64,000 nucleotides of DNA from the NCBI GenBank assembly GCA_003854985.1, contig RQOG01000046.1, forward strand, positions 62,001 to 126,000, read 5' to 3'. A model generated the notes under the pieces. That model was not told the DNA's origin. It worked only from the letters and a program-made list of their open reading frames with translations, and searched no databases. The DNA comes from Calditrichota bacterium. Lineage in GTDB: Bacteria > Calditrichota > Calditrichia > Calditrichales > Calditrichaceae. A program made the translations under genes and the position numbers. This document shows, piece by piece, positions 1 through 64,000 of this stretch (the first letter of the stretch is position 1; each line of letters begins with the position of its first letter).

Positions 1-45
1 AGGATGAAACCGCTGAGTAGAGTTGAATTTTTGACGGGTAAAACT

Positions 46-3000
46 ATGAGAAAAAAAATGAACATTTTAAAAAATAATAGGATTCTTTTTGTAATCATTT
101 CCGCCTTATTTAGTATAGGATTAATATCCTCTGTATATGCGCAGGAAAAGGAAAAATTCGCTTTTGGCGATACCCTTTTTAAGAGGATGACTATCGATGA
201 TCTGATTAATATCCGCGAATATTATGGCGACAGGGTTCATGATCTGCGTAAAGATGAGGACCGTACTTTCCAGAAAGGTATGGAACTCGGCGAAAGCTTT
301 TTAGGAGAACGCGGTGAAAATATAACAAACCGGGATAAACTGTATATCCGGATTGCGGAATATTATATCGATAAGGCCTATGCGGATTTCGAAGATTCGC
401 AGGTCGGTTACGAAGAACAATATAAAGAATATGAAAAGCAATATGAATTGTTTGAAAAAGGTCAACTGGAACAGGAGCCTGCCCAGCCGCAATTTCCCAA
501 AGTCGATTATACTAAACCGATCGAAATCTATGATCGCCTGATGAATGAATATCCTTCCAGTGATTATGCGGATGATGCACTTTACAGTAAAGCCTGGTTA
601 TTGGAAAGAATGGGACGGGGCGGTGAAGGCCGCAGGATTTATCAGGAAGTAATCGATAAATATCCGGACAGTCCTTTTGCTCCCGAAGCCTATATCCAGC
701 TTGCGGAGTATTTTTTTAATCCCCGTGAAGATAAAACGGATGAAGAAGAAAACGTTGTAGAATTGCAGAAGGCTATTCAATTATATAAAAAAGTGCTCAA
801 ATACAGGGATTCCAAACGCTATGATGAAGCTTTATATAAATTAGGATGGAGTTATTATAAACTTGCGGCCAGAGAACCTGAAAAGTATAATGATGCAATT
901 TCGTATTTTATGGCTGTAGCGGATGATATTGAAAGAGCAAAGGAATTGGATCCGCGCTCTCTTATCACAAATGTCAATGTGCGCGATGAAGCCATTGAAT
1001 ATGTGGGCATCAGTTTTACTGATGAATCTTATACTACCCGCGGCGTGGACAAAGCCCGTGAAATGCTGATGAATATCGGCGATCGTCCTTATGGGCCGGA
1101 AATCATGCAGGCCATAGGCCAGACCTATCAGAAAATTGACGAAAAAGATAAAGCGATATATGCGTTCGAAAATTTATTGGATATGTATCCGAGATACAGA
1201 AAAGCGCCGGCTATGCAAAAGGAAATTGTTGACGCGTTATACGCCCTGGGACGCGATAAAGAAGCTTATGATGCCAGAACAAAGTTATATCAGACTTATG
1301 GACCGAAATCAGAATGGTACAAGGATTTGGAAATATCGGATGAGAAAGATCGTTTGACCAATATCGAAGCGGCTTATAATATCAGCGAACAAGCGCTTCG
1401 GACAAATTTATTGATTGATCTGCAGGATGCTCAGGAAATGGACGCTGAAGGTACGGATGGCAAACCGAAATATGAGGATTTTGCCAAGTTATGCGAAATT
1501 TATCTGGATATATTCGCTGCGGACTCCAATGCATATAGTATTAACTGGAACTATGCCATTGCTCTTGACGGCCGCTTAGGACGTCTGGAACAGGCTTATG
1601 AGGAATACATCCGTGTAAGTAATGATTACCTGGAAACTACCTACCAGCAGAATGCGGCTTTAAACGCCGTATCCATTGCAGATTCGTTGGTTAAACTAAA
1701 ATACGGCCGGAAAGATACAACGGTAACTTTTGACTTTGCTGATCTGGCTAAGCTTAGCCCTGAATCATTAACGCCTGAAGAAACAAGACTCATCGAGGCT
1801 TATGACAATTATATCCGGTTATTCCCATCGGGACAGTATACGCCTAATTTTCTTGCTGCTGCAGGCGGAATCTATTATAATCATAAGAAATTTGCTGAAG
1901 CCAAAGTATACTATCAGACGCTTGTCAAAAGATTCCCGGGCGCCGAAGAAAAAAGTCTGGCTATGCAGTCGATTATGGATTCCTATTTTGCTTTAGGAAA
2001 ATTCCGGGATAGTGAAGTTATCGCCAAACGCATCATCGGCGACCCGAATATTTCTTCGGAACAAAAGGAATTTGCGTCAAAACGAATGGCCGCCGCCATA
2101 TTTAAAAATGCGGAATATTTACAGGAGCAGGGCGATTATTTTGCGGCAGCCAATGAATTTGTCCGTGTTTATACCGAAGCGCCTGATAATCAGCAATATG
2201 TTGAACCGGCATTGTATAACGGTGGTCTTAATTTTGAAAAAGCCAAAGACTGGATCAGGGCAATTGAAACTTTTAATATAATTGCCACAAATTTCCCTAA
2301 AAGTAAGTATGCCGTTAATTCGCTTGAAAGAATGGCGGATGATTATATCGAGCTAAAACAATATGGCGATGCCGCCGCAACCTACGAACGCGTGTTTACG
2401 AATTACCGCGAACATCAGAATGCGGAAGCTTCTTTGTATAATGCCAGTTTCTATTATAAGAAAGGCAAAGAATGGCAAAATGCCATCAACGCTAACAATA
2501 CCTATATAGCCACCTATCCGGATCAGGCTTTTGCCGTTGATCTTTTCTTCGACAATGCTGATCTTTACTTAAAATTAGATAATGTAACGGAAGCTAACCG
2601 GATTTATGATGAATTTTCCAGACGATACCCGGATGACCCGCGAACGGTCACCGCTTTCTATGAACGCGGCAGGTATTATATGGAAAACGGCATGAATGAT
2701 CTGGCAAAAGAAGAGTTTAATAAAGCTATCGCAAGAAGCGAACAGTTTAGACGTGAAGGAAAAGACCCCAATGCTTTTATCGCCGGCGAAGCCGTGAACT
2801 CATTGGGCGAAATCCTGCATAAAGAGTTTTTAGCAATCGAATTGAAACAACCGCAGAGTAATGTTGATTATCAGTTGGATAAAATGCGGTCATTGTTAAA
2901 AGAATTGAATGATACCTATAAAAAAGTGTTGAGCTTTGGTTCGCCAAGAAGTTTTGAAGCAACTTATAATGTCGCCAGAAGTTATGAAGAATTTGCAGAC

Positions 3001-4869
3001 GTTTTTATAACTCAGGAAATCGATCCCAATCTGCCCGAAGATAAAGAATTTGTTGAACAAAAAAGAGTAAACGACCAGGCTGCCGCCCTATATGATAATG
3101 CTGTGGAGCAGTATAAAGAAGTTGTAACCAATATTCCGGTTATCGCTGAAAGATTAGGCGTGGATATGTGGGCTGAGAAAGACACTGCGGCTATTTCGGA
3201 ACCGATTGCTGAGGCAGATACCACTGTGGAACTTTCCGGAATACGCAGAGCCGCGGAAGAAGATTCCACGCGGCAATTAGCCCGGTTATGGCATCAGAGA
3301 GCTCAGGATAAAATATCCAGCTTATTATATACCAAGGCCAGTCTTACCCAGGAAAATGTATACCAGGCAGTTAATATAAAAGCGCCGGGGCAAAATCCGA
3401 TCTATGACATTACTTATAAATTGGCTGTTATTCAGAAGGTGGCAACGCCTGCTATTCAGCAGTCTATAGAAGCGCATATCAGAAATATTAATGAAGCAGA
3501 GCAGATGAATTTATCCAATAAATATGTTGAGGAATCAAAAAGACAAATATTGCTGACCTCCAATATTTTGGGACAGGAGCTGGAACATCTGATTGATGAT
3601 ATCTTCAGAGAATATAATAACACCAAAGACGAAATTAAGGTCATGGTCGGAAGAGAATTCGAAGCGGTGAATGCTCAGGGACTGGATTATTATGGGCTGG
3701 ATAATAATGCTTCACAGTTAATTGATTTTTCAAAAATTATCTCGCTGGAAATTATAAATTCTTATATAAATACGCTTCAACTGGCGCAGGATAATAATAT
3801 TAAAAATGACCTGATTAAAAATACCGAGGAGAGGATGCTTCGGTTTACAATGGAAACAACGGATAAAATGGAGACGCTCGGAACAGAAGCAAAGAAACTG
3901 AGCGAAGGCTATAGAACGAAATTTGATTCAACCGAAAATTATAACTATGATGATGCATCCAATTTTTTTGATAACTATTATTATAATTTTAACGACTATT
4001 CAAAGGAATTGATGGAAACGGCTTATCAGGCTAAGGAAACTTACGGCATTAAGAATTTGTGGGCCAGCAAACTTATGCTTAAACTGATCAATATTGATCC
4101 GTTGCTGTATTCAGGCGGTGTGGATAAAGATTCGGTATTTATTTATTCCGATCAAAGCTGGAAATCTTCTATTAAATATTATCCTGAGGTCTGGCCTAAA
4201 AATGATTTTGACGATTCAAACTGGTCAAATGCGATTATTGTGGAAAATTACTCGAACCAGTTTTATGGTTTAAATGTTAATCCGAAAGCAATATGGGTGC
4301 CCATGGCTTCTGCCGCTCCGGCTCCTATTGATTCTTTTGGAACAGGCGCAGCAATGACTGAAGAGCCCGCCTATGCAGTTACGGATACCATGATGGCGGC
4401 AGATTCTTTGGGAGGTCCGGTTGCTTCCCAATTGGTGACAACGGTTGAAGCGGGAGGACTTGATACCTTAGCTTTCTTTAGAAAATCTTTCGCTTTAAGC
4501 GGAACGCCTGTAGCCGGGGCAATATATGTAACCGCAGACGACGATTTCAGAATATATCTTAACGGTGAATATATGATTGATGATGAGTCAAACAGTTACA
4601 ATGTAGTTGACACTCTGGATTTTTATACCATTGAAGCCTATTTACTGCCTGAAAAACAGAATGTAATCGCTATCGATGTGGAAGATAAAGACCTTACCAG
4701 AGGGGGGCTAAAAATCTACGGCTATGTTGAATTAATACCATCTGATATCACGGCAGCAGCCGAAGAAAAAGCTAAAGTGCAGAAAGTATTTGTCGATCCT
4801 GTAGTACTTAAAAAGGTGAATACTTTAAACAAAAACCGGATATCTCTGAATCCGGAAAATAGGGAATAA
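46..4869 (+). CDS. very large exported TPR-repeat protein of a trans-envelope motor operon
   Basis: An exported protein of about 1,600 residues built mainly from TPR-like helical repeats (many pairs of Tyr/Ala-rich helices such as YDRLMNEYPSSDYADDALY), over roughly residues 150-1000. A long helical region follows. The last ~230 residues look like a beta-sandwich of the galactose-binding type (DDSNWS, then FRKSF, DDDFRIYLNG and a late NVIAIDVED). A hydrophobic stretch ending at VYA-QEK is a signal peptide, so mature protein is periplasmic or outer-membrane associated. The ATG at 46 or 58 fits the signal peptide better than the in-frame ATG at 4. It heads a tight operon with ExbB/ExbD/TonB-like genes, so it is probably the periplasmic or outer-membrane partner of that motor. 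Exact function unknown. Confidence 0.8.
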   Translation: MRKKMNILKNNRILFVIISALFSIGLISSVYAQEKEKFAFGDTLFKRMTIDDLINIREYYGDRVHDLRKDEDRTFQKGMELGESFLGERGENITNRDKLYIRIAEYYIDKAYADFEDSQVGYEEQYKEYEKQYELFEKGQLEQEPAQPQFPKVDYTKPIEIYDRLMNEYPSSDYADDALYSKAWLLERMGRGGEGRRIYQEVIDKYPDSPFAPEAYIQLAEYFFNPREDKTDEEENVVELQKAIQLYKKVLKYRDSKRYDEALYKLGWSYYKLAAREPEKYNDAISYFMAVADDIERAKELDPRSLITNVNVRDEAIEYVGISFTDESYTTRGVDKAREMLMNIGDRPYGPEIMQAIGQTYQKIDEKDKAIYAFENLLDMYPRYRKAPAMQKEIVDALYALGRDKEAYDARTKLYQTYGPKSEWYKDLEISDEKDRLTNIEAAYNISEQALRTNLLIDLQDAQEMDAEGTDGKPKYEDFAKLCEIYLDIFAADSNAYSINWNYAIALDGRLGRLEQAYEEYIRVSNDYLETTYQQNAALNAVSIADSLVKLKYGRKDTTVTFDFADLAKLSPESLTPEETRLIEAYDNYIRLFPSGQYTPNFLAAAGGIYYNHKKFAEAKVYYQTLVKRFPGAEEKSLAMQSIMDSYFALGKFRDSEVIAKRIIGDPNISSEQKEFASKRMAAAIFKNAEYLQEQGDYFAAANEFVRVYTEAPDNQQYVEPALYNGGLNFEKAKDWIRAIETFNIIATNFPKSKYAVNSLERMADDYIELKQYGDAAATYERVFTNYREHQNAEASLYNASFYYKKGKEWQNAINANNTYIATYPDQAFAVDLFFDNADLYLKLDNVTEANRIYDEFSRRYPDDPRTVTAFYERGRYYMENGMNDLAKEEFNKAIARSEQFRREGKDPNAFIAGEAVNSLGEILHKEFLAIELKQPQSNVDYQLDKMRSLLKELNDTYKKVLSFGSPRSFEATYNVARSYEEFADVFITQEIDPNLPEDKEFVEQKRVNDQAAALYDNAVEQYKEVVTNIPVIAERLGVDMWAEKDTAAISEPIAEADTTVELSGIRRAAEEDSTRQLARLWHQRAQDKISSLLYTKASLTQENVYQAVNIKAPGQNPIYDITYKLAVIQKVATPAIQQSIEAHIRNINEAEQMNLSNKYVEESKRQILLTSNILGQELEHLIDDIFREYNNTKDEIKVMVGREFEAVNAQGLDYYGLDNNASQLIDFSKIISLEIINSYINTLQLAQDNNIKNDLIKNTEERMLRFTMETTDKMETLGTEAKKLSEGYRTKFDSTENYNYDDASNFFDNYYYNFNDYSKELMETAYQAKETYGIKNLWASKLMLKLINIDPLLYSGGVDKDSVFIYSDQSWKSSIKYYPEVWPKNDFDDSNWSNAIIVENYSNQFYGLNVNPKAIWVPMASAAPAPIDSFGTGAAMTEEPAYAVTDTMMAADSLGGPVASQLVTTVEAGGLDTLAFFRKSFALSGTPVAGAIYVTADDDFRIYLNGEYMIDDESNSYNVVDTLDFYTIEAYLLPEKQNVIAIDVEDKDLTRGGLKIYGYVELIPSDITAAAEEKAKVQKVFVDPVVLKKVNTLNKNRISLNPENRE

Positions 4870-4874
4870 ATCCA

Positions 4875-5201
4875 ATGAAAAAAACTATTATAACAGCTTA
4901 TACAATTGCGGTTCTTTTCCTGTTGAGCGGGTTTGTTTTCGGACAGGATACGCAAACGGGCGGAACATCAGGAACAGATGATGTTGTTGAACTGGATGTC
5001 ACTGAAATTAAAATTAAAATAGAAACACCACAGGTACGTTTATTCAGCGACAGGATCAAACCGGAATTTGACGATGTCCATTTACAAAAATCCTTCATGA
5101 AGGAAATTACTGGCGAAGGAGAACGATTCGTTTTCGAAAGTATTTCTAATAAAGAAGGAATTCGAATCGATATAGATAAAATGGTAAACAAAGTGCGATA
5201 A
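4875..5201 (+). CDS. small exported protein of unknown function in the motor operon
   Basis: A 108-residue protein with a clear N-terminal signal peptide (hydrophobic core then VFGQD). The mature part is acidic, about 85 residues, without recognisable domain, cysteines or membrane segment. It begins 5 bases after the stop of the giant TPR gene and is followed 28 bases later by the ExbB-like gene, so it is co-transcribed with the motor. I do not recognise the family. Its position suggests a periplasmic accessory or linker for the TPR protein or the ExbD domains, which is inference from context only. Confidence 0.7.
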   Translation: MKKTIITAYTIAVLFLLSGFVFGQDTQTGGTSGTDDVVELDVTEIKIKIETPQVRLFSDRIKPEFDDVHLQKSFMKEITGEGERFVFESISNKEGIRIDIDKMVNKVR

Positions 5202-5229
5202 ACAAATTATTTAATGGAGGGCATTATTT

Positions 5230-5886
5230 ATGTTTTTATCTGAATTTGGAAAAGCATTCCAACCGGGAACCGAAGGAGCATTTTTTATGTATTTTATTGC
5301 TTTGTTCGGGGCAATAGCTCTGGCTGTCGCAGCAGAACGGATTTATTATATTGTTGTGAGGTCAAATGTTAATGCCGACAAATTTATGGCGGAAATACGT
5401 AAACTTGTTGCCGGTGGAAACATGGATCGCGCCATTGAGTTATGTGAAAAAGGTAAGCAAAAAGCATTGCCTTTTGTTGTTTTGCGTGGTCTCAAAAGAG
5501 CCAATGAAAGCGAAGAACTCGATTTCCGCGCTATTCAGAATGCAGTAGACGAAGGAACGCTGGAAGTAATACCAAAATTAAAGGAAAGAACCAATTATCT
5601 TTCCATGCTTGCCAATGTTGCCACATTAACAGGTCTTATGGGAACGATTTACGGTCTTATTCTTTCGTTCCAGGCAGTAGGTAGCGATACCGTATCGGAA
5701 GCGGATAAAAGCAGGCTTTTGGCGCAAGGTATTTCGGCGGCTATGAATACAACGATTTTCGGATTGGCCGTTGCTATTCCAACATTGGTGATCTATACTT
5801 ACGTTGTCAACAGGACAAGTAAGATTATCGATGAATTGGATGAACACCTGGTAAAATTAATTAACCTGATCACGGGAAACCGTTAA
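5230..5886 (+). CDS. MotA/TolQ/ExbB family proton-channel subunit
   Basis: A 218-residue inner-membrane protein with the ExbB/TolQ layout: one membrane helix near residues 15-38, a cytoplasmic helical domain, then two C-terminal helices. The family signature TLTGLMGTIYGLILSF lies near residues 135-150 and the final helix carries AAMNTTIFGLAVAIPT. ExbB pentamers surround ExbD dimers and convert proton flow into movement. An excellent ribosome site (GGAGGG) precedes the ATG. It sits between the TPR genes and two exbD-like genes. Length is normal for the family. Which load it drives (TonB-type transport, Tol-type envelope maintenance or Glt/Agl-type motility) cannot be told from this subunit. 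Confidence 0.93.
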   Translation: MFLSEFGKAFQPGTEGAFFMYFIALFGAIALAVAAERIYYIVVRSNVNADKFMAEIRKLVAGGNMDRAIELCEKGKQKALPFVVLRGLKRANESEELDFRAIQNAVDEGTLEVIPKLKERTNYLSMLANVATLTGLMGTIYGLILSFQAVGSDTVSEADKSRLLAQGISAAMNTTIFGLAVAIPTLVIYTYVVNRTSKIIDELDEHLVKLINLITGNR

Positions 5887-5914
5887 TATTTTGTTGACTG
5901 AGAGGTGATTTTTT

Positions 5915-6472
5915 ATGGCATTTAAACCGTCACAAAGGAGTCAATCAGAAGACATACAGATGGATCTTGATATCCGTCCGGTCATGAACCTGATGGTTGT
6001 GTTAATCCCTCTGTTAATTTCCTGTGCCGAATGGGTGAAAATAAGCGTTATCGAAATTAATGTACCGCCAAGCAAAGGACCATCAAGTGGCGGTGAAGAC
6101 GAAGATGCCCAACAGGATGAAATGAAAGAGCAGGAAAAGCGGCTTGGTTTAAAAATTGCTGTTGTGCATGAAGGAATTACAATCGGTAAGGCCGCCACGC
6201 TTCTGGAAGGTGAGGAAGGAGAAGGCCCCACTATTACCAGGAAGGAAGATGGGAAATATGACTATGAAAAACTTCGTGAAAAACTGATTGAGATTAAAAA
6301 ATTAATAGCTGGCAAAGGCTTTAAAGATGAAGACCGCGCTGTGCTTACGGCCTCCGCAGATATTGAATATCAGGTTATCATTGACATTATGGATAATATC
6401 CAGACTTATGAAAACGATAAGAAAGAAATTGTGCCGTTATTTCCGCAAGTAAATTTTGGAAGTATTTTATAA
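5915..6472 (+). CDS. ExbD/TolR-like protein, first copy, with Asn in place of the usual TM Asp
   Basis: A 185-residue ExbD/TolR-type protein: short cytoplasmic N-terminus, one membrane helix at about residues 20-42 and a periplasmic domain with an acidic, Gly/Ser-rich insertion (residues 52-75). The pre-helix motif DIRPV is typical. The position normally held by the proton-carrying Asp (pattern P-x-x-D in ExbD and TolR) is Asn25 here (PVMNLMVVL). It is 28 bases downstream of the ExbB gene with ribosome site GAGAGGTG. Because the next gene is a second ExbD that keeps the Asp, this copy may be a structural partner in a heterodimeric stator core. Family assignment is firm; the consequence of Asn25 is inference. 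Confidence 0.88.
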   Translation: MAFKPSQRSQSEDIQMDLDIRPVMNLMVVLIPLLISCAEWVKISVIEINVPPSKGPSSGGEDEDAQQDEMKEQEKRLGLKIAVVHEGITIGKAATLLEGEEGEGPTITRKEDGKYDYEKLREKLIEIKKLIAGKGFKDEDRAVLTASADIEYQVIIDIMDNIQTYENDKKEIVPLFPQVNFGSIL

Positions 6473-6498
6473 TTAATAACATGGAGAATTAAGTCTAC

Positions 6499-6987
6499 AT
6501 GGCTTTCAGACCATCAAAATCGAAAAAAAATCTGCAGAAAGAACAGGGTGAGTTGAATATGAAGTCGATGATGGATATGATGACCATCATTCTGCTGTTC
6601 TTATTAAAGTCCTTTTCAACTGAAGGCGCTTTGGTAACACCTTCGGAAGAATTAAGGCTGCCTGTTTCAATGCAGATTGAAAAACCGAAAAAAGAGATAA
6701 ATGTTTCTGTTTCCAAATCTATGATTCTGGTTAATGATCAGGTTGTAGTACCTTCGGTTAGTGACATCCCAAAGGACATGATGCTTATTACTCCGCTGGC
6801 AAGTAAACTAGCGGAATTTGCTAATCAGGAAAGGCAACTTGAAATAGATGTTGGTAAGGAATTCACGCATCAGATAAATATCCAGGGTGATGAAGCGATT
6901 CCATTTGAAATACTATTTAAAGTAATGTTTACATGTAGTAAAACAGATTTTTATAAAATGAGATTGGTGACAATCAGTAAAGGTTAA
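6499..6987 (+). CDS. ExbD/TolR-like protein, second copy, TM Asp retained
   Basis: A 162-residue ExbD/TolR-like protein. It opens with MAFRPSKS, very like the MAFKPSQR of the preceding gene, which supports duplication. One membrane helix (about residues 22-40) includes Asp26 in the context KSMMDMMTIILL, the expected site of the proton-carrying aspartate. The rest is a periplasmic domain ending in a strand-rich segment (FEILFKVMFTCSKTDFYKMR) typical of ExbD. It is 26 bases after the first copy. With the ExbB-like subunit it should form the proton-driven core, this copy probably providing the protonation site. Confidence 0.88.
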   Translation: MAFRPSKSKKNLQKEQGELNMKSMMDMMTIILLFLLKSFSTEGALVTPSEELRLPVSMQIEKPKKEINVSVSKSMILVNDQVVVPSVSDIPKDMMLITPLASKLAEFANQERQLEIDVGKEFTHQINIQGDEAIPFEILFKVMFTCSKTDFYKMRLVTISKG

Positions 6988-7053
6988 TTGAAATTGGTAA
7001 AAATTTTATAATATTTACCATAACATAGGCAACCTTAAAGGAAGAGTAAAAAA

Positions 7054-8130
7054 ATGCCAAATGCACAAAAAGATAAAAGACCCGCTGGCCCGGGAGGATA
7101 CCGGATAGTTGCCTTCCCAAAAGAATTTGAGAAAAATATTTGGGAAGATATTGATCGCCGCTTTTATGCTTTCCTTCTTTCATCTCTGGTGATTATTTAC
7201 GGTATTGTGATTTACCTGGGAAGCATGGAATATTCTCAGGAAGCTGTTGACGAACAGATCAAAAAGCGATACCTGCAAAAATTCTATGAAGCCGAATTTG
7301 TGGAAGAGGTTACACCGACGGAAGAAGAAGGCGAAGGCGGTATTGGAGAAGACGAAGAAAAGCCAAAAGTGGACGAGCGCGCTCAACGGGATGAAGGAAG
7401 ACGCGCCGAAGCCACCGGTCCTTCCGCTGCGGAAAGAAGAGCACAACGGCGTGCGGCGGCCGCAGCCAGAGGTGCTGCGCGTGCGGCGATGGCGCAAGCT
7501 GTGGCCGGAACAGGCGTATTGGCTGAATTATCTGCCGGTGGAGGTGGTGGTACAGGCGATGCGGTTTATGATGTGCTCGGCGAAACCGGTGGTGGCGGTA
7601 TAGGCGATCTGGATGCTGTACTTTCCGGTGTAGGAGGTCTGCAAACCGCGTCTTCTTCGGCCAGGAGATCTCAATTAGGCGCCCGTTCAACCGGTGGTGG
7701 TGCAGGAGGCCCGGTTGGAATAGATAATCTGATTGATGGTGGTGTAGGCGCCAGTGGCTCTGTTTCTATAAAAAGACGAGGTGGTTTTTCTCTGAAAATG
7801 GAACAGGGAAGCGTTTCGGGAAAAGGCAGCAGATCCACGGCCCGATCGGCAGATGCTATCAGTCAGGTTGTTAATAAACATGCCGATGCTGTGGAAAATT
7901 GTTATAAAAAAGAAGCGCGTATCAATCCGAATTTAAAAGGAAGTATCCAGATTCAGTTTACTATAGATCCGGATGGTAAAGTATCCCAGGTAAGGATCAC
8001 AGACTCGACCTTAAGAAACAGAAATGTTGAAAATTGTATTACAAAAACTGTAAACAGGTGGCGTTTCCAAAGAATCGATAAAAAAGAAGGCGACGCAACC
8101 TTCAGACAAAAGTTTATCTTCACAAGTTAA
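7054..8130 (+). CDS. TonB-like protein with AgmX/PglI-type C-terminal domain
   Basis: A 358-residue single-pass protein: a cytoplasmic N-terminus of about 38 residues, a membrane helix (FYAFLLSSLVIIYGIVIYL), a charged Glu-rich then Ala/Arg-rich and Gly-rich linker (about residues 85-240), and a C-terminal domain of ~100 residues with two cysteines in matching VENC contexts and the late RWRFQ motif. This is the AgmX/PglI C-terminal domain, related to TonB and found in Myxococcus gliding/Glt proteins. It should carry force from the ExbB/ExbD core across the periplasm. The linker DNA is clearly more GC-rich than its surroundings because of Ala/Gly/Arg codons. It is the last gene of the operon, followed by a terminator. 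Confidence 0.85.
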   Translation: MPNAQKDKRPAGPGGYRIVAFPKEFEKNIWEDIDRRFYAFLLSSLVIIYGIVIYLGSMEYSQEAVDEQIKKRYLQKFYEAEFVEEVTPTEEEGEGGIGEDEEKPKVDERAQRDEGRRAEATGPSAAERRAQRRAAAAARGAARAAMAQAVAGTGVLAELSAGGGGGTGDAVYDVLGETGGGGIGDLDAVLSGVGGLQTASSSARRSQLGARSTGGGAGGPVGIDNLIDGGVGASGSVSIKRRGGFSLKMEQGSVSGKGSRSTARSADAISQVVNKHADAVENCYKKEARINPNLKGSIQIQFTIDPDGKVSQVRITDSTLRNRNVENCITKTVNRWRFQRIDKKEGDATFRQKFIFTS

Positions 8131-8142
8131 TCGTGCCCTCAT

Positions 8143-8171
8143 AAAAGCCGCATATTTATGCGGCTTTTTTT
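8143..8171 (+). terminator. Rho-independent terminator after the envelope-motor operon
   Basis: A 7-bp perfect stem GCCGCAT/ATGCGGC (8147-8153 and 8158-8164) with a four-base loop, flanked by AAAA and followed by a run of T. It starts about 15 bases after the stop of the TonB-like gene and ends the motor operon before aspS. Confidence 0.9.
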
Positions 8172-8232
8172 ATTTGTATAATCTACAGAATTACTGTATT
8201 TTAAGCGCTATTTTTAAAGGAGTGCTGTTATT

Positions 8233-9990
8233 ATGTTAAAAAGAACCCATACATGCGGCGAACTTTCGGAAATTGATACAGAGCAGACGGTTGTATTGAA
8301 CGGCTGGGTCAATAAATGGCGCGATCATGGAGGATTGATCTTTATCGATTTAAGAGATCGTTTTGGTGTAACACAAATCGTTTTTGATCCTTCAGTCAAT
8401 AAGGAAATATACCTGACCGCAAAAAAATTAAGATCGGAATTTGTGGTTGCCGTTAAAGGTAAAGTGGAAATGAGACCGGACGATTCTTTTAATCCTTCAA
8501 TTTCAACCGGTAAAATAGAAATTCTTGCCCGGGAAATAGAAGTATTAAATGAATCCAAAACACCGCCCTTCGAAATTTCTGATAATATAGATATTAATGA
8601 AGAACTGGGTTTAACTTACAGATATTTAAGCTTACGCAGACAAAAATTACAACAGAATCTTATTTTAAGAAGCCGCCTCTATCAGTCTGTAAGAGAATAC
8701 CTTACTAAAAATAGTTTTGTTGAAATTGAGACTCCTGTATTAATGAAAAGTACTCCCGAAGGCGCAAGGGACTTTTTAGTGCCCAGCCGAAATTATAAAG
8801 GGAAGTTTTATGCCCTGCCTCAATCGCCGCAGACCTATAAACAGCTTTTAATGGTGGCAGGCTTCGATCGCTATTTTCAGATAGTGAAATGTTTCAGAGA
8901 TGAGGATTTGCGACGTGATCGTCAACCAGAATTCACACAAATCGACATGGAAATGTCTTTTGTGGATGAAAACGATGTGATGACCATTGCCGATGGATTG
9001 ATCAGGAAAATATTTAAAGATATTCATGGAATAGATATCAGCACGCCGATTAAAAAAATGAGTTTTCAGCAGGCATTTGAAACTTACGGAAATGATAAAC
9101 CGGACCTTCGTTTTGATATGCAGATTAGAAAATTAAACAATTTATTTAAACAAACGGATTTCCAGGTTTTTAAGGATGTACTTTCACAAAACGGCCATAT
9201 TGCCGGTTTGGCTATTCCTGATGGATCAGAGTTGCCAAGAAACCGCATTGACAGGCTTGTGGAAGAAGCAAAAAACTATGGCGCTAATGGTTTGGCTTAT
9301 ATGAAATATCAAAAGAATGAGTTTTCTGCCGGAATATCCAAATTTATATCGGATGTTGAGAAGAAAAATATCAGAGAAGCTTTTCCGCTAAAAGAAAACG
9401 ATCTGTTGATTATGGTAGCCGGAAAATATGAAATGGTCTATTCTGTTTTAGGTCAGCTCAGGCTCGACTTAGGACAGGAACTAAAGTTGTCTGATAATTC
9501 CCAGATCAGGTTTATATGGATTGTTGATTTTCCTTTATTGGAATTCAGCGATGAAGAAAACCGGTATGTGGCCCGACACCATCCGTTTACCAGTCCTAAA
9601 CCGGATCAGATTGATTTATTATCAGAAAAGCCACAGGAGGTTCTGGCCCGTGCATATGATCTGGTATTAAATGGAAATGAAATTGCCGGAGGCAGTATTA
9701 GAATAAATACCAGAAAAATGCAAAGAAAAATGTTTGAGGCATTAAAGATTTCTAAAGAGGAGGCCGAGAATAAATTCGGTTTTCTGATGAAGGCCCTGGA
9801 TTTCGGCGCTCCGCCTCATGGCGGAATTGCTTTTGGCTTAGATCGTTTAGCGATGATTTTAGCGGGAGGAGATTCAATCCGGGATGTTATAGCGTTTCCA
9901 AAAACGTCATCGGGATTATCTCTTATGGATCAGGCGCCTTCAGAGGTAGATAATGTTCAATTAAGGGAGCTTCATTTAAAAATATTATGA
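8233..9990 (+). CDS. aspS: aspartyl-tRNA synthetase
   Basis: Class IIb aminoacyl-tRNA synthetase of 585 residues, the usual bacterial length. It has an N-terminal OB-fold anticodon-binding domain (residues 1-110, VVLNGWVNKWRDHGG), motif 2 FRDEDLRRDRQPEFTQ near residue 218, an insertion GAD domain, and motif 3 GGIAFGLDRLAMIL near residue 527. It charges tRNA-Asp in the cytoplasm. The ATG is preceded by AAAGGAG. It stands alone between two terminated units. Whether it also mis-charges tRNA-Asn (non-discriminating type) was not resolved here. Confidence 0.98.
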   Translation: MLKRTHTCGELSEIDTEQTVVLNGWVNKWRDHGGLIFIDLRDRFGVTQIVFDPSVNKEIYLTAKKLRSEFVVAVKGKVEMRPDDSFNPSISTGKIEILAREIEVLNESKTPPFEISDNIDINEELGLTYRYLSLRRQKLQQNLILRSRLYQSVREYLTKNSFVEIETPVLMKSTPEGARDFLVPSRNYKGKFYALPQSPQTYKQLLMVAGFDRYFQIVKCFRDEDLRRDRQPEFTQIDMEMSFVDENDVMTIADGLIRKIFKDIHGIDISTPIKKMSFQQAFETYGNDKPDLRFDMQIRKLNNLFKQTDFQVFKDVLSQNGHIAGLAIPDGSELPRNRIDRLVEEAKNYGANGLAYMKYQKNEFSAGISKFISDVEKKNIREAFPLKENDLLIMVAGKYEMVYSVLGQLRLDLGQELKLSDNSQIRFIWIVDFPLLEFSDEENRYVARHHPFTSPKPDQIDLLSEKPQEVLARAYDLVLNGNEIAGGSIRINTRKMQRKMFEALKISKEEAENKFGFLMKALDFGAPPHGGIAFGLDRLAMILAGGDSIRDVIAFPKTSSGLSLMDQAPSEVDNVQLRELHLKIL

Positions 9991-10026
9991 GTATTAAGAT
10001 AATTAACGCTTTAAAACAAATAATGC

Positions 10027-10055
10027 TTGACAAATTTTTGATTTTTTCATACTTT
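10027..10055 (+). promoter_or_regulatory. sigma-70-type promoter for the lipoprotein/LysM operon
   Basis: A perfect TTGACA (10027-10032), 17-base spacer and TACTTT (10050-10055) lie about 40 bases upstream of the lipoprotein start codon, after the aspS stop. The -35 is ideal and the -10 partial. No transcription data; called by consensus and position. Confidence 0.5.
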
Positions 10056-10094
10056 GAATTTCAAATCGCATAAACTTACACCAGGAGGCGTTAC

Positions 10095-10361
10095 ATGAAT
10101 AAATTACTCAGTTTTGTTGTTCTTCTGCTTTTCACATTATCCATCTCTAGCTGCGGTTGGAAAGCCGGTGAAGAAGACATCAAACTACTTGAAGAAGCAA
10201 AAGCAGCAGCACTGGCGGCCGAAAAATCGTTAGCCGATAAAAAGGCAGAACGTCAGGGAGTCGAGAAACAAGTCGAAGCTAAACAGGCAGAGTTAGCTAA
10301 AATTCAGGCAGACAAGGAAAAAGTTCTTCAACGTGTTGCAGAAATGAAAGCTGCAGAGTAA
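10095..10361 (+). CDS. small coiled-coil lipoprotein
   Basis: An 88-residue protein with a lipoprotein signal peptide (lipobox SISSC, Cys at about residue 20). The mature part is almost all Ala/Lys/Glu/Gln, predicted as one long coiled coil (LLEEAKAAALAAEKSLADKK and onward). Such small helical lipoproteins resemble Lpp or the envelope spacer lipoproteins, but no named family is claimed. Ribosome site AGGAGG is ideal. It is 36 bases upstream of a LysM gene, so both are probably co-expressed, linking outer membrane or inner membrane to peptidoglycan. Confidence 0.8.
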   Translation: MNKLLSFVVLLLFTLSISSCGWKAGEEDIKLLEEAKAAALAAEKSLADKKAERQGVEKQVEAKQAELAKIQADKEKVLQRVAEMKAAE

Positions 10362-10397
10362 AAAAACAAAAAGAAAATAATACAGGAGATAGAAATC

Positions 10398-11246
10398 ATG
10401 AAAGTGAAAATTTTGACTATTTTTGTTCTGCTTGTTTCTTTGCTAGCTTTCAGCAATGCCTTTGCTCAGTACTCATATAATTATGAGGAAATGGAAGAAG
10501 AGCAGTACAATGCATATTTAGCTGAATGGCAGGGAAGAACACAGACAGCAGAATCAGGTATTGAACAGGAAAACAAAACCATCGATTCTCTTAATGCGTT
10601 ACTTGGAACTATCCAAGGCGATATCGATGCTTCATGGAATGAAATTTTTGAAGCAACCGGCTTAACCAAAGCCGATTATGACAAATATGTAAGTGATTTA
10701 GCCGCTCTAAAAAATGATGCCCGCGGAATGGTTAGCATGTCACCGGAAGAAATATACAGAAGAATGGATGAAGTCGATGCCATGCAGGCTAAAATTGATG
10801 AATTAAAGAAAAGTCCTTTCGCCGTGATGAGCGATAATGAAAAAGCGATCAGCGAAATTGAAAGCTTAATCGCTCAGGCAAAAGAAAAAGGCAAACCAGC
10901 AGTTCCGCCTACCTATACGGTTTTGAGAGGCGATTGTCTGTGGAGAATTGCCGGAAAACAGGATATCTATGGAGATGCTTATGCCTGGATGCGGATTTAT
11001 ACATCAAATCGTGACCAGATTAAAGACCCAAACCTGATTTATGTAAATCAGAGATTCAATATTCCTCGTGAAGTTGGTCCTAATGAACACCTGGTAGTAC
11101 GGGGTGAATTTCTGGCCAAAATTGCCGGTTACTCAAATGTGTATGGCAGTGCTTTCAAATGGCAAAGATTATACGAAGCTAACAAAGAGGTCATAGCTGA
11201 TCCTAACATGATTTATCCATATCAGCTTTTAAAAATTGTCAGGTAG
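10398..11246 (+). CDS. exported protein with two C-terminal LysM domains
   Basis: A 282-residue exported protein: signal peptide ending SNAFAQ, an N-terminal helical/coiled-coil region (residues 30-165), then two LysM-like modules. The first starts YTVLRGDCLWRIAG and the second EHLVVRGEFLAKIAG; both include a YGDAYAW/YGSAFKW segment and a P-N-x-I-Y step typical of the longer LysM variant. LysM binds GlcNAc in peptidoglycan. No catalytic domain is visible, so this is a wall-binding or scaffolding protein, expressed with the upstream coiled-coil lipoprotein and followed by a strong terminator. Confidence 0.9.
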   Translation: MKVKILTIFVLLVSLLAFSNAFAQYSYNYEEMEEEQYNAYLAEWQGRTQTAESGIEQENKTIDSLNALLGTIQGDIDASWNEIFEATGLTKADYDKYVSDLAALKNDARGMVSMSPEEIYRRMDEVDAMQAKIDELKKSPFAVMSDNEKAISEIESLIAQAKEKGKPAVPPTYTVLRGDCLWRIAGKQDIYGDAYAWMRIYTSNRDQIKDPNLIYVNQRFNIPREVGPNEHLVVRGEFLAKIAGYSNVYGSAFKWQRLYEANKEVIADPNMIYPYQLLKIVR

Positions 11247-11270
11247 CATTTAGATTTAAATATATTGAAA

Positions 11271-11305
11271 AAGAGCTTCCGGTATAAAGCCGGAAGCTCT
11301 TTTTG
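11271..11305 (+). terminator. strong Rho-independent terminator after the LysM gene
   Basis: A perfect 12-bp stem AAGAGCTTCCGG/CCGGAAGCTCTT (11271-11282 and 11290-11301) with a 7-base loop, followed by a T run to 11304. Confidence 0.95.
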
Positions 11306-11310
11306 TTTAT

Positions 11311-11432
11311 ATGGCGGCGGTTAAGGTCCGTGGTAAAGGACAAAATGCCCAACTGCTTTGGATGACGCCATTGACTTTAGTCAATATTCGATGAAGCCAC
11401 AATGCGGCAAGCAGAACATAGCCAGCCGCCAT
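11311..11432 (+). other. structured non-coding element of unknown type (nested inverted repeats)
   Basis: This stretch between the LysM terminator and phoH is less AT-rich than other spacers and has no open frame. Three inverted repeats are nested: ATGGCGGC (11311-11318) with GCCGCCAT (11425-11432); CTGCTT (11353-11358) with AAGCAG (11409-11414); and an inner hairpin ATTGAC-TTTA-GTCAAT (11370-11385). It could be a small RNA, a phoH leader, or a MITE-like or attC-like palindromic repeat. No family is recognised. Confidence 0.4.
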
Positions 11433-11473
11433 TCGGCGAAAGAGCACAGCGATTTTGAAGGATGAGGTTTTAT

Positions 11474-12499
11474 ATGGAAAATATTCTGGAAGAAGTTTTT
11501 ACTATACCAAGCCAGATTGAGCCTATCTACATTTATGGAAATAAAGATTCAAATATTGCTGTAATTGAGAACAATCTGAATGTCAGGTTAGTAGGACGAG
11601 GTCACCAGATCAGAATATACGGTAAACCCTATGATGTTAACTCTGTAAAAATTGTACTTGAAGATATTATCGCTGCTGCCAAAAAAAGTAAATATATGAA
11701 TATCTCAGATCTGGAGACAAGCATTAATATTGCCCGACATGAAACAGAAAAAACCATCCCTGGTTTTCAGACAGTCCGCCCGGTAAATAATGCAATCACG
11801 ACCATAAAAAATACAATTATCCGGGCAAAAACCGATGGTCAGCAGCTTTTGTTGGATGAAATTGATAAGAACGATATCGTTTTTTCCATAGGCCCTGCGG
11901 GTACCGGAAAAACATATCTTGCTGTGGCTAAAGCCGTGCAATATTTAAAAGAAAGCCGGGTCAAGAAGTTAATATTAGCCAGACCTGCCGTGGAAGCAGG
12001 CGAAAGTCTGGGATATCTGCACGGCGATTTTCGGGAAAAAATCGATCCGTATTTAAAACCTTTATATGATGCTTTGGAAGATATGATGCCGGTCGATTTG
12101 TTGAAGAAATATATAGACCAGGGAATTATCGAAATTTTACCTCTGGCTTATATGAGAGGCAGAACTTTGAACAATGCGTTTGTTATCCTGGATGAAGCTC
12201 AGAATACAACTTTTACACAAATGAAGATGTTTCTGACAAGATTGGGAATAAATTCAAAGGCAGTTATTACGGGCGATATAACCCAGATTGATCTTCCTAC
12301 ATCAAAAGATTCTGGGCTGATTGCCAGTGTTAGAATTCTGGAAAATATTACGGGTATTTCTTTTGTCAGAATGAAAAAAGATGATGTGGTAAGGCATCAG
12401 TTAGTAAAAGACATTATTGATGCTTATGATCGATATGGAAATGAAAAGAAAGGTGATATAAATTCCTCCGTCCTTGATAACTCTGGTAAAAATGAGTAG
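11474..12499 (+). CDS. phoH: PhoH-like ATPase
   Basis: A PhoH family protein of about 341 residues from the ATG at 11474. It has an N-terminal KH-like RNA-binding segment (residues 1-90) and a P-loop ATPase domain with GPAGTGKTYLA near residue 140 and the Walker B region VILDEAQNTT near residue 240. PhoH proteins are thought to act in RNA metabolism and ribosome maturation, often beside ybeY, which is not next to it here. The start at 11474 is preferred because AAGGATGAGG sits at correct distance; the in-frame ATG at 11462 is inside that ribosome site. Confidence 0.93.
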   Translation: MENILEEVFTIPSQIEPIYIYGNKDSNIAVIENNLNVRLVGRGHQIRIYGKPYDVNSVKIVLEDIIAAAKKSKYMNISDLETSINIARHETEKTIPGFQTVRPVNNAITTIKNTIIRAKTDGQQLLLDEIDKNDIVFSIGPAGTGKTYLAVAKAVQYLKESRVKKLILARPAVEAGESLGYLHGDFREKIDPYLKPLYDALEDMMPVDLLKKYIDQGIIEILPLAYMRGRTLNNAFVILDEAQNTTFTQMKMFLTRLGINSKAVITGDITQIDLPTSKDSGLIASVRILENITGISFVRMKKDDVVRHQLVKDIIDAYDRYGNEKKGDINSSVLDNSGKNE

Positions 12500-12645
12500 A
12501 TTTCACACTTCAAAGAATATATAACATTGTAGTTATTAAATGTGACAGATTGTTTATTATAAGTTAAAAGCAATTGACTAATATAATAAAATATAATCAG
12601 AATGCTTTTTAGTATGAGAATTAGTTAAGGAATATACATAAAAAA

Positions 12646-13098
12646 GTGAAAATAAAGCGTAGGAAAGAACGGGAATATATATTACAAATTTTGTATGCCC
12701 AGGAATTTAATACGGTTTCGTATACAGAAATTATTGAGCATCTGATACCTGACTATAAATTAAAATTAACCGCTTTTATTGAGAATGTTTTAGACAAATG
12801 TATAGTTAAAAAAACTGAAATTGATAAATACTATATTGATAAATTGCAAAACTGGGACATTAAACGGGTAGCGGTTATGGATAAAATTTTATTAAGAATG
12901 GCTGTGGCTGAATTCTTGTTTTGTCCTGATATTCCGCCGGAAGTTACTATAAATGAAATCATCGAAATAAGTAAAGTTTACAGTACAGATCGCAGCAGCA
13001 AATTCCTTAATGGTATTCTGGATGCAGTTCTCAAAGAATTAAAAAATAAAAATTTGATGAAGAAAACGGGAAGAGGACTCATTGCTTCTTCCGGGTAA
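12646..13098 (+). CDS. nusB: transcription antitermination factor NusB
   Basis: A 150-residue all-helical NusB. The N-terminal RRKEREYILQILYAQEF matches the family start and the C-terminal part has PPEVTINEIIEISKVYS and SSKFLNGILDAVLKEL, both diagnostic. NusB binds boxA RNA with NusE (S10) to sustain rRNA transcription. It starts with GTG; the ribosome site is weak, with AAGG about 15 bases upstream. The 146-base spacer before it is AT-rich and holds no other gene. It lies upstream of a phosphoesterase gene and secA on the same strand. Confidence 0.92.
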   Translation: MKIKRRKEREYILQILYAQEFNTVSYTEIIEHLIPDYKLKLTAFIENVLDKCIVKKTEIDKYYIDKLQNWDIKRVAVMDKILLRMAVAEFLFCPDIPPEVTINEIIEISKVYSTDRSSKFLNGILDAVLKELKNKNLMKKTGRGLIASSG

Positions 13099-13148
13099 AA
13101 GATCAATTAAACCTGATTTGTTTTTTAACTGATATCGGAACAGAAAAC

Positions 13149-13862
13149 ATGAAAATTGCAATTTTTTCTGATATTCACGGCAATGTTGAAGCGCTCAGAA
13201 GCGCGCTTAAATATCTCGATAAACATAAAATAGATAATATTTACTGTCTTGGCGATATCGTTGGATACGGTCCCTCGCCAAATGAGTGCGTGGAAATTGT
13301 ACGGGACAGATGCGAAATGGTTTTAATGGGCAATCATGATTATGCTGCGATAGGGCTGGCCAATATTGATTATTTTAATGATTATGCAAAAATGTCGACA
13401 TACTGGACCATCAATCACCTGACCGATGAAAACAAAGATTACCTTCGATCGCTGCCTTTTTCACATCAAAATGATGAATTGGTTATGGTGCATTCTTCTC
13501 CAACCAATCCGTCGCACTGGTATTATATCCTGTCACAGCAGGATGCTAAAATTGAAATGGAATCCTTTAACCAACAGTTATGCTTTATTGGCCATTCCCA
13601 TGTTCCGGTTATTTTTCAGAAAAAACTAATGTTCCGTAAGACAAAATTTAAACTTGAACAAAACGAAAAAACAATCGTTAATGTGGGAAGTGTGGGACAG
13701 CCGCGTGACGGCAATCCAAAATTATGCTTCGCAATTTATGATGATGAAAACAAGACAATCGAATATATTCGTCTTGAATATGATGTTAAAAAAACATATA
13801 AAAAAATCGTTGAGGCCGGTTTGCCAATTTTCCTGGCAGAAAGGCTATTGAAAGGATATTAG
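13149..13862 (+). CDS. calcineurin-like metallophosphoesterase (YfcE/MJ0936 type)
   Basis: A 237-residue cytoplasmic protein with the metal-binding motifs of calcineurin-like phosphoesterases in order: FSDIHGN (residues 6-12), GDIVGYG (36-42), MGNHDY (around 61-66), VHSSP and GHSHVPV (around 155-161). Such enzymes hydrolyse phosphodiesters or phosphomonoesters using two metal ions. Substrate is not evident. It is 10 bases upstream of secA, and probably shares its transcript. Confidence 0.9.
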
Positions 13863-13872
13863 TGAGGAAAAA

Positions 13873-16830
13873 ATGCTGATAAAAACTATCCAGAAAATAT
13901 TTGGCACAAAACATGAGCGGGATATTAATAAAATAATACCCCTTGTGGCGCAGATAAATCATTTTTTTGAAGAATATGAAAGTTTAAGCGAGGAAGCTTT
14001 AAAAGCTAAAACAGAAGAGTTTAAAGAACGTTTGCAGAATGGCGAGACCATGGATGATATTTTACCTGAAGCCTTTGCAGTGGTTAAACAAGCCTGTAAA
14101 CGATTGCTTGGCTCAACATGGAAAGCTGTCGGCCATGATATTAAATGGGATATGGTGCCTTATGATGTACAGCTTGTTGGCGGTATTGTGCTGCATCAGG
14201 GTAAAATTGCTGAAATGGCTACCGGAGAAGGTAAAACGCTGGTTGCAACGCTTCCCTTGTATCTGAATGCTCTGGAAGGAAAGGGCGCGCATCTCGTTAC
14301 CGTCAATGATTATCTGGCGCAGCGCGACTCGGAATGGATGGGGCAGATTTTTAAATATCTTGGATTAACGATTGGTGTAATTCTTAATGATATGACTCCG
14401 GCTCAGAGGAAAGAGGCTTACAGCTGCGATATTACTTACGGTACGAACAATGAATTTGGTTTTGATTATCTGCGCGATAATATGGCCGGTTCAAAAGATA
14501 ACATCGTCCAGACGCGCGGACATCATTATTGTATTGTAGACGAAGTCGACAGCGTTTTAATTGACGAAGCCCGCACACCTCTGATTATTAGTGGACCGGT
14601 AAGTGAGTCGACGCATAAATATCAGGAAATGAAACCGCTTGTCGAAAGGCTGGTAAACAACCAGACACGATTGGTTAATTCGATTATCCATGATGCCGAA
14701 GAACTGCTGAAGAAAGACGATGAGCGCCATGCGGGTATGAAATTGCTGTTGGCTGAAAAAGGCGCTCCTAAAAATAAACGTCTGGCTAAGTTGTACCAGG
14801 AGCAGGGTATTAAAAAATTAGTACAGAGTGTGGAAAATGATTATCTGAGGGACAAAGGACAGAACAAAACCTCTGATGAACATTACTTTGGCGAACTATA
14901 TTTTATGGTTGATGAAAGAAATCATGTTATTGATCTGACAGAAAAAGGACGTGAAAATCTGAATCCAGCCGATCCGGAGATGTTCCTTTTACCAGATCTG
15001 GGTACAGAAATCGCTAAAATAGAGGATGATGCCAGTCTGTCGTATGAACAAAAAATAATAAAAAAAGAAGAACTCCATAATCTTTACAATGAACGTAGTG
15101 AGAAACTGCAAAATATTTCACAGTTATTAAGAGCCTATTCTCTGTATGAAAAAGACGATGAATATGTCGTGCAGGACGGCAAGGTGATGATTGTGGATGA
15201 GTTTACCGGCAGAATTATGCATGGCCGCCGTTACAGCGATGGACTTCATCAGGCGATTGAAGCCAAAGAAAATGTAAAAATTGAAAGAGAAACACAAACT
15301 CTGGCCACAATCACTCTGCAAAATTATTTTCGAATGTACAATAAATTAGCCGGTATGACCGGTACTGCTGAGACCGAAGCTGCAGAATTCTGGGAAATTT
15401 ATAAGCTTGATGTGATCGTTATTCCAACGAATAAACCGATTGCCCGTTTGGATATGAATGATGTTATTTACCGCACTAAACGCGAAAAATATAATGCGCT
15501 TGTCGAACAGATTGTCAAAGAAAGAGATAAAGGAAGACCGATTCTGGTAGGCACTACTTCCGTAGATGTTTCGGAAACAGTCAGGCGAATGTTGAAAAGA
15601 CAAGGCGTTAAGCACAATGTTTTAAATGCCAAGCAACACCAGCGTGAAGCTGAAATTGTGGCCCACGCCGGCGAGCCCGGAGCAGTAACCGTCGCGACTA
15701 ATATGGCCGGTCGTGGAACGGATATTAAACTGGGTGCAGGCGTTGCTCAATCCGGCGGGTTGGCTATTCTTGGAACGGAAAGGCATGAATCCCGAAGAAT
15801 TGACCGTCAGTTACGCGGACGAAGCGGAAGGCAGGGCGATCCCGGAAGCAGTGTGTTTTTCCTGAGTCTGGAAGACGACCTGTTAAGATTATTTCGCAGT
15901 GATCGTATTGCCAGTGTAATGGACCGGTTGGGCGCTAAAGAAGGCGAAGTAATTACACATTCGATGATTACACGTTCCATTGAAAAAGCCCAGAAAAAAG
16001 TTGAAATGCAGAATTTTGCCATTCGTAAACGCCTGCTGGAATATGATGACGTAATGAATCAGCAGCGCGAAATCATTTATGACCGCCGCCGTGTTGCTCT
16101 TACGGAAGAAGATGTCCGTATGGAAGTACTGGATATCATGGAAGAATATATTGATCATCAGTTTAATATGTTTACGGGCGGCAGCTCTCATCCCGAAGAC
16201 TGGGATATAGATGGACTTGAAGCGGAAATTGGCACAACTCTAAAAGTTTCCTTCACCCCGATCCGCGAAAAAATGGGCAGTTATACACTTGAAGAACTGC
16301 GCGAATATATTCGCGCAGAAGCTTTGAAAATATACGAAGCCAAGGAAAACCGGATCGGTAAAGAGCGGATGAATATGCTGGAGCGCTATTTCATCCTGAT
16401 GGTTATCGATGAAAAATGGAAAGATCACCTTTATGAAATGGATATTCTTAAAGAAGGTATCCATTTAAGGGCCTATGGGCAAAAAGATCCTCTGATCGAA
16501 TATAAGCGTGAAGCTTTTAATATGTTCGAAAGCCTGATACATTCCATTAATCTGGACATATTAGGATGGCTATGGAAATTCCAAATCCAGGAACAACCGA
16601 TGAACCGCGCAGAAAGCCGCCGGCAGCAACGGATGCAGTTAGTGCATGAGTCGGCTTCCGGAATGGGATTTGATGGTGTCGGAGAAGAATCGGACATTCA
16701 AAAAGCCTCGCATCAGCGGTCGGATAAAAAACAGCCGATTCGGGTGGAACAAAAAATCGGGCCCAACGACCCCTGTCCTTGCGGAAGCGGCAAAAAGTAT
16801 AAAAAATGTCACGGCGCTATTCATAACTGA
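13873..16830 (+). CDS. secA: preprotein translocase ATPase SecA
   Basis: SecA, 985 residues. The motor has Walker [10 protein letters not shown] near residue 115, [15 protein letters not shown] near 222, the second nucleotide domain ([23 protein letters not shown] near 612-624, [14 protein letters not shown] near 645), wing and scaffold domains, and a C-terminal zinc-binding tail [14 protein letters not shown]. It drives export through SecYEG. It is longer than E. coli SecA (901) mainly through extra sequence at about residues 255-350, as seen in Bacteroidota and relatives, one of the reasons for suggesting an FCB-group host. Ribosome site GAGGAAAAA. Confidence 0.98.
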
Positions 16831-17061
16831 TTTTATAATTCACCTTAAATAATCTGTATGTGATTTAAGGCTGGTATCTCATTTTTATAAAATCCGGTCT
16901 GTCCGGATAATTTAATATCATAAATCATAGTAATAATTCATTTTCCATTTGAGCTTTATTTATATCATTTATACATTTGTTTATAATGATTAAAGAAAGT
17001 AGTAATAGCAGTTGCAATTAATTAATAAAAACAATCCACCTTCTAAAATCAGGGGCGGTTC
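16831..17061 (+). other. AT-rich spacer with two weak hairpins after secA
   Basis: No gene is visible. CCTTAAAT (16843-16850) pairs with ATTTAAGG (16863-16870), and ATCCGG (16892-16897) with CCGGAT (16903-16908). Neither has a proper T run, so they are only possible transcription ends for secA. The rest is very AT-rich and presumably carries the promoter of the GH3 gene. Confidence 0.35.
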
Positions 17062-19263
17062 ATGATTCAATATTTCAGGTTTTACACAATTATAACGGTT
17101 ATATTTTGTTTTTTAAATATTTCATCAGCTCAAACAGATCGGGCAATTGAAGATAAAATTACCACACTTCTTGCTAAAATGACCATTGAAGAAAAAATCG
17201 GCCAGATGACACAGTTCAGCGCCCCCGTTGATAGTTTTATCGATTTGATTCGCGCCGGATTGGTGGGTTCTATTCTGAATTTAACAGGGGCAGAACGGGT
17301 TAATGCCATACAAAAAATTGCGGTGGAAGAATCCAGGCTGGGAATTCCTTTAATCAACGGACGCGATGTGATTCATGGATTTCGAACCATATTTCCCATT
17401 CCTTTGGGTGAAACCGCTACCTGGTCGCCTGATTTTGTAAAAGAAGCGGCGAGAATTGCCGCCCGCGAAGCTTCCGCATCCGGCGTTCACTGGACGTTTG
17501 CGCCAATGGTTGATATTGCCCGCGATGCCCGATGGGGCCGTATCAGCGAAGGAGCCGGGGAAGATACTTATATGGGTAAAATTATGGCCGCGGCAAGAGT
17601 GAAAGGATTTCAGGGCGAAAAGCTGTCCGATCCTGAAACTATAGCAGCCTGCGTTAAGCATTTTGCCGCGTACGGCGCCGCTGAAGCCGGAAAGGATTAT
17701 AACACGGTGGATATTTCTGAAAGAACTTTACGTGAAGTGTATTTACCGCCTTTTAAGGCCGGTATAGATGCCGGTGCTGCGACATTAATGTGTTCGTTTA
17801 ATGAAATCAGCGGCGTGCCATCATCAGGCAACAAATTTTTATTAACCGATATTTTAAGAAGTGAATGGGCCTTCAAAGGTTTTGTTGTAAGCGATTGGCA
17901 ATCCGTTACGGAAATGATTAATCATGGCAATGTGGCAGATACACTGGAAGCGGCTCTGCTGGCGGCAGAAGCCGGTGTGGACACGGAGATGGTTTCGGGA
18001 TCCTACAACAAATTTTTGGTTCAGGCGGTTAAAAACGGGCAATTTCCGGAAGAAAAGATAAATGAAATGGTTCGCAGGATACTACGTGTTAAATTTCAAC
18101 TGGGATTATTTGATAATCCCTATACAGATTCAAACCGTGAAAAAACAGAATTGCTCAGTGATCAAAACAGACGTTTTGCCAGAGAAATTTCCGCTAAAGC
18201 TATTGTTCTGCTAAAAAATGAGAATGAAATTCTGCCCTTAAAAAAGAATTTAAAGTCGATAGCGCTTATAGGTCCGCTGGCAGATAATCAATTGGATCCA
18301 TTGGGGTGCTGGTTCTGCAACGGCAGGGCGGATGAACTTGTTTCTGTTTTACAGGGCTTTAAAAACAAAATTGTTTACGGTACTAAAATTAATTATGTGA
18401 AAGGCTGTGAGATTAAAGGTGAAGAGGAACCGGATTTACAGGAAGCTGTTAAAGCCGCCATGAACGCGGATGTGGCGGTTTGTGTAGTTGGCGAAAGTTT
18501 CGATATGAGCGGTGAAGCCGGCAGCCGTGCCCGTCTGGGTTTACCGGGAAGGCAACTGGATTTGATTAAAACCGTTTATGAAACCGGCGTGCCTGTTGTG
18601 GTAGTTTTAATGAATGGCAGACCTTTGGCTATTCCATGGATTGCGGAAAATATACCTGCTATTCTGGAAACATGGCATTTGGGAACGGAATGCGGCAATG
18701 CCATTGCCGATGTGATTTTTGGCGATGTAAATCCCGGCGGAAAATTGCCGGCGTCTTTTCCACGAGCTGTCGGACAGGAACCGCTATATTATAATCATAA
18801 AAACACTGGCAGGCCTCCTGTACAAAAAACACGGTTTATAACCCGGTATTATGACATGCCGGTTGAACCGTTATTTCCGTTTGGATACGGTTTAAGCTAT
18901 ACAACTTTCGAATTCAGCGATCTGCAAATCAGCAAGCCTGAAATTAAAATTGGTGAAGAATTAAAGGTCGGCGTAGTGGTCAAAAATACCGGTATGGTGA
19001 AAGGTGATGAGGTCGTTCAGTTATACATCCGTGATCTGAAAGGCAGCGTTACCCGGCCTGTAAAGGAATTGCGGGGTTTTAAACGCATCACCCTTGAACC
19101 GGGGGAATCGAAAAAAATAGATTTTACTGTCGGGAAAAACGAGTTATCTTTTTATGATATAAACCTGAATTATGTAGTAGAGCCCGGTGAATTCCATATA
19201 TGGATTGGACCAAATTCCACAGAAGGACTGCACGGCCGCTTTCAGGTTGTTAAAGGACAATAG
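17062..19263 (+). CDS. bglX: exported beta-glucosidase-like GH3 glycoside hydrolase
   Basis: A 733-residue exported glycoside hydrolase family 3 enzyme: signal peptide ending ISSAQ, GH3 N-terminal barrel (about 35-350) with KHFAAYGAAEAGKDYN and the nucleophile Asp278 in VVSDWQSV, GH3 C-terminal domain (about 390-610), and a fibronectin-III-like C-terminus. This is the BglX arrangement, usually beta-glucosidase or related exo-acting activity in the periplasm. Specificity cannot be read from sequence. It is 3 bases upstream of the lipocalin gene. Ribosome site GGGGCGG. Confidence 0.93.
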   Translation: MIQYFRFYTIITVIFCFLNISSAQTDRAIEDKITTLLAKMTIEEKIGQMTQFSAPVDSFIDLIRAGLVGSILNLTGAERVNAIQKIAVEESRLGIPLINGRDVIHGFRTIFPIPLGETATWSPDFVKEAARIAAREASASGVHWTFAPMVDIARDARWGRISEGAGEDTYMGKIMAAARVKGFQGEKLSDPETIAACVKHFAAYGAAEAGKDYNTVDISERTLREVYLPPFKAGIDAGAATLMCSFNEISGVPSSGNKFLLTDILRSEWAFKGFVVSDWQSVTEMINHGNVADTLEAALLAAEAGVDTEMVSGSYNKFLVQAVKNGQFPEEKINEMVRRILRVKFQLGLFDNPYTDSNREKTELLSDQNRRFAREISAKAIVLLKNENEILPLKKNLKSIALIGPLADNQLDPLGCWFCNGRADELVSVLQGFKNKIVYGTKINYVKGCEIKGEEEPDLQEAVKAAMNADVAVCVVGESFDMSGEAGSRARLGLPGRQLDLIKTVYETGVPVVVVLMNGRPLAIPWIAENIPAILETWHLGTECGNAIADVIFGDVNPGGKLPASFPRAVGQEPLYYNHKNTGRPPVQKTRFITRYYDMPVEPLFPFGYGLSYTTFEFSDLQISKPEIKIGEELKVGVVVKNTGMVKGDEVVQLYIRDLKGSVTRPVKELRGFKRITLEPGESKKIDFTVGKNELSFYDINLNYVVEPGEFHIWIGPNSTEGLHGRFQVVKGQ

Positions 19264-19266
19264 CTT

Positions 19267-19848
19267 ATGAAAAAGATTAATTTTCATTTCAGGAAAAATA
19301 AAATAACTTTTATTTTCGCTTTTATACTTTTCTTGGCTTCAGTGGATTTCAATAATGCTTATGCACAGGAAAATATGATGGGACAGCCTGTTACGGTGGA
19401 TTCGGTAGATTTAGAAAGATATGCCGGGAAATGGTACGAAATCGCTAAAATACCAAATCGGTTTCAGAAACAATGTATTAAAAATACTTCTGCCGAATAT
19501 AAACTGTTAGCCGATGGCAGAATAGAAGTTGTAAACAGCTGTGTCGATGAAGATGGTGAACTCGATAACGCCGAAGGTATGGCCAGGGTTGCAGATACTT
19601 CTTCTAATGCAAAGCTTGAGGTCAGTTTTGTCAGCCTGTTTGGTTTCCATTTATTCTGGGGAGACTACTGGATTATTGGATTGGATAAAAATTACAGGTT
19701 TGCGGTAGTCGGTACGCCCTCCAGAAAATACGGATGGATATTGTACAGGGAAAAAACAATGCCGGAGAATCTGTTAGAGCAGGCTTATATAATTCTGGAA
19801 GAAAATGGTTATAATCGCAGGGATTTTAAACTAAGCAGGCAGGAATAA
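19267..19848 (+). CDS. blc: bacterial lipocalin (Blc-like)
   Basis: A 193-residue lipocalin with an N-terminal membrane/signal segment ending NNAYAQ, then the lipocalin signature GKWYEIAKIPNRFQ near residues 54-67 and the later strands YWIIGLDKNYRFAVVG and YGWILYRE. Blc proteins bind lysophospholipids and fatty acids in the periplasm or at the outer membrane. No lipobox cysteine is obvious, so it may be soluble. It lies between the GH3 gene and a glycerophosphodiesterase gene, which suits a role in lipid handling. Confidence 0.9.
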   Translation: MKKINFHFRKNKITFIFAFILFLASVDFNNAYAQENMMGQPVTVDSVDLERYAGKWYEIAKIPNRFQKQCIKNTSAEYKLLADGRIEVVNSCVDEDGELDNAEGMARVADTSSNAKLEVSFVSLFGFHLFWGDYWIIGLDKNYRFAVVGTPSRKYGWILYREKTMPENLLEQAYIILEENGYNRRDFKLSRQE

Positions 19849-19860
19849 ATCCTGCCATGC
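19835..19860 (+). other. hairpin over the lipocalin stop codon
   Basis: GGCAGGA (19838-19844) pairs perfectly with TCCTGCC (19850-19856), the stop codon lying in the loop region; GCA/TGC can extend the stem past a bulged base. No T run follows, so it is not a normal terminator. It may stabilise the upstream mRNA or reduce readthrough into the next gene. Confidence 0.4.
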
Positions 19861-19887
19861 CCTGAATTACTATTAATCGGAGTTTAG

Positions 19888-20646
19888 GTGATTATTGCGC
19901 ACAGAGGCGCGTCTCATGATGCACCGGAGAATACGCTTGCAGCGATAAATCTGGCCTGGCTGCAAAACGCCGATGCCATTGAAGTGGATATTCACGTAAC
20001 CAAAGATCAGCATGCTGTGGTTATTCATGATGCCAATACAAAACGGACAGGTGATAAATATTTGGAAATCATGGATAATACGCTAAACGATTTAAAAAAA
20101 ATTGACATTGGAATCCGGATGGATGACCACTGGAAAGGTGAGGTAATACCAACGCTGGAAGAGGTTTTTTATACGGTTCCGGTTAACAAATCGGTTTTCG
20201 TGGAAGTCAAATGCGGAAGGCGCGCTTTGCTGCCATTACGAAAACTAATTCATAAAAATATTATAAAGGCTTCGCAGATATTTCTGATGGATTTTGATCT
20301 GCAGAATGTTTTGGCAATGCGCAATGAATTTCCTGATATTCCGGTGTTATGGCTGTATGAGTTTAAGGCAGACTCCGGTTCTGCCGCCAGAAAAATTAAT
20401 CTGAATGAATTGGTGAAAACCGCTCTAAAAAACAGAATTTCAGGTTTGAGCGTTGAGAATGTGCCCGAATTTGATTCCGGTTTCATTCAAAACGCAAAAG
20501 GCCATGGATTGCAATTATACTGCTGGACGGTAAATGAACCGGACAAGGCAGATTATTTATTTGAACATCGAATTGACGGCATCATTACCGACCGGCCAGG
20601 CTGGATAAGAAATCAAATAAAGCGGCAGGCCGGGTATTCTTTATAA
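19888..20646 (+). CDS. ugpQ: cytoplasmic glycerophosphodiester phosphodiesterase
   Basis: A 252-residue GDPD-family protein: it opens with IIAHRGASHDAPENT (catalytic His and the HRG motif), followed by EVDIHVTKDQHAVVIHD (metal ligands and second His) and a late TVNEPDKADYL. It releases sn-glycerol-3-phosphate from glycerophosphodiesters. No signal peptide, so cytoplasmic like UgpQ rather than periplasmic GlpQ. The GTG start is forced by the motif at the very N-terminus. Downstream glpD would oxidise its product. Confidence 0.92.
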   Translation: MIIAHRGASHDAPENTLAAINLAWLQNADAIEVDIHVTKDQHAVVIHDANTKRTGDKYLEIMDNTLNDLKKIDIGIRMDDHWKGEVIPTLEEVFYTVPVNKSVFVEVKCGRRALLPLRKLIHKNIIKASQIFLMDFDLQNVLAMRNEFPDIPVLWLYEFKADSGSAARKINLNELVKTALKNRISGLSVENVPEFDSGFIQNAKGHGLQLYCWTVNEPDKADYLFEHRIDGIITDRPGWIRNQIKRQAGYSL

Positions 20647-20705
20647 ATAAAATATGAATAAGCATTTATTTTTAAAGGTATTAACGGGGATGGCTAAGTT
20701 TTAAG

Positions 20706-21743
20706 ATGAGATTCTTTTTCAGGTATAAAAAACAAATAATTCTCGGCGTTCACGGGCTGGGAAATAAACCTCCTAAAGATACTTTAGCACTATGGTGGTT
20801 AAATGCTATCCGGGAAGGGCTGCAGAGGATAGGTAAAACACGCCTTCATATTCCATTTGAATTGGTATATTGGGCCGATATTTTATACGATAAACCTTTG
20901 GATCCCTCAATTACTGATCCTACCCATCCTTTATTTAACGCAGAACCTTATAGAGAAGGGAAGTCCAGCCATGTTGTAAGACCGGTTACCCTGCGCAAAA
21001 GAATAATGCGTTTTATAGAGAGTAAACTTGATAAGATATTTCTCAATAGTGATATGACATTGAACTTTGAAAGCCTGACCGATAAAATTATCAATAAATA
21101 CTTCCATGATCTGGAAACATATTTCGGAGATAGATTAAATCCGGCTCAGAATCCGCATGATTCTGCAAAAGAATTGATAAGGAAAAAACTCCTTGATGTC
21201 CTTATCAGATACAAGAAATATGAAATTATGATAATCAGCCACTCCATGGGATCGATTGTAGCTTACGATGTTTTAGTACAATATCCGCAGATTCCGGAAG
21301 TTCATACGCTGGTTACCACGGGTTCTCCTTTGGGACTGCCGGTTATTGTCAGCCGGATATATATGGAAGCGAAAAAGTTAAACCTGGATATTAAAAAACC
21401 GCATACTCCCGAGAAAGTATCGCATAGATGGTATAATATTTCCGATGAGGATGATAGAGTCGCGCTTGACCATTCCTTAAATGATGATTATGAAAAAAAT
21501 GAGAAAGGCATCCAGGCTGAGGATATTAATGTTTATAACGATTACGAAATTAATGGTCAGGCTAATCCCCATAAAATTTACGGTTATTTGAGAACGCCCG
21601 AATTTGCCAGGATAATAGATCAGTTTTTACTCGAAGAAAAACGAAATATATTTTATATCGGCCTTAAGTATATACAGGGGAGCATGCAGGTAGCTGCGGG
21701 TAAATTACTAAAAATTTTCGGGGGGAAAAATGCGCCGAAATGA
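20706..21743 (+). CDS. putative alpha/beta-fold serine hydrolase (lipase/esterase-like)
   Basis: A 345-residue protein without signal peptide. The centre has IMIISHSMGSIVAYDVL, a GxSxG-like nucleophile elbow (SHSMGS), and the N-terminus has LGVHGLGNKPP, like the oxyanion-loop HG of lipases. The rest is unassigned. Its end overlaps glpD by 14 bases and it follows the glycerophosphodiesterase gene, so a role in removing acyl chains from lipids or lysolipids is plausible. That is context-based; no substrate evidence. Confidence 0.75.
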   Translation: MRFFFRYKKQIILGVHGLGNKPPKDTLALWWLNAIREGLQRIGKTRLHIPFELVYWADILYDKPLDPSITDPTHPLFNAEPYREGKSSHVVRPVTLRKRIMRFIESKLDKIFLNSDMTLNFESLTDKIINKYFHDLETYFGDRLNPAQNPHDSAKELIRKKLLDVLIRYKKYEIMIISHSMGSIVAYDVLVQYPQIPEVHTLVTTGSPLGLPVIVSRIYMEAKKLNLDIKKPHTPEKVSHRWYNISDEDDRVALDHSLNDDYEKNEKGIQAEDINVYNDYEINGQANPHKIYGYLRTPEFARIIDQFLLEEKRNIFYIGLKYIQGSMQVAAGKLLKIFGGKNAPK

Positions 21744-23286
21744 TATGATTACCAGGATTGAAGAAAAAACGGTCTGGGATGTTTTAATAATCGGCGGCGG
21801 AGCGACCGGAACGGGAATTGCCGTGGATGCCGCTTCCCGGGGATATAAAACATTGTTATTGGAAAAAGGCGATTTTGCTCAGGGTACTTCCAGCAGGAGC
21901 ACAAAATTAGTGCATGGCGGTGTGCGTTATCTTCAGCAGGGGAATATTACCTTGGTGCTGGAAGCGTTGAGGGAGAGAGGTATTATGCGCCGTAATGCCC
22001 CGCACCTTGTATTTGATATACCGTTTGTCATCCCTAATTACGACTGGTGGGAAGGCCCTTTTTATGGAATTGGGCTCAAACTATATGATATGCTGGCCGG
22101 TAAAGCCGGATTCGGGAAATCGGAAATAATTAGTAAAGATGAAACTATCCGCCGCATACCGACTGTTGAAGAAAATGGTTTAAATGGTGGCGTAATTTAT
22201 TATGACGGCCAGTTTGATGATTCAAGGTTAGTGATTAATCTGGCAAAAACAGCATTTAGCCAGGGCGCTGTGCTTATAAACTATATGCCTGTAACTGGTC
22301 TTATAAAAAGAAATGAGCTGATTAAAGGTGTTCTTGCTTTAGACACTGAAACCGGTAAGGAATATAAACTGGATGCTAAAGTGGTAATTAATGCCAGCGG
22401 CCCTTTCACCGATTCAATCCGAAAAATGGATAATAAGCGCTGTACCGGGATGATAAGTCCCAGCCGCGGCGTTCATATGGTTCTGGATAAAGAATTTTTG
22501 CCGGCAAACAGCGCCATTATGGTACCTCATACCGATGATGGCCGGGTATTGTTTGCGATTCCGTGGTATGATAAGGTTGTTGTCGGTACTACGGAAACTC
22601 CGCTAAATGAACCGGAAGCCGAACCCGTTCCCGATAGAAGCGAAATAGAATTTTTACTTGAACATACGGCACGTTACCTGGCAAAAGACCCTTCTGCAAA
22701 GGATATTTTAAGTGTTTTTGCCGGGGTGCGTCCGCTGGTCAGCGATCCGAAAGCGGAAAATACAGCGGTAATTTCCAGAGAACATGTTGTTAATATATCC
22801 AAATCGGGACTGGTGACTATTGCCGGAGGTAAATGGACAACTTACCGGAAAATGGCCGAAGATACGCTTGATCAGGCCATCATGGTCGGCGACCTTGAAT
22901 TTACGCCCTGTGTTACCGAAAACTTACAGATTCATGGCTATCATAATCATCCTGAGCAATATAATAATTTAGCTTGTTATGGTTCCGATGCGACCAATAT
23001 TCAAAATTTAATCCGGACCAATGTTGACTATAACCATCCAATTCATCCCGATTTAAATGAAATAACAGGCGAAATAATCTGGGCGGTCAATGAAGAAATG
23101 GCCAGAACCGTTGAAGATTTTCTGGCACGGCGTCGGCGCAGTCTGGTGCTGAATGCGCGGGCATCCATGGAAGCTGCCCCAAAGGTAGCCGATATAATGA
23201 TGAAAGAATTAGGCAGAGATAAAACCTGGGCCAAAGAACAGGTGCTTAATTTTAACCGGCTGGCTGAAAAATATATCTATAAATAA
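21730..23286 (+). CDS. glpD: FAD-dependent glycerol-3-phosphate dehydrogenase
   Basis: A 518-residue GlpD/GlpA-type enzyme: FAD-binding IIGGGATGTGIAVDAASRG at about residues 17-35, GTSSRSTKLVHGGVRYLQQG at 55-74, PWYDKVVVGTTETP, FAGVRPLV, and GGKWTTYRKMAEDT near 370. It oxidises sn-glycerol-3-phosphate to dihydroxyacetone phosphate and passes electrons to quinones at the inner membrane. The start lies inside the end of the hydrolase gene with GGGGGG upstream, indicating translational coupling. Confidence 0.96.
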   Translation: MRRNDMITRIEEKTVWDVLIIGGGATGTGIAVDAASRGYKTLLLEKGDFAQGTSSRSTKLVHGGVRYLQQGNITLVLEALRERGIMRRNAPHLVFDIPFVIPNYDWWEGPFYGIGLKLYDMLAGKAGFGKSEIISKDETIRRIPTVEENGLNGGVIYYDGQFDDSRLVINLAKTAFSQGAVLINYMPVTGLIKRNELIKGVLALDTETGKEYKLDAKVVINASGPFTDSIRKMDNKRCTGMISPSRGVHMVLDKEFLPANSAIMVPHTDDGRVLFAIPWYDKVVVGTTETPLNEPEAEPVPDRSEIEFLLEHTARYLAKDPSAKDILSVFAGVRPLVSDPKAENTAVISREHVVNISKSGLVTIAGGKWTTYRKMAEDTLDQAIMVGDLEFTPCVTENLQIHGYHNHPEQYNNLACYGSDATNIQNLIRTNVDYNHPIHPDLNEITGEIIWAVNEEMARTVEDFLARRRRSLVLNARASMEAAPKVADIMMKELGRDKTWAKEQVLNFNRLAEKYIYK

Positions 23287-23296
23287 AAGCCGTTGC

Positions 23297-23803
23297 TCAA
23301 CCTGCACACAATCTGCTAATCAGTTTTTTATGACGGGGAAACTGTGCAATTAACTCGGTTGCATTTGCCAGTTCAAAATCATCAAACTCAAATCCGGGGG
23401 CAACGGTACAACTCACTAAAGAATAATATTCTTTATCGATGACTTCGGCGGCAAACCAGCAACCCTGCCTGAGATGGGCCTGAAATATTTCGCCCCGTTC
23501 CAGATGCGGTCCTAATTTTATCTCAAAAAGCATACCATCTTTGTCAATTGAATAAATCCTTAACGGTGAACCGGTATGGAAATGCCACAATTCATCGGAT
23601 TTAATACGATGGAAAGCAGAATATTGGTGGCCATTTAGCAGGAAATATATGGCTGTACAGAAGCAATGATCTTTATGATAACGTGATGGCAAATTCTTAG
23701 CAGATATTAGTTCTGCAGACCGATACGTTTCTTTATAATATCCACCTTCCGGATGAGGCAAAAGGTCCAGTTTTTTTATCCAATACTCTGCGTTTTTCAT
23801 CAT
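23297..23803 (-). CDS. cupin protein of the DUF985 family
   Basis: A 168-residue cupin. It opens with the DUF985 hallmark W-I-x-K-L-x-L-x-P-H-P-E-G-G-Y-Y-K-E-T-Y-R and contains IYFLLNG, SAFHRIKSDELWHFHTG and GCWFAAEV. This is the YML079w-like single-cupin family; activity is not established. It is 5 bases downstream of the phosphopantetheinyl transferase gene, in the same direction, so likely its operon partner. It converges on glpD with no clear terminator between. Confidence 0.9.
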   Translation of the reverse strand: MMKNAEYWIKKLDLLPHPEGGYYKETYRSAELISAKNLPSRYHKDHCFCTAIYFLLNGHQYSAFHRIKSDELWHFHTGSPLRIYSIDKDGMLFEIKLGPHLERGEIFQAHLRQGCWFAAEVIDKEYYSLVSCTVAPGFEFDDFELANATELIAQFPRHKKLISRLCAG

Positions 23804-23808
23804 ATTAT

Positions 23809-24567
23809 CTACCCATTCATTAGTTTATTTATATGGATTGCATCGAATAAGCGCGGCTGCCAATTGACGGCATGGACAACCGCAGCGCCCGAGTATTCCT
23901 GATTAACCGGGATATCTTTTAAGGTCCATTCCTTAACGGCCAAGGGATCATGTTCTGTCGATAATAACCTGGCCGGTTGTTGCGGGTTAACACTGACGGT
24001 AAATTGTTTTAACGGCGTTGCCAGTCCGGTGCCGCGCGCTTTAATATAAGCTTCCTTTCTGCACCAGCAATCAAAAAATGCCCGGCGCTGTTTACCGACG
24101 GGAAGCGTATAAAGCGCCTCTGTTTCATCCTTTGAGAAAAAACGTCTGGCAATATGCATTCCATTCCAGCTTGGTCTGCGGTATTCAATATCCACGCCGA
24201 CTTCGAATTCTGCTGAAAATCCGGCTAAAGCCATATCCCCGGAATGAGATATGTTAAAGTAAAATCCGCTGAAAGATTGGGAAAGATAAGGTTTTCCATA
24301 TTCATTGAGTGTAAAGAAAAGTGATTTGGGGGAGACACCCAAATATTTTCCTAACAAGATTTTCAATTGTCCTCTGGCAGCTATATATCGTTGTTTCAGT
24401 TTTTCATTATATAGCTTATTTGCGCGTTGAAGTTCATTTTCCGATAAAAAGGCGCTTAATTGATGATAATCCTCGTTTTCCAGATTAAGTTTAAATCGCC
24501 AGATATGTACTTCGCCGTTCACTGGCGGCCGGAGTATATCCGGAAAAACCCATTGGTAGTTTGTCAT
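23809..24567 (-). CDS. 4'-phosphopantetheinyl transferase (Sfp type)
   Basis: A 252-residue Sfp-type enzyme with the two family motifs: GVDIEYRRP (Mg binding, about residues 122-130) and FFDCWCRKEAYIKARGTG (about 164-181), plus the FNISHSGDMALAG motif before them. It transfers the phosphopantetheine arm of CoA to carrier proteins. No polyketide or peptide synthetase is in the window, so it may serve fatty-acid ACP or a pathway elsewhere. Confidence 0.92.
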   Translation of the reverse strand: MTNYQWVFPDILRPPVNGEVHIWRFKLNLENEDYHQLSAFLSENELQRANKLYNEKLKQRYIAARGQLKILLGKYLGVSPKSLFFTLNEYGKPYLSQSFSGFYFNISHSGDMALAGFSAEFEVGVDIEYRRPSWNGMHIARRFFSKDETEALYTLPVGKQRRAFFDCWCRKEAYIKARGTGLATPLKQFTVSVNPQQPARLLSTEHDPLAVKEWTLKDIPVNQEYSGAAVVHAVNWQPRLFDAIHINKLMNG

Positions 24568-24810
24568 TGAATATCCGTATATTTTTAATGTTTAAATATA
24601 TTTCACAGAACATCGGCAAACAAGAAATTTAAAACGGTCTATTTCTATTTTGATATAAAGCATTTTTCGATTATGAATCGGATATTATTAAGCGCCGGTG
24701 CAAATAAAACCAGGACAAATATTTGTATTCCGGAATATGAAAAATAAAGTTATAAAGTAAAAAGCAAACTAATGCGTAATAAATAAGTATGAATTGTCCC
24801 GCAGGATATG

Positions 24811-24975
24811 TTAATTTTTTTTCTTTAGATTCTGAGCTATCTGTTTGGCGGCGCAGTTGGCGCATTTTCCGTAAAAATCACCGTAAAGAATAGTTCTCTT
24901 TATATGCCTGCAGACAACAAAAATAGAGAAACTTAAAATCAAAATGAGCAGGAATGATTCCAAATATACACACAT
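24811..24975 (-). CDS. small FeoB-associated Cys-rich membrane protein
   Basis: A 54-residue ORF on the minus strand whose ATG directly follows the feoB stop codon. It has one membrane helix (residues about 7-22, ESFLLILILSFSIFVVC) and then a short tail with the pair C-A-N-C and a Lys-rich end (QNLKKKN). Small single-pass proteins with a C-x-x-C tail coded next to feoB are known as FeoB-associated Cys-rich proteins and are thought to help iron uptake. The tail and location match; the call is by layout and motif. Confidence 0.75.
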   Translation of the reverse strand: MCVYLESFLLILILSFSIFVVCRHIKRTILYGDFYGKCANCAAKQIAQNLKKKN

Positions 24976-27132
24976 TTATTGATATCCTAATAATAAACCA
25001 ACCTGGTATACGGTGAACGAACCGACATAGGCCAGCAAGGTCAGGTAAACAAACATGATTATCGGCCAGCGCCAGGAATTTGTTTCTTTTTTTACAATAG
25101 CAAAGGTGGCCATACATTGGGCGGCATAGGCGAAAAATATCATTAATGACAAAGCAACAAGCGGCGTAAAGACCGGACGTCCGTCAGGGTATTGGTCCTT
25201 TTTCATGGCGGTTAAAAGACTTGTTGAGCCCTGTTCATTGTTTACATTGTACAATGTGGAAAGCGTGCTGATTATAACTTCCCGGGCGGCAATGGAAGAA
25301 ATTAAACCGATGCCGATTTTCCAGTCGAATCCCAAAGGGCTGATAACCGGTTCTACAAGTTTACCCATTTTGCCTGCATAGCTGGCTTCGGTTTTTTCAG
25401 AAGAAGTCATATGTTCGGCATTTTTATGTTTTGGATAGGAAGCTAAAAACCATAAAATAACCGACATGGCCAAAATAATACTTCCAGCGGTTGTGAGAAA
25501 CGATTTTCCCCGGTCATATATTTGCCACCATACGGACCGCAATAAAGGAAATCTGTAAGGCGGTAATTCCATCATTATGGATATTTTGTTTTTTTGAGGT
25601 TTGATTTTTTTCAATATGTAAGCCACCACTACCGCTGTTACCGCTCCAAGAAGATATATACCCATTAGTGCAAGCCCTTGTGACGAGAATACCCATAATA
25701 TGGTGAATGACGGAACCAGGGCGGCAATCAGTAAAGTGTAAATGGGTAACCGGGCACTACAACTCATTAACGGAATCAGCATAATGGTAATTAATCTTTC
25801 ACGGCGGTCTTCAATGGTTCTTGAAGCCATTACGGCCGGAATGGCGCAGGCAAAACCGCTAAGCAGAGGAAGAATCGCCCGGCCATTAAGACCAATTTTA
25901 CCAAGCAGCCGGTCCATCATAAAAGCCATACGGGCCATATAACCGCTGTCTTCCAAAAGGGCAATAAAAAAAATAAGTATTATTATCTGCGGAAAAAAAA
26001 TCAGGATACTACCCACGCCGGCAATAATACCTTCGATCAGTAAGTCTTTTAATGTACTTTCCGGAAGTAAGACCATTAGTTTTTGATTAATTGACTGGAT
26101 TCCCTCGTCAATAAGCTCCATTGGATATTGAGCCCAGGTAAATATAGCATTGAAAATAAATGCCAGTATTCCAAAAAGGATGAGGGGCCCCCATATTTTA
26201 TGTGTTAATACAGAATCCAGTTTTTCACTTTTGGATTTTGTTAAAACCGATCGACTGCCAACGGAATCTTCGACCATCGTATCGATAAAATAAAAACGGG
26301 AATCCTGTTCAAGGTTGTAATAATCAATTTTGTGTTCGTGGCATTTTTGGCGTACCTCTTTCAGGATTTTTTGTAATTCGGCAAAGTTGTCGGTATTCAA
26401 ATAGGGCATGAGATATTGTATATAACGATCATTGGAAAGCAGTCTGAGCGATTCAACCAGCGGATGATGTTTAAGTTTATCCTCCTGTTTTTTTACAAAT
26501 TCCAATAATGGGTTAATGATATTCAGAGCTTCCTGTTTTAAAATAAGCCTTGGCTTCGACTTTTGAAATGTTTTGGTTTGTTTAATACTTTTTATGGCGT
26601 TAAAAATGTCCGTAATACCCTGTCCATAGCGCGCTGAAGCCGGTATTACATAATTGACCTGCAACCTGCTTTTTAGCTGTTCGATGTTGATGGCCAAACC
26701 TTTCTTTCGGGCTTCATCCATCATGTTAAGCACAATAATTGAAGGGACATCCCAATCGAGCACCTGCAAGGCCAGATAAATGCTTCGCGAAAGATTGGTA
26801 GCGTCTAAAACAATAATTGCCGCCATAGGTCTGTTGGTCGAAATCCGCCAGCTTTGCACCATATCTTCTACAATTCTCTCATCGGCGCTTCGGGCATTTA
26901 AACTATAACTGCCGGGAAAATCCCTTAAGAGAATCTTTTCTCCCCGAAGTTTTCCTGTTTTTTTCTCAACGGTAATTCCGGGGTAATTGCCAACTTTATG
27001 ATGCAAACCGGTAAGCCGGTTAAACAATGCGGTTTTCCCGCAATTAGGATTGCCCATTATAGCAACCCAGGGCGTATTAATATCACTATCTAAAGAGGAT
27101 GTACGAAAAGGAGAAAGATTAATAGTTTTCAC
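24976..27132 (-). CDS. feoB: ferrous iron transporter FeoB
   Basis: FeoB, 718 residues: cytoplasmic G domain with GNPNCGKTALFNRLTG (G1, residues about 27-42), FPGSYSL (G3), LNMMDEA (G4), and a helical GDI domain; then two Gate regions with FFPQIIILIFFIALLEDSG and GFACAIPAVMASR containing the conserved Cys, and a C-terminal Gate. It imports Fe(II) through the inner membrane. It overlaps feoA by 14 bases and is followed by the small Cys protein, giving an feoA-feoB-plus locus. Confidence 0.97.
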   Translation of the reverse strand: MKTINLSPFRTSSLDSDINTPWVAIMGNPNCGKTALFNRLTGLHHKVGNYPGITVEKKTGKLRGEKILLRDFPGSYSLNARSADERIVEDMVQSWRISTNRPMAAIIVLDATNLSRSIYLALQVLDWDVPSIIVLNMMDEARKKGLAINIEQLKSRLQVNYVIPASARYGQGITDIFNAIKSIKQTKTFQKSKPRLILKQEALNIINPLLEFVKKQEDKLKHHPLVESLRLLSNDRYIQYLMPYLNTDNFAELQKILKEVRQKCHEHKIDYYNLEQDSRFYFIDTMVEDSVGSRSVLTKSKSEKLDSVLTHKIWGPLILFGILAFIFNAIFTWAQYPMELIDEGIQSINQKLMVLLPESTLKDLLIEGIIAGVGSILIFFPQIIILIFFIALLEDSGYMARMAFMMDRLLGKIGLNGRAILPLLSGFACAIPAVMASRTIEDRRERLITIMLIPLMSCSARLPIYTLLIAALVPSFTILWVFSSQGLALMGIYLLGAVTAVVVAYILKKIKPQKNKISIMMELPPYRFPLLRSVWWQIYDRGKSFLTTAGSIILAMSVILWFLASYPKHKNAEHMTSSEKTEASYAGKMGKLVEPVISPLGFDWKIGIGLISSIAAREVIISTLSTLYNVNNEQGSTSLLTAMKKDQYPDGRPVFTPLVALSLMIFFAYAAQCMATFAIVKKETNSWRWPIIMFVYLTLLAYVGSFTVYQVGLLLGYQ

Positions 27133-27385
27133 GCCGGTGACCGCCCCGATGTCTGCAGCGTACTCTTATTCTACGTGCCATGGATTTTCGAATTGATAAA
27201 TGAAATCCTCTGCATTTTATTTCCATCGGATCACCCAGCGGTGCAAGTTTGATTACGCGCAACGGCGTGCCGTCGCATAAACCAAGTTCCCGTAAACGAC
27301 CTGATTCAGATATAGTATTATCGATATCATGAATGGTCGCTTCGTCACCGGGTTTTAATTCAGATAAATTGAATAATCTTGACAT
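27119..27385 (-). CDS. feoA: ferrous iron transport protein FeoA
   Basis: An 88-residue FeoA with an SH3-like fold: LSELKPGDEATI, RLRELGLCDGTPLRVIKLAPLGDPMEIKCRGF, then SIRKSMARRIRV. It acts with the FeoB G domain in the cytoplasm. The C-terminus is Arg/His-rich (RCRHRGGHRREN), perhaps metal-interacting. First gene of the feo operon, coupled to feoB by overlap. Confidence 0.94.
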   Translation of the reverse strand: MSRLFNLSELKPGDEATIHDIDNTISESGRLRELGLCDGTPLRVIKLAPLGDPMEIKCRGFHLSIRKSMARRIRVRCRHRGGHRRENY

Positions 27386-27398
27386 ATGGATTTATCTT

Positions 27399-27414
27399 AA
27401 AAGCCAAGGCTTTT
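27399..27414. promoter_or_regulatory. palindrome upstream of feoA, possible operator
   Basis: AAAAGCC-AA-GGCTTTT, a 7-bp inverted repeat with a two-base centre, ends 14 bases before the feoA start (minus strand). The loop is too short for an RNA hairpin, so a protein-binding site (for example a metal-responsive repressor) is more likely. It does not match the Fur consensus I know. Confidence 0.35.
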
Positions 27415-27677
27415 TTTTGCTAAAGGATTTTTTATCTTCAAATTATACATACTGTACATTTGTTTCATATATATAACAAATCAAATTTATTAAAGAGATC
27501 GGAATAAGTCAATCTGAGTTTAGTATAAAATAATGATTTTTTTCTCATAATTTATGATTACAAAGCACCTATGTGAGCATTGCATTAGAATTACATTAGT
27601 TATTCATTAATCATGGCTATTGAGTTGGATAGGTCTTATTATGGACATAAATTAACCAACAAACTCAGGATCTATAC

Positions 27678-28490
27678 ATGAGACTATCAGAAAAAGTTAT
27701 TCAACCAGCGCCCCCGGATATCATTTCGATGAATAATATGAAAAACTTTATGATAAATCTGGCACGGATGAGCGGGGAAATACTTCATGCCTATTATGGT
27801 AATTCCGGTTTCCGGATTTATCAGAAAAACGATAACTCTCCGGTAACCGACGCTGATCTGCACATTGAACAAAGATTGCGGGAATGCATTAAACAGAAAT
27901 ATCCTGATCATGGTATAATTGGCGAGGAATACGGAGAAGAAAGGCCCGGATCGGATTTTGTATGGGTTATCGATCCTATCGACGGTACTATATCTTTTAC
28001 TGCTGGTGTGCCTTTGTTCGGTACCTTAATTGGATTATTATATAAAGGTTTTCCTGTTTTAGGCTTAATCTTTCAGCCGGTTTTAGACATAATGGTTTTA
28101 GGCGATGGCTTTCAGACAACCATTAACGGTCAATCTGTAAAAATGAGAAAAATTCATAGACTGGAAGAGGCCAGATTATTAATTACGGATGTTAAAAATA
28201 TAAATAATTACAAGGCCAAAAAGGGGTTTGAAAAACTTCAGGAAAAATGCAGTCTGATGCGCACCTGGGGTGATTGTTACGGCTATATTCTTTTAGCCCG
28301 GGGATTTGGCGATATTATGCTGGATCCTGTTATGAAACCCTGGGACCTATGGCCGTTGATTCCCATCGTTCAAGGCGCTGGCGGGAAAATAACTTCCTGG
28401 ACAGGCGGAGCGGTAATGGATAGCGCATGCTGTGTAGCAGCCCACCCTTCGATACATCAGCAGGTAATTGATACGCTGAACCTGGTTTAA
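27678..28490 (+). CDS. inositol monophosphatase family protein
   Basis: A 270-residue IMPase-family phosphatase: GEEYGEE (metal ligand Glu) near residues 81-87, the signature DPIDGTISF near 97-105, and the C-terminal WDLWPLIPIVQGAGGKI. The Mg-dependent family includes inositol monophosphatase and HisN-type histidinol-phosphatase; the motif FTAGVPLFGTLIGL is nearer to the HisN-like group, so histidinol-phosphatase is possible. AGGA precedes the ATG. It ends overlapping by 4 bases the minus-strand phosphoesterase gene. Confidence 0.88.
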   Translation: MRLSEKVIQPAPPDIISMNNMKNFMINLARMSGEILHAYYGNSGFRIYQKNDNSPVTDADLHIEQRLRECIKQKYPDHGIIGEEYGEERPGSDFVWVIDPIDGTISFTAGVPLFGTLIGLLYKGFPVLGLIFQPVLDIMVLGDGFQTTINGQSVKMRKIHRLEEARLLITDVKNINNYKAKKGFEKLQEKCSLMRTWGDCYGYILLARGFGDIMLDPVMKPWDLWPLIPIVQGAGGKITSWTGGAVMDSACCVAAHPSIHQQVIDTLNLV

Positions 28491-29431
28491 TATGCATACA
28501 TTTTAGATGGATGAGTGCTGTGTTTATGCTCTGCGGTTCTCGGGATTTCTTTCGTAAACTGTTCGTTATAAAATGATTCCGTCCAGGCTTTTATACGGCC
28601 ATTTTCGATGTTAATAATATTTAATTTCATCATTTGGTCGATTTCATCTTCTATCGAACCACCGGCACAAAAAACCGGAGTTTTTCCGATATGATAAAGT
28701 GAATTATAATGGATATGTCCGTGAAGAACAAAATCTACAGGATATTTTTTAAGATAATGAATAAGCTTTTTTCGCTGGTGTAATTTCATAATTTGCCGCT
28801 CAATAAAATCAGTAATATTCCCGGTACACGGTTTCTTTGAATTTTTACAACTAAAAAGATGGTGGTGAATAAGTATAATTTTTCTGTAATCCTTATAGTC
28901 TTTGTTTAATAAGATATGTTTGAGCAGGGCAAAATCTTTGTTCTGAATAAGACCGTTCGAAGCCGCAGGATTTTTTAGATAACTATACGGCGCTGTTGAA
29001 TCCAGTCCGAGGAATAAAACCGGGCCGACAATTTTTACAAAGGGGAAAAAATTATTTTTATCAAATCTTGTTGTCCCTGCGAAACTTGATGCCAGCACGC
29101 GACCAAGGTGATTAACTTTGGAAAGAGGATTTATTTTTTTACACTGATCAAGGAAATGATATATTTCTTCAAACAAGTGGACACCGCCATATATATCGTG
29201 ATTACCAAAAACAAGCGTTACTTTGTCCGGAGTATAAAAACCGTACTTAATCAATAATTCTCTAAACATATGATAATCCATTGGAAGAGAACGATGGGAA
29301 ATATCGCCGGTAATCACTAAGTGATCAATATTTTTCTGTAGAGCCATGCGAATTAAAAACTCTGTTTTATCCAGGTTCTGCGGTAAGTATTCGCTGCAAA
29401 TGTGCAGATCCGAAATATGTGCAATTTTCAT
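28487..29431 (-). CDS. calcineurin-like metallophosphoesterase (Icc/CpdA type)
   Basis: A 314-residue phosphoesterase with ISDLHI (residues 6-11), TGDISHRS, GNHDIYGG, HHHLF and VLHGHIHYN in order, the layout of cyclic-nucleotide-phosphodiesterase-like enzymes. No signal peptide. Substrate unknown. It is transcribed divergently from ppdK and converges with the IMPase gene, so it is monocistronic. Confidence 0.9.
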   Translation of the reverse strand: MKIAHISDLHICSEYLPQNLDKTEFLIRMALQKNIDHLVITGDISHRSLPMDYHMFRELLIKYGFYTPDKVTLVFGNHDIYGGVHLFEEIYHFLDQCKKINPLSKVNHLGRVLASSFAGTTRFDKNNFFPFVKIVGPVLFLGLDSTAPYSYLKNPAASNGLIQNKDFALLKHILLNKDYKDYRKIILIHHHLFSCKNSKKPCTGNITDFIERQIMKLHQRKKLIHYLKKYPVDFVLHGHIHYNSLYHIGKTPVFCAGGSIEDEIDQMMKLNIINIENGRIKAWTESFYNEQFTKEIPRTAEHKHSTHPSKMYAY

Positions 29432-29683
29432 AGGTCCTCTAAATACTTATTTAAACAAGCCGATAATCACATTCTTAAACTAAAAAGGAGTTATTAGCAT
29501 ATTATTTGGTCTTTGTATTTTAAATATGTTTGTGTAGTTAGTATTAGGTTAGAAGTGAAAAAATATTTCCTGATTCTGCTTTAATTAATTTGATTTCCAC
29601 AAAGCTGACTGTTAAATTCAAAATTTTGATTTTATTTAATGCGTAATAGTTTAACTTTAATTTGAGATAATCGGAGGTTATCA

Positions 29684-32365
29684 ATGGCAAAAAAATATGT
29701 TTATACATTTGGAGCTGGTAAAGCGGACGGCAAAGCGGACATGAAGCTGTTGCTTGGAGGTAAAGGAGCAAATTTGGCTGAAATGTCTAATCTTGGAATT
29801 CCTGTGCCTGCCGGTTTTACAATCTCCACTGAAATCTGCACCGAGTATTATGCCACCGGTGGAAAATACAGTGATGAAGTAAAAAAACAGGTTAAAGCCG
29901 GAATGGAATCCATTGAAAAAACGATGGGCGCTAAATTCGGTGATTCTAAAAATCCGTTATTGGTTTCCGTGCGTTCAGGCGCTCCCGCTTCAATGCCCGG
30001 CATGATGGATACCGTTTTAAATCTGGGTTTAAATGATGAAACGGTAAATGGCATCATCAATCAATCCGGTAATGAAAGATTTGGCTGGGATTCATATCGT
30101 CGCTTTGTACAGATGTACGGCGATGTGGTAATGGGAATGAAACCGGAATCCAAAGAAGAAGAAGATCCTTTTGAAGTTATTATCCATGCAATGAAGCAGA
30201 AAAAAGGCGTGAAGCTGGATACCGAACTCGCCGCCGCTGATCTGAAAGAACTCGTCAGCCAATTTAAGACTGAAATAAAAAGACGTACTAAAAAAGATTT
30301 TCCAACCGATCCTTGGGAACAACTGTGGGGTTCAATCAGCGCGGTATTCGGTTCCTGGAATAATCAAAGAGCTTTGACTTACCGTAAACTGAATAATATT
30401 CCCGCAAACTGGGGAACGGCCGTGAATGTCCAGGCTATGGTTTTCGGAAACATGGGTGACGATTGTGCAACCGGCGTGGCCTTTACCCGCGATCCTGCCA
30501 CAGGACAAAGACAGTTTTATGGCGAATATCTTATCAATGCCCAGGGCGAAGATGTAGTTGCCGGTATTCGTACACCTCAACCGGTTAATGAAGCGACCAG
30601 AAATGATGCGTCCCAGAAAACGCTGGAATCGGTAATGCCGAAACCTTACAAGGACCTTGTGGAAATATATCAAAAACTTGAAAAACACTATAAAGACATG
30701 CAGGATATTGAATTTACCATTCAGAACGGGCGGTTATGGATGCTTCAGACCCGTAATGGAAAACGTACCGCTGCGGCTGCCGTAAAGATAGCCGTGGACA
30801 TGGTTGATGAAGGTTTAATTGATAAGAAAACGGCTGTTCTTCGTGTTCAACCCGAACAGTTGGATCAACTTCTGCATCCTATGTTCGATCCTAAAGCGAA
30901 GAAGAATGTGATTGCAACCGGTTTGCCTGCTTCACCGGGCGCTGCAACGGGTCGTATTGTTTTTCATGCTGATGATGCAGAAGAATGGGCTGCCAAAGGA
31001 GAGGCAGTATTGCTAGTCCGTATTGAAACCTCGCCTGAAGATATCGGCGGTATGAATGTGGCAAAAGGTATTCTCACTGCCCGCGGTGGTATGACATCAC
31101 ATGCTGCAGTTGTGGCCCGTGGTATGGGTAAATGTTGTGTTGCCGGTTGTCATGCTTTGGAAATCAATTACAAAGTCAAAACAATGACGGTAAAAGGCAA
31201 AGCTTATAAAGAAGGCGATTGGGTGTCTCTTGACGGTTCAAAAGGTGAAGTCATTGAAGGTAAAGTTGCCACTATTTCGCCGGAACTTTCCGGCAATTTT
31301 GGTAAACTGATGATCTGGGCGGATGAATTCAGAAAACTAAGAGTCAGAACGAATGCCGATACGCCTCATGACAGTGAAGTTGCCCGCAATTTTGGCGCTG
31401 AGGGCATCGGTTTATGCCGTACGGAACACATGTTTTTCGAAGGCGACCGTATTATTGCTGTCCGCGAGATGATTCTTGCCAATGATGAAGCCGGCCGCCG
31501 TAAAGCGCTTGAAAAATTACTACCTTACCAGAGAGATGATTTTTATGGGATTTTCAAAGCGATGCATGATTTACCGGTAACTATCCGTACCCTGGATCCG
31601 CCGCTTCATGAATTTCTTCCTCATGAAGAACAAAACCAGAAAGAAATGGCTGAGCAGATGGGTATTAGCATTGCGGAAGTGAAAGCAAAAGTAGATGCAT
31701 TACATGAATTTAATCCAATGCTTGGCCATCGCGGCTGCCGTCTGGGCATTACCTACCCGGAAATTACCGAAATGCAGGCCCGCGCTATCATCGAAGCCGC
31801 CTGCCAGTTGAAAAAGGAAGGCGTTAATGTATTGCCGGAAATTATGATTCCGTTAATTGGTACAAAAGCGGAACTGGCTAACCAGAAAAAAGTGGTTGTG
31901 GAAACGGCTGAAAAGGTTCAGAAAGAGATGGGCGTGAAAGTGGACTATATGGTGGGAACAATGATTGAAATTCCACGCGCTGCATTAACCGCGGATGAAG
32001 TTGCGGAAGAAGCTCAATTCTTCTCGTTTGGTACGAATGACCTTACCCAGATGACCTTTGGTTTTAGCCGGGACGATGCCGGTAAATTTCTTAAAGAATA
32101 TGATGAAAAAAATATTCTTCCGGATGACCCGTTCCAGACGTTAGATCAGACAGGCGTTGGCCAGTTGATTGAAATTGGCGTTAAAAAAGGCCGTTCTACG
32201 AAGAAAGACCTAAAAATCGGTATCTGCGGTGAGCATGGCGGCGATCCCCGATCAGTTGGTTTTTGTCATAGAGTCGGTATGAATTATGTTTCCTGTTCTC
32301 CTTATCGTGTTCCGATCGCAAGACTGGCTGCGGCCCAGGAAGCAATTCATGAAATGAATAAATAA
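29684..32365 (+). CDS. ppdK: pyruvate phosphate dikinase
   Basis: PPDK of 893 residues: N-terminal nucleotide-binding domain ([26 protein letters not shown]), the swivelling domain with phosphorylated His473 in [16 protein letters not shown], and the C-terminal PEP/pyruvate barrel with GTNDLTQMT and [10 protein letters not shown]. It interconverts pyruvate plus ATP with PEP, AMP and PPi, in gluconeogenesis or PPi-linked glycolysis. GGAGG ribosome site; monocistronic, with a terminator after it. Confidence 0.98.
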
Positions 32366-32401
32366 GGTATTTGAAATTACTTAGAAAAGTTGTATTAAAC
32401 G

Positions 32402-32435
32402 AAAGCCCTCTGTTGTTATACCAGAGGGCTTTTAT
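32402..32435 (+). terminator. Rho-independent terminator after ppdK
   Basis: An 11-bp perfect stem AAAGCCCTCTG/CAGAGGGCTTT (32402-32412 and 32422-32432) with a 9-base loop and a short T tail. Confidence 0.9.
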
Positions 32436-32580
32436 ATAGGCGAGGAAGCTCCCGGAAAGATAAAATGGGTTGGGTATGAACCGGGAATTTCCTCATTTTT
32501 TATTTAGGTTGATTTAAATATAATATTAATCTATTATTGTATTGTGACATGACGCATGTTCAACCTGAAATAAATGTTTT

Positions 32581-33570
32581 ATGAAGAAAATATTATTAAT
32601 TCACACCGGCGGAACCTTTGGAATGGTTCCTGTTGAACCGCATCAGAATTTTGCTCCCGGCGATATTCAAAATCAGATTTATTCCTATGTTCCAGAAATC
32701 AAACAAATTGCCGATCTGGATATTATTATTCCTTTTAATATGGATAGTTCGAATATCGGAATTCGGGAATGGGATGAATTAGGCACGCTTATTTATAATA
32801 AACTGGATGAATATGGCGGTTTTGTGATTATTCATGGAACAGACACCATGATCTATACAGCTTCTGCGCTATCGTTTACCCTGCGGAATTTACCAAAGCC
32901 GGTTATTTTAACGGGCGCACAGCGGCCTTTGTCGAAACTGCGTTCCGATGCCCGCAGTAATCTGATTGATTCAGTTGAATTGGCAACTATGGATATTCCT
33001 GAAGTTTTAATAGTCTTCGGACAATATATTTTTCGGGGGAACAGGACAATTAAAATCAGCGTGAACCGCTATGATGCTTTTAATTCTCCCAATTATCCGC
33101 CCTTGGGCGAGATAGGTGTTAAAATTAATTTGGACAGAAATTTGCTTTTAAAACCCGAAAAGGAACTGATTTACCAACCTGGATTTGTGCCCAAAGTAGC
33201 GATGTTCCCTGTATATCCCTCTATGTCTGCCAAGATTCTTGATTGCGCCGTGAGTAGTGATGTTAAAGCTATAATACTGCTGGCCTTCGGGGCGGGTAAT
33301 CTGCCGGGTAAAAATCCCGATTGGATTCCCTTTATCAATAAAGCAGTTTCCAGGGGAAAGATGGTATTTATTGGCAGTCAGTCTGTTCATGGCGGCACGG
33401 ATTTGGAATTATATGAATGCGGCAGAAATGCCTTGCAGGCGGGGGCATATCAATTAGGAACCATGACAAGCGCAGCAGCGTATGTTAAACTGCATAAAAT
33501 TTTAAAAACAACGGAAAAACGAAATGATATTTACGATATGTTTCAGGAAAACTGGGCAGGTGAAATTTAA
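32581..33570 (+). CDS. ansA: type I (cytoplasmic) L-asparaginase
   Basis: A 329-residue asparaginase: LLIHTGGTFGMVP at the N-terminus (first catalytic Thr) and IIHGTDTMIYTASAL near residues 83-97 (second Thr with Lys/Asp). No signal peptide, so of the cytoplasmic type I group. It hydrolyses Asn to Asp and ammonia. It is 2 bases upstream of the HDAC-like gene; the shared operon also holds an unknown gene and efp. No good ribosome site is visible before the ATG. Confidence 0.93.
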   Translation: MKKILLIHTGGTFGMVPVEPHQNFAPGDIQNQIYSYVPEIKQIADLDIIIPFNMDSSNIGIREWDELGTLIYNKLDEYGGFVIIHGTDTMIYTASALSFTLRNLPKPVILTGAQRPLSKLRSDARSNLIDSVELATMDIPEVLIVFGQYIFRGNRTIKISVNRYDAFNSPNYPPLGEIGVKINLDRNLLLKPEKELIYQPGFVPKVAMFPVYPSMSAKILDCAVSSDVKAIILLAFGAGNLPGKNPDWIPFINKAVSRGKMVFIGSQSVHGGTDLELYECGRNALQAGAYQLGTMTSAAAYVKLHKILKTTEKRNDIYDMFQENWAGEI

Positions 33571-33572
33571 CT

Positions 33573-34538
33573 ATGTTTCATTTTTTTCGCAGGGAACGCG
33601 CCAAAGTAGTTTATTCTTCTGATTATATTTATGGTTTGCCAACGGCTGGCGATCATCAGACTTTTGATTTGATGAAGTATAAAAAGATAAAAGATCAATT
33701 AGTAAAAGAAAAAGTCCTTAAACGATACAATATTCTCCGCCCTGATTTATGTCCCTATGAAGATCTGAAACTGGTGCATACGGAAGCTTATTTAAAATCG
33801 CTGCAAGACCCGCTTCATGTGAGCAAACTGTTACGGTTAACCGATGTGGATCTTCTTTATAATTCAATTCTGGAATATTACAGGGCGGTTACAGGGGGGA
33901 CGCTTTTAGCTACCGCATATGCCTTAAAATGGAATGTACCGACTTTCAATCTGGGAGGCGGTTATCATCATGCGCATCCGGATAAAGCGGAAGGTTTCTG
34001 CTTGATTAATGATGTAGCCATCGCCATTCAGAAATTCAGGAATCTTCACCGCGTCCAAAGATTTATGATTATTGACCTGGATTATCATCAGGGCAATGGA
34101 AATCTTCTTTTTTTCAAAGACGATCCGGATGTTTATACGTTTTCGATGCATGCCGATTGCTGGGTGGAAATCGATCGGGATCATAATAAAGATATTTTAC
34201 TTTCCTCCGGAATTAAAGATGATGAATACATGCTCATACTTAAAAGAGAACTGACCAATACTTGTCGATTTTTTAAACCGGAAGCCGTGTTTTACATAGC
34301 TGGTTCCGATCCGTATGAAAAAGACACTTTAGCCGATATGAAAATTTCACGCAAGGGAATGCTGGAAAGAAACTTATATGTTTTTGCTAAAGTAAGAAAG
34401 CATAAAATACCTTTGATAATACTTGCCGGCGGCGGTTATGGTAAGCATAGTTGGGAGATATACTATGATTTTATCAGTTATTGTTTAAAAAATAATTTAA
34501 GTTCTATTAAGATAAATGACGATGAATTTTTATATTAA
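33573..34538 (+). CDS. histone-deacetylase-family protein
   Basis: A 321-residue class I/II HDAC-superfamily hydrolase: GGGYHHAHPDKAEGFCLIND near residues 128-147 (catalytic His pair), IDLDYHQGNGN (zinc ligands Asp and His) near 166-176, and a late ILAGGGYGKHSW. Bacterial relatives act on small acetylated amines, acetoin-related targets or proteins. Coupled to ansA by a two-base gap. Its sequence lacks any signal peptide. Confidence 0.9.
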   Translation: MFHFFRRERAKVVYSSDYIYGLPTAGDHQTFDLMKYKKIKDQLVKEKVLKRYNILRPDLCPYEDLKLVHTEAYLKSLQDPLHVSKLLRLTDVDLLYNSILEYYRAVTGGTLLATAYALKWNVPTFNLGGGYHHAHPDKAEGFCLINDVAIAIQKFRNLHRVQRFMIIDLDYHQGNGNLLFFKDDPDVYTFSMHADCWVEIDRDHNKDILLSSGIKDDEYMLILKRELTNTCRFFKPEAVFYIAGSDPYEKDTLADMKISRKGMLERNLYVFAKVRKHKIPLIILAGGGYGKHSWEIYYDFISYCLKNNLSSIKINDDEFLY

Positions 34539-34580
34539 TTTCTTTTGTTCGCACGAGAGGTATCTTTAAAGTTTAAGAAA

Positions 34581-35525
34581 ATGATAAGAGCATTTTTTAA
34601 GAACCTGAATAGTAAAGAAATGATACATAATATGGTACCTAAAAATTACTGGCAAATCGCCAGACGATTATCCACATCACAGTTACAGAAGACTTATGAT
34701 GATAATACTGCAATAAATGAATTAGATTTGTTCAATATAAATATTGGAAAAAGAGGACATTCTTTTTTCCTGGGTTATTATTCAAAAGAAGGTTTGGAAC
34801 TTGTATTTGAAAAATATGGCGTTTATGAGCTTTTTAAACAGAAAGGATTTTCCGATATTCAATTGTATATCAATACGGATGATCCTTTTATCCATAAACT
34901 TCACGTTTATAATAAAGAAAGAAAACCGGAAAATATGCTGGTTGAGGTGGTTTTAAAACGGGAGCAGTTGAAAATAGATATGCCTTTTAAAACAGAACTC
35001 AATAATAAAATTTTTAACGCCCTGGCTATTGAATGGATGGGCATGCAAAATCCAGAAGCGAAATTTATTGCAAAACGCCCCAAACTGCCGGGTCAAAAAT
35101 ATCCCGGATTGGGATTAGCATCCAAGGCTGTTGAGCTTTTAATGATTGCAGCATGGAGACTTAATCTGGCCGGTTTAATAAATAATCCTGAGTACTTTCA
35201 TAATGCTTATTTGTATTCAAGAATTTTTTATTACCTTTCACCGGAAGCACAGGCAAGAATAAAAGCGATAGAAAGGGATTTGAAAAAATATCCGCTCGAT
35301 GTTATATCATGGTCTTTAGAATGGGGAGCTATCCGGGATCTCAATGAAAATAAAACATTGGAGTGGCCGGTCTCAAGACAAATTATCCCGTTAAATAAAG
35401 AGTTAAAACAATTATTCGATTCTTATTCTTATAAGCGGGCGGTAAAGACGGAAATGAAAAAGTTTAAATTCGAATTAGACTATCAAAAATATATCAATAT
35501 AAAAAATACTAAGGAGAAAGAATGA
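34581..35525 (+). CDS. conserved-looking hypothetical protein
   Basis: About 314 residues, unrecognised. It is soluble, helical and rich in Lys/Leu, with a motif run AQARIKAIERDLKKYPLD near the C-terminus and WSLEWGAIRDL just after it. The ATG at 34581 is preferred; an in-frame TTG at 34545 would add 12 residues. GAGAGG at 34555-34560 is oddly distant from either. It overlaps efp by 4 bases and follows the HDAC-like gene by few bases, so it belongs to that operon and may be linked to translation or post-translational modification. Confidence 0.75.
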   Translation: MIRAFFKNLNSKEMIHNMVPKNYWQIARRLSTSQLQKTYDDNTAINELDLFNINIGKRGHSFFLGYYSKEGLELVFEKYGVYELFKQKGFSDIQLYINTDDPFIHKLHVYNKERKPENMLVEVVLKREQLKIDMPFKTELNNKIFNALAIEWMGMQNPEAKFIAKRPKLPGQKYPGLGLASKAVELLMIAAWRLNLAGLINNPEYFHNAYLYSRIFYYLSPEAQARIKAIERDLKKYPLDVISWSLEWGAIRDLNENKTLEWPVSRQIIPLNKELKQLFDSYSYKRAVKTEMKKFKFELDYQKYINIKNTKEKE

Positions 35526-36085
35526 AGCTTAAAGCAATTCAGCTACGCAAAGGTAATATTATTAAAATAGATAATGAGCTATTAATAATTGCTGATTTTG
35601 TGCATATCACGCCAGGTAAAGGACAGGCTGTTATTCAGGCAAAATTGAAAAATATCCGGACGGGTACAAATGCGGAAAAAAGATTTCGCCCGGATGAAGC
35701 CGTGGAAAAAGCAGATCTCCAAAACAGGAGAATGGAATTCCTTTATGATGACGGTTCTTTTTTCCATTTTATGGATAAGGAAAATTATGAACAAATTGCT
35801 TTATCGGATGAATTTGTAGGCGACGGAAAATATTACTTGCTGCCCAATACCGATGTAGACGTCAGTTTCTATAATAATGATGCCATAGGAATAGAATTGC
35901 CGCTTAGCGTTGATCTGAAAGTTATTGAAACCGAACCGAATTTAAAAACCGCTACGGTCACTACCTCCTATAAACCGGCCACGCTGGAAACCGGTTTAAA
36001 AACGCAGATACCGCCCTTTATTGAAGAAGGGGAGATAATCCGCATTGATACCCGGGATGGAAAATATCTGGAACGTGCAAAATAA
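35522..36085 (+). CDS. efp: translation elongation factor P
   Basis: An EF-P of 187 residues with three barrel domains. The tip loop PGKGQA places Lys33 where the modified Lys of many bacteria sits. The C-terminal KPATLETG and PPFIEEGEIIRIDT match EF-P. The usual Gly-rich segment before KPATLETG is replaced by TVTTSY. EF-P relieves ribosome stalling at polyproline. Lys-modifying genes (epmA/B) are not nearby. ATGA overlap with the previous gene implies coupling; AAGGAG is in front of the start. Confidence 0.93.
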   Translation: MKLKAIQLRKGNIIKIDNELLIIADFVHITPGKGQAVIQAKLKNIRTGTNAEKRFRPDEAVEKADLQNRRMEFLYDDGSFFHFMDKENYEQIALSDEFVGDGKYYLLPNTDVDVSFYNNDAIGIELPLSVDLKVIETEPNLKTATVTTSYKPATLETGLKTQIPPFIEEGEIIRIDTRDGKYLERAK

Positions 36086-36194
36086 TGATTTTAAAAATTT
36101 GATCGATATTTGACTTAATAAGGAGTCATAATAAATAGTCGGGTTATACTTTGATTGTTTATAAATACAACAATTGTAAAATCGGGTTTTACCC

Positions 36195-38174
36195 ATGTCG
36201 GTGAGAACATTTTATATACTGGTAATCTTCGTTTATTCCTTTACTTTGTTGTTTGTATTCGGTTATTATCTGCCTGAGCAGGAGTATACTAACCGTATAA
36301 CGGGAGTAGAAGATCAATACCGATATTTAATGTCTTTTTTGCAAATAAATGATTCCTTGTCGGCAAATTCTGAAACCGGTAAACAATATAGCACGTTGCA
36401 TGATTATTTTGCAGCCGACGAAAATCTTGTTATTGCAGTAATCGACTCCGGCGGTAAGGGAAAAATACTAAAAAACTTTTATGACCAGAAAACTGAAGAA
36501 ATCTATCGTCTTTCGGCAAAACCTGTAAACGAAATTGAAAATGAAAAAGTACTATTTCTTAATTTTAAAGCAGAACATAATAAACCTTCTTTACTGGCCG
36601 GAATTCTTGTTACAAAAATTTTAGCGGAATATGAGAAAATACGCGATATCTATTTTTTAATCGTATTTGCAGTTGTGCTATTTTCCGGTTTTATATTATT
36701 TATCTTTGAGAAATATTTGAAATTTCCCATTAATGATTTGATCCTGCAAGTCAGAGAACGCCGTATAACTGGCAGGCAAAAAGAGATTTTGCAGAAAGGA
36801 ATGCTGGATTTAAGGTATCTGGCTATTGAATTAAATACAATGTTCAAGCGTCTTTCGATTGGCGAAGTCGACGATGAGGACCATCTGGTTGCCCATGAAC
36901 ATGATATTGATCCTTCTTCATCGCTGGCTCAGATGCCGCTTGAGTTAAAACATGAAACCAGTAAGGATAAACTACTCGAAAAAGCCAATGAACTTATTAC
37001 CGACCGGTATAATTTTCACTTGAGTATTATATACCTGAAAAGCGCTGACGGATACCATTTTCATAATTCCAATATAAAAAGTATGAAAATCCTTAATGAC
37101 CGGCTGGCGCAGGCGCTTTCAGATAATGTTATGCAGCATGATGAGCCTCTGTTAAAAAAGCTAAGCCCTTTCCGGCCCTATGTGACCTCAGTACCGCATT
37201 TTAACGAAATTCTTGAATCACTGAATCTGCGTGGTCATTTTGCCTACCAGCCTATCGCGGCCGATGGCATTCTGATCGTCGGTTATCTGGATGAACAGGT
37301 TTTATTTTCAACAGCAGATTTAAACCGCGTGACGGCCATGGCAAATTATATAATTCTTAGTCTTATCGATCATGAATCCATCAACCGGTTACGGCACCAG
37401 ATTAAAATTAAAACTTCGGAATTGGAAGCGGCCAACGAAATGCTGGCGAATTCCATCAAAAATAAGGATATGATGCTGAAGCTGATTTCGCATGATCTTC
37501 ATGCGCCTTTGCGAAATGTTTTCGGTTTAATAGATTCCATTCAACGAAAATATGGTGAGCAGTTAAATCCGGATATTAAAGCGCGGCTGGAAAGGATCAG
37601 AAATAATATCACTAAAGAGATTAGTATGATCAGCGATATTCTTGAAAACTTTAAAGCCGTCGGAAAGAGCGATTCCTTAATTGCCGTCAATGTGACCCAG
37701 ATTATTCGTGCGATACAAAATGGTCTGCAATATGAATTGGACAAGAAAAAAGTAAAACTAGTCTATTCTTCAGAATATCCGGTAATTTATTCCGATCCTT
37801 ACATTGTTGAGCATATTTTTCTTAATCTTATTGATAACGCCTGTAAATATTTTGATGTGAACGGACAGGAAAATAAAATCATTATTGAACACTCGGAAGA
37901 TCATAGAGGAATGGTATTTAAAGTAATCGATAACGGGGATGGGATTCCTGAAGACAAACTTAAATTGATTCAGGATCACTTTAACGGTAAACATGGAGAA
38001 CTACCAAAAGGGTCATCCGGCATTGGACTGGGATTGGCATTAACCAAAAGCCTGGTGGATAAAATTGATGGAAGAATTGAAGTGAAAAGCATGATTGGCC
38101 AGGGCTGTGCCTTTACTGTTATATTTAAAAAAATCCAGCTCGACACAACTGTTGGCTTAAAAGAACAGGGGTAA
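36195..38174 (+). CDS. membrane-bound sensor histidine kinase
   Basis: A 659-residue kinase: helix 1 near residues 5-25, an extracytoplasmic sensor (about 26-150), helix 2 (IYFLIVFAVVLFSGFILFIF), a cytoplasmic region that may hold a GAF-like domain (about 245-400), DHp with His433 in LISHDLHAPLRN, and the ATPase domain with LIDNACKYF (N box), VIDNGDGIPE and GIGLGLALTKSL. It should autophosphorylate and signal to the response regulator 5 bases downstream. Signal unknown. It is separated from efp by a 109-base AT-rich spacer. Confidence 0.93.
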   Translation: MSVRTFYILVIFVYSFTLLFVFGYYLPEQEYTNRITGVEDQYRYLMSFLQINDSLSANSETGKQYSTLHDYFAADENLVIAVIDSGGKGKILKNFYDQKTEEIYRLSAKPVNEIENEKVLFLNFKAEHNKPSLLAGILVTKILAEYEKIRDIYFLIVFAVVLFSGFILFIFEKYLKFPINDLILQVRERRITGRQKEILQKGMLDLRYLAIELNTMFKRLSIGEVDDEDHLVAHEHDIDPSSSLAQMPLELKHETSKDKLLEKANELITDRYNFHLSIIYLKSADGYHFHNSNIKSMKILNDRLAQALSDNVMQHDEPLLKKLSPFRPYVTSVPHFNEILESLNLRGHFAYQPIAADGILIVGYLDEQVLFSTADLNRVTAMANYIILSLIDHESINRLRHQIKIKTSELEAANEMLANSIKNKDMMLKLISHDLHAPLRNVFGLIDSIQRKYGEQLNPDIKARLERIRNNITKEISMISDILENFKAVGKSDSLIAVNVTQIIRAIQNGLQYELDKKKVKLVYSSEYPVIYSDPYIVEHIFLNLIDNACKYFDVNGQENKIIIEHSEDHRGMVFKVIDNGDGIPEDKLKLIQDHFNGKHGELPKGSSGIGLGLALTKSLVDKIDGRIEVKSMIGQGCAFTVIFKKIQLDTTVGLKEQG

Positions 38175-38179
38175 AATAA

Positions 38180-38893
38180 ATGCCAAAGTTACGTATTTTA
38201 ATCATCGAAGATGATGAAGACCATGCTTTTTTAGAAGAAGATATTTTGAATGACGAACTGGATTGTGAAATAACAATAATACCTGACCGGGCCACAATCA
38301 GCGTGGAAAAAATAAAAAATGCCGATGTTATTCTTTTGGATTATAACCTGCCTGATGCAACCGGGGAAGAGATTCTAAGCGAAATCCGGAAAGAAAGCGA
38401 AGCGCCGGTTATTATTATTACCGGGGATGAACATCTTGACACAGCGGTAAAAACGCTTAAACAGGGTGCTACCGATTTCCTTGTTAAATCCCCGCAGAAT
38501 ATAGCCCTGTTGCCCACCATTGTTAACCGAGTTTATGATGAGCACCAGAACAGAAATCTGCTTGAAAAACAGAAAAAAGAAAAAGAAATGTTAACAACCA
38601 AAATAGAAACGCTGCGCCAGGTTTTAACGACGCTGGCGCATTATATTAATAATTCAACAACAACTATCTTTGGCTATGCACAGCTATGTTTACAGGAGCC
38701 TGAAGATTCCAGGCGCTGCGAAAAACTCTCGAAAATAAGCGTAAAAGAAACCAAAAAAATAACGTTTGTTTTACAGGAGCTCGAAAACTTTGTTAATTCG
38801 ATGGAAATCAGAACAACTAATTATGTAAACATTCCAGATGCGATGTTTGCCATAGAGGAAAGTATCAAGAAAAAAATGGAAGATTTAACCTGA
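38180..38893 (+). CDS. response regulator with a DHp-like C-terminal domain
   Basis: A 237-residue protein: receiver domain (residues 1-125) with IIEDDEDH, phospho-acceptor Asp54 in VILLDYNLPD, and ITGDE with the later Lys in FLVKSP. The C-terminal part (about 135-237) starts with LTTLAHYINNSTTTIFGYAQL, which looks like a histidine-kinase H-box with helical dimerisation but no ATPase domain follows. No DNA-binding domain. Paired with the upstream kinase, so it may be a phosphotransfer component. The DHp reading is an inference. Confidence 0.85.
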   Translation: MPKLRILIIEDDEDHAFLEEDILNDELDCEITIIPDRATISVEKIKNADVILLDYNLPDATGEEILSEIRKESEAPVIIITGDEHLDTAVKTLKQGATDFLVKSPQNIALLPTIVNRVYDEHQNRNLLEKQKKEKEMLTTKIETLRQVLTTLAHYINNSTTTIFGYAQLCLQEPEDSRRCEKLSKISVKETKKITFVLQELENFVNSMEIRTTNYVNIPDAMFAIEESIKKKMEDLT

Positions 38894-38997
38894 AAAAGAG
38901 TTTTTTACGCCGGATAAAGTCTACTTGCCCATCCGCAATTTAATTATTATATTCATAACTCTGTTAATAGAAGTATGCCAATGATTGGAGGTATTTT

Positions 38998-39870
38998 GTG
39001 AAAAGATCGATCCTTGTAATAATTTCAATTTTGATGACTTTACAATTGGTTTTAGCGCAAAGTGAAAGTAAAAGTCCGGAGGCCGGTCAGGCATATAATG
39101 AAGGTCTGACATTAATACGCCAGAAAAAATATAATGAAGCGCTGGAAAAATTTAAGGCCGCCGTTAAAGCAGACAATAATTTTCCCAAAGCCCACTATAT
39201 GCTGGGACTTACCTATAAATCTTTGAATAACTTTAGCGCTGCGGAAAAGGAATATAAAAAAGCTATTGAAATCGACAGAAAATTTTCTCCGGCTTTTATC
39301 GGGTTGGGAAAATTGCAGGCTCAGCAAGGTAAAAATATGGAAGCTTTGAATACTTTTAAAGCGATTCTTACCTATGATGAAAAGGATTACAAAGCACAGT
39401 ACGAAGCGGGCAAGGTGCTATATGAAATGAAACAGTATTCGGAAGCGGAGAAATATCTTGCTAAATCGGTTGCTATTCAACCCGATTATGTCTATGCTTT
39501 AAATCTGCTGGGATTAACCTACAAAGAATTGAATAATTTTGATAAAGCTGTTGAGGCTATGAAAAATGCGGTTAAAAATGAAAAGAAAGCAGCAAATAAA
39601 GCCGACTACCAGTTCCGATTAGGTCAGGTCTACTTGGAGATGAGAAGTTATAAAGCAGCCGAAGAAGTTTTCTTGCAAGCGCTTAAGAATACCAGGAAGA
39701 ATGCGATTAAATCCGCTGCAAATTTTTATTTGGGAGAAACCTACAAGAAGATGGGAAGATCTGCCGAAGCAGTGCGGTATTATTCTGAAGCATCCAAAAC
39801 AAGCCAGTGGAAACAGGCTGCAGAATATGAAATTGATTTGATTAAAAATCCGGATAAATATTCAAACTAA
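38998..39870 (+). CDS. exported TPR protein
   Basis: A 290-residue exported protein: signal peptide ending LVLAQ, then about seven TPR repeats (AYNEGLTLIRQKKYNEALEK, PKAHYMLGLTYKSL, PDYVYALNLLGLTYKEL and so on). GTG start with an ideal GGAGG just upstream. Probably a periplasmic scaffolding protein. It precedes rpsU by 33 bases, but may have its own promoter. Confidence 0.88.
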   Translation: MKRSILVIISILMTLQLVLAQSESKSPEAGQAYNEGLTLIRQKKYNEALEKFKAAVKADNNFPKAHYMLGLTYKSLNNFSAAEKEYKKAIEIDRKFSPAFIGLGKLQAQQGKNMEALNTFKAILTYDEKDYKAQYEAGKVLYEMKQYSEAEKYLAKSVAIQPDYVYALNLLGLTYKELNNFDKAVEAMKNAVKNEKKAANKADYQFRLGQVYLEMRSYKAAEEVFLQALKNTRKNAIKSAANFYLGETYKKMGRSAEAVRYYSEASKTSQWKQAAEYEIDLIKNPDKYSN

Positions 39871-39903
39871 TATAATAAACAAGGAAAGGATGATTTAGTT
39901 AGT

Positions 39904-40101
39904 ATGATTACAGTTAAGATACGAGAAAATGAGCCTTTTGAGAAAGCGTTTAAAAGGTTCACAAAAGCTTGCGAAAAATCAGGTTTAATGGCCGATATCA
40001 AAAGGCATCAGCATTATGAAAAGCCAAGCGAACAGAAGAAACGCCGCCTTAATCAGGCTCGTCGTAAAATGCGTAAACTTATGTCTGAGATTAACCGCTA
40101 A
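39904..40101 (+). CDS. rpsU: 30S ribosomal protein S21
   Basis: A 65-residue S21 with the family pattern (EPFEKAFKRFTKACEKSG) and a basic C-terminus (KKRRLNQARRKMRK). It binds the small subunit near the anti-Shine-Dalgarno end and helps initiation. The next gene yqeY follows by 36 bases; rpsU-yqeY adjacency is common in bacteria. Confidence 0.97.
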   Translation: MITVKIRENEPFEKAFKRFTKACEKSGLMADIKRHQHYEKPSEQKKRRLNQARRKMRKLMSEINR

Positions 40102-40137
40102 TTCATTTTTTCCATTACATTTAAACGGAATTTTAGT

Positions 40138-40599
40138 ATGTCTTTAGAGCAAAAACTTCAAGAGGATATGAAAAATGCTCTTAAGAGCGGGCAGAAATTA
40201 GAACTAGCTACTTTGCGTACTGTTTTAGCCCAAATAAAAGATGAGCGCATCAGGCTCAGACCTCAGCGGGAATTGACGGATGATGATGTGATAAGGGTAT
40301 TAACCTCCGCCGTAAAAAAAAGACGTGAAGCTATCGATTTGTATAAACAGGGTAACCGGCAGGATCTTGTGGATAAAGAGAGTGGTGAAATTACGATTAT
40401 CGAAAAATACCTTCCCGAACAACTCTCTGTCGATAAAATCAAACAAGTGATTGAAGATACGATCAATAAATTGGGCGCTTCTTCCATCCAGGATTTAGGG
40501 AAGATTATGGGTCCGGTTATGGGACAACTTAAAGGCAGAGCTGACGGCAAAACTGTACAAAATATGGTGCGGGACCGCCTTTTACAAAAAACCCCATGA
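40138..40599 (+). CDS. yqeY: GatB/YqeY domain protein
   Basis: A 153-residue YqeY protein: LEQKLQEDMKNALKSG at the N-terminus, DDVIRVLTSAVKKRREAI, and YLPEQLSVDKIKQVIED followed by GKIMGPVMGQLKGRADG. It resembles the C-terminal tRNA-binding part of GatB but lacks amidotransferase domain. Function not established. Its stop overlaps the cvpA start by 4 bases. Confidence 0.95.
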   Translation: MSLEQKLQEDMKNALKSGQKLELATLRTVLAQIKDERIRLRPQRELTDDDVIRVLTSAVKKRREAIDLYKQGNRQDLVDKESGEITIIEKYLPEQLSVDKIKQVIEDTINKLGASSIQDLGKIMGPVMGQLKGRADGKTVQNMVRDRLLQKTP

Positions 40600-41165
40600 A
40601 TTCCTTTGACTTCATTATCATAATTATTTTTGCTCTTTTTATAATCCGGGGCATATTCCGGGGACTGATTACAGAACTTATGGTGTTAGCCGCTTTAATC
40701 ATCGGATTACTGGCGGCTGTTTTTTTTCTGACACCGGCAGTTTATCTTTTAACTGAAATTTTTCCAAAACTGCCCGAATTTGCCGCAAAAATTATCGGTT
40801 TTATCTTGATTTTTACAGGCGTCAACATTGCGGCCAGGATAGCGGGTGCCATTCTTAACAAGTTCATTAAAATTACCTTTTTGCAGCCGGTCAATAAGAT
40901 AGCCGGCGGTATTTTTGCCTTTCTGAAGATTGCTATTATCCTTTCCATAGTTTTTATTATTGTTGACCAGATACCGGGATCGAAATATCTTTACGAATAT
41001 ATTGGCGCTGATAAAAGTCTTGTGTTTGATCCTGTCAAAAAATTTGCACCGCTGGTCTATAGCTTTTTTATGGCTTTAATCCCAGGTCATCAGGATATGC
41101 AGGAACAGTTTATAAAAACGTTAATACAAGCGGATTCAACGACTAAACAACTTTTAACACCTTAG
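40596..41165 (+). CDS. cvpA: CvpA family membrane protein
   Basis: A 189-residue inner-membrane protein with four helices (about 3-23, 27-50, 62-90 and 103-125) and the CvpA pattern NSFDFIIIIIFALFIIRG at its start. CvpA is associated with envelope homeostasis and colicin V export. ATGA-overlap with yqeY and 7 bases from mutS2 imply one operon rpsU-yqeY-cvpA-mutS2-polA. Confidence 0.9.
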   Translation: MNSFDFIIIIIFALFIIRGIFRGLITELMVLAALIIGLLAAVFFLTPAVYLLTEIFPKLPEFAAKIIGFILIFTGVNIAARIAGAILNKFIKITFLQPVNKIAGGIFAFLKIAIILSIVFIIVDQIPGSKYLYEYIGADKSLVFDPVKKFAPLVYSFFMALIPGHQDMQEQFIKTLIQADSTTKQLLTP

Positions 41166-41172
41166 AGACGTT

Positions 41173-43536
41173 ATGAAAGGTTACGAAAAAGCCAGAACCA
41201 TACTGGAATTCGATAAAATTCTGGAGCATATTGCCGGTAAATGTGTATCTGAAACGGGACGCATTAAGATATTGAAATGCTCTCCTTTTACTGACTCCGA
41301 ATTGTTGAAAAAAGAACTTGATTATGTCCGGGATATGCGTGATATCTATCAGGTTGAAGGCGGTATGCCTATCTGGAATTATCCCGATGTGCGTATTTTT
41401 TTAAATAAATGTGAGCCTGCCGAGAGTTATCTTGAAGCAAAGGATTTTATGGAGATCCTTAACTTTACGGAATTGGTTGCGGACTTAATAGAATTTCATA
41501 AAAAGTTGGAGGAAAAATATCCGCTTCTCAGGGAACTGCTTGGCCGACTTGATGCCCATTCCCGACTGCATTCCCAGTTAAAATATACCTTTGAACCTTC
41601 GGGAAGAATATTTGATAATGCCAGTCCGGAATTAAAGAGAATCCGTAAAGAAATGGCAGACCTGAATTCGGAAATCCATATCCGTCTTGACAGGATTATG
41701 AGAAAAAATAAAGAGTATATTCAGGAAGAATATTTAACTCTGAGAGATGGCAGACTGGTTCTTCCAGTGAGGGAGTTTTCGGTAAGTAAGGTTTCCGGCA
41801 TTGTACACGGGCAGTCATCAACCGGCGCTACGTATTTTGTGGAGCCTATGTTGGTAGTGGAGTTGAACAATCAGGTTCAGAAGCTGTACGCCGAAGAAAA
41901 AAAAGAAATCATTAAAATTCTTAAACGGCTATCACGAATGGTTCAGGAAGACAGCAGTCTGTTTGTTTCGAATTTTAGTCTATTAAACACATTGGATTCG
42001 CTGCAGGCCAGAGCGCGTTATGCCAACGAAGTCGGAGCGGTGGAAGCGCAGATAAATGACCGTTTTGTATGGGAACTGTCAGGTGCAAAACATCCTCAAT
42101 TGCTGTTAATGCATCCTCAGGCAACTGTTCCGTTAAATATGGAAATCGGTTCGAAATACAGACAACTTATTATTACAGGTCCCAATGCAGGCGGTAAAAC
42201 CGTTGCTTTAAAAACGCTGGGCATCAATCAATTGCTGTTCCAGTGCGGATTTCATATCCCGGCTCTGGAAGGAACCCGAATGCCTGTCTGCAAACAGATT
42301 TTTGCGGTCATCGGCGATGAACAATCCATTGAACAGGATTTAAGCACCTTTTCATCCCATGTACAGGCTCTGAATGAGATTTTAACCAATGTTACGGATC
42401 AGAGCCTGGTACTGATCGATGAAATAGGCAGTGGAACGGAACCGTCCGGTGGAGCAGCTTTAGCCATTGCCGTATTGGAAGAATTAAACCGGGACGGTAT
42501 TGTTACGCTGGCTACGACGCATCTGAATCAGTTAAAGGTATTTGCCGCCGAATCGGATTATATTGAAAATGCGGCAATGCAATTTGACCGGGAAAAATTA
42601 GCGCCGTTATTTTCACTGGAAACCGGTATACCGGGCAGCAGTTTTACCTTTGATATTTGCCGGCGCCTTGGTTTGGACGAAAATATTCTGCAAAGAGCTC
42701 AGGTTTTATCCGGAGAAGATATATTCAAATTGGACGCTCTATTAGCCGATGTCGCCGAAAAAAGCCGGTTATATCATCAGCTTAAAAATGATCTGATTAT
42801 CAAAGAATCTCAGCTTGACGGGTTGATAAAATTATATGAAGAGCGCAATAAGGAATTAGATAAAACAAGAAAAAAAGCGGAAAAAGAGGCTTTGAAAGAT
42901 GCCCGGGAACGACTGACCCGGATTAATAAGGAAATTGAAGCGGCAATCAGAGAGATTAAAGAATCACAGGGCGATTTGAAGATAATTAAAAGAGCAAGAG
43001 AACGTATTGAGGTAGAAAAAACCAAAGTGCTTGCTTTTTCAGAATCTCCTGTCCCGGCAGGTCATTTAAAAATATCGGATATTAAACCGGGAATGAAAGT
43101 CAGATCGATACAGTATGATATAAAAGGTACGGTTAATAAGATCTTTAAGGGTAAAAATGAAGTAGAAATTCAACGCGACGGTATGAAAATGACCCTGCCT
43201 GTTGATGGTATTGAACTTGTAGATATTCAGGAGAATCAACACAGCAATTCCTCAAAGAGTACGGCAGAATCCGTATATTCCGGTGGATCGAACATAGGTT
43301 ATGAATTGGATTTACGGGGATTAACAACAGAAGAAGCAGTTCAAACCACCGCTGCCTATATTGATCAGGCGCTTAACAGCTTCTGGGAAGAAGTGCGTCT
43401 GATTCATGGAAAGGGATCGGGAGCGCTCAGATTGGGCATTCACCAATATTTGTCAGGGCGCAAAGATATTGCAGGTTTCCGCTTAGGTAAATGGGGTGAA
43501 GGAGACTCCGGCGTTACGGTTGTTAAAATTAAATAG
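41173..43536 (+). CDS. mutS2: endonuclease MutS2
   Basis: MutS2 of 787 residues: clamp/core helices, Walker A GPNAGGKTVALKT at residues about 336-348, LIDEIGSGTEPSGGAALA (Walker B and signature), a long charged coiled coil (about 525-615), and the C-terminal Smr nuclease domain (DLRGLTTEEAVQ, then RLIHGKGSGALR). It acts in recombination control or resolution of stalled ribosomes in some bacteria. Immediately upstream of polA. Confidence 0.96.
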   Translation: MKGYEKARTILEFDKILEHIAGKCVSETGRIKILKCSPFTDSELLKKELDYVRDMRDIYQVEGGMPIWNYPDVRIFLNKCEPAESYLEAKDFMEILNFTELVADLIEFHKKLEEKYPLLRELLGRLDAHSRLHSQLKYTFEPSGRIFDNASPELKRIRKEMADLNSEIHIRLDRIMRKNKEYIQEEYLTLRDGRLVLPVREFSVSKVSGIVHGQSSTGATYFVEPMLVVELNNQVQKLYAEEKKEIIKILKRLSRMVQEDSSLFVSNFSLLNTLDSLQARARYANEVGAVEAQINDRFVWELSGAKHPQLLLMHPQATVPLNMEIGSKYRQLIITGPNAGGKTVALKTLGINQLLFQCGFHIPALEGTRMPVCKQIFAVIGDEQSIEQDLSTFSSHVQALNEILTNVTDQSLVLIDEIGSGTEPSGGAALAIAVLEELNRDGIVTLATTHLNQLKVFAAESDYIENAAMQFDREKLAPLFSLETGIPGSSFTFDICRRLGLDENILQRAQVLSGEDIFKLDALLADVAEKSRLYHQLKNDLIIKESQLDGLIKLYEERNKELDKTRKKAEKEALKDARERLTRINKEIEAAIREIKESQGDLKIIKRARERIEVEKTKVLAFSESPVPAGHLKISDIKPGMKVRSIQYDIKGTVNKIFKGKNEVEIQRDGMKMTLPVDGIELVDIQENQHSNSSKSTAESVYSGGSNIGYELDLRGLTTEEAVQTTAAYIDQALNSFWEEVRLIHGKGSGALRLGIHQYLSGRKDIAGFRLGKWGEGDSGVTVVKIK

Positions 43537-43545
43537 GGGGATATA

Positions 43546-46275
43546 ATGGCAAATACAATATATCTGGTCGATGGTTCGGCTTTGTTTTACAGAAGTTATT
43601 TTGCCTTTATACGTAATCCCCTTATTAACTCAAAAGGTGAAGATACTTCAGTTACTTTCGGCTTTTTATCGTCTTTAATTCATCTCATAGAAGAGCAAAA
43701 CCCTACACATCTGGCAATTATATTCGACACAAAAGAACCAACCTTCCGCCATAAAATTTACCCGGCATACAAAGCCACCAGAGAAAAAATGCCTGAAGAA
43801 ATGGCGGCCCAATATCCACGTTTGATCGATTCTCTTAAACGATTGAATTTTATGCTTATCGATAAGGAAGGTTTTGAAGCGGATGATATCATTGGTACGC
43901 TTGCCACCAGTTATGCTTCGTCTGAAAATCAAATCTATATTGTATCCGGTGACAAGGATATGGCCCAGCTCGTCAACGAAAATATTTTTTTATTCAATCC
44001 GGGAAAAAGCAACCAGCCGCCGGAAATACTCGATGCTGAAGGCGTGCGGGAGAAAATGGGCGTTAAACCCGAACAGATTATAGACTGGCTGGTAATGATT
44101 GGTGATAGTTCGGATAATATCCCAGGCATTCCGAAAATCGGTAAAATTACGGCTATAAAATTACTCGGAAAATATGGTTCACTATCTTCTGTTTATGAAC
44201 ATCTTAATGAAATCGATCAAAAAGTCATCAAAGAAAATTTAATAACCTATCGCGAACAAACTAAAACAGCCGAAAAACTGGCCGCCATCCGGTTAGACGT
44301 GCCGGTAGAACAGAAACTGGATGATCTCTGTTTTCGGCTTTGGGATATTGATGAGGCTGAACGCGTCATGCAGGAACTGGAATTTCGAAGGCTCTCCGAT
44401 CGCATGCGGAAAATTGCCCGGTCTGAAAATAAATTGGAAGAGCTTAAAAAGCAGGAGGATCAAACGGTCAGTTACCAGTTAATTGATACAATGGAATCTT
44501 TGGATCAACTGGTAACGCAATTGAAGCGGCAAAAACAATTTGTTTTTGATCTTGAAACCAGTTCACTGGATTTTTTAACCGCACAGATTGCCGGAATCGC
44601 CCTGGCCTGGGAAGAAAACAAGGCCTACTATATTCCGGTTTCTCATCCAAATATTGCACTGGACAAGGAAGCCGTTCTAAATAAGCTGCGGCCGGTATTT
44701 GCGGATCCTGCGATTAAAAAAATTGCCCAGAATATTAAATTTGATGCGATGATTTTACGCGAACATGGTGTCGAAGTCCGCGGTATGTATTTCGATACCA
44801 TGATCGCCGCGTATTTAATCAATCCCGGCTCTCAGCTGAAGTTAGATAAACTATCGGAATATTATCTTAATTATGAAATGATTCCTATAGAATCGCTTAT
44901 CGGAACGGGCAAAAATCAAAAATCGATGACAGAAGTACCGGCGGAAGAAGCGGCCCGATATGCTGCGGAAGATGCTGATATTGAACTGAAATTATATCAG
45001 ATTTTTAAGAAAAAACTTACGGAACTTGGTCTTGACAATTTATTCTATAATCTGGAAATGGCTCTTGTACCTGCTATTATGCAAGTGGAGAAGAACGGCG
45101 TTAAAATTGATACCGGTTTACTACAGCAGCTTTCTGAAAAATTGGAAGTTAAAAATTCCAAACTGGAAGAAAAAATATATAAAGAAGCCGGCGAATCGTT
45201 TAATCTGAACTCTCCCCAGCAATTGGGGAATATTCTTTTTGATAAACTCCAGATTCATAATGAGATTGGTGTAAAAAAACCTAAACGTACGAAAACCGGT
45301 CAGTATTCAACGTCCGAGTCGACCCTGGAAAGATATGCGGCGCATCCTGTAATTCAGGATATTCTGGATTACAGAAAACTGACTAAGCTTAAAAACACTT
45401 ACATTGATATTTTGCCCGGACTGATCAGTCCTGTAACGGGGAAAGTACATACCTCATTCAATCAGACTGTAACCACAACGGGCAGACTTTCCAGCAGTGA
45501 TCCGAATTTACAAAATATACCTATCCGTACCGAAATCGGCAGGGAAATCCGTAAGGCCTTTATTCCATCTCAAAAAGACTGGTTAATCCTCAGTGCGGAC
45601 TATTCGCATATCGAGTTGAGAATTATGGCTCACCTTTCCCGTGATGAAAATATGCAGCGAAGCTTCAGGCAAAAACAGGATATTCATGCGTCCACGGCGG
45701 CCCAGATTTTTAATATTCCAATCGAAATGGTTTCGGGTGATCAGCGCAGAAAAGCCAAAGAAATCAATTTTGGAATAATTTACGGGATGAGTCAATACGG
45801 ACTGGCCGCCAGGCTCAATATCGGCGTTGAAGACGCGGAAACATTTATTGCGGAATATAAGGCGACTTATCCGGGTATAGACCTTTTTATGAAAGCGGCA
45901 ATCAAAATGGCCAGAGATAAGGGATACGTGGAAACGATTATGAAAAGGCGCAGATATCTGCCTGAAATCAGGAGCGACAATTTTCAGATAAGACAATTCG
46001 CGGAACGGACGGCTATTAATACACCTATTCAGGGATCAGCGGCCGATTTAATAAAAAAAGCAATGATTGAAATTCATGATTTTATTTATAAACATCAACT
46101 GCCGGTGCGGATGCTACTGCAGGTGCATGATGAATTAGTCTTTGAGGCTGAAAAAAGTACGATCAATAATTTCGCCGGTGAAGTAAAGAAAATTATGGAA
46201 AATACATGGAAATTCGATCTCCCTATCATTGCCGAAACGGGAATTGGAGAGAACTGGCTGGAAGCGCATGAATAG
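43546..46275 (+). CDS. polA: DNA polymerase I
   Basis: PolA of 909 residues with all three parts: 5' nuclease (about 1-290, LVDGSALFYRSYFAF and SGDKDMAQLV), a 3'-5' exonuclease domain with acidic residues kept (FDLETSSLDF near residue 335), and the polymerase domain (TTTGRLSSSDPNLQNIP, ADYSHIELRIMAHLS, RRKAKEINFGIIYGMS, LQVHDELVFE). Proofreading therefore looks intact. It converges tail-to-tail with the MBL gene 3 bases away without a visible terminator. Confidence 0.98.
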   Translation: MANTIYLVDGSALFYRSYFAFIRNPLINSKGEDTSVTFGFLSSLIHLIEEQNPTHLAIIFDTKEPTFRHKIYPAYKATREKMPEEMAAQYPRLIDSLKRLNFMLIDKEGFEADDIIGTLATSYASSENQIYIVSGDKDMAQLVNENIFLFNPGKSNQPPEILDAEGVREKMGVKPEQIIDWLVMIGDSSDNIPGIPKIGKITAIKLLGKYGSLSSVYEHLNEIDQKVIKENLITYREQTKTAEKLAAIRLDVPVEQKLDDLCFRLWDIDEAERVMQELEFRRLSDRMRKIARSENKLEELKKQEDQTVSYQLIDTMESLDQLVTQLKRQKQFVFDLETSSLDFLTAQIAGIALAWEENKAYYIPVSHPNIALDKEAVLNKLRPVFADPAIKKIAQNIKFDAMILREHGVEVRGMYFDTMIAAYLINPGSQLKLDKLSEYYLNYEMIPIESLIGTGKNQKSMTEVPAEEAARYAAEDADIELKLYQIFKKKLTELGLDNLFYNLEMALVPAIMQVEKNGVKIDTGLLQQLSEKLEVKNSKLEEKIYKEAGESFNLNSPQQLGNILFDKLQIHNEIGVKKPKRTKTGQYSTSESTLERYAAHPVIQDILDYRKLTKLKNTYIDILPGLISPVTGKVHTSFNQTVTTTGRLSSSDPNLQNIPIRTEIGREIRKAFIPSQKDWLILSADYSHIELRIMAHLSRDENMQRSFRQKQDIHASTAAQIFNIPIEMVSGDQRRKAKEINFGIIYGMSQYGLAARLNIGVEDAETFIAEYKATYPGIDLFMKAAIKMARDKGYVETIMKRRRYLPEIRSDNFQIRQFAERTAINTPIQGSAADLIKKAMIEIHDFIYKHQLPVRMLLQVHDELVFEAEKSTINNFAGEVKKIMENTWKFDLPIIAETGIGENWLEAHE

Positions 46276-46277
46276 CT

Positions 46278-47147
46278 TTATAATTCAATAATCATATTCT
46301 CATAAGCCGCGCTGATTTTGATTAGAGTATCTTTTACCGATTTTTGCGCCTGCTCCAACAGACGATCAATGGTTATATCGTCATGCATCGGATCATGATG
46401 GAACAAAACCAGATGCTTGACTTTCGCCTGTAAGGCAAGATAAACGGTATAATCAACGGGTGAATGCCCCCAGGTAACTTTTTTCAGATATTCATCTTTC
46501 GTATACTGTGCATCATGGATTAATAAATCGGTTCCCTGCAAAAAATTAATTAATTTCTGAGTGGCATCTTCTCCGATCAATATTTCTTCCGGCTCTTTTT
46601 GCGAAAGGAGATAACTTTTATATGGTTCGTTGTCACTGATATAGATTAAAGTTTTGTCGTCAAAATAAAATTTATATCCAAGTGCATTGCCCGGGTGATT
46701 CAGATAAATGGTATCTACCCTGTAGCCGTTTATTTTGTATTGTCCTTCGTATAAACCGTTAAAAGTGAGCTCGGCGCCCATGTCTTTTAATTCAACCGGA
46801 AAATAGGTTGGATCCATCTGGTCAGCTATGATAGTGGCCAGATCTTTATCAGGCTCTTCACCTCCGTAGAAATTGAACTGGTTGCCAGGGACAAACGCCG
46901 GCGTGAAAAACGGGATGCCCTGGATGTGATCCCAATGCATATGGCTTATGAATATATTGGCTTTAATCGGCGGCGTCCTTTTTAACAAATCCTGTCCTAG
47001 TTCTCTCAGTCCCGAACCGGCATCCAGAATAATCAAACTATCGTTATAACTGACTTCTACGCAGGAAGTATTACCACCATAGCGTACTGTCGAAGGTCCT
47101 GGCGTGGGAATAGAACCTCTTACACCCCAGAAACGTATTTTAGTCAT
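46278..47147 (-). CDS. metallo-beta-lactamase-fold hydrolase
   Basis: A 289-residue MBL-fold protein: IRFWGVRGSIPTPG at the N-terminus, the zinc motif SHMHWDHIQG near residues 77-86, LNHPGNALGY, and a late HDAQYT and FHHDPMHDD. This group includes phosphodiesterases of PhnP-like and cyclic-nucleotide type, but the substrate is not evident. Its start overlaps the end of the upstream response regulator by 4 bases, so they are made together. Confidence 0.9.
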   Translation of the reverse strand: MTKIRFWGVRGSIPTPGPSTVRYGGNTSCVEVSYNDSLIILDAGSGLRELGQDLLKRTPPIKANIFISHMHWDHIQGIPFFTPAFVPGNQFNFYGGEEPDKDLATIIADQMDPTYFPVELKDMGAELTFNGLYEGQYKINGYRVDTIYLNHPGNALGYKFYFDDKTLIYISDNEPYKSYLLSQKEPEEILIGEDATQKLINFLQGTDLLIHDAQYTKDEYLKKVTWGHSPVDYTVYLALQAKVKHLVLFHHDPMHDDITIDRLLEQAQKSVKDTLIKISAAYENMIIEL

Positions 47148-47524
47148 GCGGATTTCCGGATATAGGTATCGATATAAGCAAGAAGATCCTTAACTGCAAT
47201 TGGTTTGGTGAGAAATTTATCTGCGCCCATCATTATTGCTCTTTTTTCTTCAGGCGGAAATGCTTTTCCGGTAAGTATAATGGTTGGAATTTTACCAAGA
47301 TAATGATGTTCTTTTATTTTTTTTAAAAGGGTGAAGCCATCCATTTCAGGCATCATAATATCCAGAATAATAAGTCTTGGATTCATAGATTCCAGTTTTT
47401 CTATGGCGCCTTCCGGATTAGAAATAACCGCTGTTGAATATCCATAATAATTTAAAAGCTGAGAAGCCGCTTCGGTATGATCCTGACTGTCGTCTATAAG
47501 CGCTATATCAGTTGAAATGCCCAC
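47144..47524 (-). CDS. single-domain response regulator
   Basis: A 126-residue CheY-like receiver only: LIDDSQDH, phospho-acceptor Asp in ILDIMMPEMDG, LTGKAFP and KFLTKPI with the invariant Lys. No output domain. GTG start. It is coupled to the MBL hydrolase gene, which may be its output enzyme, and diverges from an outer-membrane operon with a CRP-like site between. Confidence 0.9.
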   Translation of the reverse strand: MGISTDIALIDDSQDHTEAASQLLNYYGYSTAVISNPEGAIEKLESMNPRLIILDIMMPEMDGFTLLKKIKEHHYLGKIPTIILTGKAFPPEEKRAIMMGADKFLTKPIAVKDLLAYIDTYIRKSA

Positions 47525-47591
47525 GTATACTCCTTAATTAAACTGATGGTTATGTGACACATGTTAGTATAAATTTTAGGGCAATTTATGT

Positions 47592-47607
47592 TGTGATAGG
47601 TGTCACA
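47592..47607. promoter_or_regulatory. CRP/FNR-type binding site in divergent spacer
   Basis: TGTGA-TAGGTG-TCACA, an exact match to the symmetric TGTGA-N6-TCACA consensus, lies between the divergent response regulator (start about 70 bases away) and the outer-membrane operon (start about 135 bases away). An additional half-site ATGTGACAC (47552-47560) is the reverse complement of GTGTCACAT (47600-47608). No CRP-family gene is in the window. Confidence 0.55.
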
Positions 47608-47741
47608 TGGTTTCAACATCCAAAAAAATTTAATTGATTATTGAATTATTATGATTTACCCGATAATCTTTATCATGTAACTTTATTGTAACCGGTTCGT
47701 AAAATCACCTTGATGATAGTTTCATTTAAAAGGAAAGCAAA

Positions 47742-49346
47742 ATGCTAAAAGTGCGCCTAATAATGCTACTAATAATACTCTTTTACGGATTCTGTTTAGG
47801 GGAAGATGAAGAAGTGCCATTTTCCGAATTAAGGCAAAAAGCAATTGAAAAATTCATAGACAATAAGGAAAAGGAAATACGGGATTTTAAAGGCAATATA
47901 ACCATCGGCAAAAATGACTCTGTCAGTACTCATATTATAATAGAAAACGGCAATCTCGAAGTTCAGGGTATAATCTCGGGCGATGTAATTGTGATATTCG
48001 GTGATGCAACCGTTAAACCCGGAGGTAGCATCAATGGAAACCTGAGTGTCATTAACGGCAGAATTTACCAGGCTAAAAACGCCGTAGTAACCGGTACGCA
48101 AATCGAAACGAATGTAAAAAATCTGTTCCCCCCGGAAGAATGGAAAAGCGGTCTTTCCGAAAAATTCGGAGAATATATCGATCGTTTACATAAAAACGAT
48201 TTTGGCTCTTACAGCACTTTACCTCTTGGTTTTCGTACTCTTTCAACTATAATCCGCTATAATAGAATTGAAGGACCTTTCATTGGTTTGGAATTGCCCA
48301 AAATGATAGGCGGAAAATATACCATGTTCAATGTTTATGGGTTCGGAGGATATGGATTTGGCCAGAATAAGTGGCAGTATAAGCTTGGTATTAATAAATG
48401 GTTTTTTAGTCAGACCGATAATCGCCTGGAAATTGGCGGAGAAAGTTTTGATTTTAATGATACCAAAGATTTCTGGATTATTACGCCTTTTGAAAATTCT
48501 CTGTCTGCTATTCTTATTCATGAAGATTTCCAGGATTTTTACAGAATAGAAGGTTATAAAATCTACGCTTCGCTTAATTATACCATATTTCTTCAGTTTA
48601 CTCTGGCTTACAATGCGAACAGATACAAATCACTGGAGAATAATGTCGAATGGGCATTGTTTGGCGGAAAGAAAAAATTTGACAATAATCCGGCGGTTGA
48701 TGAAGGAAATATGAAAAGCATTACCGGTAATATATATCTTGATACGAGAGATAATAAGGATAATCCGCGTTCCGGATGGTATGCATTATTTTCGGGAGAA
48801 ACCTCTAATTCGGGATTAAACAGTGATTTCTCGTTTAATCAATATAACCTGGAAATCAAAAGATATCAGCCTTTAAGCCGATATGAAAGACTGGATATAC
48901 GTCTGATGGCTGGAACCGCCCAGGGCTTTTTACCATTTCAGAAATCTTATGATCTTGGCGGTATTGGCACAATTCGGGGTGCCGGTTTTAAGCAAATTCG
49001 CAGCCAGAGATATAACAGAGATGTAATAATCGGATTCGACCGGATGCTGTTGGCAAATGTTGAGTATAATATCAATCACCGGATTTTTCATTCTGGTTTA
49101 TCATTGTTAAATGATTTAAATTACATTTTAATTTTTGATATCGGTAACGCCTGGCATAGGGATCAATATGAACAGGATAATCGCTGGTATAAAGGTTTTT
49201 CCCATTTGCAATGGCGGGACATGATAACGAGCGCGGGTATTGGAATCGTCAGTTGGTCGGGAAGAGCGCGATTAACTCTGTCCCGGCGTCTGGATTCAGG
49301 CAAAGATCCCATGAGAATTTCATTACGTTTGAGAAAACCTTTCTAA
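47742..49346 (+). CDS. outer-membrane protein: beta-helix-like domain plus Omp85-like barrel
   Basis: A 534-residue exported protein. After a signal peptide (ending near residue 20) and a charged segment, residues about 55-120 form short repeated strands (IIIENGNLEVQGIISGDVIV, GDATVKPGGSINGNLSVING) like bactofilin or polymer-forming beta-helices. Residues about 155-534 are a transmembrane beta-barrel with the Omp85-type GGIGTIRGAGF motif and a terminal Phe (RLRKPF), as in BamA/surface-antigen barrels. POTRA domains are absent. First gene of a three-gene envelope operon; AAAGGAAAG precedes the ATG. Confidence 0.82.
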   Translation: MLKVRLIMLLIILFYGFCLGEDEEVPFSELRQKAIEKFIDNKEKEIRDFKGNITIGKNDSVSTHIIIENGNLEVQGIISGDVIVIFGDATVKPGGSINGNLSVINGRIYQAKNAVVTGTQIETNVKNLFPPEEWKSGLSEKFGEYIDRLHKNDFGSYSTLPLGFRTLSTIIRYNRIEGPFIGLELPKMIGGKYTMFNVYGFGGYGFGQNKWQYKLGINKWFFSQTDNRLEIGGESFDFNDTKDFWIITPFENSLSAILIHEDFQDFYRIEGYKIYASLNYTIFLQFTLAYNANRYKSLENNVEWALFGGKKKFDNNPAVDEGNMKSITGNIYLDTRDNKDNPRSGWYALFSGETSNSGLNSDFSFNQYNLEIKRYQPLSRYERLDIRLMAGTAQGFLPFQKSYDLGGIGTIRGAGFKQIRSQRYNRDVIIGFDRMLLANVEYNINHRIFHSGLSLLNDLNYILIFDIGNAWHRDQYEQDNRWYKGFSHLQWRDMITSAGIGIVSWSGRARLTLSRRLDSGKDPMRISLRLRKPF

Positions 49347-49352
49347 AATCCT

Positions 49353-51104
49353 ATGAGCAGAATTTTAAAAAATATAATCCATAGCATCATTTTGATATAC
49401 TTCCTGTTCGGAATAATACAAGCTCAAAACAGAGAACTGGAATTGAATAATCTTCATCATTCGCAATTACATATGGCCGGCTTTCAGATTAAGTCGGATA
49501 AAATAGTAAACATTAAAGCTGTAGGGTCCGGCGCTGATAAGGCTATCAGTAATTTAAAAAATCCGCATGCAGATATTTCCAATATGTATGCCTATGCATG
49601 GATTATTAATGCCAAAAGCAGAAAAATGGTTTGGAGAATGACGGTCGATAATACCAGGCAAAAGGGGTGGTCGGATTTAAGCCGTGAATTTGATGGTTCC
49701 GTACATCTTGATGCCGGCATATATGAGGTGTATTTTTCCGCGGTGGAGCCCGAGTTCTGGAATACGAGAGATGGTTTTTTTTCTTTTAAAAACTTATTGG
49801 AGAAGCTTTTACAAAGGAATAACGACTGGGAGAATCAGGCCAGGGAATGGATGTTAAAAATCTCTAATATTGATGGCGTATTTGATGCGCAGGAAATCAA
49901 AAAAATCAAAAATAAATTAAAAGGTAAAATTATAATTGATTTAACAGAAATTCGTAACAAGCAGGAAATTTCTTCCGGTTTTACATTGAAAGAACCGGCG
50001 AAATTAAACATCTATGCAATCGGTGAAGGTTTCGATGATAAAATGTATGATTACGGCTGGATTATCAATGCGGATACATGGAAAAAAGTCTGGAGTATGG
50101 AAGAGGATGAAACAGAACATGCCGGCGGCGCAGCGAAAAATAGAATGATCAATGAGGATATAGAATTTGAAGCCGGTAGTTATCTTGTTAAATATACTTC
50201 TGACGGCAGTCATTCCTATGAAAAATGGAATTCAAATCCACCATATGATCCTGCGGCCTGGGGTATCATTGTGCGTCCGGGAGATGATAAAGACTTTGCT
50301 CCTTCCATCTGCATCAAATTACCGAAAGAATCGGTGCAGCCGATTATTTCCCTGACCAAAATCGGAGATTATGCTTACAAAGAGCAAATGTTTTCTATTA
50401 GCCGGCCTACAAGATTAAGAATTTATGCTTTAGGCGAAGGCCGTTCAGGGGATATGTTTGATTACGCCTGGATTACCAATGCCCAAAACGGCAAAATAGT
50501 CTGGAAAATGGAATACAAAGAGACAAAACATGCCGGCGGCGCTTCCAAAAACCGTTTATTTGAAGATATTATTAAATTGGATTCAGGCGAATATATTGTT
50601 CACTATCAGAGCGATGATTCACATTCTTATGAGGAATGGAACAACAAAAAACCCCAGAACCCTGAAATGTGGGGCATCACCTTATATCCGGTTGGCGATC
50701 GGAACGCTATATCGCTTGAAGCGGAGGAAAAAGTCCGAAATAATATTATTGCCCAGATAGTGCGGGTTGGCGATGATGAACACATTAGGAAAGAATTTTA
50801 CATCGATGAGAAAACAGAGGTCCGAGTCTACTGTATAGGGGAAGGTGATTCCGATGAAATGTATGACTATGGCTGGATTGAGCAGGCTGAAACAGGGCGT
50901 AAGGTCTGGAAAATGAAATATAAACATACAGATCATGCGGGAGGAGCCCAAAAGAACAGGGTGGCGGATAAAGTTATAACACTCGAAGAAGGAAAGTATC
51001 GTATTCATTACCGCTCCGATGATAGTCATTCTTTTTATGAATGGAATGACAAAGCGCCGTATGATCAAAAAAACTGGGGCATTACGCTTTACAAGATAGA
51101 TTAA
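49353..51104 (+). CDS. exported protein with three to four repeated ~110-residue modules, unknown function
   Basis: A 583-residue exported protein with signal peptide ending IIQAQ. It contains one divergent and three well-conserved modules (about residues 40-140, 200-315, 340-455 and 470-583). Each shows a YDY-[GA]-WI core, a W-x-M then HAGGA-x-KNR loop, a SDxSHS-[YF]-x-x-W-N motif and a final WGI. The conserved His/Asn/Arg pattern suggests a ligand- or metal-binding beta-sandwich, but no named family is recognised. It is 6 bases after the barrel gene, so it may be held at the cell surface or in the periplasm. Confidence 0.8.
   Translation: MSRILKNIIHSIILIYFLFGIIQAQNRELELNNLHHSQLHMAGFQIKSDKIVNIKAVGSGADKAISNLKNPHADISNMYAYAWIINAKSRKMVWRMTVDNTRQKGWSDLSREFDGSVHLDAGIYEVYFSAVEPEFWNTRDGFFSFKNLLEKLLQRNNDWENQAREWMLKISNIDGVFDAQEIKKIKNKLKGKIIIDLTEIRNKQEISSGFTLKEPAKLNIYAIGEGFDDKMYDYGWIINADTWKKVWSMEEDETEHAGGAAKNRMINEDIEFEAGSYLVKYTSDGSHSYEKWNSNPPYDPAAWGIIVRPGDDKDFAPSICIKLPKESVQPIISLTKIGDYAYKEQMFSISRPTRLRIYALGEGRSGDMFDYAWITNAQNGKIVWKMEYKETKHAGGASKNRLFEDIIKLDSGEYIVHYQSDDSHSYEEWNNKKPQNPEMWGITLYPVGDRNAISLEAEEKVRNNIIAQIVRVGDDEHIRKEFYIDEKTEVRVYCIGEGDSDEMYDYGWIEQAETGRKVWKMKYKHTDHAGGAQKNRVADKVITLEEGKYRIHYRSDDSHSFYEWNDKAPYDQKNWGITLYKID
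49950..51101 (+). repeat. three tandem protein-coding repeats (~110 codons each)
   Basis: Copies at about 49950-50300, 50370-50720 and 50760-51101, recognisable by the repeated HAGG(A/S)xKNR and SDxSHS(Y/F)xxWN coding segments. DNA has diverged more than protein, so this is an old duplication. Confidence 0.75.
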
Positions 51105-51119
51105 TTAGAGGAGTTTAAA

Positions 51120-51908
51120 ATGAGAACCTTATTTATAGCAATTTTTGTACTCATGTATTCTCATAGTCTCTTCTCGGCAACTCTGGAAGAGACGCTTAAA
51201 AAGGAAATCGATGTAACCGGTCAGCAAAACTTTACGATAGAAAATCTGAATGGCAAAATTAAAGTAGAAGGCTGGGATAAATCCCTGGTCAGCATTGAAG
51301 CCCGTAAACAGGTAAAAGCATCCGATAAAGAAACCGCAAGAGAAATATTGGAGGCACTTGAAGTTATCATCGATATCGACGATGAAATAATTTCAGTTTC
51401 AGTTAATCATCCAAATCAGAAATCCGGGAGCGGTTTTCTGGCCTGGCTTTTTGACGATCATCGCTGGAACGCATCGGTTGATTTTACGGTATATATTCCG
51501 CATAAAATGAATATGGACGTTTCTTCTACAAACGGAAAACTGCAAATTTTACAATGTGAAGGGTTGCTCAACCTGGAAACCACCAATGGAAGCATCGATG
51601 GAGAACACCTGTCCGGTTCGGTAAACTGCAATACAACAAACGGGTCCGTGAAAATATATATGAACGAAGTAAGTATAGATAAAGATATGAAATTTAGCAC
51701 TACAAACGGTTCGATAAAACTTTATCTGCCTAAAAGCATAAATGCAAACATAGAAGCAAATACGGTAAATGGTAATGTTGTCTGCGATTTACCTGTGAAA
51801 GATGTTGATCAGCAGTCCCGGAAAAAACTAAGGGCCCGAATCAATGCCGGTGGACCAGTATTAGTGTTAAAAACCACGAATGGCAGTATTCATCTTAAAG
51901 CAAGCTAA
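51120..51908 (+). CDS. DUF4097-like exported protein
   Basis: A 262-residue exported protein with a signal peptide (ending LFSAT) and a repetitive strand pattern: IENLNGKIKVEGWDKS, STNGKLQILQ, LETTNGSIDGEHLSGS, NTTNGSVKIY, STTNGSIKLY and KTTNGSIHL. The T-N-G-[SK]-[IV] ladder is the hallmark of DUF4097 right-handed beta-helices. Function unproven; such proteins often are envelope-stress or adhesion-like. It is the last gene of the barrel/repeat operon, followed by a terminator. Confidence 0.88.
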   Translation: MRTLFIAIFVLMYSHSLFSATLEETLKKEIDVTGQQNFTIENLNGKIKVEGWDKSLVSIEARKQVKASDKETAREILEALEVIIDIDDEIISVSVNHPNQKSGSGFLAWLFDDHRWNASVDFTVYIPHKMNMDVSSTNGKLQILQCEGLLNLETTNGSIDGEHLSGSVNCNTTNGSVKIYMNEVSIDKDMKFSTTNGSIKLYLPKSINANIEANTVNGNVVCDLPVKDVDQQSRKKLRARINAGGPVLVLKTTNGSIHLKAS

Positions 51909-51927
51909 ATATTCATCATTTTAAATT

Positions 51928-51951
51928 AACCGGCTAAAAGCCGGTTTTTTG
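51928..51951 (+). terminator. Rho-independent terminator after the envelope operon
   Basis: An 8-bp stem AACCGGCT/AGCCGGTT (51928-51935 and 51939-51946) with a three-base loop and a T run. Confidence 0.92.
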
Positions 51952-52056
51952 TTTATTATAATTATCAATTTTTCTGTATATAATTACAATTGATCTGAGA
52001 TTTCCGTCATATTAAATTCACAAATTACGATTCATGCAATGTAAGGAGAGGACCGG

Positions 52057-53261
52057 ATGGATAGTAAGGAATATATTCGTATTGAAGATACATACGGAGC
52101 GCACAATTATCATCCTCTGGATGTTGTTGTAGCCGAGGCAAAAGGGGTATGGGTAAAAGACGTTGACGGAAAAAATATATGGATTTTCTCAGCGCGTATT
52201 CTGCCGTAAACCAGGGACATTGCCATCCAAAAATTTATAAAGCGATGGTAAAACAGGCAAAAAAAGTAACGCTTACTTCCCGGGCATTCCGTAATGATCA
52301 ATTAGGCGCCTTTTGTAAAAAGCTGGCTCAAATAGCCGAAATGGATATGGTTCTTCCTATGAATTCCGGTGCTGAAGGTGTGGAAACGGCTATCAAAGTG
52401 GCCAGAAAATGGGGATATAAAATAAAAGGTATTCCCGATAATAAGGCAGAGATCATTGTATGCCGGAATAATTTTCATGGCAGAACAACCACTATTGTGG
52501 GCTTTGCCACAGAAGAACAATATAAAGATGGCTTTGGACCTTTTACTCCGGGTTTTAAGATAATCGATTATGGCTCAGCAAAGACGCTACAGGAAGCAAT
52601 AACGGAAAATACGACGGCATTTATTGTTGAACCGATTCAGGGCGAAGGCGGTATTTTAATTCCGGAGGAAGGTTATCTGAAAAAGGTGCAGGATATATGC
52701 CAGGCAAACAATGTATTGTTTATCGCCGATGAAATTCAATCGGGTTTGGGCAGAACAGGAAAATTTTTCGCCTATCAACATGAAGCGGGCGTTAAACCGG
52801 ATATGCTGATTGTTGGTGAGGCTATTTCAGGAGGATTTTATCCGGTTTCCGCTGTGATAAGCAGTAAGGAAATATTGGGAGTACTCAATCCCGGAGATCA
52901 TGGCAGTACCTTTGGCGGGAATCCCCTGGCCTGCGCTATTGCCATGAAGGCGCTGGATGTGATCGTGGAAGAAAATCTCGTACAAAAGTCAGCAGAAATG
53001 GGAGAATATCTTAAGGATAAGCTATTAACCATTTCCAGCAATCATGTTAAAGAAATCCGCGGCAGAGGATTATTTATAGGTATCGAATTGAAGCCCGAAG
53101 CCGGAGGCGCCCGTAGATTTTGCGAGTATCTTCAGGAGAAAGGTTTGCTTTGCAAGGAAACGCATGTACATGTGATACGGTTGGCTCCGCCATTGGTAAT
53201 ATCCAGGAAGGAAATTGACTGGGCCTTCGAAAAAATAAAAGAAGCGCTAACAACGCTGTGA
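52057..53261 (+). pseudogene. rocD: ornithine aminotransferase, frameshifted and lacking the PLP lysine
   Basis: A class III aminotransferase close to ornithine aminotransferase, about 400 residues if repaired. The N-terminal part (from ATG 52057, with AAGGAGAGG) runs in one frame to a stop at 52207-52209; the rest continues from DFLSAYSAV in another frame, so a base is missing in the A6 run at 52170-52175. Motifs NSGAEGVETAIKVAR, FIADEIQSGLGRTGK and GSTFGGNPLACA are intact. But the PLP-binding Lys of the usual GKAL-x-GG is Glu (GEAISGG, GAG at 52818-52820). Both changes suggest loss of aminotransferase activity. A base-calling error in the A run could explain the first, not easily the second. 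Confidence 0.8.
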
Positions 53262-53271
53262 TACAAATTTT

Positions 53272-53297
53272 GGCTGATTTTCAGATCAGCCTTTTTT
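53272..53297 (+). terminator. Rho-independent terminator after the aminotransferase gene
   Basis: A 7-bp stem GGCTGAT/ATCAGCC (53272-53278 and 53285-53291) with a six-base loop, followed by six T. It overlaps the stop of the convergent symporter gene. Confidence 0.8.
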
Positions 53298-54539
53298 GTT
53301 TTTTAATACTTTCAGATTATTTTCGCCTTCGCTTCTGGCAATAATCACCGTGCCGCAGCTATCGCTCCATACATTTACTGACGTCCTCAGCATATCCAGT
53401 GGTCGATCCACGGCAAGGATCAAAGCCAGGTATTCGAGATCAAGTCCGACTGCATTAAGAATTATGGCCATCATTACAAATCCGGCCATCGGAATACCCG
53501 CTGCTCCGATGCTGGCTAAAAGCGCAGTTAATACAACAATAAATTGTTCCATGACACCTAATTCAACACCTGCTACCTGAGCGATAAACATGGCGGCTAC
53601 GCATTCATATAAAGCCGTTCCATCCATATTGATTGTCGCGCCAAGCGGTAGAACAAAACTGCTTATTTTATTGGAAACACCGGTGTTATTTTCAACGGAA
53701 TCGATCGTTAACGGAAGCGTAGCGGAAGATGAAGAAGTCGAAAAGGCTGTCAATAGCGTTGAAGACATCGCTTTAAATTGAGCAATGGGAGAAATTCCTC
53801 CGACAAAATACAGTAATAAGGGTAGCGTAAAACAAGCATGCAGACCTAATGATAGTATTACAACGCCCATATATTTTGCCAAAGGTAAAAAAACGGCAAT
53901 GCCGGTTTCTGCCACTGTTTTTGCGATAAGCGCAAAAACGCCGAGAGGAGCAAAGCCTATAATAAACCGGGTCATCCGCATCATTACTTCAAAAACAGAT
54001 TGAAAAAATAATGTTAAATGACTTTTATACGGATCAGGCGTTTTATTTATGAAAAATCCAAAAATAAGCGAGAAGAATATGATAGGCAGAATATCCCCTT
54101 TAACCATTGCATCGATAATATTTGATGGAATAATCCCGATTAATGTATCCAGCAGTTTGCCCATATCACCGTCAATCGAATGTAGCATTTCGGTTTCCGG
54201 GAGCACGGCACCGATCCCCGGCTGAATGATATTGACAAATAATAATCCGGTGAGAATCGCTGATAAACTGGTAACAATATAATATGAAAATGTTTTAATG
54301 CTCAATCGTCCAAAGTTCTCTGAACTGCCTATATTGGCGACACCGGAAATGATGGAAGTGATAATTAACGGAATAATAATCATCTGTAAGGCGCGTAAAA
54401 ACAAAACTCCTAAAAGGCTTATCTTGTTTATAACAAAATCTTCAAAATTAAATACCTGGGAAATTATAGCCAGGATAACGCCCGCCGTCATTCCAATTAA
54501 AATTTGCCAGTGCAGTTTCAATTTAAACATAAAATCCAT
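53286..54539 (-). CDS. dicarboxylate/amino-acid:cation symporter (GltP/GltT family)
   Basis: A 417-residue DAACS-family transporter with about eight membrane helices and two re-entrant hairpins: the serine-rich loop TSSSSATLPLTID, GATINMDGTALYE (helix 7 NMDGT motif), and the final DMLRTSVNVWSDS. It imports glutamate, aspartate or dicarboxylates using Na+ or H+. Convergent to the aminotransferase gene. Substrate not fixed by sequence alone. Confidence 0.95.
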   Translation of the reverse strand: MDFMFKLKLHWQILIGMTAGVILAIISQVFNFEDFVINKISLLGVLFLRALQMIIIPLIITSIISGVANIGSSENFGRLSIKTFSYYIVTSLSAILTGLLFVNIIQPGIGAVLPETEMLHSIDGDMGKLLDTLIGIIPSNIIDAMVKGDILPIIFFSLIFGFFINKTPDPYKSHLTLFFQSVFEVMMRMTRFIIGFAPLGVFALIAKTVAETGIAVFLPLAKYMGVVILSLGLHACFTLPLLLYFVGGISPIAQFKAMSSTLLTAFSTSSSSATLPLTIDSVENNTGVSNKISSFVLPLGATINMDGTALYECVAAMFIAQVAGVELGVMEQFIVVLTALLASIGAAGIPMAGFVMMAIILNAVGLDLEYLALILAVDRPLDMLRTSVNVWSDSCGTVIIARSEGENNLKVLKNKKG

Positions 54540-54627
54540 CCCGGCACTTTTGAATAATTGTTAACGATAAATTGTACAAAAGCGAACATCAATTTAGAAA
54601 AAATGTATTTGGGATTCAAAAAGAGTT

Positions 54628-55044
54628 TTAATTCAAAGTATTTTGAGAAAATAAATCTTCAGACTCGGGCGGAATAAACTTTTCCAATTCCTGCCCGGAA
54701 ATGTTTCTAAGATATTCCAGGGCTTTGATTGGATTATAATTGCTCGACGTACCAAAGGGATAGAACTGAACGCCTACCAGGTATCCGGGAACTTCAGTGT
54801 CACTTGAATTCCAGCGGATAAAACCCTTTAGCTTTAGTTTTTTACCATCCGGAAATACTATTCTGAGTAAAATAATCTCCCCGCGCTTTAAATTATTATA
54901 GGTAATTATACAGGCGCCGCTTTTGGATATATTTACCATTTGAACGGTATTTGACAAAGGCTGAAAAAAGTTTTTATTCTGGATACGCCTATACTGAACT
55001 TTTGTCCCGGGGACTTCTGACCGGTTTAATGTTCTTCGATCCAT
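54628..55044 (-). CDS. PilZ-domain protein
   Basis: A 138-residue protein with a PilZ fold (about residues 35-105): VNISKSGACIIT (D/N-x-S-x-x-G type), then GFIRWNSSDTEVPGYLVGVQF. PilZ domains bind cyclic di-GMP through an upstream RxxxR and this motif; the N-terminal RRTLNR and YRRI are Arg-rich, but the canonical RxxxR spacing is not clear. It diverges from the endonuclease-fold gene over a 255-base AT-rich spacer where no other gene is visible. Confidence 0.82.
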   Translation of the reverse strand: MDRRTLNRSEVPGTKVQYRRIQNKNFFQPLSNTVQMVNISKSGACIITYNNLKRGEIILLRIVFPDGKKLKLKGFIRWNSSDTEVPGYLVGVQFYPFGTSSNYNPIKALEYLRNISGQELEKFIPPESEDLFSQNTLN

Positions 55045-55299
55045 ATTGTAATCCTTAATACTTATTTGAGTTATTGGTCATGCAGAACATATCCGAAATC
55101 GCAAAAAAAGTATGTGATAATTGTCAATTGGAAAATAATAACTCAGTTTTGAGTGACAACAATCAAAAAATCCTGTTTTTTTAAAATTATTTTTTCTATT
55201 GTATTTTGTCTGTTAATTACTTTATCTTTATGAAAAACGACTTACCTCTGGAACCTGAAAAGTTTTTTAATTTTTAATAGTCTTAAGAAAGGGGGAAGA

Positions 55300-56271
55300 A
55301 TGCCTTCATTTCCTCGTCCGGATTTCAGCTTCGATTTCAATGTAAATGCTGAAAAACGCGCGTTACGAAAATACCGGGATCATAAAAGCGGAAGGTTTAT
55401 ACCAAAACGAAAGGATACAAATCTCTTATTAGCTTCGTGGAATATTGCCAATTTTGGCGCTCAGGACAGGGAAAACCGGCATTATGAACTGATTGCGGAA
55501 ATAATTAACTGGTTTGATCTGGTTGCCGTTCAGGAAGTCAGAGACAATTTATCAGCATTAAGGGCGGTTATGGATATTTTACCAAAATCCTGGAAAGCTG
55601 TTTTTACCGATAAATCTGGGAACGATGAACGGATGACTTTTCTCTATCGCTACCCTAAAGTTAAACTTTTGGAGATGTGCGCAGAACTGGCCATACCGGT
55701 AAGTGAGCAAAAAGATATAAATCTTCCCGGAATAAACAGAGCGTTCACGGGATTTGATCGTAATCCGATGATTGCTACGTTTAATACAAAAGGATTCCGT
55801 TTTGGACTGGTGAATGTTCATTTATACTTTGGTAAACAGGACACTGCTGAGGCAAAAACCGATTCAATGGATCGAAGACGCCTGGAAGCCTATGCCGTAT
55901 CGCGGTGGTGCGATTTAAGAAGACAAGATAAAGACCGGTATGTGGACCATTTTATCGCGCTTGGAGATTTTAATTTACCCTGCTGGGAAGATGTAAACGA
56001 TCCGGTCCGCATGGCTCTTATGGCCCGGGGATTAAGAAAACCTGAACATTCCACCAAAATAGCGTCAAACATCAAAAATGACAGCGATTATGACCAGATT
56101 CTCTGTGCTCCGGGTGTCTTATCCAGAATCCGGGAGTCGGGTGTTTTTGATTATGACGGCGCAATTTTTAATGAACTTTTTAAATCGAAAACTATGTCGT
56201 CATTCCTGAGCTATCTCAGGTATTATATTTCCGACCACCGGCCGATATGGGCGGAAATTAATATTGCCTGA
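55300..56271 (+). CDS. endonuclease/exonuclease/phosphatase-fold protein
   Basis: A 323-residue EEP-fold hydrolase: LASWNIANFG near residues 45-54, VAVQEVRDN (catalytic Glu) near 76-84, FGLVNVHLYF, IALGDFNLPCW (Asp and Asn) near 223-233, and the final ISDHRPIWAE (Asp-His pair). It hydrolyses phosphodiester or phosphomonoester bonds; substrate unknown. No signal peptide. AAGGGGGAAG ribosome site; 31 bases upstream of the DUF2235 gene. Confidence 0.9.
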   Translation: MPSFPRPDFSFDFNVNAEKRALRKYRDHKSGRFIPKRKDTNLLLASWNIANFGAQDRENRHYELIAEIINWFDLVAVQEVRDNLSALRAVMDILPKSWKAVFTDKSGNDERMTFLYRYPKVKLLEMCAELAIPVSEQKDINLPGINRAFTGFDRNPMIATFNTKGFRFGLVNVHLYFGKQDTAEAKTDSMDRRRLEAYAVSRWCDLRRQDKDRYVDHFIALGDFNLPCWEDVNDPVRMALMARGLRKPEHSTKIASNIKNDSDYDQILCAPGVLSRIRESGVFDYDGAIFNELFKSKTMSSFLSYLRYYISDHRPIWAEINIA

Positions 56272-56302
56272 ATGTATCTCTGATTAAAAAGGGAAAGAGG
56301 TT

Positions 56303-57349
56303 ATGAAGAAAATTATTATTTGCTGTGACGGCACCTGGAATACACCGGATAAATCGGAAAGCGGGATTCCTTTAGCTACCAACGTAGTAAAAATTGCCGA
56401 ATCAATAAAAGAGAAAGACAGCAAGGGCATTGTTCAGAAAGTTTATTATGACGCCGGAGTCGGTACCAGTGGTAACTGGTTAAAACGAATTTATGACGGG
56501 GCAACCGGATCGGGTCTTTTGCGAAATATTCTTGAAGCGTATGAATACCTGATCTATAATTATGAAGCGGGGGATGAACTTTTTATGCTCGGATTCAGCC
56601 GCGGGGCTTTTACCGTAAGAAGCCTGGCCGGATTAATCCGTAATTGCGGGATTTTACGATATCCTTCACAGGAAATTATTAAAAAAGCTTATAAGCTCTA
56701 CAAATCGCGTAAGGTGTCTACTGCGCCTGCCGGCAGAGAAGCCACTTTATTCCGAAGAACGTATGCCGTGCAGGATATTACTATTATTAAATTCATAGGC
56801 GTATGGGATACGGTCGGCGCTCTGGGCAATCCTTTATTATTAAACGGAATTGTCAGTCCGGGAAACCGTTTTCATGATATCAATCTCAGTTCAACGGTAG
56901 CTAATGCGTATCATGCCATAGCTGTTGACGAAAAAAGAGCTAATTTTAGACCCGCTTTATGGAATCAGCAAGCGCATGCGAAAAACCAAAATGTTGAACA
57001 GCGCTGGTTTATCGGCGTGCATTCGAATGTGGGCGGCGGATATCCGTCAACGGCGCTTTCGGATATTGCATTGAACTGGATGGTTGAAAAAGCCGCTTCA
57101 TGCGGACTGGAATTAACCGGAATTAGCGCTAATCCTGACTATAAACATCATCCCATAGAGGAGTCGTGGAAACTTTTTTATCGTTTAAGATGCCCCTATC
57201 ACAGGCCGATCGGGATGAAGAGCGCATCCGGGTTAAAAACAAATGAAACGCTTGATCCGACTGTAATCATGCGCTATAAGGAAGATTTAAAGTACCGGCC
57301 TAAAGAATTGTGTAAATATTTAACTAAAAACCCTGATTTATTAAAATGA
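56303..57349 (+). CDS. DUF2235 alpha/beta hydrolase
   Basis: A 348-residue DUF2235 protein: IIICCDGTWNTPD at the start, VYYDAGVGTSG, and FMLGFSRGAFTVRSLAGLIRN with the GFSRG nucleophile elbow, followed by FIGVWDTVGALG and the late WFIGVHSNVGGGYP (catalytic His). This domain is shared with T6SS Tle1 phospholipases, but no T6SS genes are present. Operon with the EEP-fold gene. A lipid or phosphoester hydrolase role is possible. Confidence 0.9.
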   Translation: MKKIIICCDGTWNTPDKSESGIPLATNVVKIAESIKEKDSKGIVQKVYYDAGVGTSGNWLKRIYDGATGSGLLRNILEAYEYLIYNYEAGDELFMLGFSRGAFTVRSLAGLIRNCGILRYPSQEIIKKAYKLYKSRKVSTAPAGREATLFRRTYAVQDITIIKFIGVWDTVGALGNPLLLNGIVSPGNRFHDINLSSTVANAYHAIAVDEKRANFRPALWNQQAHAKNQNVEQRWFIGVHSNVGGGYPSTALSDIALNWMVEKAASCGLELTGISANPDYKHHPIEESWKLFYRLRCPYHRPIGMKSASGLKTNETLDPTVIMRYKEDLKYRPKELCKYLTKNPDLLK

Positions 57350-57362
57350 ACAATTAATAATT

Positions 57363-58337
57363 TCATTCTTGTTTTGTCCTGGCGTCACCAATATCTGCTT
57401 TTACATCTTTTGTGTCTTTATTCCGGTTTATATCTTCGACGCTGATGATTTTTTGCCCGAACCTCTCGGCAAACAATCTTGTAAATTCTGCCCCGTAAAG
57501 CAGAATCAGGGCATTATAATTGGTCCAGAGCATTAATAAAATGATGCTTCCGGCCGCACCGTAAGTTGATCCGGGATTGCTGTATGCAAAATATAATCCC
57601 AACGCAAACTTGGCGATCATAAAAAGTATGGATGCTAAAAAAGCTCCGGGCCATGTGTCGCGCCAGCGAACCCTGGCGTCCGGAAGGATTACATAAATAG
57701 CGCCGAATAAAATGGTTATCAATCCAAGAGAAATACCCAAATCAATATAGTAAAATAAAGGCTCCAGTTCTTTGAACAGGTTTGTTGTAATCCATGATTT
57801 CGTAGCGCTTAAAACCGAAGAAAAAATTAAAGATATGGGCAATAAAAAGCCGAAACCCAACATTAATAAAAAGGCGAAAAACCGGTCTTTGAGATATTTT
57901 AAAAAAATACGCTTGGGTTTTGGTTTTACTTTCCAAAGACTATGCAACGATATCTGAACGTGATAAAATAATCCTGTCGCACCGAAGAATAATACTACAA
58001 CGCTGATTATCGAAGAGAGAGTGAAGGCTTCGGTCATATACACATTGGCGATAATTCTTTCTACAGTCTCGGCGGTTTTCGGGCCTATCATCCCTGAAAT
58101 TTGAGTCGATATTTCTTTTGCGACAGCGCCTTCGCCTAAAAAATAACCGGCCAGATTTATAATAATAACCAGAATTCCGGGCAGTGAAAAAATAGCATAA
58201 TATGATATAACGGCGCTGCTCCGAAACGGCTGCCGGTCGCTCCAGCTTAAAAAACTGTCTTTAAAAAGCAGACCGGTTTGCTTTAAGATATTCAAGAGTC
58301 TTGTTGTGATCGTTTTAAAATTCATAGACCATTCCAT
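57363..58337 (-). CDS. YihY/BrkB family inner-membrane protein
   Basis: A 324-residue membrane protein of the YihY (virulence factor BrkB) family, with about six helices: SYYAIFSLPGILVIIINLAGY, VVLFFGATGLFYHVQISL, and a late FLASILFMIAKFALGLYFA followed by YGAAGSIILLMLWTNYNALILLYGAEF, the family signature. Function not defined. Convergent with the DUF2235 gene 13 bases away. Confidence 0.9.
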   Translation of the reverse strand: MEWSMNFKTITTRLLNILKQTGLLFKDSFLSWSDRQPFRSSAVISYYAIFSLPGILVIIINLAGYFLGEGAVAKEISTQISGMIGPKTAETVERIIANVYMTEAFTLSSIISVVVLFFGATGLFYHVQISLHSLWKVKPKPKRIFLKYLKDRFFAFLLMLGFGFLLPISLIFSSVLSATKSWITTNLFKELEPLFYYIDLGISLGLITILFGAIYVILPDARVRWRDTWPGAFLASILFMIAKFALGLYFAYSNPGSTYGAAGSIILLMLWTNYNALILLYGAEFTRLFAERFGQKIISVEDINRNKDTKDVKADIGDARTKQE

Positions 58338-58373
58338 ATTTTGTCAATCAATTCTTCTGAATCTAAAGAGTTA

Positions 58374-58502
58374 CTATTTAAGCTGAATTTCATAGATGCC
58401 GCCGGTCAACTGAACCTGATCAGGTTTGAGCGATGTTATTTTATATTTATTTTGTGATTGAGCGGATAAAACAAGAATTTGAAAAACTAAGGTTCTTAAC
58501 AT
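58374..58502 (-). CDS. 42-residue ORF with signal-like N-terminus, possible remnant
   Basis: In the 311-base spacer between the YihY gene and the restriction locus, a minus-strand ORF of 42 codons starts with MLRTLVFQILVLSAQSQ, like a signal peptide, and continues TGGIYEIQLK. AGGAAAATAAG precedes the ATG. It could be a small exported protein or the 5' end of a truncated gene. The remaining part of the spacer is AT-rich with nothing recognisable. Confidence 0.3.
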   Translation of the reverse strand: MLRTLVFQILVLSAQSQNKYKITSLKPDQVQLTGGIYEIQLK

Positions 58503-58648
58503 CTTATTTTCCTGCAAATGTCTTCAACTGAATGTAAGGAATTTACAGGAGATTTAGAAAAATTCTAATTAAAATGTATTTAGAAGGTTATAAAATTATA
58601 TGAACATTAATCAGATTGTTAATTCATGAATGGTTCATAACGCATAAT

Positions 58649-59359
58649 TTATAACAATACCTTTTCCAAACGGTTTTTTCGCTGTTCCCAGTCCGGAAGT
58701 ATGCTATTTAATAGACGATAAAACTTTTTATCGTGATTTGGAGCGATTAAATGACAAAGTTCATGTACGATAACATAATCGATACTATGAATCGGCGCAT
58801 TGACTAATTCCGTATTGAGAACAATTGATCCTGTTTTTGAGCAACTTCCCCAGCGTTTTTGCATGAGTCTGAATTGAATTTGATCATACCTGGCTCCCCA
58901 TCGTTTGAATGCCGGACAGTATAATTCTAAACGTTTTGTTAAAAGCGATTTGGCATGAAGGGTAAACCACTTCTGCATTAATTGCTTTATGTGATTCCGA
59001 TTTGCGGGATCTGATGTTTGGACTATAAAATATCGTCCGATAAGTCTTACCTGATTTAGCTCAGATTTATGGACTTTTAAGCGATATTGCCGGCCAAGGT
59101 AATAATGAGTTTCGCCACTAACATACTTTCTTGGCGGTTGTTGTGGATGATATTGATCGAAAAAATCAACCTGCCGGGCAATCCAGGGCGCTTTTCGTTC
59201 TAATCTTTTATATATCAGTTCCTGAGAATACTGTCTGGGCGTTTTGGCAATGATTCGTTTGTCGGGATGAACAGTTAGAGATAATCGTTTATTATTAGTA
59301 TAGGAAAGTTCTATTTGAAAGATCCTTTTCCCATATAGTATTTCCACTCGCTCATTCAT
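58649..59359 (-). CDS. YgjP-like (DUF45) metallopeptidase
   Basis: A 236-residue protein of the YgjP/WLM metallopeptidase group: central strands, QKRWGSCSKTGSIVLN, then the zinc motif VIVHELCHLIAPNHDKKF (HExxH at about residues 198-202) and LPDWEQRKNRLE. Often coded next to type I restriction genes, as here. It overlaps hsdR by 4 bases, so is translated with it. Role in restriction not known. Confidence 0.9.
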   Translation of the reverse strand: MNERVEILYGKRIFQIELSYTNNKRLSLTVHPDKRIIAKTPRQYSQELIYKRLERKAPWIARQVDFFDQYHPQQPPRKYVSGETHYYLGRQYRLKVHKSELNQVRLIGRYFIVQTSDPANRNHIKQLMQKWFTLHAKSLLTKRLELYCPAFKRWGARYDQIQFRLMQKRWGSCSKTGSIVLNTELVNAPIHSIDYVIVHELCHLIAPNHDKKFYRLLNSILPDWEQRKNRLEKVLL

Positions 59360-62300
59360 GACAAACGTCTTTTAGCTATATCCAGGCATTCTTCTATGAT
59401 AAGATCCATATCATCAAAAGTAATATCGATATTCAATTCGCTTTTCAGGTCAAATAGGGCGTCTTCAATATCCGTTCGCATTTTATTCTGTATGTCTACA
59501 TTGTTTATCCAGTTTACTATGCGATGGCTTTGGATAATTTTATCTATTTTCATAGCTAAATCAGCTAAAACAGAACCGGAATTCGTAATTGTCTTTTTGA
59601 ACCGGGCCAATTTGGAATTTATCGTTCCATAATATGCTTTGGCTATATCATGATCCGTTAATACTTCAGGTGAATCATCGCCTGTACGATTTATAACGGA
59701 GTGCATTATTTCAGTTACCTTTTGCAAGTACTCTGCAGCCTTTATCCTTTCCTCTCTGAAGGCCTGGATAGCAGCTTCCAGTAATTGTGAGAATTTCTTG
59801 TAGAAGGCAGGGTCTTCTTCCATCCGGTCGTAAATCGTTCTTTGAGTACGGTGGGCTATTGTATCAGCTTTTGCAGCGTCACCTACGATTTTATCAACTT
59901 CATTGGAAAAGGCATCCTTATCGAAAATGTTAACCAGCGGGGTTAAAGTTTCCACCTCGCCGGCTCCAATATGTGTATCTAAAAGTTTTTGTATCTTAGG
60001 TTCATACTCGGAGAAGTCAATTTCTTCTGCATAACGCCTGCGGACAGATAATCTCAGCTTGGAGAAGAACTTTAAGTCCCGTTTGTATTCATCAATCTTG
60101 CCAGGTTCCGTTCTTTCTAGAAAATGAGTGCTTGAGAGAGCAATTGATAATGTCCGGGCATATGCGGATAATCGTTCATAAAACTGATTACGTAACTCAG
60201 CATTCGCCAGTAGTAATTCATATTCTTCTTCGTCACGGCGATTCTTTACTTCCTTAAATGTATCCCATAAAAGGGAATACCTTTCCGGTAATTTGGAAAC
60301 CTCAATCTGAACATCGGTTAATATATTTAGTAAATCTTCCCGGTCAAATTCAGGCAGTTTACAATACAAGTCCAGCGCCTGATCGAGATTTGACAGAATT
60401 CCCCGATAATCAATAATATACCCGAAGTCTTTGCCATCATGCAGACGATTTACCCGGGCTATGGCCTGTAAAAGAGTATGATCTTTCAGCTTGCGTGTGA
60501 GATAAAGAATAGTGTTTCGCGGGGCATCGAAGCCGGTTAACAACTTATCGACAACAATGATGATTTCCGGTTCTTCGGCTTTCTTAAAAGCATTGATTAA
60601 TTGCTTGTTGTACTCCCGCTCGCTTCCATATTTACTCATCATTGCTTTCCAGAACAGTATGACATCTTTCTTATTTTCCAGATAAATATTTTCCTCCCCT
60701 TCGCGCTCATCAGGTCCGGAAATAAGTACTTCCGAGCATACCTGGTTAAACTCATCCAGGTATTTTTTATAGAGCAGGGCCGTGGCCTTATCCTGGGCAA
60801 CGATCTGCGCCTTGAATATCGTCCCTTTCCAATTATCATAGAAATGATTACTAATATCCCAGGCAATAGCCATGACCCGATTTTGCGCCTTATTGACCTG
60901 ATCCGTGGTCGAAAACTTACGTTTAAGATCATTGGCCTGATCTCTGGAAAGATTCGATGTGATGCGATCGAACCAGGTATCGATTCCGATCTTATCCACG
61001 TACATGTCCACATCCCGGCCTTCATACAAAAGGGGAACCACAGCTTTATCTTCCACAGCCCGGTCAATCGTATAAGCATCGATCAATCCGCCGAATTTAT
61101 CGACGGTATTCTTATTTTGCTTCATAACCGGCGTCCCTGTGAAGGCGATATAACAGGCATTAGGCAGCGCCCTGCGCATCTTGGCATGTCTGGGTCCATA
61201 TTGACCGCGATGCCCTTCATCCACTAATACAAAAATATTCTGATCCGGATTTGGTCTGGACTGCGGCCCGATGGCAGCATCGAATTTATCTATAATCGCA
61301 GTAATGATTCGGGCCCTGGCGCCGGAAAGCAGGGAAGACAAATGTTTACCGGTCTGCGCCTGTGTCAATTCTTTTCCACAATGGTGAAAAGTAGTATAGA
61401 TTTGTTCATCCAGATCGACCCGGTCGGTAACCAGCACAATTTTATAATCCGGTATCTTTGAATCCAGGGCGATACATTTAGCAAGAAAAACCATAGTCAG
61501 TGATTTGCCGCTGCCCTGTGTATGCCAGACTACGCCGCCCGTGCGATTACCTTCCGCATTTTGTTTATTAATACGATGCATGATTTTCTTAACCACAAAA
61601 TACTGTTGATAACGGGCAATCTTCCTGGTTCCGGCGTCAAAAAGCAGGAATTTATAGGTTATTTCCAGAAACCGCTTCGGATCGCATAATGAAACCAAAG
61701 CCTTATCCTGGGCGGTAATTTGTCTGTTATCTACTAAATATTCTTCTGTATTTTCCCTTACAATCCATTGGCCGGTATAATTCATCCGCTCGATCTGCTC
61801 AGGCGTTAACGGTTTGTCAATAGTGTGTTTTACTTTTTCATCGAAATCATCCGTTTGCTCCCGCCAAACCGCCCAGAACTTAGCCGCTGTTCCTGTCGTA
61901 GCATATTTTGCTTCGTTTTTGGAAAGGGCTAACAGGATTTGCGAGTAGAGAAAGAGTTTGGGAATTTCATCTTCCTTCTGATTGCGTATATGCTGAGAGA
62001 CGGCTTCGCCAATCGGATCTTTAATATCGGGTGATTTACATTCAATAACGCCCATGGGAATACCATTGACAAATAGCACAATATCGGGCCGGCGTGTCTG
62101 ATGGCTGCCGGTGCGCTCCACGCCAAATTCTTCGGTCACATGATAAACGTTGTTCTGTGGATTCACCCAGTCAATATAATTGAGTGTGAAACTTTTTATA
62201 TCCCCGTCTATGGATTGCTGCAGGCTTTTGCCGAGGCTGAGCAGATCGAATATCTTTTCATTGGTTAAAATCAATCCTTCCAGGGGTATATTATCCAGCG

Positions 62301-62547
62301 CCTGCACGGCGCTCAGGATATTGCCTTCCGAAAAAGGAACCTGCCGACCTTTAAAATAAATGGTATTGTGTTCACGCAGCCAGGGGACTAATATACCCTC
62401 CAATAATACTTTGGAGTATTTATTGCCGCGCAGCTCCAGGGCTTCTTTGGGCGTCAGATATTGCCAGCCCAGATTCTGCAGAACGTGCAAAGCAGGGACT
62501 TGCGAAATAGGATCTTCGCGCAGATCCGGCGTTGATTGATACGTCAT
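59356..62547 (-). CDS. hsdR: type I restriction enzyme, R subunit
   Basis: HsdR of 1,063 residues: N-terminal nuclease domain with RRPDIVLFVNG and IECKSP (PD-(D/E)xK, about residues 150-170), helicase motor with HTQGSGKSLTMVFL (about 342-355), VDEGHRGQYG (about 440), FTGTPV, and the second helicase half (TGFDAPRNTILYL, QAIARVNRLH). It translocates and cuts unmethylated DNA. Downstream of hsdS and overlapping the peptidase gene. No frameshift seen. Confidence 0.96.
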   Translation of the reverse strand: MTYQSTPDLREDPISQVPALHVLQNLGWQYLTPKEALELRGNKYSKVLLEGILVPWLREHNTIYFKGRQVPFSEGNILSAVQALDNIPLEGLILTNEKIFDLLSLGKSLQQSIDGDIKSFTLNYIDWVNPQNNVYHVTEEFGVERTGSHQTRRPDIVLFVNGIPMGVIECKSPDIKDPIGEAVSQHIRNQKEDEIPKLFLYSQILLALSKNEAKYATTGTAAKFWAVWREQTDDFDEKVKHTIDKPLTPEQIERMNYTGQWIVRENTEEYLVDNRQITAQDKALVSLCDPKRFLEITYKFLLFDAGTRKIARYQQYFVVKKIMHRINKQNAEGNRTGGVVWHTQGSGKSLTMVFLAKCIALDSKIPDYKIVLVTDRVDLDEQIYTTFHHCGKELTQAQTGKHLSSLLSGARARIITAIIDKFDAAIGPQSRPNPDQNIFVLVDEGHRGQYGPRHAKMRRALPNACYIAFTGTPVMKQNKNTVDKFGGLIDAYTIDRAVEDKAVVPLLYEGRDVDMYVDKIGIDTWFDRITSNLSRDQANDLKRKFSTTDQVNKAQNRVMAIAWDISNHFYDNWKGTIFKAQIVAQDKATALLYKKYLDEFNQVCSEVLISGPDEREGEENIYLENKKDVILFWKAMMSKYGSEREYNKQLINAFKKAEEPEIIIVVDKLLTGFDAPRNTILYLTRKLKDHTLLQAIARVNRLHDGKDFGYIIDYRGILSNLDQALDLYCKLPEFDREDLLNILTDVQIEVSKLPERYSLLWDTFKEVKNRRDEEEYELLLANAELRNQFYERLSAYARTLSIALSSTHFLERTEPGKIDEYKRDLKFFSKLRLSVRRRYAEEIDFSEYEPKIQKLLDTHIGAGEVETLTPLVNIFDKDAFSNEVDKIVGDAAKADTIAHRTQRTIYDRMEEDPAFYKKFSQLLEAAIQAFREERIKAAEYLQKVTEIMHSVINRTGDDSPEVLTDHDIAKAYYGTINSKLARFKKTITNSGSVLADLAMKIDKIIQSHRIVNWINNVDIQNKMRTDIEDALFDLKSELNIDITFDDMDLIIEECLDIAKRRLS

Positions 62548-62559
62548 TCATTCCTCATA

Positions 62560-63864
62560 TTAACTAACCTTCACCCGGATTTCACCGGTAAGCAGTTTTT
62601 GCATCAGGCCTTTCTTTTGTTTCTGAATTAACTCTAATTTTAACTCATGCATTTCTATTTCTCTCTCTGATTTGTCTAATAATGATGATATGACTTTCTG
62701 TTCTGTAATTTTAGGCAATGGGACTCTAATCCTTCTGAAATCCTTCCACCTTAAACTACCTCTACGATCTACTGATGCGCTTGTATTTACTCTAAATATA
62801 TGTTTAAATATATTAGTCTTTAATAATGAATAGAGAAATGGTGGATATACTTTGCCCGGTTCGGTTTGAAATATAATATAGATAGGGCTTACAATTCCTT
62901 GCTCGAGATGATCTAAAAGCCCAATTGATCCCTCTTCAACATGATTTGCAGGGAATCCAAATTGCCATCTCTTGATGATTTTGTAGCTTGAAGTATCGTC
63001 GCTATATATTTTTTTGCCAAAATATTCAAGAGAACTAACAAAGCCTTCATATTTTGAGCAAGAAAGTACTGTAACTTCCTTATTATATATATTACGGTCA
63101 ATTACTTCGTTTGCAATTTCTCCAATCCTTGGATGTGTCCAATCTTTTGGATATTCATAAAAAGGAGTTGATTGGATTCCTTCTGAATTTTGGAATTCAT
63201 TAAATCGTATTCTTCCGAATAGTAATTGCTGCATCAGGCCTTTCTTCAGGCGCTTTTTGGCTTCGATTAGCTTGCGGGTTTGTTCAATAGCCCGGTCCCA
63301 GGCGGACAGGATTTGGGCGATCTTCTTCTGTTCGGCCAGCGGGGGGATGGGGATGGGTAACTTTGAAATCTCAGATTGTCCAATAGTAGTCATTGTTGTC
63401 TGTTTAGCATTTTGCATAAAATATCTTCGGGCTCTATTAGTTAAGCAATAAAGTCTGAGATATAAAGGATCGACTAACTTCTTGTTTGGTGATATTTTCA
63501 TTACATGTCCATCAAAAGTAACATTATTATAATTACTTAGATTGATATTGCAATGAGCTATACCCTCTAACTTAAGAGAAGATCTAGTGAAAAATATGTC
63601 ACCCTGCAAAACTTGGTTTCTTTTAAATTCATTTTCATGAATGTCTAGGAGCTTACAACTATCTATGTCAATATAAGGCTCACTATATAAGTCTATCACG
63701 TTAATTAACTTATAACCAGCTCCCACCTTTTTTGGATCGTTAAATACTCCATTTGATATCCCATTTACTATGACGTCCTTTAATTCAGTTGAACTCCAGG
63801 TCTCAGGTATCCATCCAACTTTCGTTTTCTTATATTCCTGCCGGTTTTCATTACGTTTGGTCAT
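62560..63864 (-). CDS. hsdS: type I restriction enzyme, specificity subunit
   Basis: HsdS of 434 residues with two target-recognition domains (about 15-165 and 230-375), each followed by a conserved helix (PLAEQKKIAQILSAWDRA... and KITEQKVISSLLDKSE...) ending in KGLMQQLL and KGLMQKLL. It sets the bipartite DNA target. It is 12 bases upstream of hsdR. The TRDs are AT-rich compared with the helices, normal for exchanged domains. Confidence 0.95.
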   Translation of the reverse strand: MTKRNENRQEYKKTKVGWIPETWSSTELKDVIVNGISNGVFNDPKKVGAGYKLINVIDLYSEPYIDIDSCKLLDIHENEFKRNQVLQGDIFFTRSSLKLEGIAHCNINLSNYNNVTFDGHVMKISPNKKLVDPLYLRLYCLTNRARRYFMQNAKQTTMTTIGQSEISKLPIPIPPLAEQKKIAQILSAWDRAIEQTRKLIEAKKRLKKGLMQQLLFGRIRFNEFQNSEGIQSTPFYEYPKDWTHPRIGEIANEVIDRNIYNKEVTVLSCSKYEGFVSSLEYFGKKIYSDDTSSYKIIKRWQFGFPANHVEEGSIGLLDHLEQGIVSPIYIIFQTEPGKVYPPFLYSLLKTNIFKHIFRVNTSASVDRRGSLRWKDFRRIRVPLPKITEQKVISSLLDKSEREIEMHELKLELIQKQKKGLMQKLLTGEIRVKVS

Positions 63865-63873
63865 ATTAGTTTC

Positions 63874-64000
63874 CTACTGTATATCTTTCCAAAGTTCGGA
63901 TTCCAGCCAATTATCAGGAAATCCCATTGAGCGCTTCGGTATGTCATTATATTTTACCAGCAACTCTTTTAAATTTTGAGACCAGTTGTTTCTTGGATCG
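63874..64000 (-). CDS. C-terminal end of an Abi_2-like abortive-infection protein (partial)
   Basis: A minus-strand reading frame enters from the right edge and stops at 63874-63876, giving 41 residues: NNWSQNLKELLVKY, then RSMGFPDNW and LESELWKDIQ. The M-G-F-P-x-x-W ending is characteristic of the Abi_2 (AbiD/AbiF-like) family C-terminus. It is 9 bases upstream of hsdS and in the same direction, so it shares the restriction operon. Most of the gene lies outside the window. Confidence 0.55.
   Translation of the reverse strand, partial: DPRNNWSQNLKELLVKYNDIPKRSMGFPDNWLESELWKDIQ

Follow-up and report, generated by a model that had tools for sequence, protein, structure and literature searches.

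Three adjoining genes in the window (the whole 64,000-nucleotide stretch of Calditrichota DNA that we analysed) are, judged from their sequences and those of their relatives, a real, conserved and apparently undescribed envelope gene set, which combines known fold types with one module family that is absent from the libraries searched. We refer to their products, in gene order, as BAR, REP and TOA. The composition and linkage of this trio are well supported, and from them we infer a function at the cell envelope. The three open reading frames lie head to tail on the + strand, with gaps of 6 nt and 15 nt:

47742..49346, + strand: BAR, exported fusion of a bactofilin-like beta-helix and a POTRA-less Omp85-superfamily barrel, 534 aa (ORF, Pfam and relatives)
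47874..48116, + strand: bactofilin-like region of BAR, about aa 45-125 (alignment to the relatives that match PF04519, 10/19)
48219..49343, + strand: Omp85-type barrel domain of BAR, about aa 160-534 (Pfam and alignment)
49353..51104, + strand: REP, exported four-module protein without a known sequence family, 583 aa (ORF, library searches and module HMM)
49440..49748, + strand: REP module 1, degenerate, lacking the AGGAxKNR and DxSH motifs, residues 30-132 (module HMM)
49935..50276, + strand: REP module 2, canonical, residues 195-308 (module HMM)
50346..50693, + strand: REP module 3, canonical, residues 332-447 (module HMM)
50754..51098, + strand: REP module 4, canonical, residues 468-582 (module HMM; the module that was modelled alone)
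51120..51908, + strand: TOA, exported DUF4097/Toastrack protein, 262 aa (ORF, Pfam and NCBIfam)
51928..51946, + strand: intrinsic-terminator-like hairpin followed by a T-run, 20 nt past TOA (terminator scan)

The initial annotation had described three exported products of nearly contiguous genes, and both points stand: besides the short gaps, a simple hydrophobicity scan finds an N-terminal export-type hydrophobic segment in each of BAR, REP and TOA, and no further strongly hydrophobic stretch in any of them. Since the terminator scan returned 5 sites where shuffles predict 3.7, the argument for the hairpin is its position 20 nt past the TOA stop codon. The promoter scan was uninformative (20 found, 17.1 expected), and Rfam has no match within 46000-53500 of the window. 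The trio may well form one transcription unit, a proposal that shares the somewhat less than even probability that we give jointly to the explanation favoured below. Pfam identifies the genes immediately around the trio as those of a receiver-domain protein, a metallo-beta-lactamase-fold protein and an aminotransferase. The first two (46278-47524, - strand), of which the receiver-domain protein is a single-domain response regulator, are encoded divergently from the trio with a 4-nt overlap; we considered this pair as a conserved regulatory neighbour and dropped it, as it does not lie upstream of the trio in relatives. Downstream, the class-III aminotransferase gene (52057-53261, + strand) has a frameshift close to the beginning: read from 52057, the frame gives ...DVDGKNIWIFSARILP*, and the remainder continues in another frame from 52179. 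The aminotransferase of a relative (L037:8742) is intact at this site, and the frameshift may be either a sequencing error or a real lesion.

BAR appears to be an Omp85-superfamily barrel in which a bactofilin-like N-terminal domain replaces the POTRA domains. Its C-terminal domain matches Pfam Omp85 (PF01103) with an E value of 2.3e-16, above the gathering score, and DUF5686 below threshold; among 19 relatives, PF01103 is matched by all 19, DUF5686 by 18 and Bactofilin (PF04519) by 10. Pfam finds no POTRA domain in BAR itself, and POTRA domains were matched in 0/19 BAR-family proteins at E up to 0.01, a search that a distant POTRA could escape; these results agree with the POTRA-less, Omp85-like barrel proposed earlier. 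In the place of POTRA, the N-terminal part of BAR aligns with the bactofilin-like relatives, the Pfam profile PF04519 itself giving no match in the BAR of the window. The barrel contains an IRG-type motif within LGGIGTIRGAGF, where the family consensus is LGGxSTLRGY; a [V/I/L]RG[F/Y]-type motif marks the L6 loop of the Omp85 superfamily, and the motif in BAR, in which the STLRGY of the alignment consensus reads TIRGAG, may correspond to it. In REP-linked loci of the Ignavibacteria type, the N-terminal domain of BAR is short and different. The third gene had been recognised as encoding a DUF4097 protein, in agreement with a Pfam match of TOA to PF13349 (E 1.5e-11, 44.6 bits against a cut-off of 22.9); its LiaG/LiaX-like NCBIfam matches lie below cut-off. 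TOA is an exported, beta-helical Toastrack protein.

REP consists of four repeats of a module of 117 residues (module HMM, 117 positions), three of them canonical, with the complete set of conserved motifs, and one degenerate, where at least three had been counted before. The same architecture prevails among 141 module-bearing ORFs in the fetched loci, with four modules in 128, six in 3, three in 2 and one in 8. The six-module proteins (L057, L058 and L059) are REP paralogues of about 850-880 aa from one family of the class. Across 90 diverse modules, G37, E38, D46, W49, W60, A70-G72, K75, N76, G88, Y90, D97, H100, W105, N106, P110 and G117 are nearly invariant. The previous inability to name a family for REP is matched by the libraries: Pfam and NCBIfam give nothing above cut-off, PHROG no match better than E 0.014, and the PDB no convincing match by sequence and no chain at all with the module profile. 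No Pfam family is matched by more than 2 of the 90 modules, none of these searches returned a known intracellular family, and the viral contigs searched hold no relatives. Pfam matches of REP to CopC and Bact_surface_Ig-like, as well as stray single-module matches, were rejected as below cut-off and inconsistent. That REP is not a chance product follows from its presence in 39/40 genomes of its class, the Calditrichia, and from the exactly four modules in 128/141 proteins.

At E up to 1e-6, REP matches were found in those 39/40 class genomes (the genome of the window included) and in 11/345 genomes outside; the one class genome lacking a match has a completeness of 62%. Gene contexts could be taken from 38/40 class genomes, leaving out one with a fragment only (G033) and one with none (G039). 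BAR lies directly upstream of REP in 29/38 and TOA directly downstream in 26/38, and the complete order BAR-REP-TOA is present in 25/38, so the neighbour survey proposed in the initial annotation finds the trio conserved. Several of the remaining genomes are truncated there: contigs end at most 170 nt downstream of REP in G004, G018 and G037, and within about 500 nt upstream of it in G028, G035 and G038. TOA is missing in G009 and BAR in G022, each with about 6 kb present on the relevant side, and G029, G034 and G036 have neither partner with at least 4 kb on both sides. G030 carries a BAR-TOA pair elsewhere without REP (L092), and seven second-copy REP loci surveyed (G002, G009, G016, G019, G024, G025 and G027) have no adjacent BAR or TOA.

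Outside the class, loci were collected by a contig scan with a single peptide pattern, which gave 159 stretches, 154 of them with relatives, and 80 were kept. By their record titles, REP relatives occur in Calditrichota, KSB1, Zixibacteria, Ignavibacteria/Chlorobi/Bacteroidetes and Rhodothermia, and further in Gemmatimonadota, Latescibacterota, Marinimicrobia and Kapaibacterium, a spread across FCB-type phyla in which REP usually stands alone. On a tree of 81 REP proteins (the 80 loci and the window, none dropped), with partners counted within four genes, 54 have neither partner and 15 have both, while BAR alone accompanies 9 and TOA alone 3. Since REP lies without BAR or TOA nearby in 54/81, it is not simply a dedicated passenger of the barrel. 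The partner labels are clustered on the tree, with 11 changes over all four groups where shuffles give 25.5 (0/200 shuffles reach so low a number), and partnered REPs fall in three clades, Calditrichia, KSB1 and Ignavibacteria. On the branches starred in the tree, the 'no partner' label has to change at least 4 times; the deep branches are weak, so a single ancestral linkage followed by losses may also explain the pattern.

Gene order differs between these clades. KSB1-type loci combine BAR, TOA-like and/or LiaF-like genes with REP in one direction and in another order than in the class (BAR...TOA-like...REP in L127, L142, L151 and L160), and Ignavibacteria-type loci have the order REP-BAR (L132, L147, L156, L161 and L171). 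In L173 and L175, BAR and TOA form a cluster with REP elsewhere in the genome. The REP, BAR and TOA families appear to keep re-associating across phyla. Genome-wide co-occurrence points the same way, with BAR-family matches (E up to 1e-20) in 11/11 REP-bearing outside genomes against 3/19 REP-free ones, a comparison confounded by relatedness since the REP-free controls came from other phyla. A phylum-wide control was abandoned because the sampled phyla held 9 genomes and 1 genome and linkage could not be separated from descent; in one small phylum both families are present in 9/9 genomes, which is uninformative. Zixibacteria-type loci have a neighbourhood of another kind, in which REP follows TldD/TldE (PmbA) metallopeptidase-family genes (L112, L115, L117, L123, L141, L150, L152, L163 and L070).

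ECF sigma genes were considered as a general partner and rejected: 155 loci centred on REP or BAR hold 13 sigma-like ORFs, 9 of which lie no more than about 2.2 kb from REP or BAR, and none was found beside any class trio. A link is suggestive in lineages outside the class only. In L177, an ECF sigma gene and an unassigned gene are separated from BAR by one further gene, and in L086 a BAR and TOA cluster is led by ECF sigma and zf-HC2 genes, with REP not found in a genome that is 59% complete. The L086 cluster (6793-14147, + strand) reads, in one direction, ECF sigma, zf-HC2/HEAT, two Toastrack proteins, a bactofilin-Omp85 barrel, a protein of unknown type and another Toastrack.

The predicted structure of REP module 4 alone is an eight-stranded beta-sandwich (pLDDT 96.5, pTM 0.89), and beta-sandwich modules also make up the model of a full-length REP relative (L073, pLDDT 83.4). 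The solved structures closest to the single module are the prepeptidase C-terminal (PPC) domain 5sv5 (Z 8.4, 91 residues at rmsd 2.9), the pair of collagen-binding domains of ColG in 5iku (Z 8.0, 96 residues at rmsd 3.2) and Kremen in 5fwt (Z 7.9, 94 residues at rmsd 3.0); CUB and GOLD domains follow at Z of about 7, within about 1 Z of the PPC best. PPC profiles match 0/90 modules at E up to 0.05, and we read the likeness of the predicted fold to PPC/collagen-binding and CUB domains as a shared arrangement that does not prove kinship. Structural matches to viral haemagglutinin and toxin domains were taken as shared sandwich topology only, and Foldseek matches of whole REP, which were long, of low TM and to multidomain proteins, were not considered meaningful, the single module giving a cleaner result. 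When the poles of the modelled module are assigned from strand order, with loops AB, CD, EF and GH at one pole, the 7 polar loop residues with a conservation of 80% or more all belong to loops EF and GH at that pole and 0 to the opposite pole, and E38 and D46 flank loop CD at the same pole. The contrast (7/58 against 0/22 residues) is weak and not significant alone, given that the poles hold such different numbers of residues. Together, these positions suggest that each canonical module has a conserved candidate binding site at one of its poles.

The module is also found inside two-component propeller sensors. On contig C44 of the same genome, a 1226-aa histidine kinase carries one module within its propeller part and is followed by a LytTR response regulator; a 907-aa propeller protein (L087) and a propeller-SpoIIE protein (L089) each contain a single inserted module. 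Among the class genomes, 12/40 have a module match inside an open frame of more than 1,000 aa of the propeller-sensor kind, an architecture confirmed by Pfam in two of the 12 (L085 and L089) and in one genome outside (L087). L089 (2037-17087, - strand) encodes three clustered propeller-type proteins with one inserted module each, and one of them, scanned with Pfam, ends in a SpoIIE phosphatase domain, not a kinase.

Given these observations, we favour a model, to which we assign slightly less than an even chance, in which BAR, REP and TOA act as a system for maintaining and sensing the outer membrane and periplasm: (i) the exported Toastrack and the bactofilin-like domain would form a beta-helical scaffold beneath the outer membrane, around the barrel; (ii) REP would bind a small ligand, a glycan or a partner through the one-pole site of its canonical modules; (iii) it would act where the barrel faces the periplasm, or on the surface if the barrel exports it; and (iv) the module-bearing sensor kinases would detect the same ligand and tune envelope functions. 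In other lineages, an ECF sigma factor is encoded beside these genes. A broader version, which we hold with considerably less confidence and regard as rather unlikely, sees an envelope homeostasis system across FCB-type phyla, with one ligand-binding module, which has no sequence relatives in the libraries searched, used twice for the same ligand: fourfold in the secreted REP, next to a bactofilin-Omp85 barrel and exported Toastrack proteins, and singly in propeller kinases and phosphatases.

As the main alternative, BAR could be a POTRA-less translocon that exports REP as a surface adhesin or glycan binder, with TOA as periplasmic chaperone or tether. The adjacency of BAR and REP in three clades, the translocases among Omp85-superfamily barrels described in PMC4104836 and the predicted resemblance of the module to collagen-binding and CBM-like domains speak for such a pair; however, REP is distant from BAR in most genomes, its sole export feature is the N-terminal hydrophobic segment, with no C-terminal sorting domain or TpsA-type beta-helix in the model, and BAR has none of the POTRA domains by which two-partner secretion systems capture their substrates. 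We consider this unlikely. The earlier proposal of an undescribed envelope system is retained in part: the trio is conserved and the modules match no known intracellular family, the two points on which it could have been refuted, but nothing places REP outside the cell as opposed to the periplasm, and the proposed surface or secretion role is neither supported nor contradicted. With equally low probability, REP could serve FCB-type bacteria as a housekeeping protein for binding or folding in the periplasm, placed with BAR and TOA out of operon convenience and sharing no complex with them, as its solitary occurrence in most phyla, its near-universality in the class and the TldD/TldE linkage in Zixibacteria loci would suggest; the repeated adjacency to both partner families in three clades with differing gene orders argues against it. 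A Lia/PSP-type envelope stress operon with its PspA/PspC parts replaced is less probable still, as the Toastrack nature of TOA with its sub-threshold LiaG/LiaX-like matches, the LiaF-like C-terminal proteins adjoining BAR or REP in relatives and the ECF sigma/zf-HC2 genes of some lineages are countered by the absence of PspA, PspC and LiaRS among the immediate neighbours tested and by the export signal of TOA, Toastrack being argued to be intracellular in PMC11237479.

REP is nearly universal in its class and spread over many uncultured FCB-type phyla, yet absent from the family libraries searched, and its linkage to a bactofilin-like/Omp85 barrel and an exported Toastrack points to envelope biology, of which we know of no counterpart in model systems. 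The module in sensor proteins offers a direct handle for finding the ligand.

We found no title on a trio of bactofilin-Omp85 barrel, REP and DUF4097 protein in the literature on bactofilin, Omp85, Toastrack and Caldithrix abyssi, and its parts can be set against known systems one by one. As an Omp85 barrel without POTRA, BAR resembles the POTRA-less Omp85/TpsB forms such as 'noNterm' (Heinz and Lithgow 2014, PMC4104836); it differs from them in its genomic linkage to REP and TOA, and its bactofilin-like beta-helix is not named for the ten Omp85 subfamilies in the sections of that paper available. The missing POTRA domains also set the BAR family apart from BamA, TamA and TpsB, and the trio from two-partner secretion, from which it is further distinguished by the predicted beta-sandwich modules of REP, which match no Pfam family above cut-off. 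The predicted fold of these modules is like that of PPC/collagenase collagen-binding and CUB domains, but they lack a PPC sequence match, have their own motif set and are never peptidase-attached in the architectures surveyed. TOA shares its above-threshold DUF4097 match with the Toastrack proteins of PSP/Lia envelope-stress systems; TOA differs from those of PMC11237479 in being exported, unfused to PspC or LiaF-TM and encoded beside an outer-membrane barrel. PspC, PspA and LiaI-LiaF-TM are likewise absent among the immediate neighbours of the trio. Finally, BAR appears to share beta-helical motif repeats with the bactofilins (PF04519), a family that 10/19 of its relatives match, whereas its bactofilin-like domain lies behind an export segment and is fused to a barrel, and would therefore be periplasmic rather than cytoplasmic.
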